DNA of 64,000 nucleotides from a virus. The notes beneath the pieces were generated by a model. The model ran no database searches, was not told where the DNA came from, and was given only the letters and a program-made list of their open reading frames with translations. Below, piece by piece: positions 1 through 64,000 of the stretch; positions within the stretch are counted from its first letter, which is position 1, and every line of letters starts with the position of its first letter. A program made the position numbers and the translations under genes. Location of the stretch: positions 36,981 to 100,980 of IMG/VR virus record IMGVR_UViG_3300020711_000298, one strand, 5' to 3'.

Positions 1-1
1 A

Positions 2-820
2 GTAGGTTTAGAAGAAGCTAAAAAACGTTTAGGTAATGAACAATTGGCTAATCAATTTGCTCAACAATCTATTCAAGAAAGATTTAATAATAGAGTAGAT
101 AAATTAAAAGATATATTTGTAAGTATAGCTGAACCAGTTTTAGCTATAGTAAGTCCACTTATGGATTTAATAAATACAATATTACCAGCTATTAATGTTT
201 TATTACAACCAATAATTAATGATTTAAAAGCAATAGGAGTAGTTATAAGAGATCTTATATCTGAACCATTAAAAGCACTTAAAGGTATATTTTCTGGTAT
301 TATAGATATAATGAATGGAGATATTACAAATGGATTTAAAAAAATAGGAGTATCTTTATTACGTTATGTATTAAGTCCATTTCAAGCACTACTTGATGGA
401 ATTGTTACATTAATTAATTCATTTACAACAATACTTAATAAGATTCCTGGAGTAAATATTGGAGAAATAAAAGCCCCAGACTTAACTAATTCTATAGTTG
501 GACCTAATGTAGCAATGGCTGATGGAGGTATAGTAACATCTCCTACTCATGCTTTAGTAGGTGAAGCAGGACCTGAAGCTGTAATACCACTTAATCAATT
601 AATGAATGAATTTAAAGAAATGAAACAAATAACATCTCCTACTCATGCTTTAGTAGGTGAAGCAGGACCTGAAGCTGTAATACCACTTAATCAATTAATG
701 AATGAATTTAAAGAAATGAAACAAATATTAACCGCAATACTAAACAAAGAAGGTACAATAACTTTAAATGGTACAAAAATGGGTACAGCAATGGCTGTAG
801 GTTCATATAAGATTCAATAA
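2..820 (+). CDS. Tail tape-measure protein, C-terminal part (5' end outside window)
   Basis: The reading frame is open from the left edge, so the gene starts outside the window; the TTG at 44 is internal. The visible protein has long alternating hydrophobic stretches rich in Ile, Leu and Pro, as in tape-measure proteins that set tail length and line the tube. Near the C-terminus it carries the motif SPTHALVGEAGPEAVIPL, which is very common at the end of phage tape-measure proteins. That motif is present twice because of an exact DNA duplication. The gp53-like and hub genes that follow fit a tail module. The assignment rests on motif, composition and context. Confidence 0.75.
   Translation, partial: VGLEEAKKRLGNEQLANQFAQQSIQERFNNRVDKLKDIFVSIAEPVLAIVSPLMDLINTILPAINVLLQPIINDLKAIGVVIRDLISEPLKALKGIFSGIIDIMNGDITNGFKKIGVSLLRYVLSPFQALLDGIVTLINSFTTILNKIPGVNIGEIKAPDLTNSIVGPNVAMADGGIVTSPTHALVGEAGPEAVIPLNQLMNEFKEMKQITSPTHALVGEAGPEAVIPLNQLMNEFKEMKQILTAILNKEGTITLNGTKMGTAMAVGSYKIQ
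535..726 (+). repeat. Exact 96-bp tandem duplication inside the tape-measure gene
   Basis: Bases 535-630 and 631-726 are identical. The unit is 32 codons, so the frame is kept and the C-terminal SPTHALVGEAG motif block is doubled. Absence of any substitution suggests a recent duplication, or an assembly artefact. Confidence 0.95.
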
Positions 821-848
821 CTTTTAATATTTATAAACAAAAAACAAC

Positions 849-1118
849 ATGGGACTATTAAATTTATTAACATCACACGCTTCAAATTTAGGATTTAGCG
901 GAGCAACTCCAACAATAAATCCAGGCGCAACTCAACAATCTAAATTACATGCTGATGGAAATCAACCATCATATTCTTTAAATGGTGCTAATTTCCCAAC
1001 AGTAAACGCAGCATATAATGAATATATTGATGATGCGCCTAATGCTTTACCTCAACCATCTCAATTAGATTTAAACGGAGCAACACCATCTCAATATATT
1101 AATCATCTACCTCATTAA
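849..1118 (+). CDS. Small protein in tail gene cluster
   Basis: 89-residue protein rich in Asn, Ala, Pro and Gln, with no signal peptide, membrane segment or recognised domain. It lies between the tape-measure gene and a large baseplate-type gene, and its stop codon overlaps the next ATG (TAATG), so the two are probably translated together. A minor virion or assembly protein is the likely role from position only. Confidence 0.6.
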   Translation: MGLLNLLTSHASNLGFSGATPTINPGATQQSKLHADGNQPSYSLNGANFPTVNAAYNEYIDDAPNALPQPSQLDLNGATPSQYINHLPH

Positions 1119-2989
1119 TGGCTTTAATTAACCTACAAACTAATTTACGTAATTTAAAATACGGAAATGATAGGATTTATGGAGGTAGTAGTGGACAACC
1201 ATATATTACTACACCAATTCCTAATGGGACATCTGATGTAGGAAATGCCAATTATGATTTTATATTAAAAGGCGGAATAAACGCTATAACCGATTCAGCT
1301 ACAGATGTTTTACGTTTAAGTAAAATGTTTACTGATTTAAAAACCCCAAATGGGTTATTTTTTACAACTAAACAAAATTTACTTTCACGTACAGCAGTTC
1401 AAACTCAAACATCTGATATATTAAATGGAGGAATTTATACTCCATTATCAACATTAGCTGAAGCTGGTATTGTAGCGTTTGGTAGTCATTTACTTAAACA
1501 AGGTAGAAACCCATTTGATGATACTGGTGCTTATGCTACTAATAACTTTAATTTATATGGTCCTTATATAATCAACCAAAAAACTACACAACCATCTGGT
1601 GAAGATAGATTAGTTAATCTTTATAATACTTTAATAGTTTCATCAAGCAATGACATTAATATATTATCATATGATGGTGGTCCTGGTTCAGATTTAGGTA
1701 TAGGAAGTACTAATATTAGATTTGCTGACCAAAGAACAGGTATTAATAATGTTAATGGTAAAGAAATTATAAATGGAACTTACCAAACTACTAGAATGGT
1801 TCGTGTATTAAAAAACTGGATTCCATATAATGGTGCTACAAATGCCTATAATTTATTTAATAAAAATAATGATGAAGTAAGTAATTTAAATTCAACAATA
1901 TATTCAGGAACATATTCTTATGAACCAGGAATATCATATAATGTTTATAAAACAGGTTCATTAGAAACTGATACTACAGTAGCATTTACAAACGATTCTC
2001 TTACTTACACTCAAAATCAATTAAATGCTCTTGAAGGTGGTGATTTAAATAAAGATATAAGAGGTTCTCTATCAAGTCCTGGCGCTCCAAAAACTCAAGA
2101 TTTTAGAGCAATTTTAAGACAAGGATTAATAAGTTCTTCTATTATGTCTAATGCCCCATTGTATAATGTAGCTGAAAATAAAACTATTGAAGGTAGAGTA
2201 AATATGGGTGACCCGGGTAATAGTACAAACAAAAATTTAATATCTTACACCAATGGTGGTATATTAAATAGTAATAAAATAGCCCAACCCGTAGATAAAA
2301 TAACTGCTTTAGCATTGTATTCAAGTACAGCTGTAGATACAAGTGATATAGGTAAAAAAATTACAAATGATCTTGTAAAATTTAGAATAGCATCTATACA
2401 TAACAATAATCCTTCTCAAAAAACATTTATGCATTTTAGAGCAGCATTAAATAACTTTTCAGACTCATATAACGCAACTTGGAATTCAGCAACATATTTA
2501 GGTAGAGGTGAAAATTTTTATACATATAGTAATTTTACACGAACAATATCTTTAAGTTGGACTATAGCAGCCCAATCAAAACAAGAACTTATACCAATAT
2601 ATAAAAAATTAAATTACTTAGCTTCAAACATAGCTCCAGATTATACAAATCTTGGTTATATGACTGGTAATTTAGTACAACTTACTGTAGGTGGATATTT
2701 ATATGAACAAGTTGGTATTATAACAGGTTTAGTTTACGATATACAAGAAGACACACCTTGGGAAATAGGAATAAATGATGATGCTACTAATTATGATTCA
2801 AGTGTAAAAGAATTACCTCATGTTATTAGAGTATCTAGTTTTACATTTATACCAATACAAAACTTTATACCAGCTAAACAATCAGTAAATGGTAATACAG
2901 CAGCATCTATTATAGATAATAATGAGTATGGTCCTGAACGTTTTATAGCGTTAAATAATGGAACTATTTATAATAATTATGATTCATAA
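1118..2989 (+). CDS. Probable baseplate / tail-tube-associated structural protein
   Basis: 623 residues, rich in Asn, Thr, Ser and Tyr, without membrane segments. The C-terminal third reads like the conserved part of baseplate or tube-initiator proteins: a TISLSWTIAAQSKQELIPIY block, a 'YMTGNLVQLTVGGYL' strand region, then a WEIG and 'SSFTFIPIQNF' ending. Position just before the gp53-like and hub genes supports a baseplate role. I cannot name a T4 counterpart with confidence; gp48/gp54-type tube-initiator proteins are the most likely comparison. Confidence 0.5.
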   Translation: MALINLQTNLRNLKYGNDRIYGGSSGQPYITTPIPNGTSDVGNANYDFILKGGINAITDSATDVLRLSKMFTDLKTPNGLFFTTKQNLLSRTAVQTQTSDILNGGIYTPLSTLAEAGIVAFGSHLLKQGRNPFDDTGAYATNNFNLYGPYIINQKTTQPSGEDRLVNLYNTLIVSSSNDINILSYDGGPGSDLGIGSTNIRFADQRTGINNVNGKEIINGTYQTTRMVRVLKNWIPYNGATNAYNLFNKNNDEVSNLNSTIYSGTYSYEPGISYNVYKTGSLETDTTVAFTNDSLTYTQNQLNALEGGDLNKDIRGSLSSPGAPKTQDFRAILRQGLISSSIMSNAPLYNVAENKTIEGRVNMGDPGNSTNKNLISYTNGGILNSNKIAQPVDKITALALYSSTAVDTSDIGKKITNDLVKFRIASIHNNNPSQKTFMHFRAALNNFSDSYNATWNSATYLGRGENFYTYSNFTRTISLSWTIAAQSKQELIPIYKKLNYLASNIAPDYTNLGYMTGNLVQLTVGGYLYEQVGIITGLVYDIQEDTPWEIGINDDATNYDSSVKELPHVIRVSSFTFIPIQNFIPAKQSVNGNTAASIIDNNEYGPERFIALNNGTIYNNYDS

Positions 2990-3013
2990 TAAAATATTTT
3001 AATATAATTAATA

Positions 3014-3337
3014 ATGAACAGATACCAAAATATACCTAAAACTGTAATAAACAAACGCCCACTTTATAGAACTTCACGTTACCCTGAAGTTCCTTTAAGT
3101 TCGGATGATATTTACGTTTATACAACACAAGGTGATAGATTTGATATTTTAGCAAATCAATATTATGGTGACAGTTCATTATGGTGGATAATATCTATAG
3201 CTAATACAGGAACCGCAGGTACATCTAGTCCTTCAGACTTACCACAAAATTCTCTAGTAATACCTGAAGGAATACAAATTAGAATACCAGCATATCCACA
3301 ATCAACCATAAATGATTTTAACTCAATAAACCAATAA
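3014..3337 (+). CDS. Baseplate wedge protein, gp53-like (LysM-like fold)
   Basis: 107 residues. The core 'YTTQGDRFDILANQYYGDSSLWWIISIAN' region and the later 'VIPEGIQIRIP' match the LysM-like pattern of T4 gp53-type wedge proteins: a short strand, a DxLAxxYYGD helix, a WWII segment and a closing IRIP strand. In T4 gp53 clamps neighbouring wedges during baseplate assembly. The hub gene follows 4 bases later. Family assignment is good; the exact structural role is inferred from T4. Confidence 0.75.
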   Translation: MNRYQNIPKTVINKRPLYRTSRYPEVPLSSDDIYVYTTQGDRFDILANQYYGDSSLWWIISIANTGTAGTSSPSDLPQNSLVIPEGIQIRIPAYPQSTINDFNSINQ

Positions 3338-3341
3338 AGTT

Positions 3342-6098
3342 ATGAATATAGTAGGAGAAAGTTTTCCTCAACCTATAGTAGACCAAATAAATACTCGTCA
3401 AAAGAAAAAAGGAACACCCAACAGGGACCCTGAACTTCTTACTTGGATGAATTCAAATACAGGGTGGGTTAGATTAATATCTTCAGTAGATGTTGATCCT
3501 ACACGTTATGCTTTTAAAAATGCTCCTTTACAAAATGCTCAATTAATAAATTCTGATTTAGCTAGACAATATATTCTATTTGGAGGTGTTTCAGATGGGA
3601 TAGGTAAAGCAGGATTACGTTCTGGAATAGCTACTGATAAGTCAATACATAATAATAATGCTTATGGTTTAGGTGGATCTGAAGAATTTGGTTTAGTTCC
3701 TATGCCTGGTATTACTTCATTTAATATTAAAACAGAAAATAAAGGTTCACTTAAAACAGCCACTATTGGGATCAAAGCTTATAATAGAACACAATTCGAT
3801 ATTATAAATACATTATATTTAAGTTTAGGTTATTCCGTTTTAATAGAATGGGGTAATACAATGTATTATGATAATGATATAAATAAACCATTAGAAACAA
3901 ATAATCCATATAATTTAGTTGAAGAATTTTTAGGTTTAAATAAACTTAAAGGAGTATATAAATGGGATGCTATACTTCCTAAAATTCAAGAATATCGTTT
4001 AAAGTCATGTGGTAACTATGATGCTGCTTTAGGTAAAGTAGTTAACTTTTCTTGGACATTAGATCGAGATTTAAGTTATAATATTACACTTACTGTTAGG
4101 ACAATAGGAGATATAATTGAATCTCTTAAAGTAAATATACTAACTGGAAATATAAAATTACAAATTACTCCTCCAAAATCAACTAGCACTACTCCTACAG
4201 AACAAAACCCTGTAGCTAACTTTGCTAATTCAAGCGATATTGGAACCATGATGTATAATATTCAACTTGATTTAGATAAAAAATCAGATTCAAATACTCC
4301 TACAGGTGTTAGTGTTTTAAAATTTACCAAAATAACACAAGCAATAAAACAAACATATGATGAAACTAAAAATGGAAACCAATATTATATTAGGTTAGGT
4401 TGGTTTTTAGAAATATTGCAAAATAGTATCATACCTGATGTTAAAAACGGAAATGTTAATACAAAATATATAACATTTGATACTGACATAGAATCAAATT
4501 TAATATCATTATATAGTAGACAACTAAGCGCTGACCCATCAGTATGTTTATTTAATACTAAATATACATTAAATAATGGAGAACAAGTAGAAATTTTAAA
4601 TTATGGTGAACAGTTTAAATTTTATGATCCTGATATAAAATGTTATTATGGGAAATTTATGAATGTATATTTTAATATGAATTACATTGTAAGTTCTTTA
4701 ACAAAATTAATAGACAATGAAGGTAAAATAATATTAATAGATTTTTTAAAACAACTTAGCTCTGATTTTTGTAAAGTTACAGGAAACTATAATAAAATTG
4801 AACCAACAATAAATGAAGAAATAAATAAAATAGTTTTTGTAGATGATGTGCCTATACCAGGATATGAGACATTATTAAAAAAAATAAATCCAACAGGATC
4901 ATTTAATGATGCTTTTTTTGTATTATATGGATTTAATAAAGCAACTAATAATAATTTAGCAGGTATTGTTAGGGATTTAAGTTTAACTACTACTATTACA
5001 CCACAATTAGCAAGTTTAATTACTATTGGTGCTCAAGCTAATGGTTATATAACAGGTCAAGATTCAACATCATTATCCACAATAAATCGTGGTTTAACAG
5101 ATAGAGTTAAACAAGAAATAATAGACCCTATCTCATCATCTGATTTTGATATCAATAAAATTTTAGGGCTTAGTGGGACTGGATTAACTATTAATGCGAC
5201 TACTCCACCACCATCTTTAGAAACTAAATATGTTAACCAAATTGGAATATTTAATACTTTTATAACTACATTAGGATCAATTAATGGTTCAAAACCAAAA
5301 TGGGACCAAAATGCTATTGATAATTTTAAAAACATAAATACTCAATTTGCAGAATATGACCAATATGCTCAAACAAGAAATGCTCAATTAAATAATCCAT
5401 CTGGATATATAGGTTCTCCTACTATAGGATTTTTACCATTTGGTTTAACATTAACTATAGATGGCCTTTCAGGAATGAAAGTATACCAAAAATATACTAT
5501 GGATACTCATTTTTTACCTTCAAATTATCCTGAATCATTAGAATTCTTAATCAACGGTATAACACATGAGATTAAAGATAATCAATGGATTACAACTATT
5601 GAATCATTCGCTGTTCCTAAAAATCCATTTGGAACACAAGATACTCCTATAACATCAGATGGCAGAGTACAAGGTGTTTCTCCAATAGTAAGAGGAAATA
5701 ATTATCCAGCAGCAAATTCAAAACAATATAGTAATATTAAATTTCAAAATATAGGACAAGGTAACCCATCTGATGATAAAATAAACCCAACTATTCTATC
5801 AGATATAAACAAAGCAGCTAAAAATACAGGAATAGTAGTATCTGTTACAACAGCAGTTAGTGGACATCATGATAATCCTCCAAGTCGACATTCTTCAGGT
5901 AATGCTGTAGATATAGCTTTAATAGACGGAATACCAGTAAGTCCAAATGCTTCTAATAGAGCAAAAATAGATACTTTTGTAAATGCACTTCAAAGCATAG
6001 GGTATTCTAAAAACTTAGAAAATGGAACTTTAAAATCTGTATTAACATTTGGTTTTCCAAATCATAATAATCATATTCACGTATCAAGTCAAGTATAA
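3342..6098 (+). CDS. Baseplate hub protein fused to C-terminal M15-like peptidase
   Basis: 918 residues. The body contains hub-type segments, including a self-contained 'SVLIEWGN' region and, around residues 700-770, 'GLTLTIDGLSGMKVYQKYTM' followed by an ITHEIKDNQWITTIESF strand typical of baseplate hub proteins. The last ~120 residues form a separate domain with the metal-binding pattern of M15 D,D-carboxypeptidases/endopeptidases: SRHSSGNAVDIA (His850, Asp857) and HNNHIHVSS (His911, His913). This suggests a tail-borne enzyme that cuts peptidoglycan stem peptides during entry, the role gp5 lysozyme has in T4. Domain borders and specificity are inferred. Confidence 0.7.
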   Translation: MNIVGESFPQPIVDQINTRQKKKGTPNRDPELLTWMNSNTGWVRLISSVDVDPTRYAFKNAPLQNAQLINSDLARQYILFGGVSDGIGKAGLRSGIATDKSIHNNNAYGLGGSEEFGLVPMPGITSFNIKTENKGSLKTATIGIKAYNRTQFDIINTLYLSLGYSVLIEWGNTMYYDNDINKPLETNNPYNLVEEFLGLNKLKGVYKWDAILPKIQEYRLKSCGNYDAALGKVVNFSWTLDRDLSYNITLTVRTIGDIIESLKVNILTGNIKLQITPPKSTSTTPTEQNPVANFANSSDIGTMMYNIQLDLDKKSDSNTPTGVSVLKFTKITQAIKQTYDETKNGNQYYIRLGWFLEILQNSIIPDVKNGNVNTKYITFDTDIESNLISLYSRQLSADPSVCLFNTKYTLNNGEQVEILNYGEQFKFYDPDIKCYYGKFMNVYFNMNYIVSSLTKLIDNEGKIILIDFLKQLSSDFCKVTGNYNKIEPTINEEINKIVFVDDVPIPGYETLLKKINPTGSFNDAFFVLYGFNKATNNNLAGIVRDLSLTTTITPQLASLITIGAQANGYITGQDSTSLSTINRGLTDRVKQEIIDPISSSDFDINKILGLSGTGLTINATTPPPSLETKYVNQIGIFNTFITTLGSINGSKPKWDQNAIDNFKNINTQFAEYDQYAQTRNAQLNNPSGYIGSPTIGFLPFGLTLTIDGLSGMKVYQKYTMDTHFLPSNYPESLEFLINGITHEIKDNQWITTIESFAVPKNPFGTQDTPITSDGRVQGVSPIVRGNNYPAANSKQYSNIKFQNIGQGNPSDDKINPTILSDINKAAKNTGIVVSVTTAVSGHHDNPPSRHSSGNAVDIALIDGIPVSPNASNRAKIDTFVNALQSIGYSKNLENGTLKSVLTFGFPNHNNHIHVSSQV

Positions 6099-6100
6099 AA

Positions 6101-6703
6101 ATGTATTACCCATTATCTCAAATAAAAACCAATTTATATACTAATGGTGGAGAATATACTTATATCTCATCTGGTGAATCATATACTGGATATTATTGGA
6201 AAGCATCAGATGGAAAAATATTTTCAGGTAAAACTCCACAAGACACACCTGTAGAAGAATTAACACCTATAACTACTCAAAATTTTAATACATCTTCCAG
6301 TAATATATTCTTAAGTATAAATCAAGAAGATACAAATAATACAACATATCTTAATATAAAAAATATATCTGTTAATAATACTATTTATATTCCTCCATAT
6401 TCATTAACATTACCTACATCTCAAGATTATCAAATCGGAGAATTTACAAGATATTTTTGTAAAAAATCAAACGAAGTAGTTTATATTGAAATTAGTCAAG
6501 ATACATACAATTTATTACTTAATAAAGACCAACGTATATTATGGCAATTATATACTCCATTTAATATCCCATGGCAAATTACTGGAGATAAACAAATTGT
6601 AACTCAAACTAATCAAAATATAGTTGAATTAACAATATTTAAAAACAAATATTATCGTTTTAACGATTATCTTAAAAACGACTATTTAAAGTATTTTAAA
6701 TAA
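6101..6703 (+). CDS. Tail-region protein of unknown function
   Basis: 200 residues starting 3 bases after the hub gene. The first 60 residues are rich in Tyr, Gly and Ser, with 'YYWKASDGKIFSGKTPQDTP', and the rest looks like beta-sheet. No signal peptide or known catalytic motif. A small baseplate or fibre-attachment protein would fit the position. Confidence 0.55.
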   Translation: MYYPLSQIKTNLYTNGGEYTYISSGESYTGYYWKASDGKIFSGKTPQDTPVEELTPITTQNFNTSSSNIFLSINQEDTNNTTYLNIKNISVNNTIYIPPYSLTLPTSQDYQIGEFTRYFCKKSNEVVYIEISQDTYNLLLNKDQRILWQLYTPFNIPWQITGDKQIVTQTNQNIVELTIFKNKYYRFNDYLKNDYLKYFK

Positions 6704-6705
6704 AA

Positions 6706-6737
6706 CTTGGTTATTTAAGCCTTTTTTATTATCTTTA
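6706..6737 (+). promoter_or_regulatory. Candidate host-type -33/-7 promoter
   Basis: CTTG at 6706-6709, a 20-base spacer, then TATCTTT at 6730-6736. It follows the last tail gene and would transcribe the polymerase-like gene. The -7 box ends at the TTG used here as start codon, so the real start may be further on. Confidence 0.5.
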
Positions 6738-8030
6738 TTGAAAATAAAAGTTTTGTTTTATCTAGTAGAAAATACAGATCAATTACGTTCATTCTATAAT
6801 AAAGGCTATAAAAAAGCATTTGTTGAAGTAATACCATATAGTGATTTAGTACATCCCATTCTAAATCAAGTTTCATTACTGTATATAAAACCTATAACAG
6901 GCGATGATGAAAAAGGATATATATTAAGTGTTGATCATAATGAAACATTACCTGTAAATATAAAACATATAAATCAAATACTTAAACAATTTGATGAAAT
7001 ATATGTTAGGGATAAAAAAACATTTTTATATTATTTCCAAATTAAACAAACAATAGATATATGCCTTTCATCACCCCCATATACACATCCTACAACATCA
7101 GTTCATGAATATTTTTATAATATATACCCTTCACGTTTAGATATAAATCGAATTATACCTATAGTTAAACATTATGAAAGATGTGAAAATATGTATAAAC
7201 AGGTAAAAAATTATATTAGACCTTACGATAATAAACATTTCGATAAACTAATATATTCAATGTTTTATATTGAAAAAAATGGTATAAAAATAGATAAAGA
7301 TTTATTTAAACAATATTTAAAACCAAACAATGAGTTATTTAATATTAAAGATAGTAAAATATATACCCACTATAATTTACACACAATCACAGGTAGACCT
7401 TCTAACGCTTTTAATAATATCAATTTTGCCGCGTTAAATAAAGATAATGGATGCAGAATGGTTTTCATACCTGAAAATGATAAATTTGCCGAAATAGACA
7501 TCTCAGCATATCATCCAACATTAGCAGCACAATTAATAGGATATAAATTTAATGGTCCAATATATGAGACATTCGCTCAATATGCTCAAATAGACGTTAA
7601 AATAGCCAAAGAATTAATGTTTAAACAATTATACGGCGGAGTATATGATTCTTATAAAGACTGGGAATTTTTCGCCAAGATAATCGAGTATACTAATAAT
7701 ATATGGTTACAGTTTGAAAAACAAGGTTATGTTCAAGTACCTAATTCAAGTAAAATATTTTACAAAAATGAGTTGGAAAATATGAACCCGCAAAAACTAT
7801 TTAATTATATACTTCAAAACTTAGAAACATCAAATAATTCTCGTATTATATGGGATATTATAAAAATATTAAAAGATAAAAATACAAAAATAGTATTATA
7901 CACTTATGATGCTTTATTATTTGATTGGGACAAAGATGAACAAGACGTAATGGATGCTATAGATGATATATTTAAAAAATACAATCTAAAAATTAAATAC
8001 AATTATGGAACAAACTACGATTTTGCATAA
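6738..8030 (+). CDS. Reduced family A DNA polymerase-like protein
   Basis: 430 residues. The C-terminal half carries family A polymerase landmarks: TGRPSNAFNNINFAAL (as in TGRLSSxxPNLQN), motif A 'AEIDISAYHPTLAAQL' near residue 252, a motif B-like KELMFKQLYGG, and motif C 'YTYDALLF' near residue 390. Both palm aspartates are kept, but the Glu of the usual HDE in motif C is Ala. The N-terminal ~180 residues lack a visible 3'-5' exonuclease. The phage also encodes a T4-type family B polymerase, so this is an extra enzyme of unclear role. The start is uncertain: TTG 6738 touches the -7 box, and TTG 6753 is an alternative. Confidence 0.6.
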   Translation: MKIKVLFYLVENTDQLRSFYNKGYKKAFVEVIPYSDLVHPILNQVSLLYIKPITGDDEKGYILSVDHNETLPVNIKHINQILKQFDEIYVRDKKTFLYYFQIKQTIDICLSSPPYTHPTTSVHEYFYNIYPSRLDINRIIPIVKHYERCENMYKQVKNYIRPYDNKHFDKLIYSMFYIEKNGIKIDKDLFKQYLKPNNELFNIKDSKIYTHYNLHTITGRPSNAFNNINFAALNKDNGCRMVFIPENDKFAEIDISAYHPTLAAQLIGYKFNGPIYETFAQYAQIDVKIAKELMFKQLYGGVYDSYKDWEFFAKIIEYTNNIWLQFEKQGYVQVPNSSKIFYKNELENMNPQKLFNYILQNLETSNNSRIIWDIIKILKDKNTKIVLYTYDALLFDWDKDEQDVMDAIDDIFKKYNLKIKYNYGTNYDFA

Positions 8031-8469
8031 ACTATACAATATTTATTGGGAGGACAATTTTGACCTAATAAATAATACAGATTTGAATAATAGATTATTA
8101 TGCTCTTTTTCTAGTTTAGAAGGATTAGATATTCTTATAGAAAATATTAAGAGTTCATACACCATAATGTATAATAAAATGTTTGTGCTTTATGTTAAAA
8201 GTACAGACGAATATGTTATTACATATAATATAGAACAAGGTAATGTTAATAACATGCCATCTAATACAATACTTGTGCATAGAAAAAAAGAACACAACGT
8301 ATTATACACTATTAACGCTTTAAATGAACTAATCAAAAAATTAAATGGAGGTGTTGTTAACCCAGCATTCCCTATTGAGTGGCAACATTATCGTAATAGT
8401 ATATTATTAACTACTCAAAATGAATTAAAACAATTAAATACTAAAATTCATAAAATTATAGAATTATGA
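8005..8469 (+). CDS. Hypothetical protein overlapping the polymerase-like gene
   Basis: 154 residues, beginning inside the end of the previous gene in another frame, which suggests coupled translation. Acidic N-terminus, no membrane segment, no motif I recognise. Its partner gene suggests a role in DNA metabolism, but nothing in the protein shows it. Confidence 0.6.
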   Translation: MEQTTILHKLYNIYWEDNFDLINNTDLNNRLLCSFSSLEGLDILIENIKSSYTIMYNKMFVLYVKSTDEYVITYNIEQGNVNNMPSNTILVHRKKEHNVLYTINALNELIKKLNGGVVNPAFPIEWQHYRNSILLTTQNELKQLNTKIHKIIEL

Positions 8470-8531
8470 ATAAAGAATTTCAAAGAAGCTATAGCTAAAG
8501 TTATTGAAATAATGAATAATTTTAAAAATAG

Positions 8532-8563
8532 TTTGGCTATTCAAAAATAGGTTATTATATTGA
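8532..8563 (+). promoter_or_regulatory. Candidate -33/-7 promoter for SSB
   Basis: TTTGGCT with TTTG at 8532-8535, 20 bases, then TATATTG at 8556-8562. The SSB gene starts 26 bases later. Confidence 0.6.
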
Positions 8564-8588
8564 TGTTATATTTAAAATTTTATAGTTT

Positions 8589-9452
8589 ATGGATTTAAAT
8601 GAAATTAAGAGTCGCTTGAACTCTCTACAACAAGCAAAATCATCTAAAGGCGGCGGTGAAAAGAAAAATGTATTTTTCAAACCAGCTATTGGAAAACAAG
8701 TAGTTCGTGTTGTACCAAACAAATACAACAAAAAGAACCCATTTACAGAAGTACTAATACATTATGGTATTGGTAACAAAACAATGATCTCTCCTCAAAA
8801 CTGGGGTGAAAAAGATCCAATTGTTGAGTTCGCAAAAGAACTTCGTAAAACAGGTGACAAAGAAAATTGGCGTTTAGCTAAAAAATTGGAACCAAAAATG
8901 CGAGTGTTTGTTCCTGTAGTAGTACGTGGACAAGAAAGCGAAGGTGTTAAATTATGGAATTTCGGTAAGGAAACTTATATGGATTTCTTAAATTTAGCAG
9001 ACAATGAAGATATTGGTGATTTCACTGATGTAGCAGAAGGTAGAGACATTACATTAAACACTGTAGGTCCTGAAGTAACAGGTACAGCGTATAATAAAAC
9101 AACTATTATGCCTCGTACTAAACAAACATCATTAGTTGATGATAAAGTACTTATCAAAAAACTACTTGAAGACCAACCAAACCCAATTGAAACGTTTAAA
9201 AAATACTCTTATGAGGAAATGAAACAAGCGCTTCAAGAATGGCTAAACCCAGAAGAAACAGAAACTGAAGAAACTGAAGTTGAAGAAACAGTAATTGAAA
9301 CTCCTAAAACATCAACTAAGAAAAATTACGAGTTAAAAACACCAGCTAAGAAACAAGCAAGTAAAGCAGATAAATTTAATGCTATATTTGAAGATGAAAA
9401 TGGAAATGAAGATGAAAATAATGGTGATAACGATGATGATTTGCCATTCTAG
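8589..9452 (+). CDS. Single-stranded DNA-binding protein, gp32-like
   Basis: 287 residues, like T4 gp32 (301). A basic N-terminal segment (residues 15-45) precedes a core with 'FFKPAIGKQVVRVVPN', 'WGEKDPIVEFAKELRKTGD' and 'RVFVPVVVRGQE', the pattern of gp32 OB-fold cores in T4-like phages. After a helix-rich linker comes a Glu/Thr-rich stretch and a very acidic tail ending DDDLPF. The protein has no cysteine, so the zinc site of T4 gp32 is absent. It should coat ssDNA at the fork and recruit UvsX and helicase, whose genes follow. A terminator separates it from uvsX, allowing higher expression. Confidence 0.85.
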   Translation: MDLNEIKSRLNSLQQAKSSKGGGEKKNVFFKPAIGKQVVRVVPNKYNKKNPFTEVLIHYGIGNKTMISPQNWGEKDPIVEFAKELRKTGDKENWRLAKKLEPKMRVFVPVVVRGQESEGVKLWNFGKETYMDFLNLADNEDIGDFTDVAEGRDITLNTVGPEVTGTAYNKTTIMPRTKQTSLVDDKVLIKKLLEDQPNPIETFKKYSYEEMKQALQEWLNPEETETEETEVEETVIETPKTSTKKNYELKTPAKKQASKADKFNAIFEDENGNEDENNGDNDDDLPF

Positions 9453-9462
9453 ATATTAAAAT

Positions 9463-9488
9463 AAGCCCCTCAATAGAGGGGTTTATTT
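9463..9488 (+). terminator. Rho-independent terminator after SSB gene
   Basis: CCCCTC (9466-9471), AATA loop, GAGGGG (9476-9481), then TTTATTT. It lies 11 bases after the SSB stop codon. Confidence 0.85.
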
Positions 9489-9515
9489 ACCTTAAAATAA
9501 AAATATAATAATATT

Positions 9516-10607
9516 ATGGCTAAGAAAAAAGATAATACAGCATCGCTGAGTGAAATAGTATCCTCTGAACTTAAATCAAGTTTTGATCTCGACAAATATA
9601 AAGAGAAAAAACTTATGAATAACAATGTAAAGTTTAAAGAACAAACATGGATACCATTTTCTCCTGCTCTTCAAGACATTCTATCACTCCCAGGTATTCC
9701 TGTAGGACACATCACTATTATTAGAGGTAGGTCAAATACAGGTAAAACAACTACTTCTATTGAAGCAGCAACCGAAGCTCAAAAAATGGGTATATTACCT
9801 GTAATCATTATCACAGAAATGAAACATGATTGGAATCACTGGAGAACTATGGGATTCCAGATGGAAGATATAGTTGATGAAGAAACAGGAGAAATAATAG
9901 ATTATAAAGGTTTCTTTTTATATCGAGACAGAAGTACATTAAATTCAATTGAAGATATAGCTACTTTTATGTTAGATATAATTGATGACCAAAACAAAGG
10001 AAAACTACCATATAATCTTTTATTTATATGGGATTCTGTAGGTTCAATACCTTGTAATATGAGTATTGAACAAGGTAAAAATAATCCAATGTGGAATGCA
10101 GGAGCAATGGCTACTCAATTTGGAAACTTTATAAACCAAAAAATAATGGTATCCAGAAAAGAATCAAGCCAGTTTACTAATACATTTTTAGTTGTAAATA
10201 AAGTTGGAGTACAACCAGCAGAAGTACCTATGGGTCGACCAAAAATGACTAATAAAGGCGGTGACACAATGTATTGGGATGCATCTATAGTACTTACTTT
10301 TGGAAACATTACCAACTCAGGAACATCTAAAATAGAAGCTACTAAGGATAAAAAGAAAGTAGAATTCGCATTACGTACTAAAATAGCTTGTGATAAAAAT
10401 CACGTTAATGGTATTACTACAAAAGGAACTATAGTTAGTACAGTTCATGGTTTTATTAAAGATGATCCCAATGCTATTAACAAGTATAAAAAAGAACATG
10501 CTCATGAATGGATAAACATTCTTGGAGAAGGAAAATATGATGTAAATATAGATGAATCAGAATGGAATGAAAAATCAGATATATCTGAAATAGTTGATGA
10601 AGAATAA
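9516..10607 (+). CDS. uvsX: RecA-like recombinase, UvsX
   Basis: 363 residues. Walker A is GRSNTGKTTT near residue 72, Walker B is LLFIWDSVG near residue 170, followed by 'AMATQFGNFINQKI' and a KGGDTMYWDAS segment, as in T4 UvsX. The end is acidic. UvsX forms filaments on ssDNA and drives strand exchange for recombination-dependent replication. It lies between the SSB and RNase H genes, and the next gene's ATG comes just after its stop codon. Identification is secure from motifs, length and order. Confidence 0.92.
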   Translation: MAKKKDNTASLSEIVSSELKSSFDLDKYKEKKLMNNNVKFKEQTWIPFSPALQDILSLPGIPVGHITIIRGRSNTGKTTTSIEAATEAQKMGILPVIIITEMKHDWNHWRTMGFQMEDIVDEETGEIIDYKGFFLYRDRSTLNSIEDIATFMLDIIDDQNKGKLPYNLLFIWDSVGSIPCNMSIEQGKNNPMWNAGAMATQFGNFINQKIMVSRKESSQFTNTFLVVNKVGVQPAEVPMGRPKMTNKGGDTMYWDASIVLTFGNITNSGTSKIEATKDKKKVEFALRTKIACDKNHVNGITTKGTIVSTVHGFIKDDPNAINKYKKEHAHEWINILGEGKYDVNIDESEWNEKSDISEIVDEE

Positions 10608-10608
10608 T

Positions 10609-11649
10609 ATGAGCAATAAAAAAGATTTACTAAAAATACTTAATAACTTATCAGAAGATACAAATCAAGTTGAAGATAAACATCATGATAGAGTTATTTT
10701 AATAGATGGTTTAAACATGTTTCTTAGAAACTTTGCTATGATTAATTTCATAAACGAAGCTGGAAATCATGTCGGTGGACTAGGAGGTTTTTTAAGATCA
10801 TTAGGGTTCTTAATTAACCAAATTCAACCCACTTCTGTATATATAGTATTCGATGGAGTTGGTTCTTCCATAAACCGGAAGAATCTTCTCCCAGAATACA
10901 AATCTGGAAGAAATCTAGTTAGAGTTAATGATAAAGTATTTGATGACATAGAAGAAGAACAAGATTCTAAAATAGATCAAGTTCGAAGATTAATACATTA
11001 TCTTCGATGTCTTCCTGTTAACACCATTTCTATCGATAAAGTAGAAGCCGATGATATTATCGCGTATTATAGCGATATATTACCGAAAAAATATAACTCT
11101 AAAGTATATATTGTATCAAACGATAAAGACTACTTACAACTAATAAATGAAAATGTTACTGTATATCGCCCAGCAGATAAAGAATTTTTTACTAGAGAAA
11201 CTATTAAAAATAAGTTTGGTATATTAACAGAAAATTTTATTATTTATAAAACATTACTAGGAGATAACTCAGATAAAATACCAGGTGTAAAAGGATTAGG
11301 TGAAAAAGGTATATTTAAACGTTTTCCTGAATTAAAAGATCGAGTAGTAGATTTGGAAGACTTATTTGAATTATGTATACTTAAACATAAAGAGCATAAT
11401 ATATATTCTCAAATAATATTTTCTAAAAATAATCTAGAACGAAATTATAAACTTATGGATCTTAAAAATCCATTATTAGACGATAATGAAAAAGCATATT
11501 TAGAAGAAATATCAAATCAACCAATACCTGATTTAAATGTAAGTGGTTTTTTAAGATTATATAATGAAGATGGATTAAGCAAAACAATTAAAAATACAGA
11601 ATATTGGTTAAACAATACATTTAAAATACTAAATAGTTTTAAAAAATAA
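10609..11649 (+). CDS. FEN-type 5'-3' exonuclease / RNase H
   Basis: 346 residues from ATG 10609, chosen over 10594 because the latter lies inside the uvsX end. FEN-family acidic motifs are in order: LIDGLNMFLR, 'VYIVFDGVGSSINRK', 'IDKVEADDIIAYYSD', 'VYIVSNDKDYLQL', and the helix-hairpin-helix region 'LLGDNSDKIPGVKGLGEKG'. This matches T4 RNase H, which removes RNA primers and flaps from lagging-strand fragments. It sits in a replication operon between uvsX and the helicase gene. Confidence 0.9.
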   Translation: MSNKKDLLKILNNLSEDTNQVEDKHHDRVILIDGLNMFLRNFAMINFINEAGNHVGGLGGFLRSLGFLINQIQPTSVYIVFDGVGSSINRKNLLPEYKSGRNLVRVNDKVFDDIEEEQDSKIDQVRRLIHYLRCLPVNTISIDKVEADDIIAYYSDILPKKYNSKVYIVSNDKDYLQLINENVTVYRPADKEFFTRETIKNKFGILTENFIIYKTLLGDNSDKIPGVKGLGEKGIFKRFPELKDRVVDLEDLFELCILKHKEHNIYSQIIFSKNNLERNYKLMDLKNPLLDDNEKAYLEEISNQPIPDLNVSGFLRLYNEDGLSKTIKNTEYWLNNTFKILNSFKK

Positions 11650-11653
11650 AGTT

Positions 11654-13039
11654 ATGACAACAACTACATTATCAAATTTATCTCAATATGGGACTGGATT
11701 TCAAGTAAAAGTATTATCATCATTATTAACACATAAAGAATTTTTATTAAACATTTATGATGTGTTAAGTGAAGATTATTTTGATTCACAATCACATAAA
11801 TGGATAATTAAAGAAATACTAAATTACTATACTAAATACCATACTAACCCATCAATGGAAGTATTAAAGGTAGAATTGAAAAAAATAGATAGTGAAGTAT
11901 TACAAATCTCTATTAAAGAACAACTTAAAGAAGCATATAAAGCCTCAGACGAAGATTTAAAATATGTTGAAGAAGAATTTAGTAATTTTTGTAAAAACCA
12001 ACAATTAAAAAAAGCATTATTAAATAGTGTAGATTTATTAAATGCTGGTGATTATGATTCTATTAGGGTTTTAGTTGATAATGCTTTAAAAGCAGGTCAA
12101 GATAAAAACATAGGCCATGAATATAATAAAGATACTGAATCACGATATAGAGAAGAACATAGAGCAACAGTACCTACACCTTGGGAAGAATTTAATGAAT
12201 TATTACAAGGTGGATTAGGCAATGGTGATTTTGGATTAATATTTGGTAATCCAGGTGGTGGTAAATCTTGGGTGTTAGTGGCTTTAGGAGGTGCAGCTGT
12301 AAAAGCAGGATATAATGTCTTGCATTACACATTAGAATTAGGTTCAGACTATGTTGGAAGAAGATATGACTCATTCTTTACAGGTATAGATGTTAGTAAA
12401 ATCACTAAATATAAAAATACTGTAGAAGAAGAAGTATCAAAATTATCAGGTAATTTAATTATTAGAGAATATTCACCAGGCAAAGCATCTATATCTACAA
12501 TAGAGGCTCATATTAAAAAATGTATTGATTTAGATTTCAAACCCGATTTAATTATTATCGATTATGTCGATCTATTGAGATCAAAGAAAAACAATCGTGA
12601 ACGAAAGGATGAGATAGATGATATTTATGTTAGCACTAAAGGATTAGCAAGAGAATTAAATATTCCAATATGGTCTGTATCTCAAGTTAATAGAACAGGT
12701 GCTAAGGAAGACGTAGTAGAAGGAACATCAGCCGCCGGAAGTTATGATAAAATAATGATTTCTGATGTTTGTATATCACTCTCACGTAAAAAAGAAGACA
12801 AAGTAAATGGTACCGGTAGATTCCATATTATGAAAAACAGATATGGAGGAGATGGTATGACTTATAATGCTAAAATAAATACATCTAATGGTGAATTTGA
12901 AATATTAGGAGAATATGTTAAAGGTGAAAACGATGAAGAATCAGCATCTTCTAATAATAGAAAAATATCATTTGATCAAATAAATACTATGGATAAAAAA
13001 GCACTTAAAAATAAATTTTTTGAAATAAACCACTCTTAA
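11654..13039 (+). CDS. Replicative DNA helicase, DnaB / gp41-like
   Basis: 461 residues with a DnaB-like N-terminal helical domain (1-150) and a RecA-type motor: Walker A 'LIFGNPGGGKSW', Walker B 'PDLIIIDYVDLLRS', then 'IPIWSVSQVNR' and 'FHIMKNRYGGDG' as in DnaB motifs H3 and H4. It should be the hexameric fork helicase, equivalent to T4 gp41. Its start lies 5 bases after the RNase H stop, behind AAAGTT. No primase gene is seen in this window. Confidence 0.92.
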   Translation: MTTTTLSNLSQYGTGFQVKVLSSLLTHKEFLLNIYDVLSEDYFDSQSHKWIIKEILNYYTKYHTNPSMEVLKVELKKIDSEVLQISIKEQLKEAYKASDEDLKYVEEEFSNFCKNQQLKKALLNSVDLLNAGDYDSIRVLVDNALKAGQDKNIGHEYNKDTESRYREEHRATVPTPWEEFNELLQGGLGNGDFGLIFGNPGGGKSWVLVALGGAAVKAGYNVLHYTLELGSDYVGRRYDSFFTGIDVSKITKYKNTVEEEVSKLSGNLIIREYSPGKASISTIEAHIKKCIDLDFKPDLIIIDYVDLLRSKKNNRERKDEIDDIYVSTKGLARELNIPIWSVSQVNRTGAKEDVVEGTSAAGSYDKIMISDVCISLSRKKEDKVNGTGRFHIMKNRYGGDGMTYNAKINTSNGEFEILGEYVKGENDEESASSNNRKISFDQINTMDKKALKNKFFEINHS

Positions 13040-13050
13040 TATTTAAAATT

Positions 13051-14910
13051 ATGAACATTGAACAAAGCATTCTAAGTGATATAACTGTCTACATGAAGTA
13101 TGCTAAATTTTTACCTTCCGTTAACCGCAGAGAAACATGGGAAGAATTAGTAGACAGAAACAAAGGAATGCATTTAGAAAAATTCCCCAACCTAAAAAAT
13201 GAAATCGAAGAAGCATATCAATTTGTATATGATAAAAAAGTTCTTCCGTCGATGCGTTCAATACAGTTCGCAGGAAAACCCGTTAGTATTAATAATGCTC
13301 GTATATTTAACTGCTCTTACTTGCCTATTGATGATATCGCTGCTTTTTCAGAAATAATGTTTTTATTATTATCGGGATGTGGAGTAGGATATTCAGTACA
13401 AAGACATCATGTTGAAAAATTACCTCAAGTAAGAAAACCATTAAAATCAAAACGTTATCTAGTAGGTGATAGTATTGAAGGATGGGCGGATTCAGTTAAG
13501 GTATTAGTAAAAGCATATTTAAAAGGGGGCCCATTACCATTATTTGATTTTAGAGACATTCGTCCTAAAGGAGCTCAACTTATTACAGTAGGTGGTAAAG
13601 CACCTGGTCCAGAACCATTAAAAATCGCGCTAGTTCATGTACAAGCAATATTAGATAGAAAACAAGATGGTGAATATTTAACACCACTCGATTGCCATGA
13701 TATTATCTGTCACTTAGCAGACGCTGTATTGTCTGGTGGTATTCGTAGAGCAGCATTAATAGCATTATTCAATTTGGATGATGAAGATATGTTGACTTGT
13801 AAATTTGGAAATTGGTGGGAAGATAATCCACAACGCGGAAGAGCAAATAATACTGCGGTATTAATCAAATCTAAAATTGAAAAAGATACATTCCTTGAAT
13901 TATGGAAAAAAATTGAATTAAGCAATAGTGGAGAACCAGGATTTATATTCTCAAATGATAAAGATGCTGGAACTAATCCATGTGCTGAAATTAATTTAAA
14001 ACCAAACCAGTTTTGTAATCTCTGCGAAGTAAACGCTTCTACTGTTGAATCACAGGATGACCTGAATGCGCGTGTGAAAGCAGCAGCTTTCATTGGTACT
14101 TTGCAAGCATCATACACAGATTTCCATTACCTAAGAGAAATATGGAAAAAAACAACTGAAAAAGAAGCATTATTAGGAATCGGAATGACCGGTATAGCTT
14201 CGGGTGCTGTGTTAAATTATAGTTTAAAAGAAGCCGCTAAAATAGCTGTTGAAGAAAACGCAAGAATAGCCGAAATTATAGGTATTAATAAAGCAGCTCG
14301 TATTACAACAGTAAAACCAAGTGGTACTACATCATTAGTATTAGGTACTTCATCTGGTATCCATGCTTGGCATGATGATTTCTATTTAAGAAGAATCCGT
14401 ATTGGTAAAAACGAAGCATTATATACTCACCTTCTTATTCACCATCCAGAATTACTTGAAGATGATTTCTTTAAACCAAACATACAAGCAATTGTAACAA
14501 TACCACAAAAAGCACCAGAAAACGCGATTGTACGTCCTACAGAAACAGCTATTGAATTACTAGAACGTATTAAAAAGTTCAATAAAGAATGGATAAAACC
14601 CGGACATAGACGCGGTTCTAATATGCATAATGTATCTGCTACGGTAAACATTAAACAAAACGAATGGGAAACTGTAGGAGATTGGTTATGGGATAATAAA
14701 GAATATTTTACAGCTTTATCATTCCTGCCGGAAGATTTGGGTACTTATGTTCAAGCTCCTTTCGAAACAATCACCGAAGAACAATTTAATGAACGTGTAA
14801 CACATTTACATTCATTAGATTTATCAAAAGTAGTTGAATTTGATGATATGACAGCTTTAATGGATCAAGCAGCTTGTGCAGGGCCTGGAGGAAGTTGCGA
14901 AATAATATAA
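13051..14910 (+). CDS. nrdJ: Adenosylcobalamin-dependent (class II) ribonucleotide reductase
   Basis: 619 residues. Diagnostic segments: 'RIFNCSYLPID' (first redox Cys), LLSGCGVGYSVQ, SGGIRRAALIALF, 'GTNPCAEINLKP' (active-site Cys near residue 310), 'TTVKPSGTTSLVLG', and a C-terminal CAGPGGSC pair that shuttles reducing power. The order matches monomeric class II ribonucleoside-triphosphate reductases, although it is shorter than the ~740-residue Lactobacillus enzyme. It makes deoxynucleotides using host B12 and needs no small subunit or oxygen. Thioredoxins encoded downstream could be its reductants. A terminator follows. Confidence 0.9.
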   Translation: MNIEQSILSDITVYMKYAKFLPSVNRRETWEELVDRNKGMHLEKFPNLKNEIEEAYQFVYDKKVLPSMRSIQFAGKPVSINNARIFNCSYLPIDDIAAFSEIMFLLLSGCGVGYSVQRHHVEKLPQVRKPLKSKRYLVGDSIEGWADSVKVLVKAYLKGGPLPLFDFRDIRPKGAQLITVGGKAPGPEPLKIALVHVQAILDRKQDGEYLTPLDCHDIICHLADAVLSGGIRRAALIALFNLDDEDMLTCKFGNWWEDNPQRGRANNTAVLIKSKIEKDTFLELWKKIELSNSGEPGFIFSNDKDAGTNPCAEINLKPNQFCNLCEVNASTVESQDDLNARVKAAAFIGTLQASYTDFHYLREIWKKTTEKEALLGIGMTGIASGAVLNYSLKEAAKIAVEENARIAEIIGINKAARITTVKPSGTTSLVLGTSSGIHAWHDDFYLRRIRIGKNEALYTHLLIHHPELLEDDFFKPNIQAIVTIPQKAPENAIVRPTETAIELLERIKKFNKEWIKPGHRRGSNMHNVSATVNIKQNEWETVGDWLWDNKEYFTALSFLPEDLGTYVQAPFETITEEQFNERVTHLHSLDLSKVVEFDDMTALMDQAACAGPGGSCEII

Positions 14911-14935
14911 AATATATTTAAATATTAATAAAAGA

Positions 14936-14960
14936 TAGGGGACCTTTTAGGTCCCCTTAA
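14936..14960 (+). terminator. Rho-independent terminator after ribonucleotide reductase gene
   Basis: GGGGACC (14938-14944), TTTTA loop, GGTCCCC (14950-14956), then a T/A-rich tail. It closes the replication operon before the exported-protein genes. Confidence 0.85.
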
Positions 14961-15024
14961 TATTTATAGGAAAAGGTTATTCAAATTGTTTTTTATTTAA
15001 CATTTTAAACATTTTTATAACCAA

Positions 15025-16938
15025 ATGAAAAAAATTATTTTATTTATTCTAGTTGCGCTGTTGCCGTTTCTAGTTAAAAGTCAAACAATCCCCGCAGCTC
15101 CTGGTACAGGACATTATGTAATTATTGATACTGGGTACAATGTAGGTCCAACCGCAACAGGTACAACTACTGCTACTCTTTATTTCAGAAACAGCACTAC
15201 TAGTGATAAAATCACAGGTATGCAATTTAGAATATGGTACGATAGTCTAGCATTTAATGGTGCTTCTCCAACAGTATCATTACTTTATAGTTCTGCTAAC
15301 AAATATATACAATATGTTACTGATACAACTCATGGTAGTATCACTATCACTTTAGTTTATACTGGTAGTAGTTCAACTTATAATTTAGGAGATAGCGCGG
15401 CTTTTGCTATTACTTTCACTCACAATACTAATACATCTTTATTCAATACTTTAGATAGTATAAAAACACTAAAAGTATCAGGCGCTCAAACATACACTAA
15501 TTTAGCGTCTACTGTTTATGGTAATGATACTACATTAACTATTTACAGTTATGGTGGTAGATTTAATCGTCCTTTCCTTCATTATCATGGTCAATTTGTA
15601 AATGTTACCGGTACTAACACTAGAAACATAACTGTTTCTTTAGAGAAAAAACCTAAAACAAGTGGTACTTGGGTTAATATAAGTACTCAAACAACAGGTG
15701 CTGATGGTAAATTTAATTTTACAACTATATTAGATACTACTTATTGGGCTGCTAGATTAAATATTGAAGGTGATACAATGAATATAGGTAATATTATATC
15801 AACAGCCGATGCTCAAAAAATAAATCGTTTTGTACTTGGATTAGACAATCCTCAAGCTTTTGATTTTTACACTTCTGATGTAAACGGAGACCATAAAATA
15901 TCGATTTCAGATGAATATACTGTTTATGGTAGAATAGCAGGTAGATTTAGTACTTGGGTAAATGGTGTTAAAGATGTTTTATTCTTTACCTCAACCGAAT
16001 ATAGTACTATTTCTTCAAACCCAAATACAAATTATACAGCAACTATCTCAGGTACAACAAACGTATTATTTAATATAGTTGGTGGTAGCGTCGATTCAGT
16101 AACATATTATGTTGTGGGTGTAGGTGATGCTAATGGTACTGGATTTAAAATGGCTAAACTTACTCCAATTCAAATTATTAATCCCAACAATAACAACTAT
16201 ATAATAGATGAAACTGTTGAGTATTATGTAAATAATTTAAATACAATTGAAGTTAATTTACCTTCATTATCAGTAGATGCAGGTAATTTAGTAAATATAC
16301 CTATTAAAGTACTTACAAATGGCGAACAAATAGGTTCATTACAGTTAGCTTTAAAATTTGATACTACATTACTTGATTTTAAAGGTGTAATATCTGAGGA
16401 AAAAGTAGGTAATTGGATGTCATTTATAAACCCAAACAGTGGAGTAGTTGAATGGGGTGGATTTGATGCTAGTAATAATCAACATCTTTTAAATAATGAA
16501 GATCAAGTAGTAACATTACAATTTTTAGCTAAACAACCTAAAGATAATTGGACAACTTCTCCAATATATGTTACTCGTAAATTTGCAGGTAATGCTTTAG
16601 CTACTGATTTAAATATTAATCCTACTGATGGTAGAATTGAAGTTATGAGAATGTCTTCACCTGCTATTAATACAGATAATAATATTGCTTCTATTAATGT
16701 TTATCCTAATCCAACTAGTGGAGAAGTAGTAATTCATTTTTCTGTTCCTAAAGATGGTAATGTGACAGTTGCTTTTTATGATGTTAACGGAAAGAAAAAA
16801 TACACAGTAATACAAACCACAATGCCTAAAGGTGTTTATGCTTACAAAGCAAATATAGATGGATTAGCTAAAGGAGCATATAACGTTGTAATAACAACAA
16901 ATGAATCATCAGCTTACAATAAAACAATTTTAAACTAA
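15025..16938 (+). CDS. Secreted cohesin-like/dockerin protein with T9SS C-terminal sorting domain
   Basis: 637 residues. A signal peptide (1-20, ending LVKSQ) is followed by a beta-rich domain with cohesin character (~30-150). A dockerin-type module lies at ~252-312 with the calcium loop DVNGDHKISISD (285-296), and a second cohesin-like domain at ~411-505 (NIPIKVL, IGSLQLALKFD, VVTLQFLA). The final ~80 residues match the Por/T9SS sorting domain: INVYPNPTSGEVVIHF, then 'FYDVNGKK', 'KGAYNVVI' and a KTILN end. Such tails direct Bacteroidota proteins through the outer membrane to the surface. In a phage this implies export by the infected host, perhaps to alter the cell surface or capture glycans. 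A virion role is possible but does not explain the signal peptide. Confidence 0.75.
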   Translation: MKKIILFILVALLPFLVKSQTIPAAPGTGHYVIIDTGYNVGPTATGTTTATLYFRNSTTSDKITGMQFRIWYDSLAFNGASPTVSLLYSSANKYIQYVTDTTHGSITITLVYTGSSSTYNLGDSAAFAITFTHNTNTSLFNTLDSIKTLKVSGAQTYTNLASTVYGNDTTLTIYSYGGRFNRPFLHYHGQFVNVTGTNTRNITVSLEKKPKTSGTWVNISTQTTGADGKFNFTTILDTTYWAARLNIEGDTMNIGNIISTADAQKINRFVLGLDNPQAFDFYTSDVNGDHKISISDEYTVYGRIAGRFSTWVNGVKDVLFFTSTEYSTISSNPNTNYTATISGTTNVLFNIVGGSVDSVTYYVVGVGDANGTGFKMAKLTPIQIINPNNNNYIIDETVEYYVNNLNTIEVNLPSLSVDAGNLVNIPIKVLTNGEQIGSLQLALKFDTTLLDFKGVISEEKVGNWMSFINPNSGVVEWGGFDASNNQHLLNNEDQVVTLQFLAKQPKDNWTTSPIYVTRKFAGNALATDLNINPTDGRIEVMRMSSPAINTDNNIASINVYPNPTSGEVVIHFSVPKDGNVTVAFYDVNGKKKYTVIQTTMPKGVYAYKANIDGLAKGAYNVVITTNESSAYNKTILN

Positions 16939-16951
16939 AACAAAACAAATT

Positions 16952-17293
16952 ATGTCAGAAGAAACAAAAACAACCGACGGGGGTTGGTCAGGTCTAAAGA
17001 AAACATTAATAGGTACACTTACAACAGTTATCGCTGGTGCTGGTGTTTGGGTAAGTTCATTTTTGGGTGGTCATAAAGAAGAACCTAAAGCAGAACCTAA
17101 AGCCGCTACTGCTGCCCCTGCTCCAGCTGCTGCTGCTCCTGCCGCTGCTCCTGTGATTATTAATTTATCAAATAATAACACAAACCAACAAAAACAAACA
17201 GGTGGTAGTGCAACAGCCTCAGCTGCTACTAAAGAAAAACCAGTTGAGAAAAAAGAAACTAAAAAGAGCGAAACACAAGATGCTCCTTGGTAA
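16952..17293 (+). CDS. Small single-pass membrane protein, Ala/Pro-rich
   Basis: 113 residues. A short polar N-terminus, one hydrophobic segment (~18-40), then an Ala/Pro/Lys-rich stretch and a Lys/Glu-rich end. No signal cleavage site. It lies between two exported-protein genes. It could be an inner-membrane anchor, an energy-coupling or spanin-like partner, or a small holin; the sequence does not decide. Confidence 0.55.
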   Translation: MSEETKTTDGGWSGLKKTLIGTLTTVIAGAGVWVSSFLGGHKEEPKAEPKAATAAPAPAAAAPAAAPVIINLSNNNTNQQKQTGGSATASAATKEKPVEKKETKKSETQDAPW

Positions 17294-17307
17294 TTAAAAT
17301 TAACTCT

Positions 17308-18018
17308 ATGAAAATATTATATGTTATAGCTTTAATGCTGTTACCCTTTATTAGTGTTGCTCAAATCGGTTCTATTAAAACCGAACAATATCATGCCCGC
17401 TTTGAAAAAGGAATCTCATTAGATAGTGTTCTTAATTATAAGGACACTGTCAAAATTCCTATTCAATTATTAAAAGTAGGAATCAATTCAGAACTATATG
17501 AAATGTATCCTGAATTAAAAGATAAACGTGTTGGTTTGGGTGTAACAAACATTGTAATTGAATTTTTAGAAGAAACCAATCGCTTTGTATTTACTGAAGA
17601 TAAATTAGAAATCAAAGAAAGAATGATTGCTGAATATAAAGCATCAGCAAAAGGTTTTACTGAAAATAAAATAGATGGTAAAGGTAAAATCAAATTAGCC
17701 AAATATTTTGTTTATATCGAAGTATATGACTTTTCAGTATCTGAAGATGAAATAGTAAAAGCTAAAGATGGATCTAAAGTTACTCAAACAACTCGTTTAG
17801 GTTTACAAATCAAGTTTGTAGATGCAGAATCAGGAGAAATAATAACTGGTAGTGATATGGGTGAGGCTTCAACTGTAAAAACATCTAATCTTTTAGGTGA
17901 CATAGATGAAATTAAATTTAATCAATCCACAATAGGTATTTCTACTAAAAAAGCACTTGAATCTGCTTCAGTAAATGTCATTTTAAAATTGATTAAAAAA
18001 GGTGTATTTAAAAACTAA
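17308..18018 (+). CDS. Exported CsgG-like protein
   Basis: Start chosen at ATG 17308, giving a clean signal peptide (residues 1-18, ending SVAQ); an upstream TTG would add seven residues before it. The mature part follows the CsgG plan: a short 'GLGVTNIVIEFLEETNRFVF' repeat-like core, a 'YFVYIEVYDFSVSEDE' strand, 'LGLQIKFVDAESGEIITGSD', and a C-terminal helix with Ala/Ser. CsgG family proteins form outer-membrane pores for curli export. There is no lipobox Cys after the signal, unlike E. coli CsgG, so pore formation is not certain. Its stop overlaps the next gene. Confidence 0.6.
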   Translation: MKILYVIALMLLPFISVAQIGSIKTEQYHARFEKGISLDSVLNYKDTVKIPIQLLKVGINSELYEMYPELKDKRVGLGVTNIVIEFLEETNRFVFTEDKLEIKERMIAEYKASAKGFTENKIDGKGKIKLAKYFVYIEVYDFSVSEDEIVKAKDGSKVTQTTRLGLQIKFVDAESGEIITGSDMGEASTVKTSNLLGDIDEIKFNQSTIGISTKKALESASVNVILKLIKKGVFKN

Positions 18019-19141
18019 AATATTAATCTTATTAGTATTGTTTGGACTGACTTCTTATGGTCAGTCTTTTACATATTCCTATAAAGATCCATGTAATGGT
18101 ACTTTAAAAACATTAATAATACCAGCAAGCCAAAATACAATATCTGTTACTTACTATAATCAAATACAAACATTTAATATAAACGATTTTTCTAATGGTG
18201 TTTTTGATAAGTGGGTATCAAATACTTACAGTCAATATAGCGTTACATCTCCTTGTAGTGGATTAGCATTTACTGCTACTACTAAACAAAACCAAGAACT
18301 TACAGCTACATTAACCGGGCTAGTAACCACTTTAACAAACCTAAACTTCCCCGATCCTAATACTCCAGACCCAGGTGAACCCGTTCCTACCCCTGATATT
18401 CCTTCAGGTAGTGGTTCTTCAGATGTATTAAGTGGTACAAGTAATAGTGTAACATCATCAAGTGGAGGTGGAAGCGATTCAAAACCATCTTCAAGTTCTA
18501 AAGACAAACCAGGAGTATTAAAACCAACAATTGTAGGTAGTTCAGATCTACTTGCTTTTAGCAATACAGATGCTTCTAAAGGTGGTAAAGTATCAGGTGG
18601 TTATACTTCTACAAGATGGGATGGTAAAGTATCTCATGGTATAATGTTTGATTATTCAACTAATATCCAAGGTCCTAATATAACTGGATTTTATTCGTTT
18701 GCTAAAGGTAAAAGAATGAATTTGATATCAAATACTATTTCTATTGGTTTTAGTGGGAAAGGATTATTTTATAGTACATTAGCTGCTGGTCAACTTAGAA
18801 ATTATAAAAAAATAAAAATAATAGGTTTATTAGCAGGTACGTATGGAGAAATGTATCAACAAAAACTTATAGGTACTTCTATAATAACTGGTTTGATGTA
18901 TGATATGAAAGTAGGTAAAAAAATAGCAATAAAATTTACAAATTTGTTTGTATATTCTCCTTACATGCAATATTACAATGATATGTTATTAAAATCACCT
19001 TATGTTATTTTACCTTCTATTGGTACAAATTTAAGCTTATCTAAATCATTTAAATTTAATATCAATGCAGGTGGTGCTTATCAAGTTAATAGCGGAGCTC
19101 TTAATTATACAATAACAATAGGAACAAGGTTAGCATTATGA
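18002..19141 (+). CDS. Exported outer-membrane beta-barrel-like protein
   Basis: 379 residues from a GTG start overlapping the CsgG-like gene by 17 bases. Signal peptide 1-20 (ending TSYGQ), an N-terminal domain (~22-115) with two Cys (34 and 84), a Pro/Ser/Gly-rich linker (~118-175), then ~200 residues of alternating amphipathic strands ending TITIGTRLAL, as in Bacteroidota outer-membrane barrels. The barrel is inferred from strand pattern and the terminal aromatic/hydrophobic strand. Its overlap with both neighbours shows it belongs to the same operon. Confidence 0.6.
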   Translation: MYLKTKILILLVLFGLTSYGQSFTYSYKDPCNGTLKTLIIPASQNTISVTYYNQIQTFNINDFSNGVFDKWVSNTYSQYSVTSPCSGLAFTATTKQNQELTATLTGLVTTLTNLNFPDPNTPDPGEPVPTPDIPSGSGSSDVLSGTSNSVTSSSGGGSDSKPSSSSKDKPGVLKPTIVGSSDLLAFSNTDASKGGKVSGGYTSTRWDGKVSHGIMFDYSTNIQGPNITGFYSFAKGKRMNLISNTISIGFSGKGLFYSTLAAGQLRNYKKIKIIGLLAGTYGEMYQQKLIGTSIITGLMYDMKVGKKIAIKFTNLFVYSPYMQYYNDMLLKSPYVILPSIGTNLSLSKSFKFNINAGGAYQVNSGALNYTITIGTRLAL

Positions 19142-20298
19142 TAAAATATATTTTAACTATATTATTTACCTTATTTTCTCTAGCACTACTAGGACAAACA
19201 TTTACTTATTCAGGATACATTTATAATGCTGATGGTAGTGGAGCAGGTAATGTTCCTGTTAAATTATATTCAAGAACCACCACCACCACTGTTGTAAGTA
19301 ATTTAAATACAAAGATATACTCAACACACAATGGAAACGGTAGCACAAACCAGTACAACCAGTATGCAAGTACTGTAACCGATATGGGTTACTTTTTCAA
19401 CACAGGATATAGCAACACTAGGTTAAACTGGTCCGGTACTTTACCTGCTACTACCGTGTTAAATTGGGGTACCTGGACTACTCTATATTATGCAGGAGCT
19501 AGTGTACCAAATGGAGGAGATTATTTTTCAACCGATGTTACAGCCACCTTTGTACCTAAAGAAACAGGTACATACTATTTTGGTGTTAATTCAGATGATG
19601 CTGGTGATATTTTAATAAACGGAAGTCTAGTTGCTTCTTATTATGGTGGTCATGGTATGGGAGGATATCAAATAGGTGGTATTTCTATGACAGCCGGCAC
19701 ATCTTATACCTTTGAAGCAAGACAACAAGAATATGGTGGTGGTGAAGGTTTGGCTGTTGCTTGGAAAAGACCATCTCAATCAACTTATACTTTACAAACA
19801 GACGAGATAGGAACTGCTACCACAACTACTTCTGCTTGGTCTTTATATGGGACTTACTACACAGATTCTACAGGTAAGTATACAATAAGTGTACCTACAA
19901 ATTCTACCTTAAGTTGGCAATTAGAATTTGATGCTTATACTCCCTCTACAACATTACAAATCTCAGATTTTATAGGTATAGACAATGTTATACTTAATAA
20001 AACAATATTAAATGGTTTACATTATTATCTATATGATTTAAATAGTACTAACAATATTACAATATCAGATTTGTATTATATAGCAGGTAAAAAAAGTGGT
20101 AGATTTTCTACTTGGGGAAATTCATTTACCTCAAGATTATTTACTCCGTCTCAATATACTTCTATAACCTCAACAACATCAAATTTAAAATCTACTTATC
20201 CTGGTGTAACTCAAATTTTAATATCACCAGCAACAAGTGGAGGCACTGCAAATTATTATCTAATAGCCCCAGGTTATTCTGGAAAAGTAAATTATTAA
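19138..20298 (+). CDS. Secreted PA14-dockerin protein
   Basis: 386 residues. Signal peptide 1-20 (ending LLGQ), then a PA14-type beta-barrel domain (~120-225): 'GTYYFGVNSDDAGDILINGS', 'GGISMTAGTSYTFEAR' and 'EGLAVAWKRPSQ'. PA14 domains often bind glycans. A dockerin-like module follows (~270-325) with the loop DLNSTNNITISD and GRFSTW, closely matching the module in the cohesin-like protein at 15025. There is no T9SS tail; the protein could be held on the surface by binding a cohesin. Its ATG overlaps the stop of the barrel gene. Confidence 0.7.
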   Translation: MIKYILTILFTLFSLALLGQTFTYSGYIYNADGSGAGNVPVKLYSRTTTTTVVSNLNTKIYSTHNGNGSTNQYNQYASTVTDMGYFFNTGYSNTRLNWSGTLPATTVLNWGTWTTLYYAGASVPNGGDYFSTDVTATFVPKETGTYYFGVNSDDAGDILINGSLVASYYGGHGMGGYQIGGISMTAGTSYTFEARQQEYGGGEGLAVAWKRPSQSTYTLQTDEIGTATTTTSAWSLYGTYYTDSTGKYTISVPTNSTLSWQLEFDAYTPSTTLQISDFIGIDNVILNKTILNGLHYYLYDLNSTNNITISDLYYIAGKKSGRFSTWGNSFTSRLFTPSQYTSITSTTSNLKSTYPGVTQILISPATSGGTANYYLIAPGYSGKVNY

Positions 20299-20301
20299 AA
20301 T

Positions 20302-20748
20302 ATGAAAAAATTATTATTCGCTTTAATGTTAATTCCTACTCTATCATTTGGACAATGTGTAAGAGTTGATTCTGTTTGGTGTAACAAAAAAGTTAAACAA
20401 ATAGGCACCAGAAGTGTTCTTTTAGGTGTAAAACAAATAACTGAAGAAATATTATCAGAAAAATATAAACTTTGTGATTCTAATGCAATTTCGGTTAAAA
20501 TAGAAATATATAAAATAGGTATGCCTTCAAGCAATTTTAAAATAGCAGGCGCCGGAGAAGCCAAACAAACCACACAAGTTTACACTAGAATGTATTTTGG
20601 CGATAAAGTTGTAGAAGGATTAGGTGAATCTGAAACTAAAGCAGGTTACATACTTATTGAATTAAATGACGATAAAATACCATTTAGTAATACAACAATA
20701 GGTAATGCATTAAAGAAATCAATACTCGATGCTTCCGGAAAATTATAA
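20302..20748 (+). CDS. Small exported protein in the surface cassette
   Basis: 148 residues with a signal peptide (1-17, ending SFGQ) and two Cys near the mature N-terminus (19 and 27). The core has strand patterns 'VSVKIEIYKIG'-like and 'TQVYTRMYFGDKVVEG', followed by a C-terminal helix with 'GNALKKSILDA', reminiscent of the CsgG-like protein's end. It may be a small paralogue or accessory of that protein. Last gene of the cassette. Confidence 0.55.
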   Translation: MKKLLFALMLIPTLSFGQCVRVDSVWCNKKVKQIGTRSVLLGVKQITEEILSEKYKLCDSNAISVKIEIYKIGMPSSNFKIAGAGEAKQTTQVYTRMYFGDKVVEGLGESETKAGYILIELNDDKIPFSNTTIGNALKKSILDASGKL

Positions 20749-20756
20749 TATTTATA
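20747..20756 (+). promoter_or_regulatory. AATATTTATA motif before lysis genes
   Basis: The same 10-mer occurs upstream of the tail gene at 849 (826-835), after the terminator at 14959-14968, and at 58895-58904. It does not fit the -33/-7 promoter and may be a late-phase signal, but AT-rich DNA makes chance hits likely. Confidence 0.25.
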
Positions 20757-20778
20757 ACAAACAAAAACAAAACAGATT

Positions 20779-21075
20779 ATGAACTTTAAACAATGGATTA
20801 TTGATCTTTTCAAAGATGAAAGAGGATCAACATCAGTAAAACCAGTAGTGGCCGTGATTGGCACTTTATTTCTTTGCGTAACTATGACATTAAACAGTTA
20901 CACACATGAAGAATTTAAACCAGCTCCAGAATTAGTAAACGCTGTATTAGTTATAACAGCAATTGGTATGGGTGCTGATACTTTAGATAAATTCACTACA
21001 AAGAAACCAGACCCAATTACTCCAGCTGCTCCTGCTGAAACACCAACCCCAGAAGAAACATCAACAGAAGCGTAA
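20779..21075 (+). CDS. Holin candidate
   Basis: 98 residues with two hydrophobic segments (~21-40 and ~52-68), a charged N-terminus (KQWIIDLFKDERG) and a Pro/Glu/Thr-rich hydrophilic tail. Size and topology fit a two-segment holin, which would open the inner membrane for the endolysin. The Ntn-hydrolase gene starts immediately after its stop codon and the GH19 endolysin gene follows. Confidence 0.6.
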   Translation: MNFKQWIIDLFKDERGSTSVKPVVAVIGTLFLCVTMTLNSYTHEEFKPAPELVNAVLVITAIGMGADTLDKFTTKKPDPITPAAPAETPTPEETSTEA

Positions 21076-21975
21076 ATGATAAAACTAACCAGTATCTTAA
21101 AGAGTATAGCAAATAAATCAACACTTAATGAGTGTGTTGTAGCAGCTATTAAACTCGGTAATGACAAAATTTTAGCTAAAAATAGAGATCGCGCTTATGA
21201 TCCTACTATTAAAATTATTCATGAGTTAATAGACGATATAGAAGTTTGTTATCTATATGATGAAATTACCGATTACTCTGAAGGTATGAATGAGTATGGT
21301 ATAGGTATTATAAATGCTTCATTAATGGTGGCTGAAGATGAAGCTCAAGGCACTATGCAAAGTAGTGAAAAAAATGATAAGAAAAAAACAGCTTCTCCAT
21401 CATATGATGGTATGAAAATAAGACACGCCTTAGCTAACAAAAAATTATCTAAGGCGGTTCGTTCTATAGTATCATACCAAGGTGAAGACCCAAAAGAAGT
21501 AGGTATTAAAGGTGAAACTATAGTTTCTAATCCTAAATATACCTTTATCGTTGAACTTACAAGTAAACATTTACCTGTAATTACAAAAATGAAACCTGAC
21601 ACTAAAGTAGTAGTACGAACAAATCATGGAATACACTATAAAGATGCAGGTTACACTAGTGGACCTAAAAGAGCATCATCTATTTCTAGAAAAGAAATAG
21701 CTCAAAAAGAGTTAGAAGACATAAAAAATGAAAATGAAATTCTTCCTGTATTGTCTAAATCTATAACAACAGATAATTACAATAATCCTTATAGAACAGA
21801 TAATAAATATGGAATGAATACAACATCACAAATTAAAATGAATCTAACTCAACTTACTTTTGAACTAGATTATGATGATGAACACAGCAAATTTGAAGGA
21901 TACGAAAATAAACTCCCAGAAGGATATGAGCCTAAAATAAAGGTAAGATTTAAACAAACAGAATTACATAAATAA
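21076..21975 (+). CDS. Ntn-hydrolase-like amidase
   Basis: 299 residues. The region from Cys20 reads CVVAAIKLGNDKILAKNRDR, then 'YLYDEITDYSEGMNEYGIGI', which is the N-terminal nucleophile hydrolase pattern (C45/choloylglycine-hydrolase-like: Cys nucleophile, NRD, and NE.G). If so, the first 19 residues would be removed by self-processing to free Cys20. The second half is not recognised. It lies between holin and endolysin genes with no gap, so a role in lysis or in cutting an envelope amide is plausible but unproven. Confidence 0.5.
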   Translation: MIKLTSILKSIANKSTLNECVVAAIKLGNDKILAKNRDRAYDPTIKIIHELIDDIEVCYLYDEITDYSEGMNEYGIGIINASLMVAEDEAQGTMQSSEKNDKKKTASPSYDGMKIRHALANKKLSKAVRSIVSYQGEDPKEVGIKGETIVSNPKYTFIVELTSKHLPVITKMKPDTKVVVRTNHGIHYKDAGYTSGPKRASSISRKEIAQKELEDIKNENEILPVLSKSITTDNYNNPYRTDNKYGMNTTSQIKMNLTQLTFELDYDDEHSKFEGYENKLPEGYEPKIKVRFKQTELHK

Positions 21976-21987
21976 AAAACAAATAAA

Positions 21988-22587
21988 ATGGATTTACAAA
22001 AACTAAAAGGACACGTTCCTGATTCGGTTATTGAAATGTTACCGGATACAATCGCGAAATTTGAATTAAATACACCATTACGCTTAGCACACTTTTTAGC
22101 TCAAGCAGGTCATGAATCAGGTGGTTTTAAAGCATTAAATGAAAACCTAAATTATGGAGCTAAAGGTTTACGTAGCATCTTTGGAAAATATTTTCCTGAT
22201 GACGCTAAAGCAGCTTTATATGAACGTAAACCTGAAAAAATAGCTAACTTAGTTTATGGTAATCGTATGGGTAATGGTCCTGAAACATCAGGTGATGGTT
22301 GGAAATTTCATGGTCGTGGATTTATTCAATTAACTGGTAAAGAAAATTATGCTGCTTTTAGTAAAGAAATAAATGAAGATTGCGTTACTAATCCAGATTT
22401 AATCGCAACTAAATATCCTTTAGCCTCTGCTGCTTGGTTTTTTCATAAAAATGGATTACATAAAATAGCTGACGAAGGTGCTAACGAAGCAACAGTCACT
22501 AAAGTTACTAAAAAAGTAAATGGTGGTGTTTTAGGTCTTGAAGATAGACAAAGACACTTTAATGAATACTATTCTTTAATAAAATAA
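21988..22587 (+). CDS. Endolysin, glycoside hydrolase family 19
   Basis: 199 residues. GH19 features: 'AHFLAQAGHESGGF' (catalytic Glu), NLNYGAKGLRSIFGKYF, 'NRMGNGPETSGDGWKFHGRG' and 'FIQLTGKENYAAFSKE', 'ASAAWFFHKNGL', VTKKVNGG. These enzymes cut glycan strands of peptidoglycan. No signal peptide, so release depends on the holin. A strong terminator follows directly. Confidence 0.93.
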   Translation: MDLQKLKGHVPDSVIEMLPDTIAKFELNTPLRLAHFLAQAGHESGGFKALNENLNYGAKGLRSIFGKYFPDDAKAALYERKPEKIANLVYGNRMGNGPETSGDGWKFHGRGFIQLTGKENYAAFSKEINEDCVTNPDLIATKYPLASAAWFFHKNGLHKIADEGANEATVTKVTKKVNGGVLGLEDRQRHFNEYYSLIK

Positions 22588-22592
22588 TAAAT

Positions 22593-22618
22593 AAGGAGCG
22601 CCAAAAAGCGCTCCTTTT
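22593..22618 (+). terminator. Rho-independent terminator after endolysin gene
   Basis: AAGGAGCGC (22593-22601), loop CAAAAA, GCGCTCCTT (22608-22616), TT. It ends the lysis operon. Confidence 0.9.
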
Positions 22619-22652
22619 ACATATTTATTATCGACTAAAATAACAAAATACG

Positions 22653-23270
22653 ATGATAAATATTACATACATTTATTTGGTTGAAAATTGTTTTGATAAT
22701 CCTAATAAAGTCTATATAGGAAAAACAAAAAATAAGTATAAGCGAAAATCAATACATAAAAAAACCTATGGTAAAAATATTGATTATACTATTATAGATC
22801 AAATAGATTCATTAAACCATAAAGATTGGAAACCTATTGAAACTATGTGGATTCAAAGTTTTATCAGTTGGGGATTTGATGTTCAAAATATCAAAAAAGA
22901 AGGAGGAAGTGGTAGTAGCGAATGGACTAAAGAACAAAAATATAAACAAAAACAAATTTTTAAAAATAGGAATATTACTTGGAAAACAACAGGATCAAAA
23001 GGATATAAATGGACAGAAGAACAAAAAAATAATAGAAAAGGAAAAGGAATAGGACCTAATCCTTTAATTTCTCTAAAAAAGAAAAATCATCCTAGTAGAT
23101 CTAAACCAGTATTACAATATGATTTAAAAGGTAATTTTATTAAAGAGTGGAAAAGTTGTGCTGAAGCTGGTAGGGTTTTATTTAATGGTAAAAGTCAATG
23201 TATTCAAGATTGTGCCGCTGGTAGACAAAAAATAGGATATAAATTTATTTGGAAATATACAAATTATTAA
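22653..23270 (+). CDS. Free-standing GIY-YIG homing endonuclease with NUMOD1
   Basis: 205 residues. N-terminal GIY-YIG domain: YIYLVEN, VYIGKT, an Arg-containing helix (KYKRKSIHKK) and the catalytic Glu in PIETMW. A basic middle part with repeated 'KWTEEQK' segments follows, then a C-terminal NUMOD1 DNA-binding module (KPVLQYDLKGNFIKEW ... GYKFIWKY). Such genes spread by cutting alleles lacking them. It sits alone between a terminator and a small lipoprotein gene. A decayed copy of its C-terminal module lies after queC. Confidence 0.88.
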   Translation: MINITYIYLVENCFDNPNKVYIGKTKNKYKRKSIHKKTYGKNIDYTIIDQIDSLNHKDWKPIETMWIQSFISWGFDVQNIKKEGGSGSSEWTKEQKYKQKQIFKNRNITWKTTGSKGYKWTEEQKNNRKGKGIGPNPLISLKKKNHPSRSKPVLQYDLKGNFIKEWKSCAEAGRVLFNGKSQCIQDCAAGRQKIGYKFIWKYTNY

Positions 23271-23281
23271 AATAAAAAATT

Positions 23282-23464
23282 ATGAAATACGTTTTATTAT
23301 TTATATCGTTTTTAATTACATTTTCTTCATGTGTAATGGTAGAACCTCCACATATACAACCTAATGTATATTATGGTGTATCTTATTATCCTAGACCATA
23401 TTACACACATCATGTTCGTCATTATTATAATTGCCAACACAATTACTATAATCACAGACATTAA
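23282..23464 (+). CDS. Small His/Tyr-rich lipoprotein
   Basis: 60 residues. A signal sequence ends in the lipobox FSSC, so Cys17 would be lipidated. The mature 44 residues are rich in Pro, Tyr and His (HHVRHYYNCQHNYYNHRH). Small, Pro-containing outer-membrane lipoproteins beside a membrane coiled-coil protein are typical of o-spanins, and the next gene starts at its stop codon. Metal binding by the His-rich end is another possibility. Confidence 0.55.
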   Translation: MKYVLLFISFLITFSSCVMVEPPHIQPNVYYGVSYYPRPYYTHHVRHYYNCQHNYYNHRH

Positions 23465-24366
23465 TGAATAAAATAAAACCCTTTATATTCCCAACAATAG
23501 TAGCGCTTTCAGCTTTGTCTGTAAGCACTTCTGCTGCTTTTTACAGTGTTAGTGGTTTAATTAAATTATTTGCGGGGGCCGCATTTGCTGTGGGTATAAT
23601 GGCTGGATCTTTAGAAATCGCCAAACTCGTCACAGCATCATTACTTTACCAATATTGGGGTAAATTAAACAAAGTATTACGTACTTATTTAACAATAGCC
23701 GCTATTGTTTTAGTATTAATAACTTCGGCTGGTATTTATGGTTTTTTATCTGCTGCTTACCAAACCACAGCAAATAAAGAAGCAATAACAGAACAACGTA
23801 TTGCTGCTCTAGAAACCAAAAAACATTTATACGAACAAAACCGCGATAACTATCTCTCAGAAAAGAAATCATTAACACAAAATACTTCCGAGTTACGTTC
23901 TGCTTTAACAAATGAAAAATTAAAAAGTAAAAAATCATTTGAAAAGCAAATTAATAATATTTCTAAAACAGATGATAGAGTATCTTCCAAATTAGATATA
24001 TCAAATGACTCTATATTTGCTCTAAATAATAGAATTTTAGAATTAAAAACCAATAGCTCATCTACTTCAGAACTTGGCCCTTTAAAATATTTAAGTAATC
24101 TTACAGGTAAACCAATGGATAAAATCATCAACTGGTTATTACTTGTAATAATATTTGTTTTTGATCCTTTAGCTATTGCTTTAGTAATAGCTGCTAATTT
24201 TGCTTTTTCTCAAATAAAAAAAACAGATGAACCATTGTTTGAAGAAAATATAGAAGAAATAAAAGAAATTGAAAATACTCAAATAGAACAAACCATCCCA
24301 TCTCTTGCAGAAAGTGGATTAAGTCCTAAAGAATACGCTAAAATTTATCGTAAAAGACCTCATTAA
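23464..24366 (+). CDS. Multi-pass membrane protein with coiled coil
   Basis: 300 residues. Hydrophobic segments at ~9-30, ~34-52 and ~75-97, a charged coiled-coil stretch (~100-200), another long hydrophobic segment (~218-248), and an acidic tail. No enzyme motif. Together with the preceding lipoprotein it could act in the last lysis step, disrupting the outer membrane as i-spanins do, though four membrane segments are more than usual. An envelope or superinfection-exclusion role is also possible. Confidence 0.5.
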   Translation: MNKIKPFIFPTIVALSALSVSTSAAFYSVSGLIKLFAGAAFAVGIMAGSLEIAKLVTASLLYQYWGKLNKVLRTYLTIAAIVLVLITSAGIYGFLSAAYQTTANKEAITEQRIAALETKKHLYEQNRDNYLSEKKSLTQNTSELRSALTNEKLKSKKSFEKQINNISKTDDRVSSKLDISNDSIFALNNRILELKTNSSSTSELGPLKYLSNLTGKPMDKIINWLLLVIIFVFDPLAIALVIAANFAFSQIKKTDEPLFEENIEEIKEIENTQIEQTIPSLAESGLSPKEYAKIYRKRPH

Positions 24367-24369
24367 AAG

Positions 24370-24402
24370 TTTGGTTTTTTAAATAGTTTTAAATATATTT
24401 AT
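24370..24402 (+). promoter_or_regulatory. -33/-7 promoter for the deazaguanine operon
   Basis: TTTGG with TTTG at 24370-24373, 20 bases, TATATTTA at 24394-24401. The DpdA-like gene starts 18 bases further on. Confidence 0.65.
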
Positions 24403-24419
24403 AGAAAATAATAATTGTT

Positions 24420-25220
24420 ATGTTTAAAAAAATAAAAGTTTTCCATGAAGTTCCTTTTGAACTATTAGAATTAAGTATAGATTTTACAGATGGAGATTAT
24501 TGTTTACCTCATTTGTTAGACCAAAACGAAACATATAGGAATTATTTTTATAAGGCTAAAACAAAAAGTCGTTATATTATAATGGATAATTCCTTACATG
24601 AATTAGGTACTGCTTACAATACAGATCGTTTATTATATTGGATAAATGAATTAAAACCAAATGAATTTATTGTTCCTGATGTTTGGGAAAATAAAACTCA
24701 ATCAATCATTAATGCTAGAAAATGGGCTAGTATTCAATTACCTGAAGAAATAACTAAAGTAGCTGTTGTACAATTTAATTTTATAACAGATGCTATTGAA
24801 TGTTACCAAACATATAAAGATCTAGGTTATAAAAAGATAGCATTTTCATATGGTGCTTCTTGCTATAACCTAATTTCATCTCATCCAAATAAAGATATGG
24901 GTAAAGCATTAGGTAGAATTGAATTAATATCTAAACTTTATAAAAATAGAATAATATCATCAACCGACAGAGTACATTTATTAGGATGTGCTGTACCACA
25001 AGAATTTGGTTGGTATGATGGTATGCCTTTTATTGAAAGTATCGATACATCAAACCCAGTTATGGCTGGTATCGAAGGAAAATATTATACAGCTAAAGGT
25101 TTAACTACTAAACCTATGGTTAATATGAATATGGTTCAAGATGAAGAAATAGATAAAGATATAATTGATATTATAAAAACAAATATCAATTTATTTAGAT
25201 TTGTAAACAATTTAAAATAA
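24420..25220 (+). CDS. TGT/DpdA-like transglycosylase (7-deazaguanine insertion into DNA)
   Basis: 266 residues with a TIM-barrel-like alternation. 'RYIIMDNSLHELG' (Asp56) and 'VHLLGCAVPQEFGWYDGMPF', followed by 'IESIDTSNPVM' (Asp209), recall the tRNA-guanine transglycosylase fold, where one Asp is general acid/base and the later one, after a LLGxGxP strand, is the nucleophile. Phage DpdA proteins are TGT relatives that swap guanine in DNA for a 7-deazaguanine. The queC gene lies just downstream and queD, queE and folE follow, which supports this. It is shorter than bacterial TGT (~375) and lacks its zinc cysteines. The family call is my reading of motifs and needs a profile search. Confidence 0.55.
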   Translation: MFKKIKVFHEVPFELLELSIDFTDGDYCLPHLLDQNETYRNYFYKAKTKSRYIIMDNSLHELGTAYNTDRLLYWINELKPNEFIVPDVWENKTQSIINARKWASIQLPEEITKVAVVQFNFITDAIECYQTYKDLGYKKIAFSYGASCYNLISSHPNKDMGKALGRIELISKLYKNRIISSTDRVHLLGCAVPQEFGWYDGMPFIESIDTSNPVMAGIEGKYYTAKGLTTKPMVNMNMVQDEEIDKDIIDIIKTNINLFRFVNNLK

Positions 25221-25224
25221 AAAT

Positions 25225-25512
25225 ATGATGTTAAAATTTGACACATACTGTGATCATTGTCAAGAAATAGACTTAGATATGGATGATGTATACTGTTCTA
25301 TGGATAGTTATGAATGTCAAGAAATGGCAGATTTACTATATGAAGAAGGTTATATAGCCAGAAAAGATGATTCATTAGAAAAACAATTAGAAAATTTAAG
25401 AGGAATTACTGGTAGTGAATTTAAAAATGCTATATTAAAACTAGCTACTAATTATTACCAACTAACACCAACCGAAACAGACATTATAATTACATTAACA
25501 AAAAAATTTTAA
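25225..25512 (+). CDS. Hypothetical protein between DpdA-like and queC genes
   Basis: 95 residues, acidic, with CDHC near the N-terminus plus two more Cys (29 and 36) that could bind a metal. The C-terminal half is helical. It sits tightly between two deazaguanine genes (4 and 1 base spacing), so a role in the same pathway is possible. No family recognised. Confidence 0.55.
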   Translation: MMLKFDTYCDHCQEIDLDMDDVYCSMDSYECQEMADLLYEEGYIARKDDSLEKQLENLRGITGSEFKNAILKLATNYYQLTPTETDIIITLTKKF

Positions 25513-25513
25513 T

Positions 25514-26407
25514 ATGAAAAAACAAGTAGTAATATCATTATCAGGGGGTATGGATTCAAGTACTCTACTCCTACATTACCTATCATCCGGTTACCAATGT
25601 ACTTGTATCTCATTTGATTATGGTCAAAAACATAAAGTTGAATTAGAGCGAGCAACTGAATTAGTACACTATATAAACAGTAATATATCAAACAATGTTA
25701 AACATCAGATTATCAAATTAGATGGTTTAGCTCAATTATTAAATTCATCATTAGTAGAAGGTGGAGAAGATGTTCCTGAAGGCCACTATGCTGAAGAAAA
25801 CATGAAAGCAACTGTAGTACCAAATCGCAATAAAATATTTGGTAGTATTGCTCAAGCAATAGCATTATCTATTGCTACTCAAACAAATAATGAATGTAAA
25901 ATTGCTTTAGGTATTCATGCTGGAGACCATAGTATTTATCCTGATTGTAGACAAGAGTTTAGAGATGCTGATTATAAAGCATTTTTGTTAGGAAATTGGG
26001 ATTCACATTTAGTAACATACGATGCTCCCTTTTTACAAGTTGATAAATTTGATATTTTAAAACATGGATTAGAATGTTGTGAGCAATTAGGTTTAGATTT
26101 TGATGAAGTATATAAACGTACTAACACAAGCTATAAACCAATTTTAATTGAAACTAAAGCATCTTTAGGAACAATAGAATTTGAGCATGGTGGGATAATC
26201 CATAAACTCCCACAAGAAGCAACAGTATACGGCACTTGGTACTCAGACTACAAATCAGGATCTTCAATAGAAAGAATATTAGCTTTTATTAAGTTAGGTC
26301 ACCCTGATCCAGTAGAGTATGCTGATGAAACTGGCCCTGTATCTTGGGATGTAGCTAAAACACACGCTGAAAAAATAGAAAAAATACATGGCAAAACACT
26401 CCAGTAA
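25514..26407 (+). CDS. queC: 7-cyano-7-deazaguanine synthase-like protein QueC
   Basis: 297 residues. N-terminal PP-loop SGGMDSS (10-16), 'FDYGQKHKVELERA', 'VVPNRNKIFGSIAQAIA' and 'GIHAGDHSIYPDCRQEF' match QueC, which turns carboxy-deazaguanine into preQ0 using ATP and ammonia. At the C-terminus the usual zinc cysteines seem to be missing: where SCY and CGxCxxC are expected the protein reads TSY (205-207) and DYKSGSSIER (245-254). It is also ~65 residues longer than common QueC. It may be a divergent enzyme with a different end product. The 3' end adjoins a homing-nuclease remnant. Confidence 0.85.
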   Translation: MKKQVVISLSGGMDSSTLLLHYLSSGYQCTCISFDYGQKHKVELERATELVHYINSNISNNVKHQIIKLDGLAQLLNSSLVEGGEDVPEGHYAEENMKATVVPNRNKIFGSIAQAIALSIATQTNNECKIALGIHAGDHSIYPDCRQEFRDADYKAFLLGNWDSHLVTYDAPFLQVDKFDILKHGLECCEQLGLDFDEVYKRTNTSYKPILIETKASLGTIEFEHGGIIHKLPQEATVYGTWYSDYKSGSSIERILAFIKLGHPDPVEYADETGPVSWDVAKTHAEKIEKIHGKTLQ

Positions 26408-26562
26408 TCCAATATGATCTTCAAGGTAATTTTATAAAAGAATGGAATTCGCAAAAAGAAGCATCTATTTTTTTAAAAACTAAAGGTGATGGGGTTGGAG
26501 CCTGTTGTAGAGGAAAACAAAAATCTGCTTATGGGTTTATTTGGAAATTTAAAACAAATTAA
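26401..26562 (+). pseudogene. NUMOD1 remnant of a GIY-YIG homing endonuclease
   Basis: This frame, open up to TAA at 26560, encodes PVIQYDLQGNFIKEWNSQKE and ends GFIWKFKTN. It matches the C-terminal NUMOD1 module of the intact nuclease at 22653 (PVLQYDLKGNFIKEW ... KFIWKY). No GIY-YIG catalytic part remains and there is no start codon, so it is a fossil. It overlaps the last codons of queC and may mark where a nuclease gene once sat beside or replaced the queC end. Confidence 0.8.
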
Positions 26563-26571
26563 TTATATTTA
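26540..26571 (+). promoter_or_regulatory. -33/-7 promoter inside the NUMOD1 remnant
   Basis: TTTGG with TTTG at 26540-26543, 20 bases, TATATTTA at 26564-26571. The thioredoxin gene starts at 26584. The -33 box lies within the old coding sequence (codons for IWK). Confidence 0.6.
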
Positions 26572-26583
26572 AAATAAAAAATT

Positions 26584-26829
26584 ATGAGACAATTATTCTT
26601 TTTTCATGCTTCATGGTGTCAACCGTGTAAAGCCTTTAGTCCTATAATGGACCAAATTTCAAAACAAATCCCCGTGAAAAAAATCAACATCGATTACGAA
26701 CCTGATGTAACAACTAAATATAATGTTACAAGTATTCCTACTGTAATATTAGTAGAAAATGGTCAAGAATCTCGTAGATTCACAGGTGTTAAATCCTATA
26801 ATGATGTTTTAAACTTTATAAATCAATAA
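26584..26829 (+). CDS. Thioredoxin-like protein
   Basis: 81 residues, the size of a minimal thioredoxin/glutaredoxin. Active site FFHASWCQPCKAF (CxxC at 12-15) and the cis-Pro strand 'TSIPTVILVENGQE'. It could reduce the C-terminal Cys pair of the phage ribonucleotide reductase or serve the deazaguanine enzymes. queD starts 1 base after its stop. Confidence 0.88.
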   Translation: MRQLFFFHASWCQPCKAFSPIMDQISKQIPVKKINIDYEPDVTTKYNVTSIPTVILVENGQESRRFTGVKSYNDVLNFINQ

Positions 26830-26830
26830 T

Positions 26831-27310
26831 ATGGGAAGATATATCTCAACAAAAACATTCGACAATTACTCTGTAGCCATCAGACAATGGAAAGCACAAC
26901 ACTCACACTGTCAGCTACTCCACGGTTATGGAATTTATTTTAAAGTATGGTTTGCCTCAAATGAACCAATGGAAGAAAATCAATTAGACGATATGAATTG
27001 GATTGTTGATTTCGGTGGCTTTAAAGCACCACCTAAAGGCAATGGTTTAAAAGACTGGATGGACTATATGTGGGATCATACCTTACTAATTGAAAAAGAC
27101 GATCCGTACCTTGATTTCTTCAAATCAGCCGAAATGGAAGGTTTATGCCATGTTCGAGTAATGGATAAAATGGGATGTGAAAGTCTAGCTAAATTAGTTT
27201 ATGACAAATTCAACGATGTATTATCTAAAACAGATGCTGGTCGTTGTAAAGTAATCAAAGTAGAATGCTTTGAACATGGAAAAAATTCATCAATTTATCA
27301 AGAAAATTAA
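26831..27310 (+). CDS. queD: 6-carboxytetrahydropterin synthase QueD
   Basis: 159 residues. HSHCQLLHGYG carries the catalytic Cys (27) and His zinc ligand; the usual HGH is HGY, as in some bacterial QueD proteins. 'MNWIVDFGGFK', 'WDHTLLIEKDDP' (as in DHxxLN) and the C-terminal 'KVECFEHGKNS' with Glu and His complete the PTPS/QueD pattern. It makes the carboxytetrahydropterin used by QueE, from the product of FolE, both encoded downstream. Confidence 0.9.
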   Translation: MGRYISTKTFDNYSVAIRQWKAQHSHCQLLHGYGIYFKVWFASNEPMEENQLDDMNWIVDFGGFKAPPKGNGLKDWMDYMWDHTLLIEKDDPYLDFFKSAEMEGLCHVRVMDKMGCESLAKLVYDKFNDVLSKTDAGRCKVIKVECFEHGKNSSIYQEN

Positions 27311-27322
27311 AACAAAATAAAT

Positions 27323-27547
27323 ATGAAAACAATTATCAGTAATGGAGTCTATCTTAGAGTAGATAATGAAGTGGCTGACCGTGAAGTATCATTCGGTCGA
27401 GCTAAATTTGCACCTAAATCCGAATGGAAGAAAAATGTTCGTGATATTAAACCAGAAGAAGTAGTTGTAGCCGAAGAAAAAGGTGAAAAAACTAAATCTA
27501 GAAAAGCTGAAAAAGCTCGTAAATTGAAAGCTAAACAAAGACAATAA
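27323..27547 (+). CDS. Small basic protein in deazaguanine operon
   Basis: 74 residues. The last 25 are nearly all Lys, Arg, Ala and Glu, a likely nucleic-acid-binding or disordered tail. No known domain. The next ATG overlaps its stop region (TAATG). Confidence 0.55.
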   Translation: MKTIISNGVYLRVDNEVADREVSFGRAKFAPKSEWKKNVRDIKPEEVVVAEEKGEKTKSRKAEKARKLKAKQRQ

Positions 27548-27810
27548 TGAAACAAAAAATTAAAGAGGCAGTTTTATTGTTTTTTATACAAATAGTAATG
27601 TATGGTTTACTATGTATAAATTTTAGAGCTGTAGCTCAAACCCAATATAATTTAGCAGCATTAACTGATTTTATGATTGGTAGCATGAGTTTCTTTATTA
27701 TAAGAAAAATAGCAAGATCTGAAGATGCTATTCACCAATGGATAGGATATGCCTTAGGGTGTGTTGCTGGATCTTATTTAGGTATTTACATTTCAACTTT
27801 ATTACATTAA
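27547..27810 (+). CDS. Small inner-membrane protein
   Basis: 87 residues with hydrophobic segments at ~8-27, ~38-53 and ~65-84. No motif recognised. Gene spacing is tight on both sides between the queD and queE genes; its job there is unknown. Confidence 0.55.
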   Translation: MKQKIKEAVLLFFIQIVMYGLLCINFRAVAQTQYNLAALTDFMIGSMSFFIIRKIARSEDAIHQWIGYALGCVAGSYLGIYISTLLH

Positions 27811-27814
27811 TATT

Positions 27815-28648
27815 ATGAGCAAAATTAACCCAAACAAACTATTAATCTCCAGCGACTTTTATAGCGTACAAGGAGAAGGCATATCATCTGGTATTCCATC
27901 ATATTTTGTTCGTTTAGGTTTATGTAACTTAACTTGTGGTATGAGCAATAAATTCCTCAACCAACTTGTTAAAGACAAAAAACTAGAAGACGGAGAAATA
28001 TTTGTAGGTGATCTACAAGCAGAAGGTAAAGCAACTTGGACTTGCGATTCTACATCACAATGGGCATGGAGAGGTGAAGACAAAGATTTTCAATATCTAA
28101 TCGACCAATGGAAAGAACAAGGTATCTATGACGATATTTTAAATGGTACAATTCATATTATTTGGACAGGTGGTGAACCTACAATTAAAGGACATCAAGA
28201 AGCTATTGTAAATTTTATTCAATATATGTGGGAATGTGATTCATATAATTATACCCCATTTCATGAAATAGAAACAAATGGAACAAACTATATTGAAGAT
28301 GAACTTTTAGAGTCATTAGACCAAATTAACTGCTCTCCAAAACTATCAAATTCCGGTTTATCAGTTAAACAGCGTATCAACCCAGAGGCTATTAAACGTA
28401 TAATGCAACATTCTAATTATCAATTTAAATTTGTAATTTCCAATGAAGAAGATGTACAAGAAATATTCCGTGATTTTATCATACCATTTAGCATACCTCT
28501 TGCCAACGTCGTTTGTATGCCAGGATTAGATGATGCTGCTAATTTTGAAGAACGAACTCGATTTGTTTTAGAGCTCGCTAAAAAATATCGCTTCCGCGGT
28601 CTTACACGACTGCATATAGCAGCATGGAACAAAACGCTCGACTGTTGA
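27815..28648 (+). CDS. queE: 7-carboxy-7-deazaguanine synthase QueE (radical SAM)
   Basis: 277 residues. 'FYSVQGEGISSGIPSYFVRL' and GLCNLTCG start the radical-SAM site (Cys37, Cys41). The third Cys appears to be Cys77 in TWTCDS, after an insertion of about 33 residues in the usual CxxxCxxC spacing. IWTGGEPTI, FHEIETNGT and 'INCSPKLSNSG' are typical QueE. It contracts the pterin ring to carboxy-deazaguanine, feeding QueC. Confidence 0.9.
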   Translation: MSKINPNKLLISSDFYSVQGEGISSGIPSYFVRLGLCNLTCGMSNKFLNQLVKDKKLEDGEIFVGDLQAEGKATWTCDSTSQWAWRGEDKDFQYLIDQWKEQGIYDDILNGTIHIIWTGGEPTIKGHQEAIVNFIQYMWECDSYNYTPFHEIETNGTNYIEDELLESLDQINCSPKLSNSGLSVKQRINPEAIKRIMQHSNYQFKFVISNEEDVQEIFRDFIIPFSIPLANVVCMPGLDDAANFEERTRFVLELAKKYRFRGLTRLHIAAWNKTLDC

Positions 28649-28687
28649 TATAGAAAATCAACTTATTAAAACATTAAACATATAGTT

Positions 28688-29119
28688 ATGATACTTCAGA
28701 ACCGAAAAGCATATTACAATTACCATATACTTGAAGAGTATATAGCAGGAATAATGCTAGTTGGTTCTGAAGTTAAATCTATTCGTAACCATGATATTAA
28801 TTTTAAAGATAGTTATATTTATATCAATAACAATGAAGTGTTTGTAAAGCAAATGTTTATAGGAAAATATAAACAAGCGGTACATACTAATCATGAAGAA
28901 GTTAGAGATAGAAAATTATTGTTAACTAAAAAACAAATACGAAACATTCAAAAACAGCTTCAAGTAACAGGTATTACATCTGTACCTTTAGAAATATTTG
29001 AAATGAGTGGTAAATTTAAAATTAAAATAGCAATAGTTAAAGGTAAAAAGTTATATGATAAACGTGATGCTATCAAAGAAAAAGATATTAAATTACAAAC
29101 TCAAAGAGAACTTACATAA
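28688..29119 (+). CDS. smpB: SmpB, tmRNA-binding protein
   Basis: 143 residues covering the whole SmpB pattern: N-R-KAYYNY, 'GIMLVGSEVKSIRNHDINFK', DSYIYINN, the 'YKQAVHTNHEEVRDRKLLL' block, 'GITSVPLEIFE', and a basic tail beginning KGKKLYDKRDAIKEKD. SmpB brings tmRNA to stalled ribosomes. A phage copy may keep ribosomes free, or hijack rescue, during infection. No tmRNA gene is seen in this window, so it would act with host tmRNA. The next gene overlaps its stop by one base. Confidence 0.92.
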   Translation: MILQNRKAYYNYHILEEYIAGIMLVGSEVKSIRNHDINFKDSYIYINNNEVFVKQMFIGKYKQAVHTNHEEVRDRKLLLTKKQIRNIQKQLQVTGITSVPLEIFEMSGKFKIKIAIVKGKKLYDKRDAIKEKDIKLQTQRELT

Positions 29120-29412
29120 TGACTATAAATCAACTTGAAAAATTAGCCAATAATAAAAATAAAGCATTATTATATTTTAATGCTGATTATTGTGATGCTT
29201 GCCATCAAACACATCCAATCATGGAACAAATTAAAGAATTAAAACCCGAATACATATTCTACAATTTGGATATAGATGATGCTGATAATGATGAAATATC
29301 AGAAATGCTTAAAATAGATTACATGCCTACTCTTATTATTATAAATGATGGTAGTATGAGAAAATATAAAGGTAAAAGAGAGATAGTTAAATATTTGGCA
29401 TCTCAAAAATAA
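29119..29412 (+). CDS. Second thioredoxin-like protein
   Basis: 97 residues. Active site 'LLYFNADYCDACHQTHPIM' (CDAC) and cis-Pro strand MPTLIIINDG. More divergent than the one at 26584. Starts at the smpB stop codon. Possible electron donor for ribonucleotide reductase. Confidence 0.82.
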   Translation: MTINQLEKLANNKNKALLYFNADYCDACHQTHPIMEQIKELKPEYIFYNLDIDDADNDEISEMLKIDYMPTLIIINDGSMRKYKGKREIVKYLASQK

Positions 29413-29446
29413 GTTATTATATTATTAGAAATAAAATTTATATTAA

Positions 29447-30082
29447 ATGGAGTTATTGAAAAAATCAAATGGTAGCTTACCACGCACGCAAGAAGAAATA
29501 AACAGCATGATTGAAGAAGCGGCTGTACATTATGGTAATTTTTTAAATGCTGTTGGTTTTGACTATAAAGCAGATCGCCAAACCGAAGATACACCTATGA
29601 GAGTTTCGAAGGCTTGGTTAAAAGATCTAATTGTAGGTTCAATTACAGATGAACCAAAAATCACAGTATTCCCTAATGATGAAGGATATAGTGGATTAGT
29701 AATCCAATCCGGTATTCCTATTGTTAGTATGTGCGCACATCACAATTTAGCATTTACAGGTTACGCTACTGTAGCTTATGTACCTGGTGAAAATGTAATT
29801 GGATTATCTAAATTAAATCGTATTGTAGAATGGTTTTCTCGCCGCCCACAAATGCAAGAATCATTAACACAACAAATTCATGATTATATTGCTGATAAAA
29901 TGAAATGTAATTCAGTAGCAGTAAGTATTGCTTGTAAACATACTTGTTGTTCACATAGAGGTATTAAACATCCTTCAGTAATGACCACAAATAAATTTAG
30001 TGGTGTGTTTATGGAAAAGGATAATTTAATTAGAGAAGAATTTTTACACGCAATTGAAACAAACGCCCCTGCTTTAAAATAA
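29447..30082 (+). CDS. folE: GTP cyclohydrolase I, FolE
   Basis: 211 residues. 'SMCAHHNLAFTGYATVAYVP' provides zinc Cys and catalytic His, 'VIGLSKLNRIVEWFSRRPQM' is the signature, and 'ACKHTCCSHRGIKHP' supplies the second zinc Cys region. It forms dihydroneopterin triphosphate, first step to QueD. It completes the FolE-QueD-QueE-QueC route to preQ0-type bases in this operon. Confidence 0.93.
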   Translation: MELLKKSNGSLPRTQEEINSMIEEAAVHYGNFLNAVGFDYKADRQTEDTPMRVSKAWLKDLIVGSITDEPKITVFPNDEGYSGLVIQSGIPIVSMCAHHNLAFTGYATVAYVPGENVIGLSKLNRIVEWFSRRPQMQESLTQQIHDYIADKMKCNSVAVSIACKHTCCSHRGIKHPSVMTTNKFSGVFMEKDNLIREEFLHAIETNAPALK

Positions 30083-30486
30083 TGAAAAAGATATATTTAA
30101 ACTGGGCTGGTATAGAATCATATATTGATACTTTAGCTTATAAAATAGCAGCAAGTGGAAAACAAGTAACAGTTATTCATGGATTGTCTAGAGGTGGATT
30201 GATACCCGCAGTATTATTATCTCACAAATTAGGTATTCCTTATGTAAATGATTGGCCTATACTTAAACATTTATATGATCCTAAAACAACACTAATAGTT
30301 GATGATATTTGCGACTCGGGTAAAACATTAAAACCTTATACTGATTATATTACAGTTACTCTTCATCACAAAACAACAGCTATTGTTGAGCCTACATTTT
30401 GGGTTAAAACAGTAGAAGAAAACGAATGGACTTGCTATCCTTGGGAAGATAAAGAATCACAAACAATTCAAGATTATAAACTATAA
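30082..30486 (+). CDS. Phosphoribosyltransferase
   Basis: 134 residues. Type I PRTase signature TLIVDDICDSGKTL, preceded by 'VIHGLSRGGLIPAVLLSHKLG', as in xanthine/hypoxanthine PRTases, which use PRPP to make nucleotides from purine bases. Overlaps the folE stop by one base. Base specificity cannot be read from sequence; salvage of guanine-like bases would fit the context. Confidence 0.8.
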   Translation: MKKIYLNWAGIESYIDTLAYKIAASGKQVTVIHGLSRGGLIPAVLLSHKLGIPYVNDWPILKHLYDPKTTLIVDDICDSGKTLKPYTDYITVTLHHKTTAIVEPTFWVKTVEENEWTCYPWEDKESQTIQDYKL

Positions 30487-30487
30487 T

Positions 30488-30649
30488 ATGCAACCTAAAG
30501 AATCAAAATCAAGTAGACACTTTATAATCAGTTTAATTAAATCAGTTACAAGGATATTTTCAGGATTATCTTTATGTTTTGGTTTATTACATTTAGCTGG
30601 AATATTTTTAATATTAGCTGAATTTTTAGGTATAGCAGAAGAATTTTAA
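30488..30649 (+). CDS. Small membrane protein (53 aa)
   Basis: Short gene starting 1 base after the PRTase stop and ending just before dUTPase. Polar, Lys-rich start, then two hydrophobic stretches (~16-31 and ~33-47) and an acidic end (AEEF). Supported by spacing and codon pattern only. Confidence 0.5.
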   Translation: MQPKESKSSRHFIISLIKSVTRIFSGLSLCFGLLHLAGIFLILAEFLGIAEEF

Positions 30650-30659
30650 AACAAATAAA

Positions 30660-31112
30660 ATGATAACAATATACGCACATAAAAACCACCCAGACGCAGT
30701 TATACCAACTGTAGCATATGGTTCAACATCAGCATGTTTTGATATAACATGCACTGAAACAACAACAATTCCTGCTAGAGGTAAAGCAGTAGTACCCAAT
30801 GGTTTAAATCTAACAATTCCGGATAGTTTAAATTATTGGATGCAAATTCAATTACGTTCTAGTAAAGGTTTCAAACATGATTTGGTACCTCATTACGGAA
30901 CAGTAGATGCTGGTTATACAGGAAATTTAGGTATTAAAGTTTACAACTTAGGTGATACTGACGTAGTAATTGAAAAAGGTGAAAAATACGCTCAAATAGC
31001 TGTTATTGAAAGACCTGAATATGAAATTATTGAACTAAACAATCAAGAATTTGAATCATTTAAAACAACTCAACTTCGTGGAGATAGCGGATTTGGTTCA
31101 AGTGGAAAATAA
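30660..31112 (+). CDS. dut: dUTPase
   Basis: 150 residues, standard trimeric dUTPase length. Motifs in order: 'YGSTSACFDITC', 'MQIQLRSSKGFKHDLV', 'HYGTVDAGYTGNLGIKVYN', 'EKYAQIAVIERP' and the C-terminal 'RGDSGFGSSGK' that closes the active site. It removes dUTP and supplies dUMP to the ThyA encoded at the right edge. Confidence 0.95.
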   Translation: MITIYAHKNHPDAVIPTVAYGSTSACFDITCTETTTIPARGKAVVPNGLNLTIPDSLNYWMQIQLRSSKGFKHDLVPHYGTVDAGYTGNLGIKVYNLGDTDVVIEKGEKYAQIAVIERPEYEIIELNNQEFESFKTTQLRGDSGFGSSGK

Positions 31113-31134
31113 ACAATTAAAATAAATATAAATT

Positions 31135-31407
31135 ATGAGAAGTACAAAAGAAATCATTGCTGACCTAAGACATAATATTGAATGGTCTCAACCAAACATT
31201 AGACATAATGCTTTAGTTACTTTAGTTAATGAATTAGAACAAGCATTAGATTCAACTCCAAAAACAATAATTCACCCCCCGGTTGCAGTAAATGAAATAC
31301 CATTAACTCCTACAGTTGAAATAGTAGAAGCAAATGAAGAGCCAACCACTCAGGATGAATCAACTACTCCTAAAAAAGGTAGAAAACCATCATCAAATAA
31401 TCCTTAA
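31135..31407 (+). CDS. Hypothetical protein before the polymerase gene
   Basis: 90 residues: a helical first half and a Pro/Thr/Glu-rich, probably disordered second half ending in basic KKGRKPSSNN. No domain recognised. Followed by a terminator. Confidence 0.5.
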   Translation: MRSTKEIIADLRHNIEWSQPNIRHNALVTLVNELEQALDSTPKTIIHPPVAVNEIPLTPTVEIVEANEEPTTQDESTTPKKGRKPSSNNP

Positions 31408-31425
31408 AAAAATAGAGTTCAAAAA

Positions 31426-31457
31426 TTTAGAGCCCCATAAGGGGCTTCTTATATTTA
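31426..31457 (+). promoter_or_regulatory. Candidate -33/-7 promoter for DNA polymerase, overlapping a terminator
   Basis: TTTA at 31426-31429 (one mismatch to TTTG), 20 bases, TATATTTA at 31450-31457. The spacer is occupied by the terminator hairpin. The polymerase ATG is at 31467. Confidence 0.4.
31430..31452 (+). terminator. Rho-independent terminator before polymerase gene
   Basis: AGCCCC (31431-31436), ATAA loop, GGGGCT (31441-31446), then TCTTATATTT. Confidence 0.75.
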
Positions 31458-31466
31458 ACTAATATT

Positions 31467-33350
31467 ATGTATCAATCAATATATTATTCACATAACGGAG
31501 ATGATAAAGGTACTTGTTACCTTAGAGATGATAAAAAAGGATGGAGTGAATTTAAATATAAACCTACAGTTTATAAATTAGATCATGAAGGTGAATATGA
31601 AACATTATTTGGTGATAGATGTTCTCCAATTCAAGGAAAATTTGATTGGAATGATCCTACTGTATTAGAAAAAGATATTCAAAAAGAATTAGCTATATTA
31701 AGAGATCTATATTATAAAGATGATTTTGCTCCTGAAAAACATAATATAGTTTATTTCGATATTGAGATTGAAATATTAGGTACTTTAAATCCTCAAACTG
31801 TTAGAGAAGCAAACGCTCAAATGACATCAGTAGCTATTATAGATGTTTCTACTAATAAAAAATATTGTTATATTGTAGATGAATCTAAAGTTATTGAATA
31901 TGTAGACAAAGATAATAAAGAAATCATACCATGTATTAATGAAAAAGATTTATTAAGTAAATTTTTAACTAAATGGGTTGAGTTAGATCCTACTATTATA
32001 GTTGGTTATAATAGTGATTTCTTTGATATTCCATACACTTACTTTAGAATTAAAAAAATACTAGGAGAAGATATGGCTTTATTTTTATCTCCTATTAAAA
32101 AAATAAATGATAATATTTATAACTCATATTCACCAATAACAATAGGAGGTGTGAATAGTCTTGATTATATGCTTTTAGTTAAAAAGTATATCATGAAAGA
32201 AGAATCATCTTATAAATTAAATGATATAGGATTAAAATATGCTAAATTAGGTAAAGTCGAATATAATGGCTCATTAGATAAACTATTTAAAGACAACCCA
32301 GATAAATTTATTGAATATAATCTTCGAGATGTTGAAATTATTGAGGCTTTAGAAAACAAATTACAATTTATCAAATTAACAGTTTTAATATGCCATTTAT
32401 GCCATGTACCTTATGAATCAATATATTATAATACAGTATTAAATGAAGGTGCTATATTAACATATTTAAAACGTAAAAATATAATATCACCTAATAAACC
32501 AACAACTACAAATAAAAATATTAAAGAATTAAATATAGGTGATGAAGTACAACACCAGCGAGGAACTCCAACTGTTGAAGGTGTGATTACTTATATAGAT
32601 GAAACAACTAATAAAGCTCAAGTTAGGACTAAAGCTAATACTTTAAAAGAAAGAAGTTTAAAATCAATAAGAAGAAAAGAATCATACGCTGGAGGATATT
32701 TATTAGAACCTAAACCTGGATTATACTCATATGTAAGTGATTCTGACTTTACTAGTCTATACCCAAGTATTATTAAATCTTTAAATTTAGGGATTGAAAC
32801 ATTAATAGGTAGAATTGTAACTAAAACTAATTATGAACAATATAATTCTTTAGAAAAATTAAAAGAAAAGGATCCTGAAGAAATAATTCATTTAGAAAAA
32901 TTAGATATTAAAACATATAATTTAAAACCTGGTAAAGTTAAAATAAAAGATTTAATAGAATTAATTGAAGAAAACAATTGGTCAATATCAGCTAGTGGAG
33001 CATTTTATAGAAATGATATTAAAAGTATATCATGTGAAGTATTGGAAGATTGGTTTGGAAAACGAGAACATTATAGAGGATTAAAAAAACAAGCAGGTAA
33101 AAAAGAAGATTGGGAAAATTATAAATTATATGATTTGTATCAAATGGCATTTAAAATCTTACAAAATGCACTTTATGGTACTTATGCTATAAATGGATGG
33201 AGATATACTGATGGGTATAAAATATGTTCTGCTTCTATTACAAATAGTGGTCAACGATTAGTTAAATCTAGTATAATTTATGCTGATAATTTAATTGAAG
33301 AATATATTAATACAGATGTAGAAAAATTAAAAAAATTACTAAATTTATAA
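31467..33350 (+). CDS. DNA polymerase family B, N-terminal part (exonuclease, palm motif A, fingers)
   Basis: 627 residues, like the first two thirds of T4 gp43. Exonuclease motifs: YFDIEIE, 'NSDFFDIPYTYF', YNLRDVEIIE. Polymerase motif A is SDSDFTSLYPSI and motif B is 'KILQNALYGTYA'. Motif C is missing because the frame ends at TAA 33348, just after an A7 run; it lies on the next gene. About 50 residues before motif A (~350-400, NIGDEVQHQRGTP to SIRRK) form an insertion absent from T4 gp43. A -1 shift at the A7 run would extend the protein by ~35 residues. Confidence 0.92.
   Translation: MYQSIYYSHNGDDKGTCYLRDDKKGWSEFKYKPTVYKLDHEGEYETLFGDRCSPIQGKFDWNDPTVLEKDIQKELAILRDLYYKDDFAPEKHNIVYFDIEIEILGTLNPQTVREANAQMTSVAIIDVSTNKKYCYIVDESKVIEYVDKDNKEIIPCINEKDLLSKFLTKWVELDPTIIVGYNSDFFDIPYTYFRIKKILGEDMALFLSPIKKINDNIYNSYSPITIGGVNSLDYMLLVKKYIMKEESSYKLNDIGLKYAKLGKVEYNGSLDKLFKDNPDKFIEYNLRDVEIIEALENKLQFIKLTVLICHLCHVPYESIYYNTVLNEGAILTYLKRKNIISPNKPTTTNKNIKELNIGDEVQHQRGTPTVEGVITYIDETTNKAQVRTKANTLKERSLKSIRRKESYAGGYLLEPKPGLYSYVSDSDFTSLYPSIIKSLNLGIETLIGRIVTKTNYEQYNSLEKLKEKDPEEIIHLEKLDIKTYNLKPGKVKIKDLIELIEENNWSISASGAFYRNDIKSISCEVLEDWFGKREHYRGLKKQAGKKEDWENYKLYDLYQMAFKILQNALYGTYAINGWRYTDGYKICSASITNSGQRLVKSSIIYADNLIEEYINTDVEKLKKLLNL
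33329..33335 (+). other. A_AAA_AAA slippery heptamer at polymerase split
   Basis: In zero frame the bases read A AAA AAA, the classic -1 slippery form. The -1 frame then continues KKITKFITETNNNYSIISK and on to KWKYK, stopping at 33437-33439. Those residues look more protein-like than the zero-frame reading of the same bases. No clear downstream stem-loop was seen. Confidence 0.45.
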
Positions 33351-33413
33351 CAGAAACTAATAATAATTATTCTATTATATCTAAGGTATGTAGGGATATT
33401 TTTTCTCAAACTA

Positions 33414-34352
33414 ATGATTATAAATGGAAATATAAATAATATGGAAGATTTCAATCCTAAATATGTAATTGCTAGTGATACAGATAGTATGTATATCTGC
33501 TTAGAATTACTATTAAAAAAATTATACCCTAATTTGAACGAAATGGATGAAGATGAAAAAATTAATAATCTAATTAAAATATCTAAACATCTTCAGGATA
33601 AATTTAATGAAAACTTAAGAGATATATCAAAACGAGTTTTTAATATTAATAAAAAACATTATTTTGAATTAAAACAAGAAGTAATAGTTAAAAGAGCATA
33701 CTGGTCAGGTAAACGAAGATATGCTATGTGGGTTGTTAATAAAGAAGGTGTACCAATACCTGCTGACCATAAAGATGCTTTTGATATGAAAGGTTTAGAT
33801 ATAATGAAATCTAACTTTCCTCCATTATTTAGAGATTTTGGTGAAAATTTAATTAAAAAAATTCTATTTGATACTCCTAAACCTGAAATAGATAAATTTA
33901 TTTTGGATTGGAAAAAATCATTAGATTTAATAGATTGGAAAAAATTATTAAAACCTACTGGTCTAAAAAAACTAGATGAATATATTAGTAAAAAACCAGA
34001 CGCAGGTGAAATATTTTCTAAATTAGCTTTAAAATGCCCTGTTAATACTAAAGCAGCAATATACACAAATGACCTATTAAAATTTAAAAAACTAAATAAA
34101 AAATATCAACAATTCCAGATAGGTGATAAAATGTATATAGCTTATTTAAAAGAAAACCCATACCGAATAGATGTGTTAGGAATTAATGGATATGATGATG
34201 CTCCTGAAATTTTAGAGTTTGTTGAAAAATATATTGATAGAAATCAAATGTTTGAATCTGTTATTAAAAATAAAATAGAAAACCTATTTGCTGATTTAAA
34301 TTGGGGTATGCCTATATTTAATGAAAAAGTAAATAAATTCTTTAAATTCTAA
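33414..34352 (+). CDS. DNA polymerase family B, C-terminal part (palm motif C, thumb)
   Basis: 312 residues. Motif C is VIASDTDSMYICLE; 'VIVKRAYWSGKRRYAMWVVN' is the thumb KKRY-type motif, and the rest follows the end of T4 gp43. ATG 33414 opens the frame, but homology appears to begin at ATG 33441 (MEDFNPKYV). The two parts probably associate into one polymerase, as in T4-like Aeromonas phages with split gene 43. A paired indel, or a sequence error in the A7 run, is the alternative. Confidence 0.88.
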   Translation: MIINGNINNMEDFNPKYVIASDTDSMYICLELLLKKLYPNLNEMDEDEKINNLIKISKHLQDKFNENLRDISKRVFNINKKHYFELKQEVIVKRAYWSGKRRYAMWVVNKEGVPIPADHKDAFDMKGLDIMKSNFPPLFRDFGENLIKKILFDTPKPEIDKFILDWKKSLDLIDWKKLLKPTGLKKLDEYISKKPDAGEIFSKLALKCPVNTKAAIYTNDLLKFKKLNKKYQQFQIGDKMYIAYLKENPYRIDVLGINGYDDAPEILEFVEKYIDRNQMFESVIKNKIENLFADLNWGMPIFNEKVNKFFKF

Positions 34353-34384
34353 TTTGGCTAATTAAAAAACATTAATTATATTAA
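34353..34384 (+). promoter_or_regulatory. -33/-7 promoter for sliding clamp
   Basis: TTTGGCT with TTTG at 34353-34356, 20 bases, TATATTA at 34377-34383. The clamp ATG is at 34391, so the leader is very short. Confidence 0.6.
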
Positions 34385-34390
34385 TATTAT

Positions 34391-35131
34391 ATGATAGAAA
34401 AATTAACCTTAATATCAGTCATTTCAAAATATTACCTTAATGGAATGGTAGAGGCTGTTCGTTGGGATATAAAAGATAAGAACTTAAATATCAAATTTAC
34501 AGCTCCATCTAAAGAAATGATAGGTAATATAACTTATAAAAATATACCTCTTGAAGATTCCATAATAGGAATAAGTAATACTACTCAATTAAATAAATTA
34601 TTACATATAACAAGTGGTTATTTAGATTTAAAATACACTAAACAAAATAAATTATTTACTAAACTTATTATATCTGATAAACAATTTACTGTTAATTATG
34701 CTTTAGCAGATTTAATGATTATACCTAAAAGTGGTGATTTAAATGGTGATATTTTATTTAATATTGAAGCAAAATTAGATAATGAGAGTATAAGTGCTAT
34801 TGTGAAAGCAAAAACAGCTTTATCTGAAAGTGAAACAGTATTAATTAAACCAACATTAAATGATGATGGTGATTATCAAATAGAAATGGAATTTGGAGGT
34901 AATATTGAATACGCTAATAAAGTATCATTTTTTATTCCAAATATAATGACAAATAATGTACCTGATAATTTTAAAGTTTATTATAATTCAAACATGATTA
35001 AAGAAATTATGTATTGTAATAGAGATATGGTATTAGGAAACATATCTATAAATTTAGATGGTTTAATGAAATTAGAATTTGAAAGTAAAGATTTAAAAAG
35101 TACTTATTACCTTGTTGCTAAGGAAATATAA
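34391..35131 (+). CDS. Sliding clamp, gp45-like
   Basis: 246 residues (T4 gp45 is 228). Alternating strands and helices in two similar halves with 'LNKLLHITSGYLDLKY' and a C-terminal 'GLMKLEFESKDLKSTYYLV', as in T4-type trimeric clamps. No catalytic motif is expected. Position between polymerase and clamp-loader genes matches T4-type replisome clusters. It tethers polymerase to DNA and, in T4, also activates late transcription. Confidence 0.82.
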   Translation: MIEKLTLISVISKYYLNGMVEAVRWDIKDKNLNIKFTAPSKEMIGNITYKNIPLEDSIIGISNTTQLNKLLHITSGYLDLKYTKQNKLFTKLIISDKQFTVNYALADLMIIPKSGDLNGDILFNIEAKLDNESISAIVKAKTALSESETVLIKPTLNDDGDYQIEMEFGGNIEYANKVSFFIPNIMTNNVPDNFKVYYNSNMIKEIMYCNRDMVLGNISINLDGLMKLEFESKDLKSTYYLVAKEI

Positions 35132-35144
35132 GATCATATATTTA
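35114..35144 (+). promoter_or_regulatory. Candidate promoter for groES-groEL
   Basis: GTTG at 35114-35117, 19 bases, TATATTTA at 35137-35144. The groES ATG is at 35168. Confidence 0.4.
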
Positions 35145-35167
35145 TATCAAATAAAAAGTTATATAAA

Positions 35168-35458
35168 ATGAAGTTACAAGCAGTGTACAATGCGGTTATC
35201 ATAAAACCGTTTAATGAAGAAGAAATCAAATACGGAAGTATTATCGTCCCAGATCTTGGAAAAGAAAAAAATCTTAGCGGAACTGTAGTTTCTGTAGGAC
35301 CAGGCCAATATTCACTTACTGGTACTCTTATCCCAACTGTACTTAAAGAAGGACAAAAAGTTATATTACCTCAAATGGGCCCCGTGAAAGTAGAACATGA
35401 TGGTGAAGAATATTACGTATGCCCAGAAAATCAAGTATTAGCAATTTTAAACGATTAA
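35168..35458 (+). CDS. groES: Co-chaperonin GroES
   Basis: 96 residues, normal GroES length. 'YNAVIIKPFNEEEIKYGSII' gives the first strand, 'PDLGKEKNLSGTVVSVGPG' the mobile loop region, then 'VKEGQKVILPQMG'-like and 'YYVCPENQVLAIL'. It caps the GroEL ring encoded 10 bases downstream. Codon use matches the neighbouring genes, so it is long resident in the phage. Confidence 0.93.
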   Translation: MKLQAVYNAVIIKPFNEEEIKYGSIIVPDLGKEKNLSGTVVSVGPGQYSLTGTLIPTVLKEGQKVILPQMGPVKVEHDGEEYYVCPENQVLAILND

Positions 35459-35468
35459 AATAAGTTAT

Positions 35469-37085
35469 ATGAGTAAAATTATAGAATTCGGCCCAGAAGC
35501 TAGAAAAAAATTATTTAATGGAGTTGAGAAATTATCCAACGCTGTTACATCAACTTTAGGCCCTAATGGTCGTAATGTTGTTATTTCAAAACCAGGTGAA
35601 TACCCAGCTAGTACAAAAGATGGAGTTACTGTAGCTAAATCAATAACACTTGAAGATCCAATTGAAGAATTAGGTGTACAAATGGTTAAACAAGCTGCTA
35701 TTAAAACAGCAGATACAGCTGGTGATGGTACAACTACATCAACTTTATTAGCGACCGAAATGGTTAGACAAGGTTTAACGCATTTAAGTAACGGAGCTAA
35801 CGCGGTAGAAATTAAACGCAGTATAGATGCCGCTGTTAAAGATGTCCTTGAATTTATACGCACACAAATTAAAGAAAATATATCATCTGAGGAACAACTA
35901 AAACAAATTGCTTCCATCTCAGCAAATAACGATCCTGAAGTAGGAGAATTAATTGCTACAGCTATGGAAAAAGTAGGTCGTGAAGGTGTTGTTCATATTG
36001 AAGAATCAAAATCAGGTGAAACATATCTTGAAACAGTAGAAGGTATGCAGTTTGATCGTGGTTATAAATCACCTTATTTTGTTACTGATAATAACTCAAT
36101 GACTAGTACTTTAAATGATGTTTTAATTCTTATAGCAGATAAAAAATTCACTCAAGTAAAAGAATTATTACCTATACTTGAAGCTGTATCTCAACAAAAT
36201 AAATCTTTACTTATTGTAGCTGAAGATGTTGAAGGTGAAGCATTAGCTACACTTATTGTAAATAAAGCTAGAGGTATATTAAAAGTAGCGGCTGTAAAAG
36301 CTCCTGATTTTGGTGATCGTCGTAAATTGATTTTGGAAGATATGGCTATTTTAACAGGTGGTCAAGTGTTTAGTACTGAAAAAGGTATGAAATTAGATAA
36401 ATTTAGTTGGGATTGGTTTGGTAAAGCACGTGTTGTAACAATTACTAAAGACACTACTACTATTATTGATGGTAAAGGAGATGAAAATTCTGTATCACAA
36501 CGTATAACAGAACTACAACAACAAATTGAAAATTCAAAAACACCATTTGAACAAGAAAAATTACAAGAACGTTTAGCTAAATTTATAGGTGGTGTAGCAA
36601 TTATTCATGTTGGTGGAAATACTGAAACCGAAATGAAAGAAAAGAAAGATCGTGTAGATGATGCTTTACATGCTACAAAAGCAGCCATTGAAGAAGGTAT
36701 TGTACCAGGTGGTGGAGTAGCATTATTACACGCACGTAATGGTATTAAAAACCGTGATACTATTGGCTCTAATATAGTTTGGCATGCTTGCGCAGCCCCA
36801 CTTAATAAAATACTTAAAAACGCAGGATATGAAGATTTAGCAATATTCCAAGTTATAAGTGATACTAACAACAGTGAAAATTGGAATGGTTGGGATTTGA
36901 AAGAAGAAAAATTAACCAACATGAAAGAAGCAGGAATCATCGATCCAGCCAAAGTAACCCGTTGCGCTCTTGAAAATGCAGCATCAGTAGCAGGAACCAT
37001 TTTGTTAACAGAATGTACTGTTGTTGATAAACCAGAAGAAAAGAAAGCAGACGAAGGATTTGGAGGTATGGGAGGAATGTTTTAA
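35469..37085 (+). CDS. groEL: Chaperonin GroEL
   Basis: 538 residues, full length. 'KLSNAVTSTLGPNGRNVVIS', 'STKDGVTVAKSI', AGDGTTTSTLLA (nucleotide binding), 'VVHIEESKSGETYLETVEGM', 'ALHATKAAIEEGIVPGGGVA' and the C-terminal GGMGGMF tail are all present. With the phage GroES it likely folds phage proteins such as capsid or replisome subunits. Complete chaperonin pairs are rare in phages. Located inside the replisome cluster. Confidence 0.97.
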   Translation: MSKIIEFGPEARKKLFNGVEKLSNAVTSTLGPNGRNVVISKPGEYPASTKDGVTVAKSITLEDPIEELGVQMVKQAAIKTADTAGDGTTTSTLLATEMVRQGLTHLSNGANAVEIKRSIDAAVKDVLEFIRTQIKENISSEEQLKQIASISANNDPEVGELIATAMEKVGREGVVHIEESKSGETYLETVEGMQFDRGYKSPYFVTDNNSMTSTLNDVLILIADKKFTQVKELLPILEAVSQQNKSLLIVAEDVEGEALATLIVNKARGILKVAAVKAPDFGDRRKLILEDMAILTGGQVFSTEKGMKLDKFSWDWFGKARVVTITKDTTTIIDGKGDENSVSQRITELQQQIENSKTPFEQEKLQERLAKFIGGVAIIHVGGNTETEMKEKKDRVDDALHATKAAIEEGIVPGGGVALLHARNGIKNRDTIGSNIVWHACAAPLNKILKNAGYEDLAIFQVISDTNNSENWNGWDLKEEKLTNMKEAGIIDPAKVTRCALENAASVAGTILLTECTVVDKPEEKKADEGFGGMGGMF

Positions 37086-37103
37086 ATTTAGTTAAAATAA
37101 GTT

Positions 37104-38030
37104 ATGAAAGAACATACATTGTGGGTCGAAAAATACCGTAGTAAAACATTAAATGATTATGTTGGTAATGAGCAAATAAAACAAGCTATTTCCCAATATT
37201 TAAGTCAAAATGATATTCAAAACTTCTTATTTTTCGGCCCATCAGGTACTGGTAAAACAACATTAGCAAAACTTATTGTTAATAATCTTAATTGTGATTA
37301 TCTTTATATTAATAGTAGTGATGAGAGAGGTATTGATACAGTTAGGGAAAAAATAACAGGATTTGCTTCAACAGCATCATTTAAACCTCTTAAAGTAATA
37401 ATATTAGATGAAGCTGATTTTTTAACGATACAAGCACAAGCATCACTTAGAAATATAATCGAAACATATTCTCGTTCTACTCGTTTTATAATGACTTGTA
37501 ATTTTATAGAACGAATTATAGATCCACTTCAATCACGATGTCAGGTATTAAAAATAGTACCTCCAACTAAAAGTGAAGTTGCTAGACACGTAGCTAATAT
37601 ATTAGATACAGAATCAGTTGAATATGATTTAGATGCTTTAAAAATAGTAATAAACCAATTTTATCCTGATATTAGAAAAATATTAAATACATGCCAATTA
37701 AATACAATTGATAATATTTTAAAAATTGATAAATCTATATTAGTATCATCTGGATATCAAAGTAAAATATTAAATGAATTAAAAAAACCATCATCTAAAT
37801 CATTTAATGTAATACGTCAAATAATAGCTGATTCTAACATTAATGATTTTGAAAGTACATATAGGTACTTATATGATAATATAAATGAATATTCTCAAGG
37901 AAATGAAGGTATAATTACTGTAATATTAGAAGAATATCTATACCATGCTAATTTTAGAATAGATAAAGAAATTAATATAATGGCATGTGTGTCAAAACTA
38001 TTACAAACATTAAATAAAAAAGTATTATAA
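37104..38030 (+). CDS. Clamp loader large subunit, gp44-like AAA+ ATPase
   Basis: 308 residues. Walker A 'LFFGPSGTGKTTLAKL', Walker B VIILDEADFLT, sensor 1 FIMTCNF, and the SRC arginine finger (LQSRCQVLK). N-terminal LWVEKYRSKTLNDYVGN is the usual clamp-loader opening. It works with the gp62-like subunit to load the clamp. Starts after AAATAAGTT. Confidence 0.95.
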   Translation: MKEHTLWVEKYRSKTLNDYVGNEQIKQAISQYLSQNDIQNFLFFGPSGTGKTTLAKLIVNNLNCDYLYINSSDERGIDTVREKITGFASTASFKPLKVIILDEADFLTIQAQASLRNIIETYSRSTRFIMTCNFIERIIDPLQSRCQVLKIVPPTKSEVARHVANILDTESVEYDLDALKIVINQFYPDIRKILNTCQLNTIDNILKIDKSILVSSGYQSKILNELKKPSSKSFNVIRQIIADSNINDFESTYRYLYDNINEYSQGNEGIITVILEEYLYHANFRIDKEINIMACVSKLLQTLNKKVL

Positions 38031-38031
38031 A

Positions 38032-38271
38032 ATGAAAGACCAAGTAAAATTAAACATCGATTTAAAAGCAACACAACCAGTTACATCATCTGAAGGTAAT
38101 AGTGTATTTGCTGAAGGAGTAATTCTAAGGAAAGTATCTAAATTTTTAGCCGGTACATCAGAAGATGGTATAATACCAATACCGGTATTTTATGATATAA
38201 AAAGCGGTAAAATCTTAATTGAAACATTACCTAAAGAACTAAGAGAAGAATTTAAAAATGAAAATATTTGA
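38032..38271 (+). CDS. Small protein inside clamp-loader operon
   Basis: 79 residues starting 1 base after the gp44-like gene and overlapping the gp62-like gene by 14 bases. Beta-rich, with 'FAEGVILRKVSKFLAG' and 'IIPIPVFYDIKSGKILIETLP'. No family recognised. The tight position between two subunits of one complex suggests a replisome role. Confidence 0.6.
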   Translation: MKDQVKLNIDLKATQPVTSSEGNSVFAEGVILRKVSKFLAGTSEDGIIPIPVFYDIKSGKILIETLPKELREEFKNENI

Positions 38272-38683
38272 TTGGTTAACACAAATTACTGTTAATAAAA
38301 AATCTTGGAATTCATTCTCAGAGGATGATAAATTATCTTTTAACCCATATATGATTCATAGATACTTGTCTATGGAAAAGGATTATATTGATATAGTAAA
38401 TTACATTCAAGTTATACCTTATACAGAAAAAGAAAAAATATATAAAATTTACTGCAATATGATTCCTAAGAAAAATATATTTTTAAAATATATTAAATCA
38501 TCTTCCAAGAAAAAAATACCAGATTCTGTGCTTCAATTTATAGCTAAAGAATATACTTGTTCATTAGGAGAAGCAGAAGAATATTCTCATATTATAGGTA
38601 AAAATGGTATAATTAGTATTTTATACAAACATGGTGTAGATGAAAAAGAACAGAAAAAACTATTAAAAGAAATTACAATATGA
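38258..38683 (+). CDS. Clamp loader small subunit, gp62-like
   Basis: 141 residues, somewhat shorter than T4 gp62 (187). The C-terminal part 'SVLQFIAKEYTCSLGEAEEY' then SHIIGKNGIISILYKHGV parallels the end of T4 gp62 (an LLAKRYQV... helix, then a GK-L--L--G segment). The N-terminal half is helical. Gene order clamp, large subunit, small subunit supports it. Confidence 0.75.
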   Translation: MKIFDWLTQITVNKKSWNSFSEDDKLSFNPYMIHRYLSMEKDYIDIVNYIQVIPYTEKEKIYKIYCNMIPKKNIFLKYIKSSSKKKIPDSVLQFIAKEYTCSLGEAEEYSHIIGKNGIISILYKHGVDEKEQKKLLKEITI

Positions 38684-39063
38684 CAAAAAACAACGAAGTA
38701 TACCCTTATCCCACAACCGAACCTTTTACCTCAATTGAGGTTTTTGAACAAACATATCCTGAATTGGCTAAAGAATTTAAGCAAATTCAAGAGGAACAAT
38801 ATGAATTGTTTGCTGAAAAAATGCTTGATTATGGTATAGAAAATATTGCTTTAGGATCTGATTTATCAAATTTTGAAGATGTAAAACTTTCTCTTACTGG
38901 TATTTGGCTTAGATGTAATGATAAAATCAACCGTTTAAAAAATATTTTAAAGCGTGGTGGTAAAAATTATGTTGAAGGAGAATCTATGATAGATAGTTTT
39001 ATTGATATTGCTAATTATGGAATCATAGCCCAATTAGTAGCTAAAGAAAAATGGAAAAAATAA
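38680..39063 (+). CDS. Nmad1/DUF1599-type nucleotide-modification-associated protein
   Basis: 127 residues. 'EKMLDYGIENIALGSDL', 'LRCNDKINRLKNILKRGG' and 'ESMIDSFIDIANYGIIAQL' follow the helical pattern of the DUF1599 (Nmad1) family, found in phages near nucleotide or DNA modification genes. No catalytic reaction is firmly known. Overlaps the gp62-like stop by 4 bases. It could belong with the 7-deazaguanine genes. Confidence 0.65.
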   Translation: MTKNNEVYPYPTTEPFTSIEVFEQTYPELAKEFKQIQEEQYELFAEKMLDYGIENIALGSDLSNFEDVKLSLTGIWLRCNDKINRLKNILKRGGKNYVEGESMIDSFIDIANYGIIAQLVAKEKWKK

Positions 39064-39096
39064 TTTGGCTTTATTAAAATAATACCATATTTTTAT
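39064..39096 (+). promoter_or_regulatory. -33/-7 promoter
   Basis: TTTGGCT with TTTG at 39064-39067, 20 bases, TATTTTTA at 39088-39095. The gene starts at 39100, only 4 bases after the -7 box, so transcription may begin within or beyond that ATG. Confidence 0.5.
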
Positions 39097-39101
39097 GGTA
39101 T
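39082..39101. promoter_or_regulatory. Perfect 8-bp inverted repeat over -7 box and start codon
   Basis: ATACCATA (39082-39089), TTTT, TATGGTAT (39094-39101). It covers the -7 box and the first two bases of the ATG, a position suited to a repressor site or an RNA hairpin. Confidence 0.4.
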
Positions 39102-39324
39102 GGAAAAAATAAATGAAAGTCAATTATCTAATGCTCGTGAAAAATTCATGAATAAAAGAATTACTTTCAAAACAAAAAATAGTAGTTTTGGACATGGTAC
39201 TTGTCAGTTTTTAGGATATAATCAATATTTTCCTTCTTGGGAACTACAAATTACAGTTGACAGAACTCCTTATCAACACGTTATTTTTGAATCTATTAAA
39301 TTAGTTGAAGACAAGGGTAAATAA
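39100..39324 (+). CDS. Hypothetical small protein
   Basis: 74 residues with a small-barrel pattern 'RITFKTKNSSFGHGTCQFLG' and 'WELQITVDRTPYQHVIFESI'. No family recognised. Because the promoter's -7 box almost touches its ATG, it may be made from read-through transcripts or start at a later codon. Confidence 0.5.
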   Translation: MEKINESQLSNAREKFMNKRITFKTKNSSFGHGTCQFLGYNQYFPSWELQITVDRTPYQHVIFESIKLVEDKGK

Positions 39325-39325
39325 T

Positions 39326-39356
39326 TTTGAAATAATAAACAATCTGCTTACATTCG
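39326..39356 (+). promoter_or_regulatory. Candidate -33/-7 promoter for phosphoesterase gene
   Basis: TTTG at 39326-39329, 19 bases, TACATTCG at 39349-39356. The chosen ATG of the next gene is at 39368. Confidence 0.4.
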
Positions 39357-39367
39357 AATCTAGGATA

Positions 39368-40075
39368 ATGATTAAAATAACTATAGATAAAATGAAACTA
39401 ATAATAAATAAAGGACAAAAATTATGGTTCACAAGTGATACACACTATAACCATTCAAATATCTGCTCAGCTACTACAAAGTGGACTGGTGCTGAAAATA
39501 TGACTCGTGCTTTTAATTCATTGGAAGATATGAATAAAACATTAGTTGAAAATATAAATTCATGTGTTGAAGAAAATGATGTTTTGATTCATTTGGGTGA
39601 TTGGTCTTTTGGCGGCTTTGATATGATTGAAGAATTTAGAAAGCAAATCAAGTGCAAAAATATTCACCTGGTATTAGGTAATCACGATCATCATATCCAA
39701 AACAACAAGAATAATGTACAATCTCTGTTTAGTTCTATTCACGAATATTTGTATTTGGATTTGAGAATACCAGCTGGAAAAGAAGTAAACAAATTTAGAA
39801 TGGTTTGTATGCATTATCCTCTAGCTAGTTGGAATGGAATGAATGATGGTGTTGTTCACCTTCACGGACACGTTCATCTTCCTAAAGATCTTAGAGTGGC
39901 TAAAGGTAAAGCAATGGATGTTGGTGTTGACGGAAACGATCTATACCCAATTGAATTGTTTCAAATATTGAATATTATGAAAACACAACCGGTTATGAGC
40001 TTGTCATTGCCAAAAGATCATCACGTTAAAAGAGTAGCACCAGTTGAAGAAAAAGGAGGACATTATGGATGTTAG
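39368..40075 (+). CDS. Calcineurin-like metallophosphoesterase
   Basis: Start chosen at ATG 39368, after the promoter; a TTG at 39305 would overlap the promoter. About 235 residues. Metal motifs: FTSDTHYNH, LIHLGDWSF, LGNHDHH, MHYPL and LHGHVH, the complete set for a two-metal phosphoesterase. It lies upstream of a P-loop kinase gene, so the two could trim and rebuild nucleic-acid ends. The substrate is unknown. Confidence 0.85.
   Translation: MIKITIDKMKLIINKGQKLWFTSDTHYNHSNICSATTKWTGAENMTRAFNSLEDMNKTLVENINSCVEENDVLIHLGDWSFGGFDMIEEFRKQIKCKNIHLVLGNHDHHIQNNKNNVQSLFSSIHEYLYLDLRIPAGKEVNKFRMVCMHYPLASWNGMNDGVVHLHGHVHLPKDLRVAKGKAMDVGVDGNDLYPIELFQILNIMKTQPVMSLSLPKDHHVKRVAPVEEKGGHYGC
40055..40059 (+). 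promoter_or_regulatory. Shine-Dalgarno sequence deciding the start at 40065
   Basis: GGAGG five bases before the ATG. Most genes in this window have A-rich leaders without it, so this site is unusual here. Confidence 0.6.
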
Positions 40076-40463
40076 TAAATTACAAGAATTTCTTGAGAGT
40101 GAAGAAGGACAACGTTCTATGGATAAATGGGCTATGGATCTTGCAAATAAACAAGAACATCTAAAACGTTGGGTTGAAAAGTTTAAAAAGTGGGCAGAAC
40201 CAAATATAGATGCTGCTTTAGAAATACTAATCACCAAATATGACTCTTCAGAATATATTGATCGAGAATATAAAATAGGATATGAACCAAGAGAAGAATT
40301 TCTTTGGTTAGCTTTCGAGTATGCTAGACTATATTGTAAACCTTGTGAAGATGAAAAATATTTTAATATGTTTACAGGAGAGGCTTATTATATAGGTTCA
40401 TATGTAATTCAAGTAATGCATGGTCAAGGTTCTGTTATAAGAATTGATAAAATACAAAATTAA
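40065..40463 (+). CDS. Hypothetical protein
   Basis: 132 residues from ATG 40065, chosen because GGAGG lies just upstream; the longer TTG form would bury that site. It overlaps the phosphoesterase gene end. Helical and charged first half (KWAMDLANKQEHLKRWVEKF), then 'LWLAFEYARLYCKPCEDEKY'. No family recognised. Confidence 0.6.
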   Translation: MDVSKLQEFLESEEGQRSMDKWAMDLANKQEHLKRWVEKFKKWAEPNIDAALEILITKYDSSEYIDREYKIGYEPREEFLWLAFEYARLYCKPCEDEKYFNMFTGEAYYIGSYVIQVMHGQGSVIRIDKIQN

Positions 40464-40467
40464 AACA

Positions 40468-40890
40468 ATGGATAAAATATTATATCTTACAAGAGGTCTT
40501 CCAGGCTCTGGAAAAACAACTCTGGCTCATCAATTAACAAATTTACATTCTATTTGTGAAGCAGATAAATTCTTCTATGATAAAGAAGGTAATTATAATT
40601 GGGATGGAGATAAACTAAATGAGGCTCACAGTTGGTGTGTAAGTGAAGTTAAAGTTCGAATGATGGATAATGCTAGAAATGAACAATTTTATCCTATAAT
40701 AGTTGTTTCAAATACTTTCACTATGGAAAGTGAAATGGAGCCTTACATAGAACTAGCTAAAAAATATGGTTATACAGTAGTTTCATTAATATTGGAAAAT
40801 AGACATGGCTCTGTATCAAAACATAACGTTCCTGTTAAATCTTTGAACAAAATGGAACAAAGATTGCGACAAAATATAAAACTTCGTTAA
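40468..40890 (+). CDS. P-loop kinase, polynucleotide-kinase-like
   Basis: Start at ATG 40468 (an upstream TTG overlaps the previous gene). 140 residues. Walker A 'RGLPGSGKTTLAHQL', followed by 'CEADKFFYDKEGNYNWDGDK' and VVSNTFTM, then 'LILENRHGSVSKHNVP' and an Arg-rich end. This is the Zeta/PNK-type single-domain kinase pattern, with Asp after the first strand as phosphoacceptor base. It could phosphorylate 5' ends for the RNA ligase encoded downstream. Confidence 0.75.
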   Translation: MDKILYLTRGLPGSGKTTLAHQLTNLHSICEADKFFYDKEGNYNWDGDKLNEAHSWCVSEVKVRMMDNARNEQFYPIIVVSNTFTMESEMEPYIELAKKYGYTVVSLILENRHGSVSKHNVPVKSLNKMEQRLRQNIKLR

Positions 40891-40895
40891 AAAAG

Positions 40896-40928
40896 TTTGG
40901 AGGGGCGAATGTCCCTTCGTACATTTAC
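40896..40928 (+). promoter_or_regulatory. -33/-7 promoter for PRPP-synthetase-like gene
   Basis: TTTGG with TTTG at 40896-40899, 20 bases, TACATTTACG from 40920. The spacer is unusually GC-rich. The same TTTACG ending is found in the promoters at 42214 and 44223. Confidence 0.65.
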
Positions 40929-40948
40929 GTAAATAAAAATAAAAACAT

Positions 40949-41782
40949 ATGATATTAAACCTAGCATATCCTGAAAATTCTCAGGTAAATTTTCAAATAT
41001 CCCAATTTCCAGATGGGCAACAATCTTTAACTATTCTTTCAGGTGTAGGACCTGAGAATTATATTACTATAAGTTCTCATTTAACTTCATTTGAAGATTT
41101 AGAATTAATAATCTGTACCAATGTGGCTTTAAAAGAAATGGGAGTTAAAAATATTGAGTTGTATGTTCCTTATTTTCTAGGTGCTCGTTCAGATAGGAAA
41201 TTTGGTGAAGGTGGATTTAACTATTTAAAAACTGTTATTTGCCCTATAATCAATTCTCAAAATTTTAGTAAAGTAATAGTTTTAGACCCACATTCAGATG
41301 TACTTGAGGCTTGCTTAAATAATTTTGAAAAAAGAAGCAATATAGGAGTTGTATCTCATGCTCTTCAAGGTATTGATGCTGAAAAAGAAGATACAGTAAT
41401 TATATCTCCTGATGCCGGTGCATTAAAAAAGATATACGATGTTGCTAAGGTATTTGACTTACCAAATGTAATTACAGCAGGTAAGGTTAGAGATATTCCA
41501 ACAGGTAAAATATTAAAAACTGAATTACCTAATATTACTCAATTTGAAGGTAAGAAATTCCTTATCATAGACGATATTTGCGATGGAGGTAGAACGTTTA
41601 TTGAACTAGCGAAAGCAATTAAAGAACAAATCCCTGATGCTGAGTGTTATTTATGTGTTACTCATGGTATTTTTAACCAGGGATTTGATGAATTATCAAC
41701 TTATTTTAAAAAAATCTATTGTACAAATAGTGTAAAAGATTTTAATTGGAAACCTTTTATTAATCAACTAGATGTATTTTAA
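40949..41782 (+). CDS. PRPP-synthetase-like enzyme (possible ADP-ribose pyrophosphokinase of an NAD+ reconstitution pathway)
   Basis: 277 residues, a little shorter than bacterial Prs (~310). 'FPDGQQSL', 'YFLGARSDRKF' (as in YFGYARQDR), 'VLDPHSD', SPDAGALKK and the PRPP loop LIIDDICDGGRTF are present. Prs moves pyrophosphate from ATP to ribose-5-phosphate. In phage NARP1 a Prs relative (Adps) does this to ADP-ribose, and a NAMPT relative then adds nicotinamide. A NAMPT-like gene lies 0.5 kb downstream under a matching promoter. Substrate cannot be decided from sequence by eye. Confidence 0.85.
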   Translation: MILNLAYPENSQVNFQISQFPDGQQSLTILSGVGPENYITISSHLTSFEDLELIICTNVALKEMGVKNIELYVPYFLGARSDRKFGEGGFNYLKTVICPIINSQNFSKVIVLDPHSDVLEACLNNFEKRSNIGVVSHALQGIDAEKEDTVIISPDAGALKKIYDVAKVFDLPNVITAGKVRDIPTGKILKTELPNITQFEGKKFLIIDDICDGGRTFIELAKAIKEQIPDAECYLCVTHGIFNQGFDELSTYFKKIYCTNSVKDFNWKPFINQLDVF

Positions 41783-41784
41783 TT

Positions 41785-42210
41785 ATGGACTTAACAAATA
41801 AATACGTTACCCGTCTTAGGAAAGAGTGGGAACAATATGGAAAAATTATAGTTGCAGTAGACTTTGATGACACTATTTCTCCTTGGAAATTTTCAAAAGA
41901 AGAACTTCAAGACACAGTAGACTTAGTAAAAGAAGTACAACAAACCGGAGCTTACATTGTTATATTTACAGCCTGTTCTCCAGATAGATATGAAGAAATT
42001 TCATCTTATGTTAATTCTTTAGGTATCAAAGTAGATGCTATCAATCAAACACCGATAGAGATACCTTATGGTAATCATAACAAAATCTATGCCAATATCT
42101 TTTTAGATGATCGCGCAGGACTTGAAGAAGCCAAAAAAATATTGCGAGAATGCATGTATCTTCAAAGAAGCTTTAAAAGATCGCAAATTACTTTGGACGA
42201 AGTTGGATAA
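41785..42210 (+). CDS. HAD-family phosphatase
   Basis: 141 residues. Motif I is AVDFDDTISPW (Asp26, Asp28), motif II VIFTACSPDRYEE, and motif IV IFLDDRAGLEEA. No cap domain is visible, like small nucleotidases. Starts 2 bases after the PRPP-synthetase-like gene, so the two are co-transcribed; it may remove a phosphate from an intermediate or by-product of that pathway. Confidence 0.82.
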   Translation: MDLTNKYVTRLRKEWEQYGKIIVAVDFDDTISPWKFSKEELQDTVDLVKEVQQTGAYIVIFTACSPDRYEEISSYVNSLGIKVDAINQTPIEIPYGNHNKIYANIFLDDRAGLEEAKKILRECMYLQRSFKRSQITLDEVG

Positions 42211-42213
42211 AAA

Positions 42214-42246
42214 TTTGGCTACCTCAAACATTAGTCGTATATTTAC
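42214..42246 (+). promoter_or_regulatory. -33/-7 promoter for NAMPT-like gene
   Basis: TTTGGCT with TTTG at 42214-42217, 20 bases, TATATTTACG from 42238. Gene start at 42269. Confidence 0.7.
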
Positions 42247-42268
42247 GTAAATAAAAAATTAAAAAATT

Positions 42269-43771
42269 ATGTTTAAACCAGTTAGTTTATTTTACACAGA
42301 CGGATATAAGATTGGCCACAAGAAAATGTTGGCCCCAGGAACCACAAAATTATATGGTACTTGGATTCCTCGTAGCACAAAGTATGCTCCTACCGGTGTT
42401 ACAAAAATAGTATCGTTTGGTCAACAGCTTGTAGTTCGTTGGTTAAATGATGAGTTTACAGAACATTTTTTCAACCAACCAAAATCAGTAGCAACCCAAT
42501 TTGGTAAAGATATGTCAATGTATCTTGGAATGGATTATGATGCTACCCATTTTGAAGCACTTCATGATTTAGGTTATTTACCTATTCGAATTAAAGCATT
42601 ACCAGAAGGTATTGAAACATTACCTAATGTTCCTCATATGACCTTTATTAACACCGTAGATGGTTTTGCTTGGTTAACTTTATATTTGGAAACAATTATT
42701 TCCTCTTTGGCTTGGAAACCTTCAACATCAGCCACTATTGCTCTACAATATCGTAGGAATTTAGTTCAATGGGTTATGAAAACAGATCCGGCTAATGCAT
42801 TTTTAATTCCTTTCCTTGCTCATGATTTCTCTGCTCGCGGTTTATCACCTTGGGATATGTTATCAAGCGGTTTAGGACATGCTACTTCGTTTAGAGGTTC
42901 TGATACCATTATTTGTATTCCGGGTGCTCGTTATTTTTATAATGAACCTGAAACAGAGGTTTGTATCAATTCAGTAAATGCTTCTGAACATAGCGTTTCA
43001 ACAACTAAAATCTTTACGGTTGGTGAACAACAAATGATTGCGGATTGGTTGGTTGATTTTCCTAAAGGAATATTATCAATCGTATCAGATACATTTGATT
43101 TATGGAAATTAATTACCGAATATTTACCAGCAAACAAAGAAGCGATAATGGCTCGTGACGGTAAGTTAGTCATTCGTCCTGACTCAGGTGATCCAGTTGA
43201 TATTATCTGTGGTTCATTTTTACAAAGTGACCGAGATTTATCGGAAAACAAAAATGCAATTTGGACAAGTGAAGAAAAAGGTGTAATCGAATTACTTTGG
43301 GAAATCTTCGGTGGTACAATCAACGAACAAGGTTACAAAGTTCTTGATCCACACATCGGAGCCATTTACGGTGACTCAATTACATTGGAACGTCAGATTC
43401 AAATATATGAAAGGTTAGCCGCTAAAGGTTTTGCTTCAACTAATATTGTACTCGGTATTGGTTCTTATACATATCAAATGAATACTCGTGATACATTAGG
43501 TTTTGCTGCTAAAGGTGCCTGGTTTGAAGTTGATAAAAATGGTACTAAGGTTGGTTATGATATTTACAAAGATCCAGTAACCGATTCAGGTAAAACAAAG
43601 AAATCTTTGAAAGGTCTTATTATGGTAGATGAAAATCTTGAAGTACACACCCAATGTACACCTCAACAAGAGGCTCAAGGTTTACTACAAACCATTTATA
43701 TGGATGGTAAATTCTACAATCAAACAACATTAACTGAAATTCGCGCTAAACTTGAACAAATATGCAAATAA
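42269..43771 (+). CDS. NAMPT-like nicotinamide (ADP-ribosyl/phosphoribosyl)transferase
   Basis: 500 residues, the full length of nicotinamide phosphoribosyltransferase. YTDGYKIGHKKM at the N-terminus, 'HDFSARGLSPWDML' and ATSFRGSDTI, ASEHSV (active-site His), SDTFDLWKLI, VIRPDSGDPVDI, 'GAIYGDSITLERQIQIYERL' and 'IYKDPVTDSGKTKKSLKGLI' follow the family. NAMPT joins nicotinamide to PRPP; the phage variant Namat joins it to ADPR-pyrophosphate to give NAD+ directly. Paired with the Prs-like gene, and no NMN adenylyltransferase gene is seen here, so the direct route is favoured. Confidence 0.92.
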   Translation: MFKPVSLFYTDGYKIGHKKMLAPGTTKLYGTWIPRSTKYAPTGVTKIVSFGQQLVVRWLNDEFTEHFFNQPKSVATQFGKDMSMYLGMDYDATHFEALHDLGYLPIRIKALPEGIETLPNVPHMTFINTVDGFAWLTLYLETIISSLAWKPSTSATIALQYRRNLVQWVMKTDPANAFLIPFLAHDFSARGLSPWDMLSSGLGHATSFRGSDTIICIPGARYFYNEPETEVCINSVNASEHSVSTTKIFTVGEQQMIADWLVDFPKGILSIVSDTFDLWKLITEYLPANKEAIMARDGKLVIRPDSGDPVDIICGSFLQSDRDLSENKNAIWTSEEKGVIELLWEIFGGTINEQGYKVLDPHIGAIYGDSITLERQIQIYERLAAKGFASTNIVLGIGSYTYQMNTRDTLGFAAKGAWFEVDKNGTKVGYDIYKDPVTDSGKTKKSLKGLIMVDENLEVHTQCTPQQEAQGLLQTIYMDGKFYNQTTLTEIRAKLEQICK

Positions 43772-44235
43772 TCAAACCAAACACATTTAACCAAGATAAA
43801 TCATCTATTACTGTATTTTTAGCAGGCTCCATTGAAATGGGGGCTGCTGAAAATTGGCAGCAAAAACTAGAAAATATTCTTGAAGATATTGAACAAGAAA
43901 TAACATTGTTTAATCCTCGCCGCGATGATTGGGATTCAAGTTGGGTACAAAAACAAACCAATCCTCAATTCAACCATCAAGTAAATTGGGAATTAAACAT
44001 GCTAGATAAATCAGATATTATATTCATGTATTTTTCTCCAGAAACAAAATCTCCTATTTCGTTGCTTGAATTGGGTTTATATGCTCATAACGGTAAAATG
44101 ATAGTGTGTTGTCCTGATGAGTTTTGGAGGAAAGGTAACGTTGATATTGTTTGTACACGATATAACATTCCATTGTTTAACAATTTTGATGAAGCTGTTG
44201 GTGCTCTACTTACTAAAATAAGTTTGGCTTATTAA
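43762..44235 (+). CDS. Nucleoside 2-deoxyribosyltransferase-like protein
   Basis: 157 residues, overlapping the NAMPT-like stop by 10 bases. VFLAGSIEMG, LFNPRRDDWDSSW, 'QVNWELNMLDKSDIIFMYF' and SLLELGLYAH (Glu nucleophile) fit the deoxyribosyltransferase fold. These enzymes cleave or swap N-glycosidic bonds. Overlap with the NAMPT-like gene suggests a shared pathway in NAD+ or nucleotide metabolism. Confidence 0.78.
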   Translation: MQIIKPNTFNQDKSSITVFLAGSIEMGAAENWQQKLENILEDIEQEITLFNPRRDDWDSSWVQKQTNPQFNHQVNWELNMLDKSDIIFMYFSPETKSPISLLELGLYAHNGKMIVCCPDEFWRKGNVDIVCTRYNIPLFNNFDEAVGALLTKISLAY

Positions 44236-44255
44236 AAAATAGATCGTATATTTAC
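44223..44255 (+). promoter_or_regulatory. -33/-7 promoter for paralogous pair
   Basis: TTTGGCT with TTTG at 44223-44226, 20 bases, TATATTTACG from 44247. The -33 box lies inside the last codons of the previous gene. Confidence 0.65.
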
Positions 44256-44278
44256 GGAAATAAAAAAAAAATAAGGTT

Positions 44279-44716
44279 ATGAAAGAACAATTTGTACCAT
44301 ACGAAATAGCCAAAAAATTAGAAGAGAAAGGATTTGATGAAGAATGTTTAGCTGGTTATTATGTGTTTGGTGGTAATAAAGAACAAGGTGGTGATGAACA
44401 AACAGAGCCAGAACTTTTTATGGATGGATATGATATTGATTATAGAGAGGCAGAATTAAATATGCACGCATATTATTATTGTGATGCACCTCTTTGGCAA
44501 CAAGTAGTTGATTGGCTTCGTGAAGAAAAGAATATAAATATAATCATTGATAAAGTAAGCGATTCAGAATATGTTTATCATAATTATTTTCAAGAATTAA
44601 TTACAGGTAAAGGTCGAATAAAATTTGGTGCTGGGCAGGATGAAGATATTGAGATTGAATATACTTACTTTCAAGCAAGACAAGCAGCAATCGAACATGC
44701 ATTAACACTTATTTAA
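44279..44716 (+). CDS. MKEQFVPYEIA-type protein, copy 1
   Basis: 145 residues, acidic. It opens MKEQFVPYEIAKKLEEKGFD, has APLWQQVVDWLREEKNI in the middle and ends ARQAAIEHALTLI. This family is frequent in Bacteroidota phages and prophages; its function is unknown. The next gene is a clear paralogue. Confidence 0.75.
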   Translation: MKEQFVPYEIAKKLEEKGFDEECLAGYYVFGGNKEQGGDEQTEPELFMDGYDIDYREAELNMHAYYYCDAPLWQQVVDWLREEKNINIIIDKVSDSEYVYHNYFQELITGKGRIKFGAGQDEDIEIEYTYFQARQAAIEHALTLI

Positions 44717-44717
44717 T

Positions 44718-44749
44718 ATGAAAGAACAATTTGTACCATACGAAATAGC
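44718..44749 (+). repeat. 32-bp direct repeat at starts of the paralogous pair
   Basis: Bases 44718-44749 are identical to 44279-44310, while the following DNA differs, so identity at the start exceeds that of the rest of the genes. Confidence 0.9.
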
Positions 44750-45116
44750 TATAATCTTAAAAGAAAAAGGTTTTAATGAAGATTGTTTAGGTATATATAT
44801 CGATAAAGAATTAACTATAGGTTTACCGGAAACTACATTAAATGTAATTACTAAATATTATGATATTCTTGAAAAAGAAGAATATTTATTAGCTCCTTTA
44901 TGGCAACAAGTAATTGATTGGTTAAGGGAAAAACATCGTTTTATTATAACCATAGATTTTTTAAACAAACAAGAATCATTACACCCTAACGACCCAGAAT
45001 GGACATCAGAATTATATAATATGGATAACTTTCATCATATCATAGCTGAATACGATAGATACTCATACGAAGACGCAAGACAAGTAACTATTGAACACGC
45101 ACTAACATTAATATAA
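44718..45116 (+). CDS. MKEQFVPYEIA-type protein, copy 2
   Basis: 132 residues with the same opening, APLWQQVIDWLREKHRF and the ending 'ARQVTIEHALTLI'. It lies one base after copy 1. The middle (residues ~20-50) differs strongly, so the copies have diverged except at both ends. Function unknown. Confidence 0.75.
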   Translation: MKEQFVPYEIAIILKEKGFNEDCLGIYIDKELTIGLPETTLNVITKYYDILEKEEYLLAPLWQQVIDWLREKHRFIITIDFLNKQESLHPNDPEWTSELYNMDNFHHIIAEYDRYSYEDARQVTIEHALTLI

Positions 45117-45117
45117 T

Positions 45118-45192
45118 ATGGTAATAAAAATCTTTATAGCAATAATAATAACACTTATACTTTTACCTAATTTTAAAAAAAATGGAAAATAA
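45118..45192 (+). CDS. Possible 24-residue membrane peptide
   Basis: ATG at 45118, 1 base after the previous stop, encodes a short hydrophobic peptide (VIKIFIAIIITLILLPNF) ending KKNGK and overlapping the RNA ligase start. Too short to be certain. Confidence 0.3.
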   Translation: MVIKIFIAIIITLILLPNFKKNGK

Positions 45193-46318
45193 CAATAGCG
45201 TTTGCTTCATAGCAAAAATAAACGAAATAAAAGAAATACCTGGAGCCGACAACATCGAACAGGCAATGGTAGGTAACTGGTCTTGCATCATTAAAAAAGG
45301 AGCTTATGCCGAAGGTGGTTTAGTGGTTTGTGCTACTACAGATGCTGTTATACCTGAAGACTTGGCCGAAAAGATGAACGTAACAAACTACTTACGTAAG
45401 GGTAACCGTGTGCGTACAGTAAAGCTTCGTGGGGTCTATTCCGAGTGTTTGATCATACCACTAATGTTTATTCCTAAAACATTTCAAGGCAAAATAGTAG
45501 AAGGAGCAGATATGATGGAGGTAATGGGAATTACAAAGTTTGAACCCCCAGTAAAGCAAATTCAACTCGCTTCAGGTAAAAAAATACGCTATAGTGAAAA
45601 TCCAAATTTTCATATATACTATAAATTTCCAAATCTTAAAAACGTATCAGGTATGTTTACAGAAGAGGACTCGGTTCAAATCACACGTAAGATACACGGC
45701 ACAAATGCTCGTTATGGTATAGTGAAAAAGAACAAATTATCTTTTTGGGATAAATTCAGAAAGTTCTTTAGGATAGCTAATGAATGGATTGATTACGAGT
45801 TTGTAGTAGGTTCACATAACGTTGAAAAGGGATCCGATTCTCAAGGTTTCTATGATACAAATGTTTGGTATGAAATAGCCAACAAATATAAGATCAAAGA
45901 AAAGCTTTGGGATTATGTAAAAAAGTATATGCCTTTAGAAGAACTAGGTTCTGGTGTTGTGATATATGGTGAAATCTACGGTGCCGGTATTCAAAGGGGT
46001 TATGATTATGGTCTTAAGGATATTCAATTTGCTGGATTTGATGTTATGGAAAATGGGCAATATTTGAGTACGTTTAATACTCTTCTTGTTTTGAAAAGCA
46101 TGATGGATTTACCTCATGTCCCTGTATTATACGATGGTCATTGGTCTCAAGAAATTCAAGATAAACTTACATTCAATAACTTTATTGAAGGTACAAAAGT
46201 ACCACACGAAGGTATTGTTATCAAGCATACTTCAGGTGATCGTTCTAAAGTCGCAAAGGTGATTAACCCCGACTATTTGATTTACGGAGAAAAACACGAT
46301 ATAGGAGATTCACATTAA
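45182..46318 (+). CDS. RNA ligase, Rnl5 / DRB0094 family
   Basis: 378 residues. The N-terminal OB-type domain (1-110) has 'EIPGADNIEQAMVGNWSCII' and 'VRTVKLRGVYSECLIIPL', typical of this family. The nucleotidyltransferase domain has motif I TRKIHGTNARYG (Lys-x-His-Gly), 'YEFVVGSHN', VIYGEIYGAGIQ, and motif IV/V 'HEGIVIKHTSG' with 'SKVAKVIN'. Rnl5 enzymes seal nicks in RNA using ATP. With the kinase and phosphoesterase upstream it could repair tRNAs cut by host anticodon nucleases. Confidence 0.85.
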   Translation: MENNNSVCFIAKINEIKEIPGADNIEQAMVGNWSCIIKKGAYAEGGLVVCATTDAVIPEDLAEKMNVTNYLRKGNRVRTVKLRGVYSECLIIPLMFIPKTFQGKIVEGADMMEVMGITKFEPPVKQIQLASGKKIRYSENPNFHIYYKFPNLKNVSGMFTEEDSVQITRKIHGTNARYGIVKKNKLSFWDKFRKFFRIANEWIDYEFVVGSHNVEKGSDSQGFYDTNVWYEIANKYKIKEKLWDYVKKYMPLEELGSGVVIYGEIYGAGIQRGYDYGLKDIQFAGFDVMENGQYLSTFNTLLVLKSMMDLPHVPVLYDGHWSQEIQDKLTFNNFIEGTKVPHEGIVIKHTSGDRSKVAKVINPDYLIYGEKHDIGDSH

Positions 46319-47269
46319 ATGAAAAAACAAAATATTCCTCCTATAATAAAGGAGATTAAAAATAAAATTTTCCCTCAAATTGATTATAGTTACCAAAAAT
46401 CAATTTCGTATAGTCAATTATCTATGTTTAGAAGTTGCCCACACAAATGGGAACTTCAATATAAAGAAGGACACCATATATCAGAACAATCCATTAATCT
46501 TACTTTTGGAACAGCTCTCCATGAAACTTTACAACATTATTTAACTACATTTTATGAAGTAAGTGGAGCAGCTGCTGACAGAATAGATTTAGAAACATAT
46601 TTTCAAGATAAACTAGGTGAAACTTATAGATTAAATTATAAAGCAAATAAAAACATTCATTTCAGTGACCCAGTAGAATTAAGAGAATTTTATGATGACG
46701 GCTTAGAAATTTTAAATTTTATTAAAAAGAAAAAAGGTGGATATTTTAGTAAAAAAGGATGGCATTTAATAGGGTGTGAAATACCAATTCAATTATCACC
46801 AAATCCATTATTTAAACACGTAATATACAAGGGCTTCTTAGATTTGGTACTATACCATGAGCCCACTAATACTATTAAAATTATCGATATTAAAACATCA
46901 ACTCGCGGGTGGGATGATAAAACTAAAAAAGATGAGGATAAACAATTCCAATTAATATTATATAAACAATTTTTTAGTCAAATATATAATATACCTGTTG
47001 ATAATATTGAGATAGAATTCTTTATAGTTAAACGAAAAGTACCTGAAGTAAGTGATTTTCCTATTAAACGAGTACAAATATTTTCTCCTCCTAGTGGTAA
47101 AATAAAACTAAATAAAGCTAATATAACTGTAAATGAATTTATCGAAGAGGTATTTGATTCAAACGGCAAATACCAAGATAAAAAATATTCACCTAATCCA
47201 TCTGCTCATAATTGTCGTTTTTGTCCTTACAAAGAAAATAAAGAACTTTGTGATAAAGGGTTATTTTAG
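46319..47269 (+). CDS. PD-(D/E)XK nuclease with Fe-S-type cysteines
   Basis: 316 residues. SYSQLSMFRSCPHKWELQY and FGTALHETLQHY open the RecB-like fold; GFLDLVLYHE and IKIIDIKTSTRGW are the Asp and D-x-K catalytic motifs. A C-terminal CRFCPYKENKELC with the early Cys would hold an iron-sulphur cluster, as in AddB/Cas4. Starts immediately after the RNA ligase stop. Likely roles are DNA end processing or recombination. Confidence 0.85.
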   Translation: MKKQNIPPIIKEIKNKIFPQIDYSYQKSISYSQLSMFRSCPHKWELQYKEGHHISEQSINLTFGTALHETLQHYLTTFYEVSGAAADRIDLETYFQDKLGETYRLNYKANKNIHFSDPVELREFYDDGLEILNFIKKKKGGYFSKKGWHLIGCEIPIQLSPNPLFKHVIYKGFLDLVLYHEPTNTIKIIDIKTSTRGWDDKTKKDEDKQFQLILYKQFFSQIYNIPVDNIEIEFFIVKRKVPEVSDFPIKRVQIFSPPSGKIKLNKANITVNEFIEEVFDSNGKYQDKKYSPNPSAHNCRFCPYKENKELCDKGLF

Positions 47270-47279
47270 TATCTTTTTA
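47247..47279 (+). promoter_or_regulatory. Candidate -33/-7 promoter
   Basis: TTTG at 47247-47250, 19 bases, TATCTTT at 47270-47276. The next gene starts at 47312. Confidence 0.4.
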
Positions 47280-47311
47280 TATATTTATATAAGACACTAA
47301 ATAATTAAATT

Positions 47312-47566
47312 ATGATAAAAAATTACATTGATTACCTTAGAGCATTCTTTAGGAATTGGAAAGAAATTAAAGAAAACATTAATCGTATTATAGCGCAAGA
47401 TTTAATTCATCGCAAAGTTGTTTTACATACAGATGATTTGAATGAAACATTTGCACGAATGAAGTATATAATGGATTATAAACCCACTTATAAGCAAAAA
47501 CAATTACCTCTTCCAAATTCTGGAGAATTAATTGATGTAACTAAAATATTTAAAAATCAAAACTAA
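47312..47566 (+). CDS. Hypothetical small protein
   Basis: 84 residues, mostly helical and basic at the start (LRAFFRNWKEIKENINRIIAQ), with a Pro-containing end. No family recognised. It precedes a small DNA-binding protein gene by 12 bases. Confidence 0.55.
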   Translation: MIKNYIDYLRAFFRNWKEIKENINRIIAQDLIHRKVVLHTDDLNETFARMKYIMDYKPTYKQKQLPLPNSGELIDVTKIFKNQN

Positions 47567-47578
47567 ATAAACAACATC

Positions 47579-47782
47579 ATGGAAAAAAAAGAAATGGTAT
47601 TAACATCAGTAAAAATCCCAAGTGATTTATTTGATGATTTTAAAGTAGCATCAGTAAGGTTAAAATTTAGTTTACAAAAACTAGTAGAAAGATCTATGGT
47701 TCTATATTTGGAAAATGAAGAATTTAGAAAACAACTACATAGTTTTAATAGTATAAATTACAAAAGCAAACTTGAAGAATAA
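47579..47782 (+). CDS. Ribbon-helix-helix-like regulator
   Basis: 67 residues. 'VLTSVKIPSDLFDDFKVASV' followed by 'SLQKLVERSMVLYLENE' matches a short beta strand plus two helices, as in CopG/Arc-type regulators. It may regulate promoters in this region. No target site is evident. Confidence 0.6.
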   Translation: MEKKEMVLTSVKIPSDLFDDFKVASVRLKFSLQKLVERSMVLYLENEEFRKQLHSFNSINYKSKLEE

Positions 47783-47783
47783 G

Positions 47784-47815
47784 TTTGGAAATATAAAAGT
47801 TATTAATTAACATTA
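47784..47815 (+). promoter_or_regulatory. Candidate -33/-7 promoter for glycan cluster
   Basis: TTTGG with TTTG at 47784-47787, 20 bases, TAACATT at 47808-47814 (one mismatch). The glycosyltransferase gene starts at 47822. Confidence 0.45.
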
Positions 47816-47821
47816 AGTTAT

Positions 47822-49255
47822 ATGAAACCACAGTTTATGTATTTACCTCCAGAGAAGAGGAAGAAAATTCTCCTAATCACAGACGATATTAGAGTACACT
47901 CAGGTGTAGCAACAGTAGGTAGAGAAATAATTTTACATACTGCTCAACATTTTAATTGGGTTAATATTGGAGGCTCAGTACAGCATCCTGAAGAAGGTAA
48001 ACGTTTAGATTTATCCCAATCAACTAATGAAACAGCAGGATTAACAGATTCATCTGTAACATTATACCCAACAAGCGGGTACGGAAACCCAGATATGTTA
48101 CGTGCTATAATTAATATTGAAAAACCAGATGCTTTAATGTTAATCACCGATCCAAGATATTTTACTTGGGTGTTTCAAATGGAAAATGAAATCCGTAAAA
48201 GTATTCCTATTACTTACTTAAACATATGGGATGATTATCCAGCTCCATTATATAACAGAGCTTTTTATGAATCATGTGATTTATTGATGGGTATAAGTAA
48301 ACAAACAGTCAATATTAATAAATTAGTATTAGGTGATAAAATAAAAAATAAAATTATAACTTATGTTCCTCATGGTTTGAATCATGAAATGATGAAACCT
48401 ATAGATAAAAATGATCCTGAATTAATTAAATTCAAGAAAAATTTATTTGGAAATAAAGAATATGATTTTGTTTTATTCTTTAATTCACGTAATATTAGAC
48501 GTAAACAAATACCTGACACAATGTTGGCTTATAAGTTATTTATAGATCAACTATCTATTGAACAAGCTAAGAAATGTGCTTTTGTATTACATACTGAAAT
48601 AGTAAGTGAACATGGTACTGATTTAGAAGCGGTTAGAGAATTACTTCTAAATGAAGATAAATATAATGTTTATTTCTCAACTGAAAGATATAGCACACAA
48701 CAAATGAATTTTTTATATAATTGTTCTGATGCTCAAATATTATTAACTTCAAATGAAGGATGGGGATTAAGTTTAACTGAAGCTATATTAGCAGGTAAAC
48801 CAATAATAGCTAATGTAACTGGTGGTATGCAAGATCAAATGCGTTTTTCTAAAGACGGTAAATGGATTGATTTTGATGCTGATTTTCCTTCAAATCATAA
48901 TGGTACAATTAAAGAATGTGGAGAATGGGCATTTCCGGTATTTCCATCTAATCGTTCTATTGTAGGTTCACCTATGACTCCTTATATTTGGGATGATAGA
49001 TGTACTGCTGAAGATGCTGCTATTCAAATTATGAATGTTTATCAATTAGATAAAGAAGAAAGAGAACGTAGAGGATTAGCAGGTAGAGAATGGGCTATTG
49101 GAGAAGAAGCAGGATTCACATCTGAAATAATGGGTGAAAGAGTTATAAATTCATTAGATATTTTATTTGATATTTGGGAACCAAGAGAAAAATATGAAAT
49201 AGTAAATGTAAATGAATCAAAAGATAACATTGTAAACCATAAATTAGTATATTAA
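47822..49255 (+). CDS. Glycosyltransferase, GT4 type
   Basis: 477 residues with two Rossmann-like halves. 'KILLITDDIRVHSGVATVGR' is the N-terminal nucleotide-binding start, 'YVPHGLNHEMM' the linker, and 'SNEGWGLSLTEAILAGKPII' contains the C-terminal E-x7-E donor-binding motif. It transfers a sugar from a nucleotide-sugar donor. First gene of a ~9 kb glycan cluster. The acceptor is unknown: phage DNA base, virion protein or host glycan. Confidence 0.82.
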   Translation: MKPQFMYLPPEKRKKILLITDDIRVHSGVATVGREIILHTAQHFNWVNIGGSVQHPEEGKRLDLSQSTNETAGLTDSSVTLYPTSGYGNPDMLRAIINIEKPDALMLITDPRYFTWVFQMENEIRKSIPITYLNIWDDYPAPLYNRAFYESCDLLMGISKQTVNINKLVLGDKIKNKIITYVPHGLNHEMMKPIDKNDPELIKFKKNLFGNKEYDFVLFFNSRNIRRKQIPDTMLAYKLFIDQLSIEQAKKCAFVLHTEIVSEHGTDLEAVRELLLNEDKYNVYFSTERYSTQQMNFLYNCSDAQILLTSNEGWGLSLTEAILAGKPIIANVTGGMQDQMRFSKDGKWIDFDADFPSNHNGTIKECGEWAFPVFPSNRSIVGSPMTPYIWDDRCTAEDAAIQIMNVYQLDKEERERRGLAGREWAIGEEAGFTSEIMGERVINSLDILFDIWEPREKYEIVNVNESKDNIVNHKLVY

Positions 49256-49256
49256 A

Positions 49257-49988
49257 ATGAAATTACTTAATATATTATTGGAAGTTTATAAAGAAGAATA
49301 TGAATTGAATCTTAAAGAGGGTTTAACTAAAACCACAGAAATAGGTCAAGCAGTCAATATTCTAAAAAAACAATTCCCTGATTGGATATTTCAGTATTAT
49401 AAAGGTGATAAGGATTTTACAATAGAAATTTTAAGAATAAAAAATGGTATTAACCTTGATTCTTTTGAAAAATTATTACCTTTATTAAATAATCTAAGTT
49501 ATTTTATTTCTTATATGGAGATATACGGTGATGATAGAGGCCGACGATTTGAAATTAAGGATAAATATGATGAAAAAATAGTTAAAAATAGTTTTCAAAA
49601 TCAAGATATTTATTCCATATATTTAGAATGTGAAGCCAAATTTGATCAAACTGTTAATAAAATACCTGAATTTTTATATCATGTTGCTCCTTTAAAAAAT
49701 TGGGAAAAAATCGAAAAAATAGGTTTGGTACCTAAATCAAGATCTAAAAAAGCTTTTCATCCTTATAGAGTATATTTAGGAAAAGATGAAAAAAATATAT
49801 TATCTTTAGCTCCAAAATTTTATCAAATTACAGGAATAAAAGAATGGGTATTATTAAAAATAGATACAAAATCTATTCCTGGAGATTATTTTAAACTATA
49901 TTATGATCCTAATTTTAAGTATGGGTTTTATACATTAAACAATATTCCATCTTACGCTATAGAAAAAATAAAAAATATTAATATTTAA
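49257..49988 (+). CDS. Possible ADP-ribosyltransferase-fold protein
   Basis: 243 residues. The first ~130 are helical and unrecognised. From residue 139 it reads 'FLYHVAPLKNWEKIEKIGLV' then 'HPYRVYLGKDEKN', and ends with KLYYDPNFKYGFYTLNNIP. A YH.AP..N...I...GL.P opening, an R-x-Y-L strand and a late aromatic loop are seen in ART-superfamily proteins such as DarT and KptA. The catalytic Glu is not obvious. It lies between two glycosyltransferase genes. An alternative is a structural or unknown fold. Confidence 0.4.
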   Translation: MKLLNILLEVYKEEYELNLKEGLTKTTEIGQAVNILKKQFPDWIFQYYKGDKDFTIEILRIKNGINLDSFEKLLPLLNNLSYFISYMEIYGDDRGRRFEIKDKYDEKIVKNSFQNQDIYSIYLECEAKFDQTVNKIPEFLYHVAPLKNWEKIEKIGLVPKSRSKKAFHPYRVYLGKDEKNILSLAPKFYQITGIKEWVLLKIDTKSIPGDYFKLYYDPNFKYGFYTLNNIPSYAIEKIKNINI

Positions 49989-50003
49989 TTAAAAACAAGT
50001 TAT

Positions 50004-51308
50004 ATGAGTAAACCACTACTTATAATTAGCTCCCCATTTGACACATATTCAGGTTATGGAGCCAGATCAAGAGATCTTATCAAAGCTATTATTGAATTAG
50101 ATAAGTATGATGTAAAATTATTATCACAACGTTGGGGAAATACACCTTTTGGATTCTGCAAAGATAATCCTGAATGGTCATTTTTAATGGAATGTATACT
50201 AAACACTCCTCAGCTTCCTAAACAACCCGAATTATGGATGCAAATTACAGTACCAAATGAATTCCAACCTATAGGTAAATTTAATATTGGATGTACTGCA
50301 GGTATTGAAACAACAAATTGCTCTTCAGAATGGATTGAAGGATGTAATAGAATGAATTTAAATTTAGTTTCATCTAATCACTCTAAAAAAGTATTTGAAG
50401 AATCAAAATTTCAAAAATTAAACAAACAAACTAATCAACCTGAAGGGATACTTCAATTAGAAAAACCAATGGAGGTATTATTTGAAGGAGCATTAACTGA
50501 TATTTTTCAAACTATAGAAAAACATCAAATTGAAAATATTAATTTAGATTCTATTAAAGAGGATTTTAATTATCTTTTTGTAGGCCATTGGTTACCAGGT
50601 GATATGGGTGAAGATAGAAAAAATGTTAGTTTATTGATTAAAGCTTTTTATGAAACATTTAAAAATAAAAGCAAAAAACCAGGACTAATTTTAAAAACAT
50701 CTATAGTTGGTTCATCATATATGGATAGAGATGAAATACTTAAACGTATTAAACAAATTAAAAAAACAGTTAATTCTAAAGATTTACCTAATATTTATTT
50801 ATTACAAGGAGAATTATCTGATTCGGAAATAAATGAATTATATAATCATCCCAAAGTAAAAGCAATGGTATGTTTAACTAAAGGTGAAGGTTTTGGTCGT
50901 CCATTGCTTGAATTTAGTTTAATTAAAAAACCTATTATCACTACAAATTGGAGTGGACATATAGATTTTTTAAATAAAGAATTTACACCATTAATTGGAG
51001 GTCAATTAACACCTGTTCATCCAAGTGCTGCTAACCAATTTTTACTTAAAGAAAGCCAATGGTTTTCACCTGATCTTGGTCAAGTAGGATTTTATTTAAG
51101 AGATATGTTTGAAAATTATAAAAACTATCTTACAGGTGCTAAACGTCAAGCATATAAAAGTAAAACTGAATTTAGTTGGGATAAAATGAAAGAAAAAATA
51201 GATTCAATATTTACACAATATGTACCTGAATTCCCTAAAGAAATTAAACTTAAACTACCAGAAATTAAAAAAATATCATTACCTAAAAAAGAAGAAATAA
51301 ATGGATAA
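50004..51308 (+). CDS. Glycosyltransferase, GT4 type
   Basis: 434 residues. LLIISSPFDTYSGYGARSRD opens the N-terminal domain; 'YLFVGHWLPGDMGEDRKNVS' and 'CLTKGEGFGRPLLEFSLIKK' carry the C-terminal donor-binding motif with a conserved Glu. Divergent from the GT4 protein at 47822. The next gene overlaps its end by 8 bases. Confidence 0.8.
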   Translation: MSKPLLIISSPFDTYSGYGARSRDLIKAIIELDKYDVKLLSQRWGNTPFGFCKDNPEWSFLMECILNTPQLPKQPELWMQITVPNEFQPIGKFNIGCTAGIETTNCSSEWIEGCNRMNLNLVSSNHSKKVFEESKFQKLNKQTNQPEGILQLEKPMEVLFEGALTDIFQTIEKHQIENINLDSIKEDFNYLFVGHWLPGDMGEDRKNVSLLIKAFYETFKNKSKKPGLILKTSIVGSSYMDRDEILKRIKQIKKTVNSKDLPNIYLLQGELSDSEINELYNHPKVKAMVCLTKGEGFGRPLLEFSLIKKPIITTNWSGHIDFLNKEFTPLIGGQLTPVHPSAANQFLLKESQWFSPDLGQVGFYLRDMFENYKNYLTGAKRQAYKSKTEFSWDKMKEKIDSIFTQYVPEFPKEIKLKLPEIKKISLPKKEEING

Positions 51309-51756
51309 TTTAATAACTTGCGATAGATGTAAAGGAGATGCTTGCTATGTTCAAGAAGTAAGCCCTGAAGTAAAAACATATTTTTGTTATGGATGTGGTT
51401 TTACAACTAACTCATTAATGAAAGAAGGAGAACAATTCTTTATAGAACAACAAGAAACACTCCCAGAAATATATAAAGTATTATTTCATACTGATGATGA
51501 AGGTAAAATATGGATGCCATCAGCTATAAATCTACCTAAACAAGGTATGGTATTTGCTAATGGTAATGCAGTTGATAATTGGAAATGGTCAGCAGTAAAA
51601 GCAATACCTGTTACTGAAGAAGAAAAAACTAAATATCCTATTCCTGGAAAGAAAAATCAATATTATGAATTTAGGATGGATATGAGTACTATAGCTCATT
51701 TTGATGAAAAGGATTATATGGAAGCGCTTTCATATATAGGTGTTTTACCTGAATAA
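51301..51756 (+). CDS. Zinc-ribbon protein of unknown function
   Basis: 151 residues. CDRCKGDAC and FCYGCGF near the N-terminus form a four-Cys ribbon; the remaining ~110 residues include 'DDEGKIWMPSAINLPKQGMV'. Similar proteins occur in T4-like phages of Bacteroidota as unnamed genes. Its stop lies just before a promoter. Confidence 0.6.
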   Translation: MDNLITCDRCKGDACYVQEVSPEVKTYFCYGCGFTTNSLMKEGEQFFIEQQETLPEIYKVLFHTDDEGKIWMPSAINLPKQGMVFANGNAVDNWKWSAVKAIPVTEEEKTKYPIPGKKNQYYEFRMDMSTIAHFDEKDYMEALSYIGVLPE

Positions 51757-51759
51757 AAG

Positions 51760-51792
51760 TTTGGTTTTTTAAAATACTTTTATTATCTTTAT
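51760..51792 (+). promoter_or_regulatory. -33/-7 promoter for second part of glycan cluster
   Basis: TTTGG with TTTG at 51760-51763, 20 bases, TATCTTTA at 51784-51791. The ATG at 51801 lies 9 bases beyond, so the leader is nearly absent. Confidence 0.65.
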
Positions 51793-51800
51793 AAAAAAAA

Positions 51801-52061
51801 ATGAATAAAGAACAGTATTTAAATTATCTCAAATCACTGAATGGAAATTTTGATATTCATATATTCTATGATTATTATAAAGAACATAATAAGAAAGAAG
51901 AATACAATTTCAGTATAGAAGATTTTAATATATGTTTTAACCAGTTTGCTAGCTTACGTGGAGTTAATAATGCTATAGCTACTGTTAAACAATATTATGA
52001 TATTAAATTTGGGATAATAGAAGTAAAAAATAAAAAAGGAATAATTATTGGTCGTTATTAA
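51801..52061 (+). CDS. Hypothetical small protein
   Basis: 86 residues, charged and Tyr-rich (IFYDYYKEHNKKEEYNFSIED), helical. No family recognised. First gene after the promoter, followed after 9 bases by a glycosyltransferase gene. Confidence 0.55.
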   Translation: MNKEQYLNYLKSLNGNFDIHIFYDYYKEHNKKEEYNFSIEDFNICFNQFASLRGVNNAIATVKQYYDIKFGIIEVKNKKGIIIGRY

Positions 52062-52070
52062 AATATAAAA

Positions 52071-52712
52071 ATGAAAATAAGTTACGCGATATTAACTCAT
52101 AATGAAGGTGAGTATATTAATACATTACTCTCCTTCTTAATAACAAATAAACGTTCTGAAGATGAAATTGTAGTTGTTGATGATTTTTCTAATGATGAAT
52201 TAACTAAACAAATTTTAGAAAAATATAAATCAAATATTAACTTACAATATAGAACATTTGATGGTGATCATACTCAAAAGAATTATTTAAATAGTTTATG
52301 TACTGGGGATTTTATATTACAATTAGATGCTGATGAACTAATAAGTAAAGAATTAATTGATTTACTCCCAGATATATTAGAAGCTAATCCAAGTTTAGAT
52401 TTATTTATTATGCCTCGTATCAACACAGTTGAAGGATTAACTCCAGAATGGAGTAAAAAATGGGGATGGAATGTAAATAGTAAAGGATGGGTTAATTTTC
52501 CTGATTGGCAAATGAGATTATATCGTAATTGTGATTGGGTTAAATGGGATGGTTTATTACATAGTAAAATAGTTGGACATAAAGAATTTACTACTCTACC
52601 AATAGAAGAAATTTTTTGTATATTACATCCTAAACAATTAGATCGTCAAATAACTCAAAATAATCTTTACGATAAAATAGAAGCTAACGGACGTCAAAAA
52701 TATAAAATATGA
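52071..52712 (+). CDS. Glycosyltransferase family 2
   Basis: 213 residues. 'ISYAILTHNEGEYINTLLSF', 'DEIVVVDDFSNDELTKQIL' and the metal-binding LQLDADE are GT2 hallmarks. The C-terminal 'WQMRLYRNCDWVKWDGLLH' resembles SunS/WaaE-type GT2 proteins. The next gene overlaps by 4 bases. Confidence 0.88.
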   Translation: MKISYAILTHNEGEYINTLLSFLITNKRSEDEIVVVDDFSNDELTKQILEKYKSNINLQYRTFDGDHTQKNYLNSLCTGDFILQLDADELISKELIDLLPDILEANPSLDLFIMPRINTVEGLTPEWSKKWGWNVNSKGWVNFPDWQMRLYRNCDWVKWDGLLHSKIVGHKEFTTLPIEEIFCILHPKQLDRQITQNNLYDKIEANGRQKYKI

Positions 52713-53512
52713 TACTGAAAGATATTATAAATAAAAGTTATTACGGAGCTGTAGGGTATATTGAAAATGAAGAAGATATAATTCGTTTAGAACAATATAT
52801 TCTTATGAATTTATCTATTTTATCACAATTTAAAGGAATAATAACAGCCACTACATTCAACCAAAACAACCCAGATGAATTATATAATAAAGTACTTGAA
52901 TTATGGAAAAAATACTTCCCAGACTCTAAAAATATAAATAATGGTGTGAGTAGAGGACATAGTTTTGGAGCTGCTGATAATGATAATAGTATAATAGATT
53001 TTTGTAAAACTTATGATATAGATTGGGTTTGTAAGAGTGCTTATGATATATTACTGTTTGATGAGTGTCTAAATATAGAAATAGAAGAAGCTGATTTTTA
53101 TTATACAGAAGGTATTAGTAGACATAATATTTTAATTAGTAATTCTGATTTTGAATTTTTATGTAAACGCCATTTTTCTCCTCAAACTAATTTTTATTTT
53201 ATAGATGTTTCTAAGATAGATTACTTAAACAGTAAAAGCTACATAGATGAAAGTTATCTTTACTCACTCAAACTCCCAGAATATAATGGCAAAATATGGG
53301 ATTATATTGATGGGTGGAGTAATGAAAATCTATTAAAATATTGTGTTATTAGAAATAGATTAAAAAAATACCACCTGATAGATAATACAGAATATAAAAA
53401 GTTATATGACACTGTTATCCAATACGATATTTGGGACCCATCATGTAAAAATATAATAATTAAAGGCATATGCCATTACCATTTTTATAACCATCCAGTA
53501 ATAAAAATATGA
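52709..53512 (+). CDS. Unknown protein in glycan cluster
   Basis: 267 residues, overlapping its neighbours by 4 bases on each side, so it is translationally coupled. 'DIDWVCKSAYDILLFDECLN' followed by 'ADFYYTEGISRHNI' could be part of a GT-A-like fold, but no DxD is certain. Probably part of the sugar pathway; activity unknown. Confidence 0.55.
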   Translation: MILKDIINKSYYGAVGYIENEEDIIRLEQYILMNLSILSQFKGIITATTFNQNNPDELYNKVLELWKKYFPDSKNINNGVSRGHSFGAADNDNSIIDFCKTYDIDWVCKSAYDILLFDECLNIEIEEADFYYTEGISRHNILISNSDFEFLCKRHFSPQTNFYFIDVSKIDYLNSKSYIDESYLYSLKLPEYNGKIWDYIDGWSNENLLKYCVIRNRLKKYHLIDNTEYKKLYDTVIQYDIWDPSCKNIIIKGICHYHFYNHPVIKI

Positions 53513-54018
53513 AATACAATTATAAAAAATTAAAAGAAGTACCTCTAATTCAACCTGATATATTCTATGACCATAGAGGAGAATATGTTGAAACATGGAA
53601 TTGCGAATATTATAAAATATTTGGAAACATTGAATGGAAACAAGATAGTTTCAGCTCATCAGTAAAAAATACATTACGAGGATTACATGGTGATTCAACA
53701 ACATGGAAACTTATTCAATGTTTAAAAGGCTCAATAGTATTAGCTGTTGTAGATATGAGACCAAATAGTGATACTTATTTAACACATGATATTTTTTATC
53801 TTAATGAAAAAAATAGACATCAAGTATTAGTGCCTCCAATGTTTGCTAATGGTCATTACGCTATAGAAGATTGTATATTTAGTTATAAACAATCAACCTT
53901 ATATACTGGGGCTCAAAATCAATTTACAGTTAGATGGGATGATCCTAAATTAAATATATTTTGGCCTTCCAAAGAACCTATATTATCATCAAGAGATAAA
54001 AATGCTAAACTAATATGA
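53509..54018 (+). CDS. RmlC-like dTDP-sugar 3,5-epimerase family protein
   Basis: 169 residues, cupin. 'FYDHRGEYVETWN', 'WKQDSFSSSVKNTLRGLHGD', 'GSIVLAVVDMRPNSDTY' and 'VLVPPMFANGHYAI' follow RmlC, including the catalytic His of RGLH. RmlC epimerises dTDP-4-keto-6-deoxyglucose. Partner RmlA/B genes are not seen, so the substrate may come from the host. Confidence 0.85.
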   Translation: MKYNYKKLKEVPLIQPDIFYDHRGEYVETWNCEYYKIFGNIEWKQDSFSSSVKNTLRGLHGDSTTWKLIQCLKGSIVLAVVDMRPNSDTYLTHDIFYLNEKNRHQVLVPPMFANGHYAIEDCIFSYKQSTLYTGAQNQFTVRWDDPKLNIFWPSKEPILSSRDKNAKLI

Positions 54019-54965
54019 AAATTTTAATTACTGGAGCCGCGGGCTATTTAGGATCAGTTTTAATTGATCATTTGTTTAATAAACATAATGATATGTTTGA
54101 TAAAATAATAGCTGTAGATAATTTAATGTATAAACAAACATCTTTAAGTCATTATTGTCATCGTGATGAATTTGAATTTCATAAATTAGATGTTCGTGAT
54201 TATGATAAAATGCTTCCACTAATACAAGAAGCAAATGTTATTATTCCTTTAGCTTGTATTGTAGGGATGCCTGCTTGTAAAAAATATCCTGAATTAACAG
54301 TAGCAACTAATCAAGAAGCAATACAATGGTTAACTAAAGTTACTCGTCCTGATCAAAAAATCATATTTCCAACTACAAATAGTGGTTATGGAATAGGTCA
54401 AGAAGGAATCTATTGTACTGAAGAAACACCATTAACTCCTATTTCATTATATGGTGTAACTAAAACTGAAGCAGAAAAAGCATTATTAAATAATGGTAAT
54501 GCTGTTACATTTAGATTAGCTACTGTATTTGGAATGTCTCCAAGAATGAGACTTGATCTGTTAGTGAATGATTTCACTTATAAAGCATATAAAGACAAAT
54601 ATATTGTTTTATTTGAATCTCATTTTAAACGTAATTTTATTCATATTAGAGATGTAGCTAAAACATTTGTGTTTGCCATTCATAATTTTGATAAAATGAA
54701 AGACCAAACATATAATGTAGGACTAAGCTCAGCTAATATTAGTAAAAAAGAGTTATGTGAAACGATTAAAACATTTATCCCTGATTTTTATATTACTGAA
54801 AGTGATATAAATGAAGACCCAGATAAACGTAATTATATTGTAAGTAATAATAAATTGGAATCATTAGGTTGGTATCCAGAATATAGTTTAGAAGCAGGTA
54901 TAGCAGAATTACTTAAAGCTTACCCAATAATAGAAAATTCAAATAATAACTTTACAAACTTATAA
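54015..54965 (+). CDS. NAD-dependent sugar epimerase/dehydratase (extended SDR)
   Basis: 316 residues. ILITGAAGYLGSVL (Rossmann GxxGxxG), FHKLDVRD, NSGYG and YGVTKTEAEKALL (YxxxK), then 'NFIHIRDVAKTFVFAI'. Acts on a nucleotide-sugar. Overlaps the RmlC-like gene by 4 bases, and is followed by a methyltransferase gene. Confidence 0.88.
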   Translation: MKILITGAAGYLGSVLIDHLFNKHNDMFDKIIAVDNLMYKQTSLSHYCHRDEFEFHKLDVRDYDKMLPLIQEANVIIPLACIVGMPACKKYPELTVATNQEAIQWLTKVTRPDQKIIFPTTNSGYGIGQEGIYCTEETPLTPISLYGVTKTEAEKALLNNGNAVTFRLATVFGMSPRMRLDLLVNDFTYKAYKDKYIVLFESHFKRNFIHIRDVAKTFVFAIHNFDKMKDQTYNVGLSSANISKKELCETIKTFIPDFYITESDINEDPDKRNYIVSNNKLESLGWYPEYSLEAGIAELLKAYPIIENSNNNFTNL

Positions 54966-54966
54966 A

Positions 54967-55566
54967 ATGAAAGAATCAGTACAAAACTTATTTGAAAGAT
55001 GTTTTAGTTTTACTTTATCTCCAACTCCAAGAGATAGTGATTGGCATTTAATGACTTTATTTTCTTTAATATTGCAAAATAAAAGTAAAAATATACTTGA
55101 GTTAGGTGTTAGATTTGGTGACACTACAGAACCAATGATAGCAGCTGCTTCATTAACTGAAGGAAAAATAACATGCGTTGATATTCAACAAACATTATGG
55201 AAATGTCCTGAAGATTTAAAAGATATTTATACTTTTATTAAATCAGATGCTATTAAATTTCTAGAAGAAGCAATTAATAAAGAAGAATATTATGATTTTG
55301 TTTATATAGATGATTGGCATACAGGTCCTCATGTCAAAAAAGAACTTGAATTAATTGATAAACTAACAGATAATAAATCAATAATTGTTCTTCATGATCT
55401 TATGGGATCTAATTATCAGCCTAATTATTTTTATCCAATAAATGAAACTCAAGGTGAATGGGCATATGGTGGACCTTATGCTGCTGTTAAAGAATTAGAT
55501 TTGAATAAATGGGAATGGATGACCATACCTGTAAATAATGGTTTAACATTATTAAGAAAAAAATAA
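54967..55566 (+). CDS. Class I SAM methyltransferase, CmcI/cephalosporin-hydroxylase-like
   Basis: 199 residues. ILELGVRFGDTTEPMI is the SAM-binding loop, followed by ITCVDIQ and 'YYDFVYIDDWHTGPHVKKEL' (Asp and His positions as in CmcI-like enzymes), then IIVLHDLMG. It probably O-methylates a sugar in this cluster. Starts 1 base after the epimerase stop. Confidence 0.75.
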   Translation: MKESVQNLFERCFSFTLSPTPRDSDWHLMTLFSLILQNKSKNILELGVRFGDTTEPMIAAASLTEGKITCVDIQQTLWKCPEDLKDIYTFIKSDAIKFLEEAINKEEYYDFVYIDDWHTGPHVKKELELIDKLTDNKSIIVLHDLMGSNYQPNYFYPINETQGEWAYGGPYAAVKELDLNKWEWMTIPVNNGLTLLRKK

Positions 55567-56460
55567 ATGGCTAAAATATTAATAACTGGAGCTACAGGAT
55601 TTGTAGGTAGACATTTAGTTCCTACTTTAAAAAAATTAGATCATGATGTTATCACTACTGGTAGTAATAATCTTCTATATACTTTAAATTGGAATAAAGA
55701 AACTAAATTAGATTATATTATTCATTTAGCTGTGAAAACAGCAGCTGGAGGATATTGCCAAAAACATCCAGGTGAACAATTCCTTATTAATTCAGATATA
55801 AACAATACTATATTACATTTTTGGAAAAATTACCAATCACAAGCTAAAATGATTACTTTTGGTTCATCTTGTGGGTATAATGATGATGTAATTAAATTTG
55901 AAGAAAATTATTTAATAGGTGAACCAGAATCAGGATATGAAGTTTATGGTACTATAAAACGTAATTTACTAATTGGGTTAAAAGCATTAAATCAAGAATA
56001 TGGGATGAATTATAGTTATTTAATACCATCTGTTTTTTATGGTCCTGAATATGATTTACATGATAAACATTTTATATTTGATTTAATTAGAAAAATAGTA
56101 AATGCTAAGAATGGAGGTGATAAAGTAGTATTATGGGGTGATGGTAACCAAACTAGAGAATTAATTTATATTCAAGATGCTGTTGATATAATAATTAAAT
56201 CCTTAACTTGGAATAAACAAATTTTTAACCTATCTTCAGGCAAAGCAAATTCAATAAAAGAATATGCTCAAACAATATGTAATATAGTTGATTATGATTA
56301 TAATTTAATTGAGTGGGATACCAACGCTTTTGTTGGCTCACGTAATAAAAATTTAATCAATCACCATTTATTAGATTATCAATTCACTTCATTAAAAGAT
56401 GGTTTATACGAAACAATAAAATATTATGAAAATAGAAAAATAACATGGGGGATAAAATAA
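55567..56460 (+). CDS. NAD-dependent epimerase/reductase, GDP-fucose-synthase-like SDR
   Basis: 297 residues. ILITGATGFVGRHLV, 'YIIHLAVKTAAGGYCQKHPG', TFGSSCGY and YGTIKRNLLIG (YxxxK), then 'RELIYIQDAVDIIIKSL' as in GDP-L-fucose synthase. It starts at the methyltransferase stop. It likely completes a deoxy-sugar donor used by the transferases here. Confidence 0.86.
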   Translation: MAKILITGATGFVGRHLVPTLKKLDHDVITTGSNNLLYTLNWNKETKLDYIIHLAVKTAAGGYCQKHPGEQFLINSDINNTILHFWKNYQSQAKMITFGSSCGYNDDVIKFEENYLIGEPESGYEVYGTIKRNLLIGLKALNQEYGMNYSYLIPSVFYGPEYDLHDKHFIFDLIRKIVNAKNGGDKVVLWGDGNQTRELIYIQDAVDIIIKSLTWNKQIFNLSSGKANSIKEYAQTICNIVDYDYNLIEWDTNAFVGSRNKNLINHHLLDYQFTSLKDGLYETIKYYENRKITWGIK

Positions 56461-56490
56461 GTCAAAATAAAAGATTAAATTATAAAAATT

Positions 56491-57390
56491 ATGAATTTAA
56501 ATATGCTTAAAATAGGCATGGTTGTTGTTGGAAGAAATGACGGGTATAAAGATTTTGAACGTGGTTTAATTCATTTTAAATCAATGTTGGATACATTTGA
56601 TGAAATAACTTATATTGATTGGAATTCTCCTAAAGGTTCATTTTTATGGGAAATACAAGATCAATTACCTAAAACAGGAAAAATAAAACATTTTGTAATA
56701 CCACCTGAAGTTGTATCTCAAATTATAGTACATCCTCAAGCTCAACAATGTAATGAAGGATTAAGTAGAAATATAGGGATTAGAAGAAGTGAATGTGATT
56801 GGATAGTTTCAACTAATATTGATATCATCCCACCTAAACGTGAAGATTTATTAAAATTAATAGAAACATTAGATTCAAATACATTTTACACTATATCTAG
56901 ACGTGAAGCACCTAAAGATATAGTTTACAAATACGGACATGAAAACTGGAAACAACTTCAAGAAGAATTATACAATACTATCCCAGAAAGACATTTTCCA
57001 GCTATGGTAACACCTAATGATAAATTTAGTTTAATTAATTGTTGTGGTGATTTTCAAATGGCTTCTAAACACGTATGGGATAAAATAAAAGGATTTGAAG
57101 AAGATATGATATTTGCTTGTTTTGTAGATACTAATGCTCAAAAGAAAGCTATATTAAACGGTTTTGGATTAAAAGATTTATATAATCCACCTTTATTCCA
57201 TATTGAACATGGTGCTTATTATACTAAAGAAGATGGTACTAGAGTATCAGATCCTACTAATAAAGGATCATATACTGGTGATACAAAAGCATATAATGAC
57301 GCTTGGGAATATGTTGAATGGTTTAAAAAATCAAACAATACTAATGATTGGGGACTAGGTAATATAGATATTGAATTTGAAATAATTTAA
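56491..57390 (+). CDS. GT-A-type glycosyltransferase
   Basis: 299 residues. 'GMVVVGRNDGYKDFERGLIH', 'EITYIDWNSPKG', GLSRNIGIRRSECDWIVS and 'TNIDIIPP' (D-x-D-like) suit a GT2-type fold; 'SLINCCGDFQMASKHVWDKI' then IKGFEED is like galactosyltransferase-type C-termini. End of the glycan cluster. Confidence 0.75.
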   Translation: MNLNMLKIGMVVVGRNDGYKDFERGLIHFKSMLDTFDEITYIDWNSPKGSFLWEIQDQLPKTGKIKHFVIPPEVVSQIIVHPQAQQCNEGLSRNIGIRRSECDWIVSTNIDIIPPKREDLLKLIETLDSNTFYTISRREAPKDIVYKYGHENWKQLQEELYNTIPERHFPAMVTPNDKFSLINCCGDFQMASKHVWDKIKGFEEDMIFACFVDTNAQKKAILNGFGLKDLYNPPLFHIEHGAYYTKEDGTRVSDPTNKGSYTGDTKAYNDAWEYVEWFKKSNNTNDWGLGNIDIEFEII

Positions 57391-57400
57391 AATAAAAAAT

Positions 57401-57559
57401 ATGATTTACGGATTTTATAACAGAAATGATGTTAAACAAGAAATAATAAATCGCGCCATAACTTTATCTAGACTATCCGCAGCTAAAATATTTGCTGGAA
57501 GGAAAAACTTAGATTTAAAATCATTTTTAAAAATATATGGTATTAAAAAAATAAAATAA
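57401..57559 (+). CDS. Small basic protein (52 aa)
   Basis: ATG at 57401, 10 bases after the previous stop, after AATAAAAAAT. Basic, helical (IINRAITLSRLSAAKIFAGR). No family recognised; supported by spacing and composition. Confidence 0.5.
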   Translation: MIYGFYNRNDVKQEIINRAITLSRLSAAKIFAGRKNLDLKSFLKIYGIKKIK

Positions 57560-57563
57560 TATT

Positions 57564-57941
57564 ATGAGTATAAAAAACTTTGGACAAAAATTAAAAATGG
57601 AAGAATCTAACTCAACTAAAGTGAAAAAAGAAAAAGAAATATTTATAGAGAATATTACTTTATTAGAACAATGTATTAAACGTGTAGAAGTTTTAATAGG
57701 TGGGTTCGCTGTTGATTTATGTAATTATGAAGATCCATTTTGGATGGTAATTGAAAATATGTTTTTATTAAAATATGGTGAAAATATTTATGAATTAATA
57801 TTCTGGTATTTATATGATAGAGTAGATGAAAATGGAAAAATATATCCTTTAATACTTGAAGAAGAAGGTAAAGAACCAAAAGAAATAAAAATAAAAACTC
57901 CAAATGATTTATGGAATTTTATAGAAAAAAATATTAAATAA
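57564..57941 (+). CDS. Hypothetical acidic protein
   Basis: 125 residues: Lys/Glu-rich N-terminus, then 'VDLCNYEDPFWMVIENMFLL' and 'YELIFWYLYDRVDENGKIYP', ending in a helix. No family recognised. Followed after 9 bases by the zinc-finger gene. Confidence 0.55.
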   Translation: MSIKNFGQKLKMEESNSTKVKKEKEIFIENITLLEQCIKRVEVLIGGFAVDLCNYEDPFWMVIENMFLLKYGENIYELIFWYLYDRVDENGKIYPLILEEEGKEPKEIKIKTPNDLWNFIEKNIK

Positions 57942-57950
57942 AAAATAAAA

Positions 57951-58262
57951 ATGGAAACAACACGATTCTGTAAATGCGGAGTTCAAATACCTCCAGCGAG
58001 ATTAAAAATTTTACCTAATACTCATACATGCGTTAATTGTTCAGATGCTAAACCTAAAAAACCAGTTATAGTGCAACGTGGAAAAGGTGACCATACATAT
58101 ACTGAAACAGTTATTTTAGATCATGATGATTATGTTAAATATTCTGAAGAAGAAAATAAATTCAGAAAACGTACTATGCCTATAATACAAACCGATTTAT
58201 CTGAGATCAATAATAGTATAAATAATACTAAAACAACTGTAGATAATAAAAATAATGCCTAA
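57951..58262 (+). CDS. DksA/TraR-type zinc-finger protein
   Basis: 103 residues. FCKCGVQIPPARLKILPNTH and TCVNCSDAKP give the four-Cys DksA/TraR pattern (C-x-C...C-x2-C) with the typical RL...P spacer. The long N-terminal coiled coil of DksA is absent, so it is a small TraR-like form. Such proteins can bind RNA polymerase in its secondary channel. Overlaps the next gene by 8 bases. Confidence 0.68.
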   Translation: METTRFCKCGVQIPPARLKILPNTHTCVNCSDAKPKKPVIVQRGKGDHTYTETVILDHDDYVKYSEEENKFRKRTMPIIQTDLSEINNSINNTKTTVDNKNNA

Positions 58263-58896
58263 AGCTCGTCCTTTAAGTAAAAATGAGATAGTAGCAGCTA
58301 TGGATAAAACTAAATCTGTTAGAGCTGCTGCTAGATATTTAAACTGTTCATATCAACATCTAAAAAAATGGATGGTGTTTTATGATGGTAAAGAAGGAGG
58401 TACTTTATTTGATCAACATAAAAATCAAAGTGGTAAAGGTATACCTAAATTTTTAAGTCATACTCCATTTGGTAGAAAAGTACCAGCTATATTGGATATA
58501 ATTGAAGGTAGAGCAGATCCATCTAATTTTAACCCTCAAAAGATTAAATATAGACTTATTGAAGGTGGTTATTTAAAGGAAGAATGTTATAAATGTGGTT
58601 TTCATGAACGTCGTTTATTAGATTATAAAATGCCTCTTATATTGCATTTTAAAAATGGTAATAAACAACATTATACTTTAAACAATCTTGAAATGTTATG
58701 TTATAATTGTTATTATCTTTATGTAGCTGATTTATACACTGATAGACAAATAGAAATAACAGAAGATCATGTTCCTGCTAAAGAAAAACAAGTAGATTGG
58801 GAAATAGATGAATATACTAAACAACGATTTAGAGAATTAGGTTTATATGAAAATAAACCCCCAGACGATGGTTCTGAATTTATATCGAGGGTTTAA
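58255..58896 (+). CDS. HTH + HNH-like zinc-finger protein
   Basis: 213 residues. N-terminal helix-turn-helix (KSVRAAARYLNCSYQHLKKW). Later CYKCGF and MLCYNCYYL frame an HNH-type beta-beta-alpha: LILHFKNGN provides a His and 'TLNNLEML' the Asn, but the final position after CxxC is Tyr instead of His. It may be a DNA-binding protein derived from an HNH nuclease, perhaps inactive. Confidence 0.6.
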   Translation: MPKARPLSKNEIVAAMDKTKSVRAAARYLNCSYQHLKKWMVFYDGKEGGTLFDQHKNQSGKGIPKFLSHTPFGRKVPAILDIIEGRADPSNFNPQKIKYRLIEGGYLKEECYKCGFHERRLLDYKMPLILHFKNGNKQHYTLNNLEMLCYNCYYLYVADLYTDRQIEITEDHVPAKEKQVDWEIDEYTKQRFRELGLYENKPPDDGSEFISRV

Positions 58897-58916
58897 TATT
58901 TATAATAAACCATATT

Positions 58917-59075
58917 ATGAAAAAACATAAAAAACATGATGAGATTGTTCGTAATTATGAAAAACAAAAATCTAAACATCTTGAAAAACTAGCAACTAAA
59001 ATGCTAGATAATGAAGAAAAATTTAATAAATTAAAAGAAAAAGAAACAAGTTTAAAATTTTTAAATCTATTCTAA
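58917..59075 (+). CDS. Small Lys-rich protein (52 aa)
   Basis: ATG 58917, 12 bases after an AATATTTATA motif. Almost all charged residues and helix formers (KKHKKHDEIVRNYEKQKSKH), likely a coiled coil. Its stop codon abuts the next ATG. No family recognised. Confidence 0.55.
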   Translation: MKKHKKHDEIVRNYEKQKSKHLEKLATKMLDNEEKFNKLKEKETSLKFLNLF

Positions 59076-59411
59076 ATGGTCCCAGAAATAATAGTAAACA
59101 ATGATGATGAACTTCAAGATATGATAGATAATAAAGATTTTAAAATAGCTGAATCTATTATATCTTCTATTCTTAATAATATTAATACTAAAAAACAACA
59201 TATTCATGTATTATCATTTAATATATTAGAAGAAGATAAAACATTAGATATAACATTAGAAAAAAAGTTTTTTATAGAAACATTAGAAGAAAATCTTAAA
59301 TATTTTGTTGAAAAAGAAAGATATGAAGATTGTCAAAAGATAGTTGAAACAATTAATATATTAAAAAATAAAGAAAAAAATGGCAAGTCCCGCAAACAAC
59401 AACCCAAATAA
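59076..59411 (+). CDS. Small protein with UVR-like helical motif
   Basis: 111 residues, acidic first half, and a C-terminal segment 'LEENLKYFVEKERYEDCQKI' leading to VETINILKNK, resembling the UVR motif of UvrB/UvrC, which mediates protein contacts. Ends in basic residues. Role unknown; overlaps the next small gene. Confidence 0.5.
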   Translation: MVPEIIVNNDDELQDMIDNKDFKIAESIISSILNNINTKKQHIHVLSFNILEEDKTLDITLEKKFFIETLEENLKYFVEKERYEDCQKIVETINILKNKEKNGKSRKQQPK

Positions 59412-59505
59412 AATAAGCTTTGGAGAACGAAAAAAAGGTAAAGCAAAAAAGTCTTATAACAAACATGATAGAAAAGAACGCAATTATAGAAGACAGGGAC
59501 GTTAA
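59380..59505 (+). CDS. Small highly basic protein (41 aa)
   Basis: ATG at 59380, overlapping genes on both sides in another frame. MASPANNNPNKISFGERKKG is followed by a run of Lys and Arg ending RRQGR. Net charge is strongly positive, so nucleic-acid or RNA polymerase binding is plausible. The well-formed Arg/Lys composition argues against chance. Confidence 0.55.
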   Translation: MASPANNNPNKISFGERKKGKAKKSYNKHDRKERNYRRQGR

Positions 59506-59674
59506 TGTACCAATGACTGCTTTAGAGTTTTTTTTATCTATGCCTGATAATTTAATATTAGATGTAATTAAATATGATCCTGAAGGTACAAAAATGATGT
59601 GTTTAGCTTTAAGTTTAGAATTAAATGGTATTATTTCTAAAAAAGAAAACTCTGAAATATTTTTGGAAAACTAA
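59465..59674 (+). CDS. Hypothetical small protein
   Basis: 69 residues from ATG 59465; an in-frame TTG at 59420 would overlap the basic gene fully. Middle 'PMTALEFFLSMPDNLILDVI' is helical. Overlaps the basic small gene by 41 bases. No family recognised. Confidence 0.5.
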   Translation: MIEKNAIIEDRDVNVPMTALEFFLSMPDNLILDVIKYDPEGTKMMCLALSLELNGIISKKENSEIFLEN

Positions 59675-59693
59675 AAAATGTTTTTTACCTTTA
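59662..59693 (+). promoter_or_regulatory. -33/-7 promoter for SWIM protein gene
   Basis: TTTGG with TTTG at 59662-59665, 20 bases, TACCTTTA at 59686-59693. Gene start at 59710. The -33 box lies within the previous gene's last codons. Confidence 0.6.
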
Positions 59694-59709
59694 GTTGTAA
59701 TTTAAGGTT

Positions 59710-60048
59710 ATGAAATATAGATATGAACATTATTTACCTCCAACATTTCATATTAGTAATATAACTGGAAAGAAATTTATAGTTCCAAGTTGGATACCTG
59801 TTCATCTTGAAGCAACATTAGATGATATAGAATGGATTAAACCAGACTATGATGGGGTTAAAAAGACTATAAATGAAAATATAAAAGAAGAGAATTGGAG
59901 ATTTGAATCCTCAAGTGAACCAGGAACATTTTATACTGTGGTAAAAAAAGGAGATGAAATAAAATGTAATTGTGCCGGGGTGAGAAGATCAAAAACAGGT
60001 GAATGTAAACATATGAAAGAAGTAAAAAATCTTTTAAAATCTAAATAA
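59710..60048 (+). CDS. SWIM zinc-finger protein
   Basis: 112 residues. The C-terminal CNCAGVRRSKTGECKH matches the SWIM pattern CxC...CxH, a small zinc module that binds DNA or proteins. The N-terminal part has 'KFIVPSWIPVHLEATLDDIE'. Starts after AAGGTT. Similar small SWIM proteins are found in T4-like phages, role unknown. Confidence 0.72.
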   Translation: MKYRYEHYLPPTFHISNITGKKFIVPSWIPVHLEATLDDIEWIKPDYDGVKKTINENIKEENWRFESSSEPGTFYTVVKKGDEIKCNCAGVRRSKTGECKHMKEVKNLLKSK

Positions 60049-60051
60049 TAT

Positions 60052-60312
60052 ATGAGAGGAAGACCACCAGTAGTTGAAGATAATATTCGTCCAAACAAAT
60101 TTGAGGTGCATTATGAAAATAATGATTCAACTGAAGTATGGAAATATGATTTAAAAAAAAGTACTGGCCCTATTGAAATAATAATTGAGTATAAAAAAGA
60201 TATAATTAAAGGTTGGGATTCAAAATTAAAAGAAGCTAAAATACAAAAAAGAATAGATAAACAAATGAAACAAATTCAATCTAAATCAAAGAAAAATGTC
60301 CGCAACAAGTAA
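60052..60312 (+). CDS. Small basic protein
   Basis: 86 residues. 'FEVHYENNDSTEVWKYDLKK' looks like a beta hairpin, then a Lys-rich helical end (RIDKQMKQIQSKSKKNVRN). Overlaps the next gene by 17 bases. No family recognised. Confidence 0.55.
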   Translation: MRGRPPVVEDNIRPNKFEVHYENNDSTEVWKYDLKKSTGPIEIIIEYKKDIIKGWDSKLKEAKIQKRIDKQMKQIQSKSKKNVRNK

Positions 60313-60520
60313 ACATTATGGTGATGTAGGTATATGGATTGAAAAGATTATTGAATCTTGTAAAACTATAGAACAAGCAAATAATTGTTATACATTAGTC
60401 CATTCATTTTATAAAAAATATCATCAACATAGTGTATATAAGCATTTGTATTTTTTAATAGAAAATAAATATAACGCTTTATTACATCAAAAGTATCATA
60501 CACATACATCTTATAAATAA
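60296..60520 (+). CDS. Hypothetical helical protein
   Basis: 74 residues, helical, rich in Tyr, His and Lys (LVHSFYKKYHQHSVYKHLYF). Starts inside the previous gene and is followed 2 bases later by the phosphatase gene. No family recognised. Confidence 0.55.
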   Translation: MSATSKHYGDVGIWIEKIIESCKTIEQANNCYTLVHSFYKKYHQHSVYKHLYFLIENKYNALLHQKYHTHTSYK

Positions 60521-60522
60521 AT

Positions 60523-61302
60523 ATGAAAACAATAATATTAGGAGACATGGATACAAATGGAAATATAAATAAACGCAGTATAGTGATTGGTGACATTCAC
60601 GGTAGAGATGTTTGGAAAAAAATAATTGAACACGAAAATCCAAATAGAGTAATCTTTATAGGAGACTATTTTGATTCATTCGATATTCCCGGAGTAGACC
60701 AAATTCATAATTTTAAAGAAATTATTGAATATAAACAAAATACAAAAACAGAAGTAATAATGTTAATTGGTAATCATGATTATCATTATTTCCCAGAAAT
60801 TGGGGATTGTGGAACTAGTGGTTATCAAAGAGGTATTGCTCCAAATATTATTCAAGTAATAGATGAAAATAGACATCATCTTCAAATGGCTTACAATTTT
60901 GGGGATTTTGTATTTACTCATGCTGGTGTTAGTGAACAGTTCATGGATCAAACGTTTGGTAAAACAAATTGGAATGTAGAATCAATGGTGGTTGATTTAA
61001 ACGAAATGTTTAAATATAAACCCTTAGCATTCATGTTTAATGGATTTAACGCGTATGGAGATGATCTATGGCAAACACCCATTTGGATTAGACCAAAGTC
61101 ATTAATGGAAGTAAACCGTGATTATTTAAGAAAAGAAATAATCCAAGTTGTTGGACACACCTCAATGAAACAAATAGATATTGAAGGTAAAGCAACAGGT
61201 GATAGATATTATTTTATAGATTGTTTGGGTACCTCAGGAGAATATCTTATCATTACGGACGGAGAAGTAACTGTTAACTCATATAAAAATTATGGAAAAT
61301 AA
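60523..61302 (+). CDS. Calcineurin-like Ser/Thr-type phosphatase
   Basis: 259 residues. VIGDIHGRDVW, FIGDYFDSFD, LIGNHDYHY, FTHAGVSEQFM and VVGHTSMKQ give the full PPP-family set of metal and phosphate residues, as in lambda-type phosphatases. The first 15 residues may be dispensable; ATG 60550 is an alternative start. Substrate unknown: phosphoprotein, dinucleotide or nucleic acid. Confidence 0.85.
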   Translation: MKTIILGDMDTNGNINKRSIVIGDIHGRDVWKKIIEHENPNRVIFIGDYFDSFDIPGVDQIHNFKEIIEYKQNTKTEVIMLIGNHDYHYFPEIGDCGTSGYQRGIAPNIIQVIDENRHHLQMAYNFGDFVFTHAGVSEQFMDQTFGKTNWNVESMVVDLNEMFKYKPLAFMFNGFNAYGDDLWQTPIWIRPKSLMEVNRDYLRKEIIQVVGHTSMKQIDIEGKATGDRYYFIDCLGTSGEYLIITDGEVTVNSYKNYGK

Positions 61303-61498
61303 AGATTATATTTTACGTAGAGATCATTTATTAAAAATAATGCATAAGCAAAATATTTTAATAAGTAAAGAAATAGAAGATACAACAACTAAAGTATACT
61401 CTAAAAGAGGTAGAAAACCTGCTCCATCAAAACGAATTGAATCTAAAGTTAATACTAAAACATATTCTCCAAAAAGATTTAAAAATAAATTTGGCTAA
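61292..61498 (+). CDS. Small basic protein
   Basis: 68 residues, overlapping the phosphatase gene by 11 bases. Very Lys/Arg-rich (SKRGRKPAPSKRIESK), ending RFKNKFG. Probably nucleic-acid binding. Its end overlaps a promoter. Confidence 0.5.
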   Translation: MENKDYILRRDHLLKIMHKQNILISKEIEDTTTKVYSKRGRKPAPSKRIESKVNTKTYSPKRFKNKFG

Positions 61499-61521
61499 AT
61501 AAAATCGTTATTTTATCTTTA
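61490..61521 (+). promoter_or_regulatory. -33/-7 promoter
   Basis: TTTGGCT with TTTG at 61490-61493, 20 bases, TATCTTTA at 61514-61521. Gene start at 61536 after AAAAGTT. Confidence 0.65.
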
Positions 61522-61535
61522 TAAAAATAAAAGTT

Positions 61536-61739
61536 ATGACACCTAGAGAAAGTATAACAAAAAAATTAAATACAGAATCTAAATTTGGATTTTTAGGTGA
61601 TGAAATTCAATATATAATTAAAGATTGGGTATCAATGCATTCTCAACATCAAACTAAAGTTGAGATTCATTTTGACCCAACTAATGGTATATGGGCTGAT
61701 GTTGAGTTAAATAAAGAATCAATATTTAGATATTTTTAA
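61536..61739 (+). CDS. Hypothetical small protein
   Basis: 67 residues: 'SKFGFLGDEIQYIIKDWVSM' helix, then 'TKVEIHFDPTNGIWADVELN' hairpin. No family recognised. First gene after its promoter. Confidence 0.55.
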   Translation: MTPRESITKKLNTESKFGFLGDEIQYIIKDWVSMHSQHQTKVEIHFDPTNGIWADVELNKESIFRYF

Positions 61740-61782
61740 TATAAAAATTAAAATATAATATACTATACTTTAAAGATTAATA

Positions 61783-62223
61783 ATGGAACTAATCACAACA
61801 TACATCTGTAAGAAATCAGACATAGGGGTACACGATAACATGTTTGGAGGCACAATGATGTCCTTAATAGACGATGCCTCTGCCTCCTATGCAATGCAAA
61901 TCTGCGACACGCCAAGGGTGGTTACACTCAAGATAGACGAGTTGCTATTTAAAAAGCCTGTTAAAGTAAACAACCTAATCAAGATATACGGTGAGGTAAC
62001 TGAATTTGGAAATACATCAGTTACTTTGTATATTGAGGTAAGAAAACATAATGTTTATACTGGTGCCCAAGATATCGTAACACAAACTCATATCAAGTTT
62101 GTTCGAATAGACGAAGACGGTAATCCGTTACCTATAGAAGAAACTATAAAAACCAGGTATAAAGAACGTGTTGAAAAGTACGGAAAAGGATTGTTGAGCT
62201 TAGAAGAAAAGAAAGCAAAATGA
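61783..62223 (+). CDS. Acyl-CoA thioesterase (hotdog fold)
   Basis: 146 residues. 'GVHDNMFGGTMMSLIDDASA' holds the hotdog helix with the usual GG..MS-ID pattern (Asp in place of a general base), then 'VTLKIDELLFKKPVKVNNLI' and 'IYGEVTEFGNTSVTLYIEV', as in YciA-type acyl-CoA thioesterases. Codon choice differs from its neighbours, with many C-ending codons in the first 60 codons, suggesting recent uptake from a bacterium. Role in a phage is unclear; membrane lipid remodelling is one idea. Confidence 0.85.
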   Translation: MELITTYICKKSDIGVHDNMFGGTMMSLIDDASASYAMQICDTPRVVTLKIDELLFKKPVKVNNLIKIYGEVTEFGNTSVTLYIEVRKHNVYTGAQDIVTQTHIKFVRIDEDGNPLPIEETIKTRYKERVEKYGKGLLSLEEKKAK

Positions 62224-62387
62224 ATAACGAATTGTTAAAGCTTAAAATAAAAAGAAATGAAGAATGGAGTCTTAAACACAATAAGGACGCATCATTTCAG
62301 GATAACGTAATTGTAGACGGGCATATCTTTCTTCATGTTATTAAAGAGGGTAAATACGTTGGTTTATATAAACATAGGAAAATATGA
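62220..62387 (+). CDS. Small protein (55 aa)
   Basis: Overlaps the thioesterase stop (ATGA) and the next start by 4 bases, a compact operon pattern. 'EEWSLKHNKDASFQDNVIVD', then GHIFLHVIKEGKYVGLY. No family recognised. Codon use resembles the thioesterase gene, so the two may have arrived together. Confidence 0.6.
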   Translation: MNNELLKLKIKRNEEWSLKHNKDASFQDNVIVDGHIFLHVIKEGKYVGLYKHRKI

Positions 62388-62965
62388 ATAAAGAACAAGC
62401 ACTGGCTAAGGTATTTTATGTTAAGTCCACAGGAATATTTTATAAAGATATAATGAAATATACAGGAAAATCAGCAATTGATAATATATTTTTTCACATT
62501 TATTTAAAAATAAATTACACTAATAAAGCCAAATGTATAAATTTATTAGAATATTTAATAGAAAAATACCCAGATGCTCCTGGTTCTTCACATAACCATC
62601 AAGCATATGCGGGTGGTTATTATAATCATATTAGTGATATTTTAGATTATGCTGAATTTCTATATGAATCTTTGTCTAAACGAAAAAAACTAGATTTTAC
62701 TTTATCCGATGCTATGTTGGTTTTATTTTTACATGACATAGAAAAACCAGTCAAGTATTGTGATTCTACTATTGAAACAGATTCTCAAATTAGGGAAAGA
62801 TTAATTAAAGAGTTTGATTTTACATTAAATGAAGAACATATTGAAGCTTTAAAATACATTCATGGTGAGGGTGAAGATTATAGAAAAGATAAAAGAATTA
62901 TGTCTCCATTATGTGCTTTTTGTCATTGTTGCGATATAATAAGTGCAAGAATATTTTTTGAATAA
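62384..62965 (+). CDS. HD-domain protein
   Basis: 193 residues. 'PGSSHNHQAYAGGYYNHISD' supplies the first metal His, 'LVLFLHDIEKPVKYC'-type LHDIEKP the HD pair, then 'LCAFCHCCDIISARIF' with the last acidic site. This is the metal-dependent phosphohydrolase pattern, possibly acting on nucleotides. The gene overlaps its upstream neighbour and precedes thyA. Confidence 0.78.
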   Translation: MNKEQALAKVFYVKSTGIFYKDIMKYTGKSAIDNIFFHIYLKINYTNKAKCINLLEYLIEKYPDAPGSSHNHQAYAGGYYNHISDILDYAEFLYESLSKRKKLDFTLSDAMLVLFLHDIEKPVKYCDSTIETDSQIRERLIKEFDFTLNEEHIEALKYIHGEGEDYRKDKRIMSPLCAFCHCCDIISARIFFE

Positions 62966-62995
62966 ACAATAATAAAGATACATACATAACGATTT

Positions 62996-64000
62996 ATGAA
63001 TAAATTAGATAAACAATACCAAGAGTTACTTCAAGACATCTTAGATAAAGGAGTTAAAAAAACTGATCGCACAGGAACTGGTACGATATCAGTTTTTGGA
63101 AGACAAATTCGTCACAAAATGAGTGATGGTTTTCCTTTACTTACAACAAAGAAAATGTACTTTAAAGGCATTGTAACTGAACTATTGTGGTTTTTAAAAG
63201 GTGATACAAATATTAGATACCTTGTGGATAATGGCTGTCATATTTGGGTAGGTGATTCCTTTTCTAATTATCTAAAATATCCATTACCTACTATTCAAAA
63301 TGAAGATACTAATATACTATATAAAAATATGGGTAAAGGATGGTGCATACAGATAGGATTTGCTCTAATATCACCACATCCTGTTAGGCATTTAACACAA
63401 GAAGAATTCATTGAAAAAATCAAAACCGATTATGATTTTGCTAAGAAGTGGGGTGAATTAGGACCTGTTTATGGTGCTCAATGGAGAAAATGGAAATCTG
63501 GTCGTGGCGAAGGTCATATGGGTAATCCCGATTATGACATTTATGTTGATCAAATCCAAAATCTTATTAATGACCTTAAAACAAATCCAGATTCAAGAAG
63601 ATTAATGGTTAATGCTTGGAATGTTGGAGAATTAGACCAAATGGTTCTTCCACCTTGTCATTACGGATTTCAAGTTTATACAAGAGAGTTGAGTTTCGAA
63701 GAACGATACGAAATTCCTATAAAATACATAACTGAAGATAAATTACATCTGTTATTTAAACGTGCAACTAATGAAAATCTAGATGAATTAGGTGTTCCTA
63801 AACGAGCAATCTCTTTAATGTGGAATCAACGTTCAGTAGATACATTCTTAGGTTTACCGTTCAACATAGCTTCATACGGTTTGTTACTTGAGATCATTGC
63901 TAAAATGGTTAACATGGTTCCTGATGAATTGATTGGAAACTTGGGTGATACTCATCTTTATTCGAATCACATTGAACAAGCGAAAGAACAAATTGGTAAA
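62996..64000 (+). CDS. thyA: Thymidylate synthase ThyA (3' end outside window)
   Basis: Open from ATG 62996 to the right edge, 335 codons. 'DRTGTGTISVFGRQIRHKMS', TELLWFLKGDTNI, GPVYGAQWRKW, 'DSRRLMVNAWNVGELDQMVL' and PPCHYGFQVY (catalytic Cys) are followed by SLMWNQRSVDTFLGLPFNIA, 'SYGLLLEIIAKMVN' and GDTHLYSNHIEQA. It methylates dUMP to dTMP. It is longer than E. coli ThyA (264) owing to extra segments before GPVYG and between FQVY and LMWNQRS. Confidence 0.96.
   Translation, partial: MNKLDKQYQELLQDILDKGVKKTDRTGTGTISVFGRQIRHKMSDGFPLLTTKKMYFKGIVTELLWFLKGDTNIRYLVDNGCHIWVGDSFSNYLKYPLPTIQNEDTNILYKNMGKGWCIQIGFALISPHPVRHLTQEEFIEKIKTDYDFAKKWGELGPVYGAQWRKWKSGRGEGHMGNPDYDIYVDQIQNLINDLKTNPDSRRLMVNAWNVGELDQMVLPPCHYGFQVYTRELSFEERYEIPIKYITEDKLHLLFKRATNENLDELGVPKRAISLMWNQRSVDTFLGLPFNIASYGLLLEIIAKMVNMVPDELIGNLGDTHLYSNHIEQAKEQIGK

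Follow-up and report, generated by a model that had tools for sequence, protein, structure and literature searches.

T9SS type A sorting domains have been reported in Cryophage genes, one of which also carries a PA14 domain, and a role in superinfection has been suggested for them (PMC7468147). The locus described here resembles the Cryophage in combining phage-borne T9SS type A sorting domains with a PA14 domain. However, the Cryophage tails are reported on an endoglucanase, a glycoside hydrolase and the PA14 protein, whereas here the tail is on a cohesin protein and none was found on the PA14 protein, and the terms cohesin and dockerin are absent from the Cryophage text (PMC7468147). A second likeness is to the curli (T8SS) genes of pelagiphages and methylophage Melnitz, where a CsgG-fold protein also lies amid exported proteins (PMC9599517, PMC9004378); phage CsgG and CsgF have been connected with lysis in one study (PMC9004378) and with exclusion or aggregation in another (PMC9599517). 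In contrast to those systems, no Pfam CsgF match was obtained here in the neighboring protein, and the CsgG-fold protein is paired with a T9SS scaffold. A curli fibre was rejected for our locus, since the curlin repeat was found in 0 of 12 phage records.

The arrangement of modules recalls the anchoring and adaptor scaffoldins of cellulosomes (type I cohesin-dockerin), with which it shares the cohesin sequence and fold, dockerin-like partner modules and an anchor-adaptor-tip logic. Unlike in cellulosomes, we did not encounter dockerin-bearing enzymes on the cohesin scaffold: among the partner proteins scanned, heads were assigned to lectin C, PA14, GEVED or laminin-G or had no assignment, the anchor is a T9SS tail, and the dockerin-like module has one intact loop and scores below the family cut-off. 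The same cassette is present in the Immutovirus Flavobacterium phage vB_FspM_immuto, in which gp13 is annotated as lectin C-type and gp15 as cohesin domain-containing; it differs in that the scaffold is divided between two genes, and the T9SS tail is unnamed in the record's annotation. We found no relevant paper on cohesin or dockerin in phages, as judged by title and abstract. The components are of known kinds, and no description of their phage-borne combination was found in a search that most subscription journals lay outside.

The window, the whole 64,000-nucleotide stretch that we analyzed, comprises bases 36981-100980 of a 100,980-base IMG/VR virus record. Upstream in that record, and apart from the cassette (Table 1), are the genes for terminase, portal, major head and tail sheath. 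The first gene of the cassette, which we call the scaffold, is the ORF at 15025-16938 (+ strand, ATG start, 637 aa), present as the earlier note gave it. It encodes, in order, a signal peptide, a weak cohesin, a transthyretin-like domain, a dockerin-like module, a cohesin and a T9SS type A tail. Elsewhere in the window, a DNA polymerase appears as two ORFs (31467-34352), both matching one uninterrupted 864-aa ORF in the related locus L006; a GroEL-type chaperonin (phrog_5725, E 5e-157) is found at 35469-37085; and 42269-43771, 47822-49255 and 50004-51308 match a nicotinamide phosphoribosyltransferase and two glycosyltransferases.

Table 1. Features of the scaffold gene and of the genes downstream (window positions)
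Feature	Position	Strand	Remarks
Signal peptide of scaffold, residues 1-19	15025..15081	+	Charged start, hydrophobic run, end KS before Q
First cohesin-like domain (weak)	15163..15516	+	PF00963 E 1.4e-4, 18.3 bits, under cut-off
Transthyretin-like beta domain	15574..15768	+	Profile match to PDB chains; strands in AlphaFold model
Dockerin-like module, one intact calcium loop	15763..15957	+	Family profile A8 E 2.3e-28 (profile includes this module among its rows)
Junction GDANGTGFKMAKLTPI, adaptor and anchor fused	16123..16170	+	Two genes in immuto-like phages; in-frame TGA in L004/L005/L006
Second cohesin domain	16246..16644	+	PF00963, residues 408-540
T9SS type A C-terminal sorting domain	16699..16929	+	PF18962, TIGR04183, PDB 8glk
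Small single-span membrane protein	16952..17293	+	Next cassette gene in 61/61 loci; alignment A9
CsgG-fold protein with signal peptide	17287..18018	+	Likely start 17308; predicted outer-membrane pore subunit
Exported protein, predicted outer-membrane	18002..19141	+	Signal peptide in 95/97 relatives; alignment A7
Tip protein	19138..20298	+	Signal peptide, PA14 head 19513-19800, dockerin-like module 19924-20115
Small exported protein	20302..20748	+	Profile comparison with CsgG-like family, prob 56, E 1.1e-4
Holin-like small membrane protein	20779..21075	+	Sequence only, near endolysin
Endolysin	21988..22587	+	phrog_181 E 1.9e-68

The earlier note had proposed a signal peptide, a cohesin-like domain and a T9SS tail, and all three held. 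The N-terminus, MKKIILFILVALLPFLVKS followed by Q, fits a Sec signal peptide by inspection and by a crude sequence rule, which we used in place of a trained predictor and which is satisfied by 106 of 116 relatives and 0 of 82 holin-like or endolysin controls. In profile searches, the tail (Por_Secre_tail, PF18962, residues 559-635 of 637) scores 38.6 bits against a cut-off of 27 (E 1.4e-9), with NCBIfam TIGR04183 in agreement (29.8 against 23), and the second cohesin scores 37.2 bits against 24.1 (E 4.2e-9). A profile of 43 relatives links the tail to PDB 8glk (E 2.8e-5) and the second cohesin to PDB sequence 6kg8 (E 8.9e-6). The cohesin fold was recovered from an AlphaFold model (mean pLDDT 79), which Foldseek aligned with solved single-domain cohesins at a TM (target) of 0.61-0.72, for example 2vn5_A (0.72, rmsd 3.0, 140 columns). 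The cohesin at 15163-15516, the transthyretin-like domain and the downstream partner genes were absent from the earlier note; the first of these domains reaches 24.8 bits in one relative, over the PF00963 cut-off of 24.1, and positions 185-227 of the 43-relative profile match transthyretin-like PDB chains (E 0.0014-0.0023). A PHROGs search gave no match for the scaffold.

The claim of a canonical dockerin did not stand. Dockerin_1 (PF00404) gives only 13.7 bits against a cut-off of 22.9, and inspection of alignment A8 located the D-x-N...D pattern in the second loop only, so that one of the two calcium loops is intact and the two calcium-binding loop-helix repeats of a type I dockerin are not present. 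That loop, DVNGDHKISISD, lies at residues 285-296 (15877-15912), and its positions 1, 3 and 12 are D, N and D without exception in 24 diverse dockerin-like modules; the AlphaFold model places helices at 260-270 and 294-304. Dockerin_1 was matched at E<=1 in 13 of 24 relatives (best 2.9e-5), and the L006 tip protein reaches 20.4 bits, against the cut-off of 22.9. Because Dockerin_1 stays under its cut-off for this protein and solved dockerins match the module profile at only E 0.68-3.7, we call the module dockerin-like.

Relatives were found in three scans of viral contigs, 80 of 188 being kept from the third. The only annotated phages to match were the immuto isolates, which come from Flavobacterium sp. 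LMO8, and a scan of genome contigs with alignment A5 gave three loci, all in metagenome-assembled genomes. Cohesin and Por_Secre_tail were both matched in all 38 relatives containing the C-terminal half. Median pairwise dN/dS was 0.06-0.19 across the scaffold domains and 0.40 for the signal peptide, in samples of at most 150 pairs, which have sequences in common and are not independent; the value of 0.19 for the T9SS tail indicates purifying selection. Since both models are matched in every such relative, and every domain is under purifying selection, the domain matches are not due to chance. A T9SS tail was matched exactly once in each of 11 other phage records. Across 12 phage records, cohesin matches number two in 10 and one in 2, and dockerin-like modules two in 11 and three in one. 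A variant cluster in a Flavobacterium metagenome-assembled genome (L120:5921-11957) encodes a 597-aa exported protein near CsgG-like, holin-like and endolysin genes; its cohesin match stays below the cut-off, and Pfam gave no T9SS tail for it.

The scaffold occurs in fused and split forms. In immuto-like phages, the adaptor (cohesin plus dockerin-like module) and the anchor (cohesin plus T9SS tail) are exported as separate proteins. Of the 88 scaffolds that are not identical to one another, the fused form accounts for 66 and the split form for 19, the second half in the latter being the type with a signal peptide of its own; the junction of the other 3 contains an in-frame TGA. That the halves form one protein in 66 loci and two in 19 suggests that they act together; the pattern speaks for joint function and is not by itself proof of binding. 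In the remaining group, the TGA is followed directly by ATG (L004:11069-11080, L005:1740-1751, L006:11069-11080), and the anchor half has the T9SS tail and lacks a signal peptide, which we count against a surface complex. This half appears to be still translated, given its dN/dS ratios of 0.10-0.19, possibly by readthrough or else by expression from the following ATG. In L004, TGA ends 1 of 16 matched cassette and neighbor genes.

The order of the genes after the scaffold is fixed. In all 61 informative loci (non-identical viral loci with at least 6.5 kb downstream of the scaffold, immuto included), the core runs small membrane protein, CsgG-like protein, outer-membrane candidate, small CsgG-like protein. 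In 45 of these loci, the tip gene immediately precedes the small CsgG-like gene (in one of the 45, the outer-membrane gene occurs as two pieces); it follows that gene in 1 locus and is missing from the downstream side in 15. When we recounted with full scaffolds only, a tip gene was nearby in 60 of 60 counted loci, on the downstream side where the scaffold is fused (44 loci) or has the TGA (2) and on the upstream side where it is split (14).

The small membrane protein, its span judged from sequence, has a long Pro/Ala/Asn tail with an invariant Trp as its last residue. For the CsgG-fold protein, the AlphaFold model has a mean pLDDT of 68.9, and the best 19 PDB matches found by Foldseek are all CsgG (E 5.2e-8 to 3.7e-6, prob 1.00); given their modest TM (0.36-0.51) and high rmsd, we take the CsgG fold as supported and a pore as a prediction. 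Pfam CsgG was matched at E<=1 in 5 of 24 relatives (best 1.9e-4) and not in the window protein, which also has no Cys at the end of its signal peptide in a lipobox test; only 54 of 106 CsgG-like proteins satisfy the crude signal-peptide rule. The predicted outer-membrane protein is made up of a conserved N-domain, a low-complexity linker and a C-domain that is probably a beta-barrel; no convincing Pfam match and no Pfam CsgF match were obtained for it, and a PDB search gave only chance-level matches. The small exported protein, with no convincing Pfam match, is possibly a shortened CsgG relative, and only 56 of 92 such small CsgG-like proteins satisfy the signal-peptide rule. In some cassettes, an extra exported, possibly beta-barrel protein is encoded near the tip or small CsgG-like gene, at L006:16308-17126, L029:11211-12017 and L045:6148-6948. 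No PHROG match was found for the holin-like protein, and between its gene and the endolysin gene, 21076-21975 has a sub-cut-off match to a C45 autoproteolytic acyltransferase/hydrolase (NF040521, E 3.9e-6).

The tip protein combines a PA14 head (PF07691, E 2.5e-10) with a C-terminal dockerin-like module (A8, E 1.5e-26) whose family is related to that of the scaffold's middle module (HHalign prob 99.9, E 4e-33). Pfam heads among tip proteins are PA14, lectin C, GEVED and laminin-G, some having no match, and no enzyme domain was found among the partner proteins that were scanned, a subset of all partners. These heads are exchanged: between L110 and L116, identity is 100% for the CsgG-like protein, 97% for the scaffold and 75% for the dockerin-like module, and 24% for the head. 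If a swap is scored when the head is under 30% identical and the module at least 25 points higher, 284 of 849 locus pairs with CsgG-like proteins at least 80% identical are swap-like, in a set where the same loci recur across many pairs, which are therefore not independent; the percentages are approximate, because head boundaries were set at fixed residue offsets. At L025:6495-8771, one phage has two tip proteins in succession with different heads.

Together, these data make it fairly probable, in our judgment, that the scaffold is the anchor-plus-adaptor of a phage-encoded, cellulosome-like surface display complex (anchor-adaptor-tip) on infected Bacteroidota cells, an estimate that covers the architecture of the complex and not its purpose. 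The earlier note's proposal of a surface scaffold placed by the host T9SS is thereby borne out in part: placement is well supported by the sequence, and the canonical dockerin is lost. Support for T9SS-directed placement comes from the signal peptide, from the tail retained by every relative examined, from the single such gene per phage record examined, from the distance between the scaffold and the structural genes, and from the isolate's host being a Flavobacterium. The idea of a scaffold is strengthened by the second exported protein, which shares the dockerin-like module and whose head can be swapped and is often of a sugar-binding kind, as well as by the split and fused gene pair. In this model, the scaffold and tip protein would enter the periplasm via Sec, as their signal peptides suggest, and the host T9SS would recognize the sorting tail and fix the scaffold outside the infected cell, as expected from what is known of the family. 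The module counts and the gene fusion are consistent with the tip protein's dockerin-like module docking on one scaffold cohesin, while the remaining dockerin-like/cohesin pair would join adaptor to anchor. Surface or environmental glycans could then be bound by the exchangeable head, which is PA14 in the window and a C-type lectin or another kind in relatives. No T9SS tail was found on the tip protein and its crossing of the outer membrane is not accounted for, which also counts against the model, as do the sub-cut-off dockerin-like module with its single intact loop and the assignment of signal peptides by a crude rule; an outer-membrane route or site for the tip protein may be offered by the CsgG-fold protein together with the beta-barrel candidate. 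More tentatively, the cassette might encode a dedicated multi-protein organelle on the outside of the infected cell, with a T9SS-set cohesin anchor, an adaptor, interchangeable glycan-binding tips and CsgG-type pores as the outer-membrane route.

What such a complex would be for is a separate question. The likeliest purpose, though one we would favor only cautiously, is that it covers or cross-links the surface polysaccharide of the infected cell and so blocks the adsorption of competing phages. Nearly as likely, with the same architecture and a difference in purpose only, the tips may stick infected cells or debris to neighboring hosts or polysaccharide particles, raising the encounter rate between progeny and host. 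The lectin C, PA14, GEVED and laminin-G heads would suit this role, and an analogous "sibling capture" idea has been put forward for phage curli (PMC9004378, PMC9599517), but clumping was not seen by the authors of the methylophage study in the system they used (PMC9004378).

We regard it as rather unlikely that the cassette is an outer-membrane stage of lysis, in which CsgG-fold pores and exported glycan-binding proteins, held by the scaffold, would let progeny out by weakening the capsule or outer membrane. In 53 of 88 loci, holin-like or endolysin genes lie close to the scaffold, some of the other loci ending at a contig or locus edge; the small membrane protein, holin-like, CsgG-like and endolysin genes lie close together in L120; and a lysis role has been proposed for phage CsgGF (PMC9004378). 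However, neither the swapping of heads between near-identical cassettes nor the keeping of the T9SS tail is readily explained by lysis. It is improbable that the matches merely reflect generic beta-sandwiches in a protein that stays periplasmic and makes no use of the T9SS: the beta-rich scaffold model does match many unrelated structures too, but two independent curated models are over cut-off and retained in all 38 relatives, and the tail is under selection. Least probable are virion adhesion or receptor-binding proteins, a reading that head swapping, reminiscent of tail-fibre evolution, might favor but that we set low given the signal peptides, the T9SS tail and the separation from the structural genes; no virion proteomics was found in the literature searched.

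If a surface display complex is indeed formed, these phages would exploit a host secretion system to build an adhesive structure of modular design on the cell they infect, the tips of which are exchanged between otherwise near-identical phages. The isolate immuto, growing on Flavobacterium sp. LMO8, makes surface location, T9SS dependence and an effect on superinfection directly testable.

Follow-up and report, generated by a model that had tools for sequence, protein, structure and literature searches.

A co-inherited cassette of exported cohesin, dockerin, CsgG-fold and barrel proteins in large Bacteroidota phages: a putative lectin scaffold on the host surface

The window analysed in this study (the whole stretch of viral DNA, 64,000 nucleotides) contains six consecutive genes, designated A to F, which form a phage-specific and apparently mobile module. 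Their domain make-up combines cohesin, dockerin, lectin-type and type IX secretion system (T9SS) components with a CsgG fold and an outer-membrane barrel. The composition fits no described phage system: none of the six gene families matches a PHROG family, and the open-access literature searched yielded nothing relevant on phage cohesins or dockerins, phage use of the T9SS or Flavobacterium phage late promoters. This agrees with an earlier note on the same DNA, whose author knew of no described phage system with such content. The function of the cassette is putative. Our preferred reading, a tentative one, is that of a late, phage-specific module which would equip infected Bacteroidota cells with a surface scaffold of lectins and probably mask their glycans. 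We infer, with good support, the phage-encoded surface system that the earlier note had considered possible, since the cassette is complete in the long loci of related phages and the export signals of its products speak against virion parts.

Gene organisation and export signals

Genes A to F occupy positions 15025-20748, all on the + strand, with open reading frames at the coordinates given below. They are separated by no more than 14 bases or overlap (C and D by 17 nt, D and E by 4 nt), and the operon proposed in the earlier note is supported. In the gap that separates A from the ribonucleotide reductase gene, a terminator-like hairpin was read directly from the sequence (GGGGACC-TTTTA-GGTCCCC followed by TT), at 14938..14956 on the + strand.

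Signal peptides of the Bacteroidota type are present on A, C, D, E and F, and in each of them a Gln residue directly follows the predicted cut (KSQ, VAQ, YGQ, LGQ and FGQ, respectively). A crude signal-peptide rule was positive for 7 of the 87 genes in the window, five of which are these cassette genes. The five signal peptides first reported therefore stand, whereas the membrane segment attributed to the sixth gene, B (113 aa, 16952..17293, + strand), is weak, with a mean hydropathy of 1.57, and falls under the threshold in 27 of 44 relatives. This N-terminal segment is followed by a Pro/Ala-rich stretch, a conserved N/Q-rich motif and an acidic-x-(P/S)-W end, wherein Trp is the final residue in all 44 relatives.

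The export signals bear on the possibility that A and E are virion components, forming a decoration or fibre set, which we consider very improbable. Virions commonly bear lectin and Ig-like domains, and a late-type promoter motif precedes the cassette, as would suit such a role. Signal peptides and a T9SS tail, however, mark their bearers for export, whereas virion assembly takes place in the cytoplasm, and the structural genes that were identified, from terminase to tail tube, stop about 17 kb before the cassette. The terminase, portal, capsid, sheath and tube genes are located in the left arm, and the cassette does not lie among these head and tail genes. The five signal peptides, the T9SS tail of A and the distance from the structural module thus argue against virion parts, the outcome that the earlier note had named as fatal to its proposal.

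Cohesin, dockerin and lectin-type modules

Gene A (637 aa, 15025..16938, + strand) codes for a predicted surface scaffold, as assessed by Pfam, TIGR04183 and a 32-member alignment (A6). Its modules are, in order, a signal peptide, cohesin 1, an Ig-like linker, a dockerin with an X domain, cohesin 2 and a T9SS type A sorting domain. Pfam Cohesin matches two stretches (E 4.2e-9) and is also above the Pfam cut-off in relatives of A, and none of the 32 homologues departs from D285, N287 or D296 in the dockerin loop. The C-terminus matches Por_Secre_tail (1.4e-9) and TIGR04183 (4e-7), and this tail is kept in the relatives. Of the 198 Bacteroidia genomes compared, 154 contain proteins that match A, almost exclusively within its last ~85 residues. 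A thus carries both marks of T9SS type A cargo, a Sec signal peptide and a type A C-terminal sorting domain. It is the cohesin-like, dockerin- and T9SS-bearing protein that had been recognised from the sequence.

Gene E (386 aa, 19138..20298, + strand) comprises a signal peptide, a PA14 domain (Pfam 2.5e-10), an Ig-like linker and a dockerin with an X domain, and it lacks a T9SS tail. Over the dockerin-X region, E and A share 28% identity (E 1e-10). Pfam Dockerin_1 scores stay below the cut-off, with a best E of 0.0012 in relatives, and, of the two calcium-binding repeats of a typical dockerin, one EF-type loop is found in nearly all sequences of both proteins (A, 49 of 53; E, 41 of 42). E is the PA14-dockerin protein of the earlier note, its dockerin being a predicted one. 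In relatives of E, a C-type lectin, LamG/ConA or GEVED domain replaces PA14, while the dockerin end is kept. Judged from these sequences, the tip of E is an exchangeable lectin-type domain.

Like cellulosome-type scaffolds, the cassette codes for a cohesin protein, predicted to be held at the surface, and for separate proteins with a putative dockerin end and a carbohydrate-binding tip. Unlike them, it is phage-encoded, carries a T9SS tail, has cargo without recognised enzymes and includes a dockerin in A itself. In the proposed scheme, A would be exported by the Sec pathway, after which the T9SS of the host would carry it outside and anchor it. The cohesins of A would then hold the dockerin of E, a pairing assumed from the domains, and thus display its exchangeable sugar-binding tip.

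CsgG-fold proteins and outer-membrane barrel

The best conserved component of the cassette is C (236 aa, 17308..18018, + strand; alignment A1), an exported protein of predicted CsgG fold, which most likely starts at the ATG at 17308 rather than at the TTG at 17287. In a structural search with its AlphaFold2 model, which is of moderate confidence (pLDDT 68), CsgG entries rank first (Foldseek E 2e-7; VIA Z 12.7 over 169 residues, rmsd 3.9). At the level of sequence, Pfam CsgG gives no match in the C protein of the window and matches only 1 of 34 C relatives, weakly (E 8.5e-4), compared to 1.2e-48 for the CsgG of the Methylophilales phage Melnitz as a control, and an hhalign comparison of C with the CsgG of E. 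coli puts the probability at 1.2%. Sequence searches of the PDB with profiles of C, F and D likewise produced no meaningful match. In CsgG, two amphipathic transmembrane hairpins form a 36-strand pore. In the sequence of C, only about 12 residues connect the last strand to the C-terminal helix at the place of TM2, and the place of TM1 is charged; C apparently lacks the pore hairpins of CsgG, TM2 included. The earlier designation of C as CsgG-like thus holds for its predicted fold, but not for its sequence and apparently not for a pore. F (148 aa, 20302..20748, + strand), which had been described as a small exported protein, indeed carries a signal peptide and is in addition a short homologue of C (hhalign of A1 against A2, 97%, E 9.4e-11), in which a Cys close to the start of the mature protein is invariant (alignment A2).

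The cassette shares several properties with the curli modules of pelagiphages and of Melnitz, namely a multi-gene exported set in a lytic phage, conserved order, transfer between phage families and a CsgG-fold protein (PMC7029224, PMC9599517, PMC9004378). Those modules, of alphaproteobacterial origin, contain true CsgG, CsgF, curlin repeats, FecR and a cyclase, whereas the cassette has none of these partners, consists instead of cohesin, dockerin, lectin and T9SS parts, and has no bacterial source that we could find. A Pfam search of A, B, D, E and F found no CsgF or curlin-repeat partner, while the CsgF of Melnitz was found as a control. We therefore rejected membership in the type VIII (curli) secretion class, since CsgF, curlin and the CsgG sequence signal are all missing. 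That the cassette is a variant of the pelagiphage curli operon has next to no likelihood in our judgement, despite CsgG being the best structural match of C.

C also has a fold related to that of TraT (VIA Z 8.2). TraT, a surface exclusion protein, works at the outer membrane. Unlike TraT, C is not a lipoprotein and belongs to a six-gene set, and any exclusion by C is putative.

Gene D (379 aa, 18002..19141, + strand) codes for a signal peptide, an N-terminal domain with an invariant Cys pair (C31 and C85), a helix, a disordered linker of very variable length and a predicted outer-membrane barrel. The model (pLDDT 73) has 12 strands and matches NalP (Z 24.5), KdgM (19.1) and FapF (18.1), which corroborates the barrel recognised earlier. 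As in FapF and autotransporter-type translocators, the barrel follows a helix and an N-terminal domain; unlike in these, the linker between helix and barrel is very long and disordered, and there is no sequence relation.

C and F would be periplasmic and probably ring-forming. Along with the barrel of D and two small membrane proteins, namely B and the two-segment protein of most relatives, they may constitute a trans-envelope assembly. This would carry to the surface either E, which has no T9SS signal of its own, or the complex of A and E. A fuller version of this scheme, in which a virus-made surface organelle unites a cellulosome-like scaffold, lectin tips and a T9SS anchor with its own barrel and CsgG-fold rings, is produced late and is passed as a block between unrelated large phages, is possible but somewhat doubtful.

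Distribution among phages and late-type motif

All six genes are present in every sufficiently long viral contig, whether the search was seeded with A (34 of 34), D (53 of 53) or F (50 of 50), and the order A-B-C-D-E-F is nearly always kept in these loci. Scattered or single genes, which the earlier note would have counted against a common system, were not found among them. The cultured Flavobacterium phage immuto, whose host is Flavobacterium sp. LMO8, carries a rearranged version of the cassette, on which no paper was found in the open-access literature searched. Phages with terminases of ~30% identity have C proteins that are 67-72% identical, so the module apparently travels from phage to phage. 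In comparison with a close relative, L006 (terminase 82%), identity is 52-60% for A, B, D and E and 82-84% for C, the holin-like gene and the endolysin; the lower values are as expected for exposed, fast-changing proteins. The sole match among the sampled Bacteroidia genomes is a virus-like 254-kb contig in a metagenome-assembled genome, on which the other cassette genes are found as well. Recent acquisition from a bacterial genome was rejected, as C was not found in the 294 other Bacteroidia genomes sampled, nor D in the 197 sampled for it.

Reading of the gaps between genes identified a phage-specific motif, ATATTTATA, as a putative late promoter element. It occurs at 14960..14968 (+ strand), 65 bp before A, and again at 20748..20756 (+ strand), 31 bp before the holin-like gene G. 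The 100,980-base genome contains 26 coding-strand copies versus one in reverse, mostly ahead of structural genes; it also stands before A and the holin-like gene, whereas the ribonucleotide reductase, DnaB and recombinase genes are not preceded by it. In immuto, the ATATTTATA core is found 12 bp ahead of the first gene of the cassette, and the motif also precedes the terminase and portal genes. The motif is present in 16 of 49 relatives, compared to 2.1 expected in shuffles. Across the whole loci of the relatives, the 8-mer TATTTATA shows no strand bias (114 versus 102 by strand) and is therefore informative there by position only. The Bacteroidota promoter TAnnTTTG was dismissed as a candidate, being absent ahead of A in the window and found in 4 of 49 relatives. 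The promoter-like motif suggests that the cassette is expressed late.

Lysis genes and proposed role

In the window, A to F lead straight into G (98 aa, 20779..21075, + strand), which is holin-like with two hydrophobic segments, then into H and a GH19-type endolysin (21988..22587, + strand; phrog_181 1.9e-68, Pfam GH19 3.7e-8). The position just before the lysis genes was thus correctly noted for this phage, but it is not a rule: the link is frequent in relatives, where an endolysin often lies directly 5' or 3' of the cassette, and is not constant. In L004 and L061, the cassette itself contains a member of the family of G (f12). Of 50 representatives, 42 have a two-segment membrane gene from family f4 or f13 within the cassette, although the window phage lacks the f4 gene common in its relatives. 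Identification of f4 as a known holin was rejected for want of a holin-family match.

The main rival to the lectin scaffold is accordingly a role in the outer-membrane stage of lysis, whereby D, C, F, B and the two-segment holin-like protein would breach or weaken the outer membrane while A and E loosen the glycan layer. We regard it as rather unlikely overall, even though the embedded holin-like gene and the frequently adjacent endolysin fit lysis at least as well, as do the path into G, H and the endolysin and the late-type motif, and a phage CsgG pore has been proposed to act in lysis by Melnitz phages (PMC9004378). Several features are at odds with it. In immuto, the annotated holin and its adjoining endolysin are ~27 kb from the cassette, and another endolysin is ~6 kb away; C apparently lacks the TM2 hairpin of CsgG; f4 matches no holin family; and lysis has no evident use for swappable lectins on a T9SS-anchored cohesin scaffold. 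Moreover, Bacteroidetes phages are reported to use unimolecular spanins (PMC12596118), and B was rejected as such a protein, having neither a lipobox nor a C-terminal membrane segment, and a soluble C-terminus.

Under the preferred scaffold reading, the lectin coat would most likely hide receptor glycans. It would thus prevent superinfection and keep progeny from re-adsorbing to the dying cell or to its debris. The lectins could equally serve adhesion. Infected cells displaying phage lectins would then stick to sister cells or particles, allowing progeny to meet new hosts, as in the "sibling capture" proposed for pelagiphage curli (PMC7029224, PMC9599517). The variation of lectin-type tips on a conserved scaffold is consistent with this role, which is nevertheless improbable: the cassette has no fibre subunit, late expression would leave little time before lysis, and the curli-bearing phage examined showed no clumping (PMC9004378).

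Gene families that always occur together in large Bacteroidota phages, outside the known PHROGs, point to an important and unstudied step of infection. If the lectin coat is real, these phages would cover the surface of their host anew with a modular scaffold, exploiting the T9SS in doing so, and receptor masking, superinfection and progeny release would become directly accessible to study in Bacteroidota. The question is open to experiment, since the cultured pair of immuto and Flavobacterium sp. LMO8 carries a version of the cassette.

Genomic setting and co-occurrence of the six genes

The virus record totals 100,980 bases, of which the window covers positions 36981–100980. Genes for a T4-like structural set (terminase, portal, major head protein, tail sheath and tail tube) are found in the left arm of the record, and replication genes occupy the window start. 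Genes A (cohesin protein), B (small membrane protein), C (predicted CsgG fold), D (predicted barrel), E (lectin-dockerin) and F (a shorter homologue of C) lie nearly gapless on one strand (15025–20748), with a ribonucleotide reductase gene on one side and a group of holin-like and endolysin genes on the other. By the simple rules used for calling signal peptides and membrane segments, seven of the 87 window genes encode signal peptides, including A, C, D, E and F.

The earlier note had grouped these genes as a cassette, and their order, sought in other phages, recurs in nearly all of the 80 viral loci (contigs up to 434 kb) fetched with C as seed, most of the phages compared being metagenomic, possibly incomplete contigs. 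Fresh seeds, which share contigs, were used to check this result: all six genes were present in every locus long enough to judge (50 of 50 seeded with F, 53 of 53 with D and 34 of 34 with A), the counts covering the best 80 hits per search, so that weaker hits might include solitary copies. A–F are one system rather than six separate genes.

A seventh gene, coding for a two-segment membrane protein of family f4 or f13, stands between A and D in 42 of 50 representatives; in the window, an f12 protein after F takes its place. Frequent neighbors are the endolysin, f5 (exported, with an HESHH motif), f7 and f9, an exported nuclease matching Pfam Endonuclease_NS (2.7e-22). This DNA/RNA non-specific endonuclease (13913–14500 in viral locus L034) is an insertion that separates E from F in several phages. 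The HESHH protein (about 150 residues; 15723–16172 in L007, 14348–14812 in L008, and similar loci) is encoded either past F on the same strand or ahead of A on the opposite one, and is probably a metalloprotease.

Predicted scaffold and envelope proteins

Protein A (637 residues) has a type IX secretion tail and two cohesin stretches, which are separated by an Ig-like linker and a dockerin-plus-X region; D285, N287 and D296 in the loop of this region do not vary among 32 relatives. The A profile matched 154 of 198 Bacteroidia genomes, nearly always within the last ~85 residues only, as expected of a real T9SS sorting tail. In several loci A consists of two ORFs, the break falling at a similar position past the dockerin-X region (L006, 7255–9144; L004, 7014–8903; L083, 11598–13422). 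Protein E (386 residues) consists of a PA14 module followed by a dockerin-X region like that of A (28% identity over 154 residues, E 1e-10). Its relatives keep the dockerin-X end, and the module in front of it is of the C-type lectin, LamG/ConA lectin, GEVED or PA14 kind.

All structures discussed here were predicted for single chains, with moderate confidence. Outside phages, C has no clear relatives by sequence; its model (pLDDT 68) best matches CsgG (Foldseek E 2e-7), with Z-scores of 12.7 for CsgG versus 10.4 for PelC and 8.2 for TraT. Judged by sequence, the second CsgG membrane hairpin is apparently missing and charged residues occupy the position of the first, and we therefore do not call C a pore. 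In the model of D, a 12-strand outer-membrane barrel is accompanied by an N-terminal domain, a helix and a disordered linker, whose length differs greatly among relatives; its top structural matches are autotransporter translocators, with FapF among the matches. B is small, with a single weak membrane segment, and ends in W in 44 of 44 relatives.

A putative late promoter

A terminator-like hairpin closes the unit upstream of the cassette, and directly past it, ahead of A, lies ATATTTATA. There are 26 copies of this motif on the coding strand of the genome versus one on the other, and 19 of the 26 fall in the intergenic 3%. It mostly precedes structural genes, as well as the holin-like gene G (20779–21075), and is not found ahead of the RNR, DnaB or recombinase genes of this genome. 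Window sites are at 14960, 20748, 24395 and 35138; the motif also precedes a small gene (35168) located before GroEL. Among 49 relatives it stands ahead of A in 16, versus 2.1 expected from shuffles, and ahead of B, C, D or E in none. We read ATATTTATA as a putative late promoter driving the cassette as one unit; when reverse-complemented, its core gives the T4 late motif TATAAATA. In the cultured Flavobacterium phage immuto, the core lies 25 bp ahead of the terminase, 24 bp ahead of the portal and 12 bp ahead of the first cassette gene, and the motif may act as late promoter for this phage group, immuto included.

Distribution and apparent exchange among phages

Apart from a single virus-like contig, C was not detected among 295 Bacteroidia genomes, nor D among 198, and A–F matched no PHROG family at a meaningful level. 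Among 50,697 phage records, C or A appeared in immuto isolates only. There, the lectin-dockerin gene comes first, B, C, D and F follow as gp016–gp019, and A is divided over separate genes; the second half of the split A has its own signal peptide.

The window terminase is 82% identical to that of L006, 78% to that of L048 and 63% to that of immuto, versus only 26–34% (partial matches) for twelve other phages carrying the set. C is 67–72% identical to its counterparts in the low-terminase-identity phages, where measured. The simpler reading of these comparisons is that the cassette may have been exchanged as a block between phages, although part of the gap could reflect C being under strong constraint.

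Proposed role and relation to known systems

The gene content provides good support for a predicted late, exported, surface-directed module. E would pair with A; D, C, F and B would make up a conduit; and the cassette would serve to mask glycans. Action in lysis is the strongest rival, because holin-like genes are embedded in the cassette; the immuto holin, however, is located away from it, and the variable lectins likewise argue against lysis.

Cohesin-dockerin scaffolds are known in bacteria; we found no report of a phage-borne one in the open-access literature. The nearest described idea is the curli modules of pelagiphages and Melnitz, which are exported, ordered and transferred between phages (PMC7029224, PMC9599517, PMC9004378), but their components were sought in the cassette and not found.

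Other window genes

Between the holin-like gene and the endolysin, 21076–21975 encodes a protein that weakly resembles C45 autoproteolytic acyltransferases (NCBIfam E 3.9e-6, below cut-off). Past the endolysin, a 60-residue lipoprotein-like ORF (lipobox-like SSC) is followed by a 300-residue protein that has several membrane segments and is charged in its central part (23282–24366), a possible spanin-type pair. The phage also encodes GroEL (35469–37085), a nicotinamide phosphoribosyltransferase (42269–43771) and two glycosyltransferases (47822–51308); these glycosyltransferases may be relevant to glycans on the host surface as well.

Follow-up and report, generated by a model that had tools for sequence, protein, structure and literature searches.

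NARP1 is a known NAD+ reconstitution pathway of phages, in which two enzymes, Adps and Namat, form the core; it has been described in SPbetaL1, ICP1 (as NrsA/NrsB) and DyoEdafos, and phage NARP1 has been reported to counter NAD+-depleting defences (PMC12774641). The DyoEdafos Adps is active in vitro, and there RyDEP supplies ADP-ribose to Adps from 2'/3'cADPR, as shown in vitro (PMC13232231). A Poa1p-like macro domain has been proposed as another ADP-ribose-supplying helper (PMC12846349). The locus described here lies in a window of 64,000 nucleotides (positions 36,981 to 100,980 of IMG/VR record IMGVR_UViG_3300020711_000298). The source is a virus of Bacteroidota-type bacteria, and the locus probably encodes a NARP1-type phage NAD+ reconstitution pathway with two functionally linked accessories, a PF15891 protein and an HAD-superfamily protein.

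Organization of the locus

ORF calling in the window showed four intact, closely spaced genes, all on the + strand, spanning 40949-44235. The features of the region are as follows.

40474-40890, +, AAA_33 P-loop kinase-like gene (family match), directly upstream of Adps
40896-40929, +, promoter-like TTTG-N20-TACATTTACG, preceding Adps
40949-41782, +, Adps-type (Prs-like) ADP-ribose pyrophosphate synthetase, as judged by its loop (IDDICDGGRTF) and the tree; 277 aa
41785-42210, +, HAD-superfamily phosphatase-like protein, 141 aa, with DFDDT, T62, K100 and DDR motifs intact
42214-42247, +, promoter-like TTTG-N20-TATATTTACG, preceding Namat
42269-43771, +, Namat-type (NAMPT-like) nicotinamide ADP-ribose transferase, as judged by its clamp (GSYTYQMNTRD) and loop (PRSTKYAP); 500 aa, full length
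43762-44235, +, PF15891 nucleoside 2-deoxyribosyltransferase-like protein (DrHyd-type), an N-glycosidase candidate; 157 aa, with invariant E103
44223-44256, +, promoter-like element, third copy, preceding ORF 44279
45182-46318, +, RNA ligase gene (family match), a wider neighbour of Namat in 18/55 loci

The start codon of the PF15891 gene lies inside the end of the Namat gene. In profile searches, the Prs-like protein matched Pribosyltran and PHROG 619, the NAMPT-like protein matched NAPRTase, PHROG 448 and NCBIfam PRK09198 (the last above its cut-off), and the deoxyribosyltransferase-like protein scored 130.7 bits with PF15891 (cut-off 30). The HAD protein was matched by PHROG 1238 only, apart from BT0820 below the cut-off. 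The ORFs and family matches thus bear out the first-pass annotation, which had named Prs-like, HAD phosphatase, full-length NAMPT-like and deoxyribosyltransferase-like genes. In Pseudomonas phage PAK_P4, too, an AAA_33 kinase-like gene precedes Prs.

Near-identical promoters had been noted ahead of the Prs-like and NAMPT-like genes. These were confirmed, and one more copy lies ahead of the following gene (44279): the window contains exactly three instances of TCGTANATTTACG (at 40917, 42235 and 44244; 0.23 expected at ≤1 mismatch), all of them in this cluster. All three sites conform to TTTG-N20-TAnnTTTA, which we take to be the Bacteroidota -33/-7 type of promoter. The looser TTTG/TAnnTTTR pattern gave 19 matches against 8.8 expected, scattered through the window, indicating that the promoter type is general and not bound to the cluster; specificity of the promoters for NARP1 therefore holds only partly, for the near-identical form.

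Identity of the core enzymes

In the tree, the NAMPT-like protein grouped with the validated Namats of SPbetaL1, ICP1 and DyoEdafos and was split from seven Nampts at 100/100; it was 40-46% identical to Namats versus 29-33% to Nampts. The presence of an SCH motif GSX..TRD of Namat length is a criterion for Namat (PMC12774641), and the clamp GSYTYQMNTRD fits it, whereas Nampts have GGGLLQ... at this place. SCH positions 3 and 7 are "most often" aromatic in Namats (PMC12774641); here they are Tyr and Met, respectively. The Met stands in for Tyr/Phe at the second of the adenine-contacting positions on the clamp helix, the site of SPbetaL1 Tyr396, and was also found in 21 of 90 Namat-side rows, while the validated DyoEdafos Namat has His at position 7. 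The SCL loop, with Lys followed by Tyr, fits the rule of Arg/Lys/Tyr in third place and a stacking residue in fourth if the third is Lys or Tyr. The Nampt-like catalytic core is kept (equivalents of D13, Y15, F189, S190, R192, D215, R306, D308, G360 and D361, plus SEHS).

The Prs-like protein was placed among phage Adps-type proteins and split from Prs at 100/100, with an outgroup of three solved Prs only. Its loop, DDICDGGRTF, resembles that of the DyoEdafos Adps (DDICDGGGTF) rather than those of Prs (DDIIDTAGT/DDIISTGGT); this loop criterion was derived within the present analysis from validated Adps. The phylogeny check suggested in the first-pass annotation therefore places both proteins on the NARP1 side, with a thin outgroup for Adps, and the clamp and loop signatures agree.

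Proposed route to NAD+

A search with PF01467 detected no adenylyltransferase in the record, whose 100,980 bp may be only part of the genome. The statement that the phage lacks an NMN adenylyltransferase thus stands for this incomplete record, and no such gene was found elsewhere in it. Larger related contigs did contain PF01467 matches, many of them to ORFs some 140 or 620 aa long, which we suspect to be sugar/polyol cytidylyltransferases; the Tunturi_5 adenylyltransferase, used as a query, gave weak matches only, within 1,400-1,500-aa ORFs of two contigs. The pairing of a Nampt-clade enzyme with an adenylyltransferase partner, typical of NadV/NadM (NARP2-like) salvage, was not seen. Because of the grouping of Namat and Adps in the trees, their motifs and the absence of PF01467 from the record, the core is, at the level of sequence, NARP1, a kind of pathway already known, and the proposed preference for the direct route over the NMN route is supported by the same tree, clamp and loop results.

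By analogy with validated relatives, Adps would use ATP to pyrophosphorylate ADP-ribose to ADPR-PP, and Namat would then form NAD+ from nicotinamide and ADPR-PP in a single step, so that an NMN adenylyltransferase would be unneeded. Since ADP-ribose and nicotinamide are the leftovers of NAD+-cleaving defences, the phage could undo NAD+ depletion in this way, which would give the cluster an anti-defence role.

The HAD and PF15891 proteins

The HAD-superfamily motifs DxDxT, T/S, K and DD are present (D26, D28, T30, T62, K100, D108 and D109). The protein scored 29.6 bits with the BT0820 equivalog model, for which the NCBIfam cut-off is 165; it was accordingly rejected as a BT0820 equivalog and is treated as a superfamily member only. 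Its model matched the fold of BT_0820 first and then, far more weakly, that of T4 Pnkp. The model of the PF15891 protein has the fold of its family, superposing on 4mcj with Z 22 at an rmsd of 1.5 across 145 residues, and structure comparison showed a resemblance to nucleotide N-glycosidases and a weaker one to TIR domains. E103 was invariant across 44 sequences and, from NDT/MilB relatives, is presumably the catalytic Glu.

In the mechanism that we favour, both proteins would feed Adps by converting ADP-ribose derivatives to free ADP-ribose. PF15891 would break an N-glycosidic bond, e.g. that of a signal such as N-linked cyclic ADP-ribose or His-ADPR, and HAD would strip phosphate, e.g. from ADP-ribose-1''-phosphate; these substrates are proposed only, and tentatively.

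Conservation of the gene neighbourhood

After Adps, PF15891 was the commonest neighbour of Namat, being present in 32 of 55 dereplicated loci (20/55 for the next family), and an HAD gene was near Namat in 19/55. Among viral PF15891 loci, 37 of 38 had Namat, with a median gap of 250 bp, and in all 16 PF15891-carrying contigs of 82-430 kb the gene was ≤7 kb from Namat. Gene order around PF15891 and the core was highly variable, and PF15891 travels with the core across these orders. These statistics strongly back the earlier suggestion of the HAD and deoxyribosyltransferase-like genes as possible additions to the pathway. They establish the association with NARP1, while the accessory chemistry is putative. 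No mention of the link was found in the literature searched, a search that did not include the founding Nature paper on NARP1. The closest relative (94-98% DNA identity in aligned pieces) is without PF15891, which is therefore dispensable. PF15891 was also rejected as NARP1-specific everywhere: phages X1, DLP_6, Slicko01 and Lactobacillus 3-521 and Erythrobacter phages have it with no Namat annotated nearby, so that membership of the family does not by itself imply a link with NARP1. These phages, the dispensability of PF15891, the Met in the clamp helix and the incompleteness of the record all weigh against the preferred reading.

Such phages with PF15891 but no NARP1 would fit another explanation, namely that the core is NARP1 but that PF15891 (in nucleotide salvage) and HAD (as an RNA-repair 3'-phosphatase acting with the AAA_33 kinase at 40474 and the RNA ligase at 45182) have unrelated functions and only happen to lie in one early-gene region. 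The surroundings of NARP1 loci repeatedly contain genes for RNA ligase, AAA_33, metallophosphoesterase and Swiss-army-knife HAD proteins, and the Pnkp fold match, though far weaker than that to BT_0820, agrees with this explanation. We nevertheless consider this explanation unlikely, since PF15891 is closer and far commoner than any other non-core neighbour, keeps company with the core across differing gene orders and sits in chromosomal Adps/Namat operons, and since HAD directly adjoins Adps/Namat in unrelated phages such as crAss cr111, VPT02 and PhAER-3.

NARP1 operons on bacterial chromosomes

Bacteroidota chromosomes carry operons of the form NrtR-Adps-PF15891-[NADAR, Macro, KptA, phosphoesterase]-Namat. 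Bacterial PF15891 loci with Adps (n = 38) contained NrtR in 34, KptA in 32, NADAR in 30 and Macro in 22, whereas in those without Adps (n = 42) each was found in ≤1; 16 of 44 well-flanked bacterial PF15891 loci were without Adps and Namat, which likewise speaks against PF15891 being specific to NARP1 everywhere. The 2026 Namat study did not settle what bacterial NARP1 does physiologically. These operons point to a concrete, testable role, in which NAD+ would be recycled from the ADP-ribose derivatives of RNA repair and ADP-ribosylation.

The frequency of KptA in these operons, and the RNA ligase genes near phage copies, could also mean that the phage pathway serves chiefly to recover NAD+ consumed by metabolism or RNA repair and that anti-defence is only incidental. 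This appears improbable, as phage loci gave no matches to KptA or Macro and phage NARP1 has the reported counter-defence activity mentioned above. Ordinary salvage by Prs and Nampt, with NMN made from PRPP and nicotinamide and completed by a host adenylyltransferase, is suggested by the database family names and by the finding that Namat can convert PRPP to NMN in vitro (PMC12774641), but is contradicted by the tree, clamp motif and loop and was rejected as very improbable.

Within the preferred reading, of a NARP1 pathway with linked accessories, it is conceivable, although doubtful, that the PF15891 proteins of NARP1 clusters form a new class of ADP-ribose-signal hydrolases that cut N1-cADPR, N7-cADPR or His-ADPR and pass ADP-ribose to Adps. 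The known helper RyDEP cleaves O-glycosidic bonds and is not known to act on these N-glycosidic signals or adducts. If this were true, a single gene cluster would both silence the signal and rebuild NAD+. In the same view, the core would have been exchanged between phages and Bacteroidota operons whose role would be to recover the NAD+ consumed by KptA and other ADP-ribosyl reactions.

Comparison with known systems

With the NARP1 of SPbetaL1, ICP1 and DyoEdafos, the present cluster shares both enzymes and their adjacency, the clamp motif, the type of PRPP loop and, within the incomplete record, the finding of no adenylyltransferase. It differs in having HAD between the core genes and PF15891 after Namat, in the separate promoters of Adps and Namat, and in the Met at the SPbetaL1 Tyr396 position. 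Like DyoEdafos NARP1 with RyDEP, it has an accessory gene inside the cluster (PMC13232231); RyDEP is an RyR-domain O-glycosidase, whereas the accessory here is a putative enzyme of the deoxyribosyltransferase fold. Pakpunavirus NARP1, a locus type also observed in PAK_P4, likewise has an accessory, predicted to free ADP-ribose from 1''-derivatives (PMC12846349), but this is a Poa1p-like macro domain instead of HAD/PF15891. The chromosomal NARP1 of Paenibacillus foliorum, which is active (PMC12774641), has Adps and Namat in common with the Bacteroidota operons, to which the latter add NrtR, PF15891, NADAR, Macro, KptA and phosphoesterase. NadV/NadM NAD+ salvage of KVP40-like phages also uses a phage NAMPT-family enzyme, but one of the Nampt clade with a GGGLLQ motif and an adenylyltransferase partner. 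PF15891 and HAD are candidates for a third and a fourth NARP1 component. They parallel RyDEP and the Poa1p-like macro domain, which suggests that, as a general scheme, the enzymes supplying ADP-ribose can replace one another.

Core enzymes of the cluster

ORF calling placed all four genes of the NAD+-rebuilding cluster proposed in the first-pass annotation on the + strand, as follows:

40949-41782, +, Prs-like (Adps-type) gene
41785-42210, +, HAD gene
42269-43771, +, NAMPT-like (Namat-type) gene
43762-44235, +, deoxyribosyltransferase-like (PF15891) gene

The core of this cluster is a new member of NARP1, and the presence of PF15891 and HAD beside it makes a variant that the literature searched does not describe.

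Namats are defined by a clamp with two parts (2026 structure paper, PMC12774641). One is the helix motif GSX..TRD, which in SPbetaL1 includes F392 and Y396; the other lies in a loop and consists of R40, or of a Lys/Tyr followed by a stacking residue. The NAMPT-like protein of the window contained the clamp helix GSYTYQMNTRD, the loop K-Y and the catalytic-core residues, and its second-best PDB match was SPbetaL1 Namat (9w5w, tied with the sister entry 9w5x). Nampts of Xanthomonas, KP27, KVP40-like PVA8, Aeromonas 60 and Tunturi_5 carried G-GG-LLQ-type motifs. At SPbetaL1 position 396 the window protein has Met, departing from the aromatic rule; Met was found there in 21 of 90 Namat-side rows, and His in the Namat of DyoEdafos, which is active in vitro (PMC13232231). 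In the phylogeny that the first-pass annotation had suggested as a check, the protein grouped with the SPbetaL1, ICP1 and DyoEdafos Namats and was split from seven Nampts (support 100/100). At 885 aa, the Namat ORF of Citrobacter phage Tr1 (L129:5116-7770) exceeded the usual length by about 390 aa, which may reflect an intein or a fused domain.

The PRPP loop of the Prs-like protein, DDICDGGRTF, resembled those of DyoEdafos Adps (DDICDGGGTF) and ICP1 NrsA (DDICDGAASF); the loop is DDIIDTAGT in B. subtilis Prs and DDIISTGGT in two archaeal-type Prs. The suggested phylogeny likewise placed it with the other phage Prs-like proteins, all separated from three solved Prs at 100/100. The Adps assignment is weaker than that of Namat because the loop criterion was derived within the present analysis and the outgroup of three solved Prs is small.

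The source record comprises 100,980 bases with end repeats absent, and the window covers its bases 36,981-100,980. For ADENYLYLTRANSFERASE, PF01467 gave no match at E up to 1 in this possibly incomplete record, and produced matches in 14/14 control genomes. The Tunturi_5 adenylyltransferase as query also gave zero matches in the record, in line with the first-pass annotation, which saw no NMN adenylyltransferase. Weak adenylyltransferase-like matches were seen at G018:C1:123703-124164 (ORF of 1503 aa) and G020:C1:187419-187862 (ORF of 1437 aa), in the large phage contigs of loci L060 and L062, which also carry Namat.

Promoter element and other window genes

The near-identical promoters noticed earlier correspond to TCGTANATTTACG, which occurred exactly three times, ahead of the Prs-like gene, the NAMPT-like gene and ORF 44279 (chance expectation, 0.23 matches at ≤1 mismatch). 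All three sites fit TTTG-N20-TAnnTTTA, which we take to be a Bacteroidota -33/-7 promoter; looser matches across the window numbered 19 versus 8.8 expected. Among named relatives, the closest were Tenacibaculum phage PTm1 and a phage whose record gives a Leptolyngbya culture as its source. The window also encodes a Cpn60/TCP-1 chaperonin-family protein (35469-37085) and a protein combining a cohesin domain with a Bacteroidota Por secretion-system sorting tail (15025-16938).

PF15891 and HAD beside viral Namat genes

Eighty viral Namat loci were gathered blind to neighbours, 55 were kept (Namats <90% identical), and a blind clustering was then made of all ORFs around these Namats. The families seen most often were Adps/Prs (48), PF15891 (32), SPFH/Band_7 (20; about 620 aa, e.g. 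L011:9856-11715) and HAD (19), followed by RNA ligase (18), NADAR (13; e.g. L064:5027-5536) and Swiss-army-knife HAD (13). Starting in reverse from PF15891, Namat was present in 37/38 dereplicated viral loci having at least 5 kb on each side, and the median gap over all dereplicated loci was 250 bp. When Namat-seeded contigs of 82-430 kb having PF15891 were scanned whole, the two genes lay 1-7 kb apart in 16/16 (summed log10 P = -24 under random placement for 15 contigs, relatedness ignored). HAD directly adjoins Adps/Namat in crAss-like cr111, Vibrio phage VPT02 and Aeromonas phage PhAER-3, and by tblastn coordinates adjoins Namat in cr126, DAC15 and PTm1. Gene orders differed widely (PRS-HAD-NAMPT-NDT, PRS-NDT-NAMPT, NAMPT-PRS-HAD-NDT, NDT-NAMPT-PRS and others; NDT, PF15891); therefore, simple shared synteny does not explain the linkage.

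The linkage supports reading the two genes as additions to the pathway. PF15891 is an optional part, since L004, the nearest relative (94-98% DNA identity over aligned pieces), lacks it and the next ORF through a clean 0.96-kb difference (window 43757-44717 versus L004 near 9540). Window ORFs 44279-44716 and 44718-45116 have their first codons in common (MKEQFVPYEIA), and recombination between these repeats could be the source of the difference.

Related operons in bacteria

In a scan of bacterial genomes, an Adps-type gene (DDICDGG) was found in 38/80 PF15891 loci, from Flavobacterium, Aquimarina, Pedobacter, Chitinophaga and Bacteroidetes assemblies, and nearly all of those in which Namat falls within the locus had the Namat motif. 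Partners among the 38 were NrtR (34), KptA (32), NADAR (30), metallophosphoesterase (27), Macro (22) and DUF4291 (18), each occurring 0 or 1 times in the 42 loci without Adps (Fisher p 2e-6 to 2e-18, related species not being independent). The order in Bacteroidota chromosomes was NrtR - Adps - PF15891 - NADAR/DUF4291/Macro/KptA/metallophosphoesterase - Namat (e.g. L213:6171-13944, L254:7171-14341, L255, L264 and other bacterial loci). ADP-ribose sensing by NrtR relatives is cited in PMC9503650. These operons suggest that cells recycle NAD+ in connection with the removal of 2'-phosphates from RNA, and render the question of cellular NARP1 function testable.

The exact four families of the window were contiguous in bacterial assembly contigs (L190:6758-9957, L194:6758-9955 and L256:6769-9880); neighbours in L190 were of cellular type. 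Namat occurred in 7/118 evenly drawn Bacteroidota genomes, and both genomes of this draw with a strong PF15891 match (seed left out) had Namat 6-8 kb away (p = 0.002). The viral Namat clade of the window was sister to Aquimarina chromosomal Namats (100/99), a tree placement compatible with host-phage exchange in either direction.

Possible role of the accessory genes and comparison with known NARP1 systems

The predicted PF15891 model (pLDDT 93.7) best matched the uncharacterised structure 4mcj (Z 22.0, rmsd 1.5, 145 residues), followed by YtoQ (Z 13.4), DNPH1/RCL and the CMP N-glycosidase MilB (Z ~11, rmsd 3-4, ~134 residues), and, lower in the ranking, TIR domains from TIR-STING and SPARTA (Z 9-10). 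Residue E103 was invariant in 44 sequences. Iyer et al. 2022 (PMC9503650) place TIR, deoxyribohydrolase and SLOG folds in a single clade whose members act on N-glycosidic bonds; the available part of that survey reports, for this family, viral members of cyclase type only and makes no mention of PF15891 beside NadV-like genes.

We propose, by analogy with two helpers described for other NARP1 clusters, that PF15891 and HAD would supply free ADP-ribose; alternatively, they may serve nucleotide salvage or RNA-end repair. In DyoEdafos the helper RyDEP, encoded within the NARP1 operon, acts on 2'cADPR and 3'cADPR and so provides Adps with ADP-ribose (PMC13232231), whereas the cluster of the window contains PF15891 and HAD. 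Pakpunavirus NARP1 is adjoined by a Poa1p-like macro domain, proposed likewise to free ADP-ribose, from 1''-derivatives (PMC12846349); in the window, PF15891 and HAD are found in its stead.
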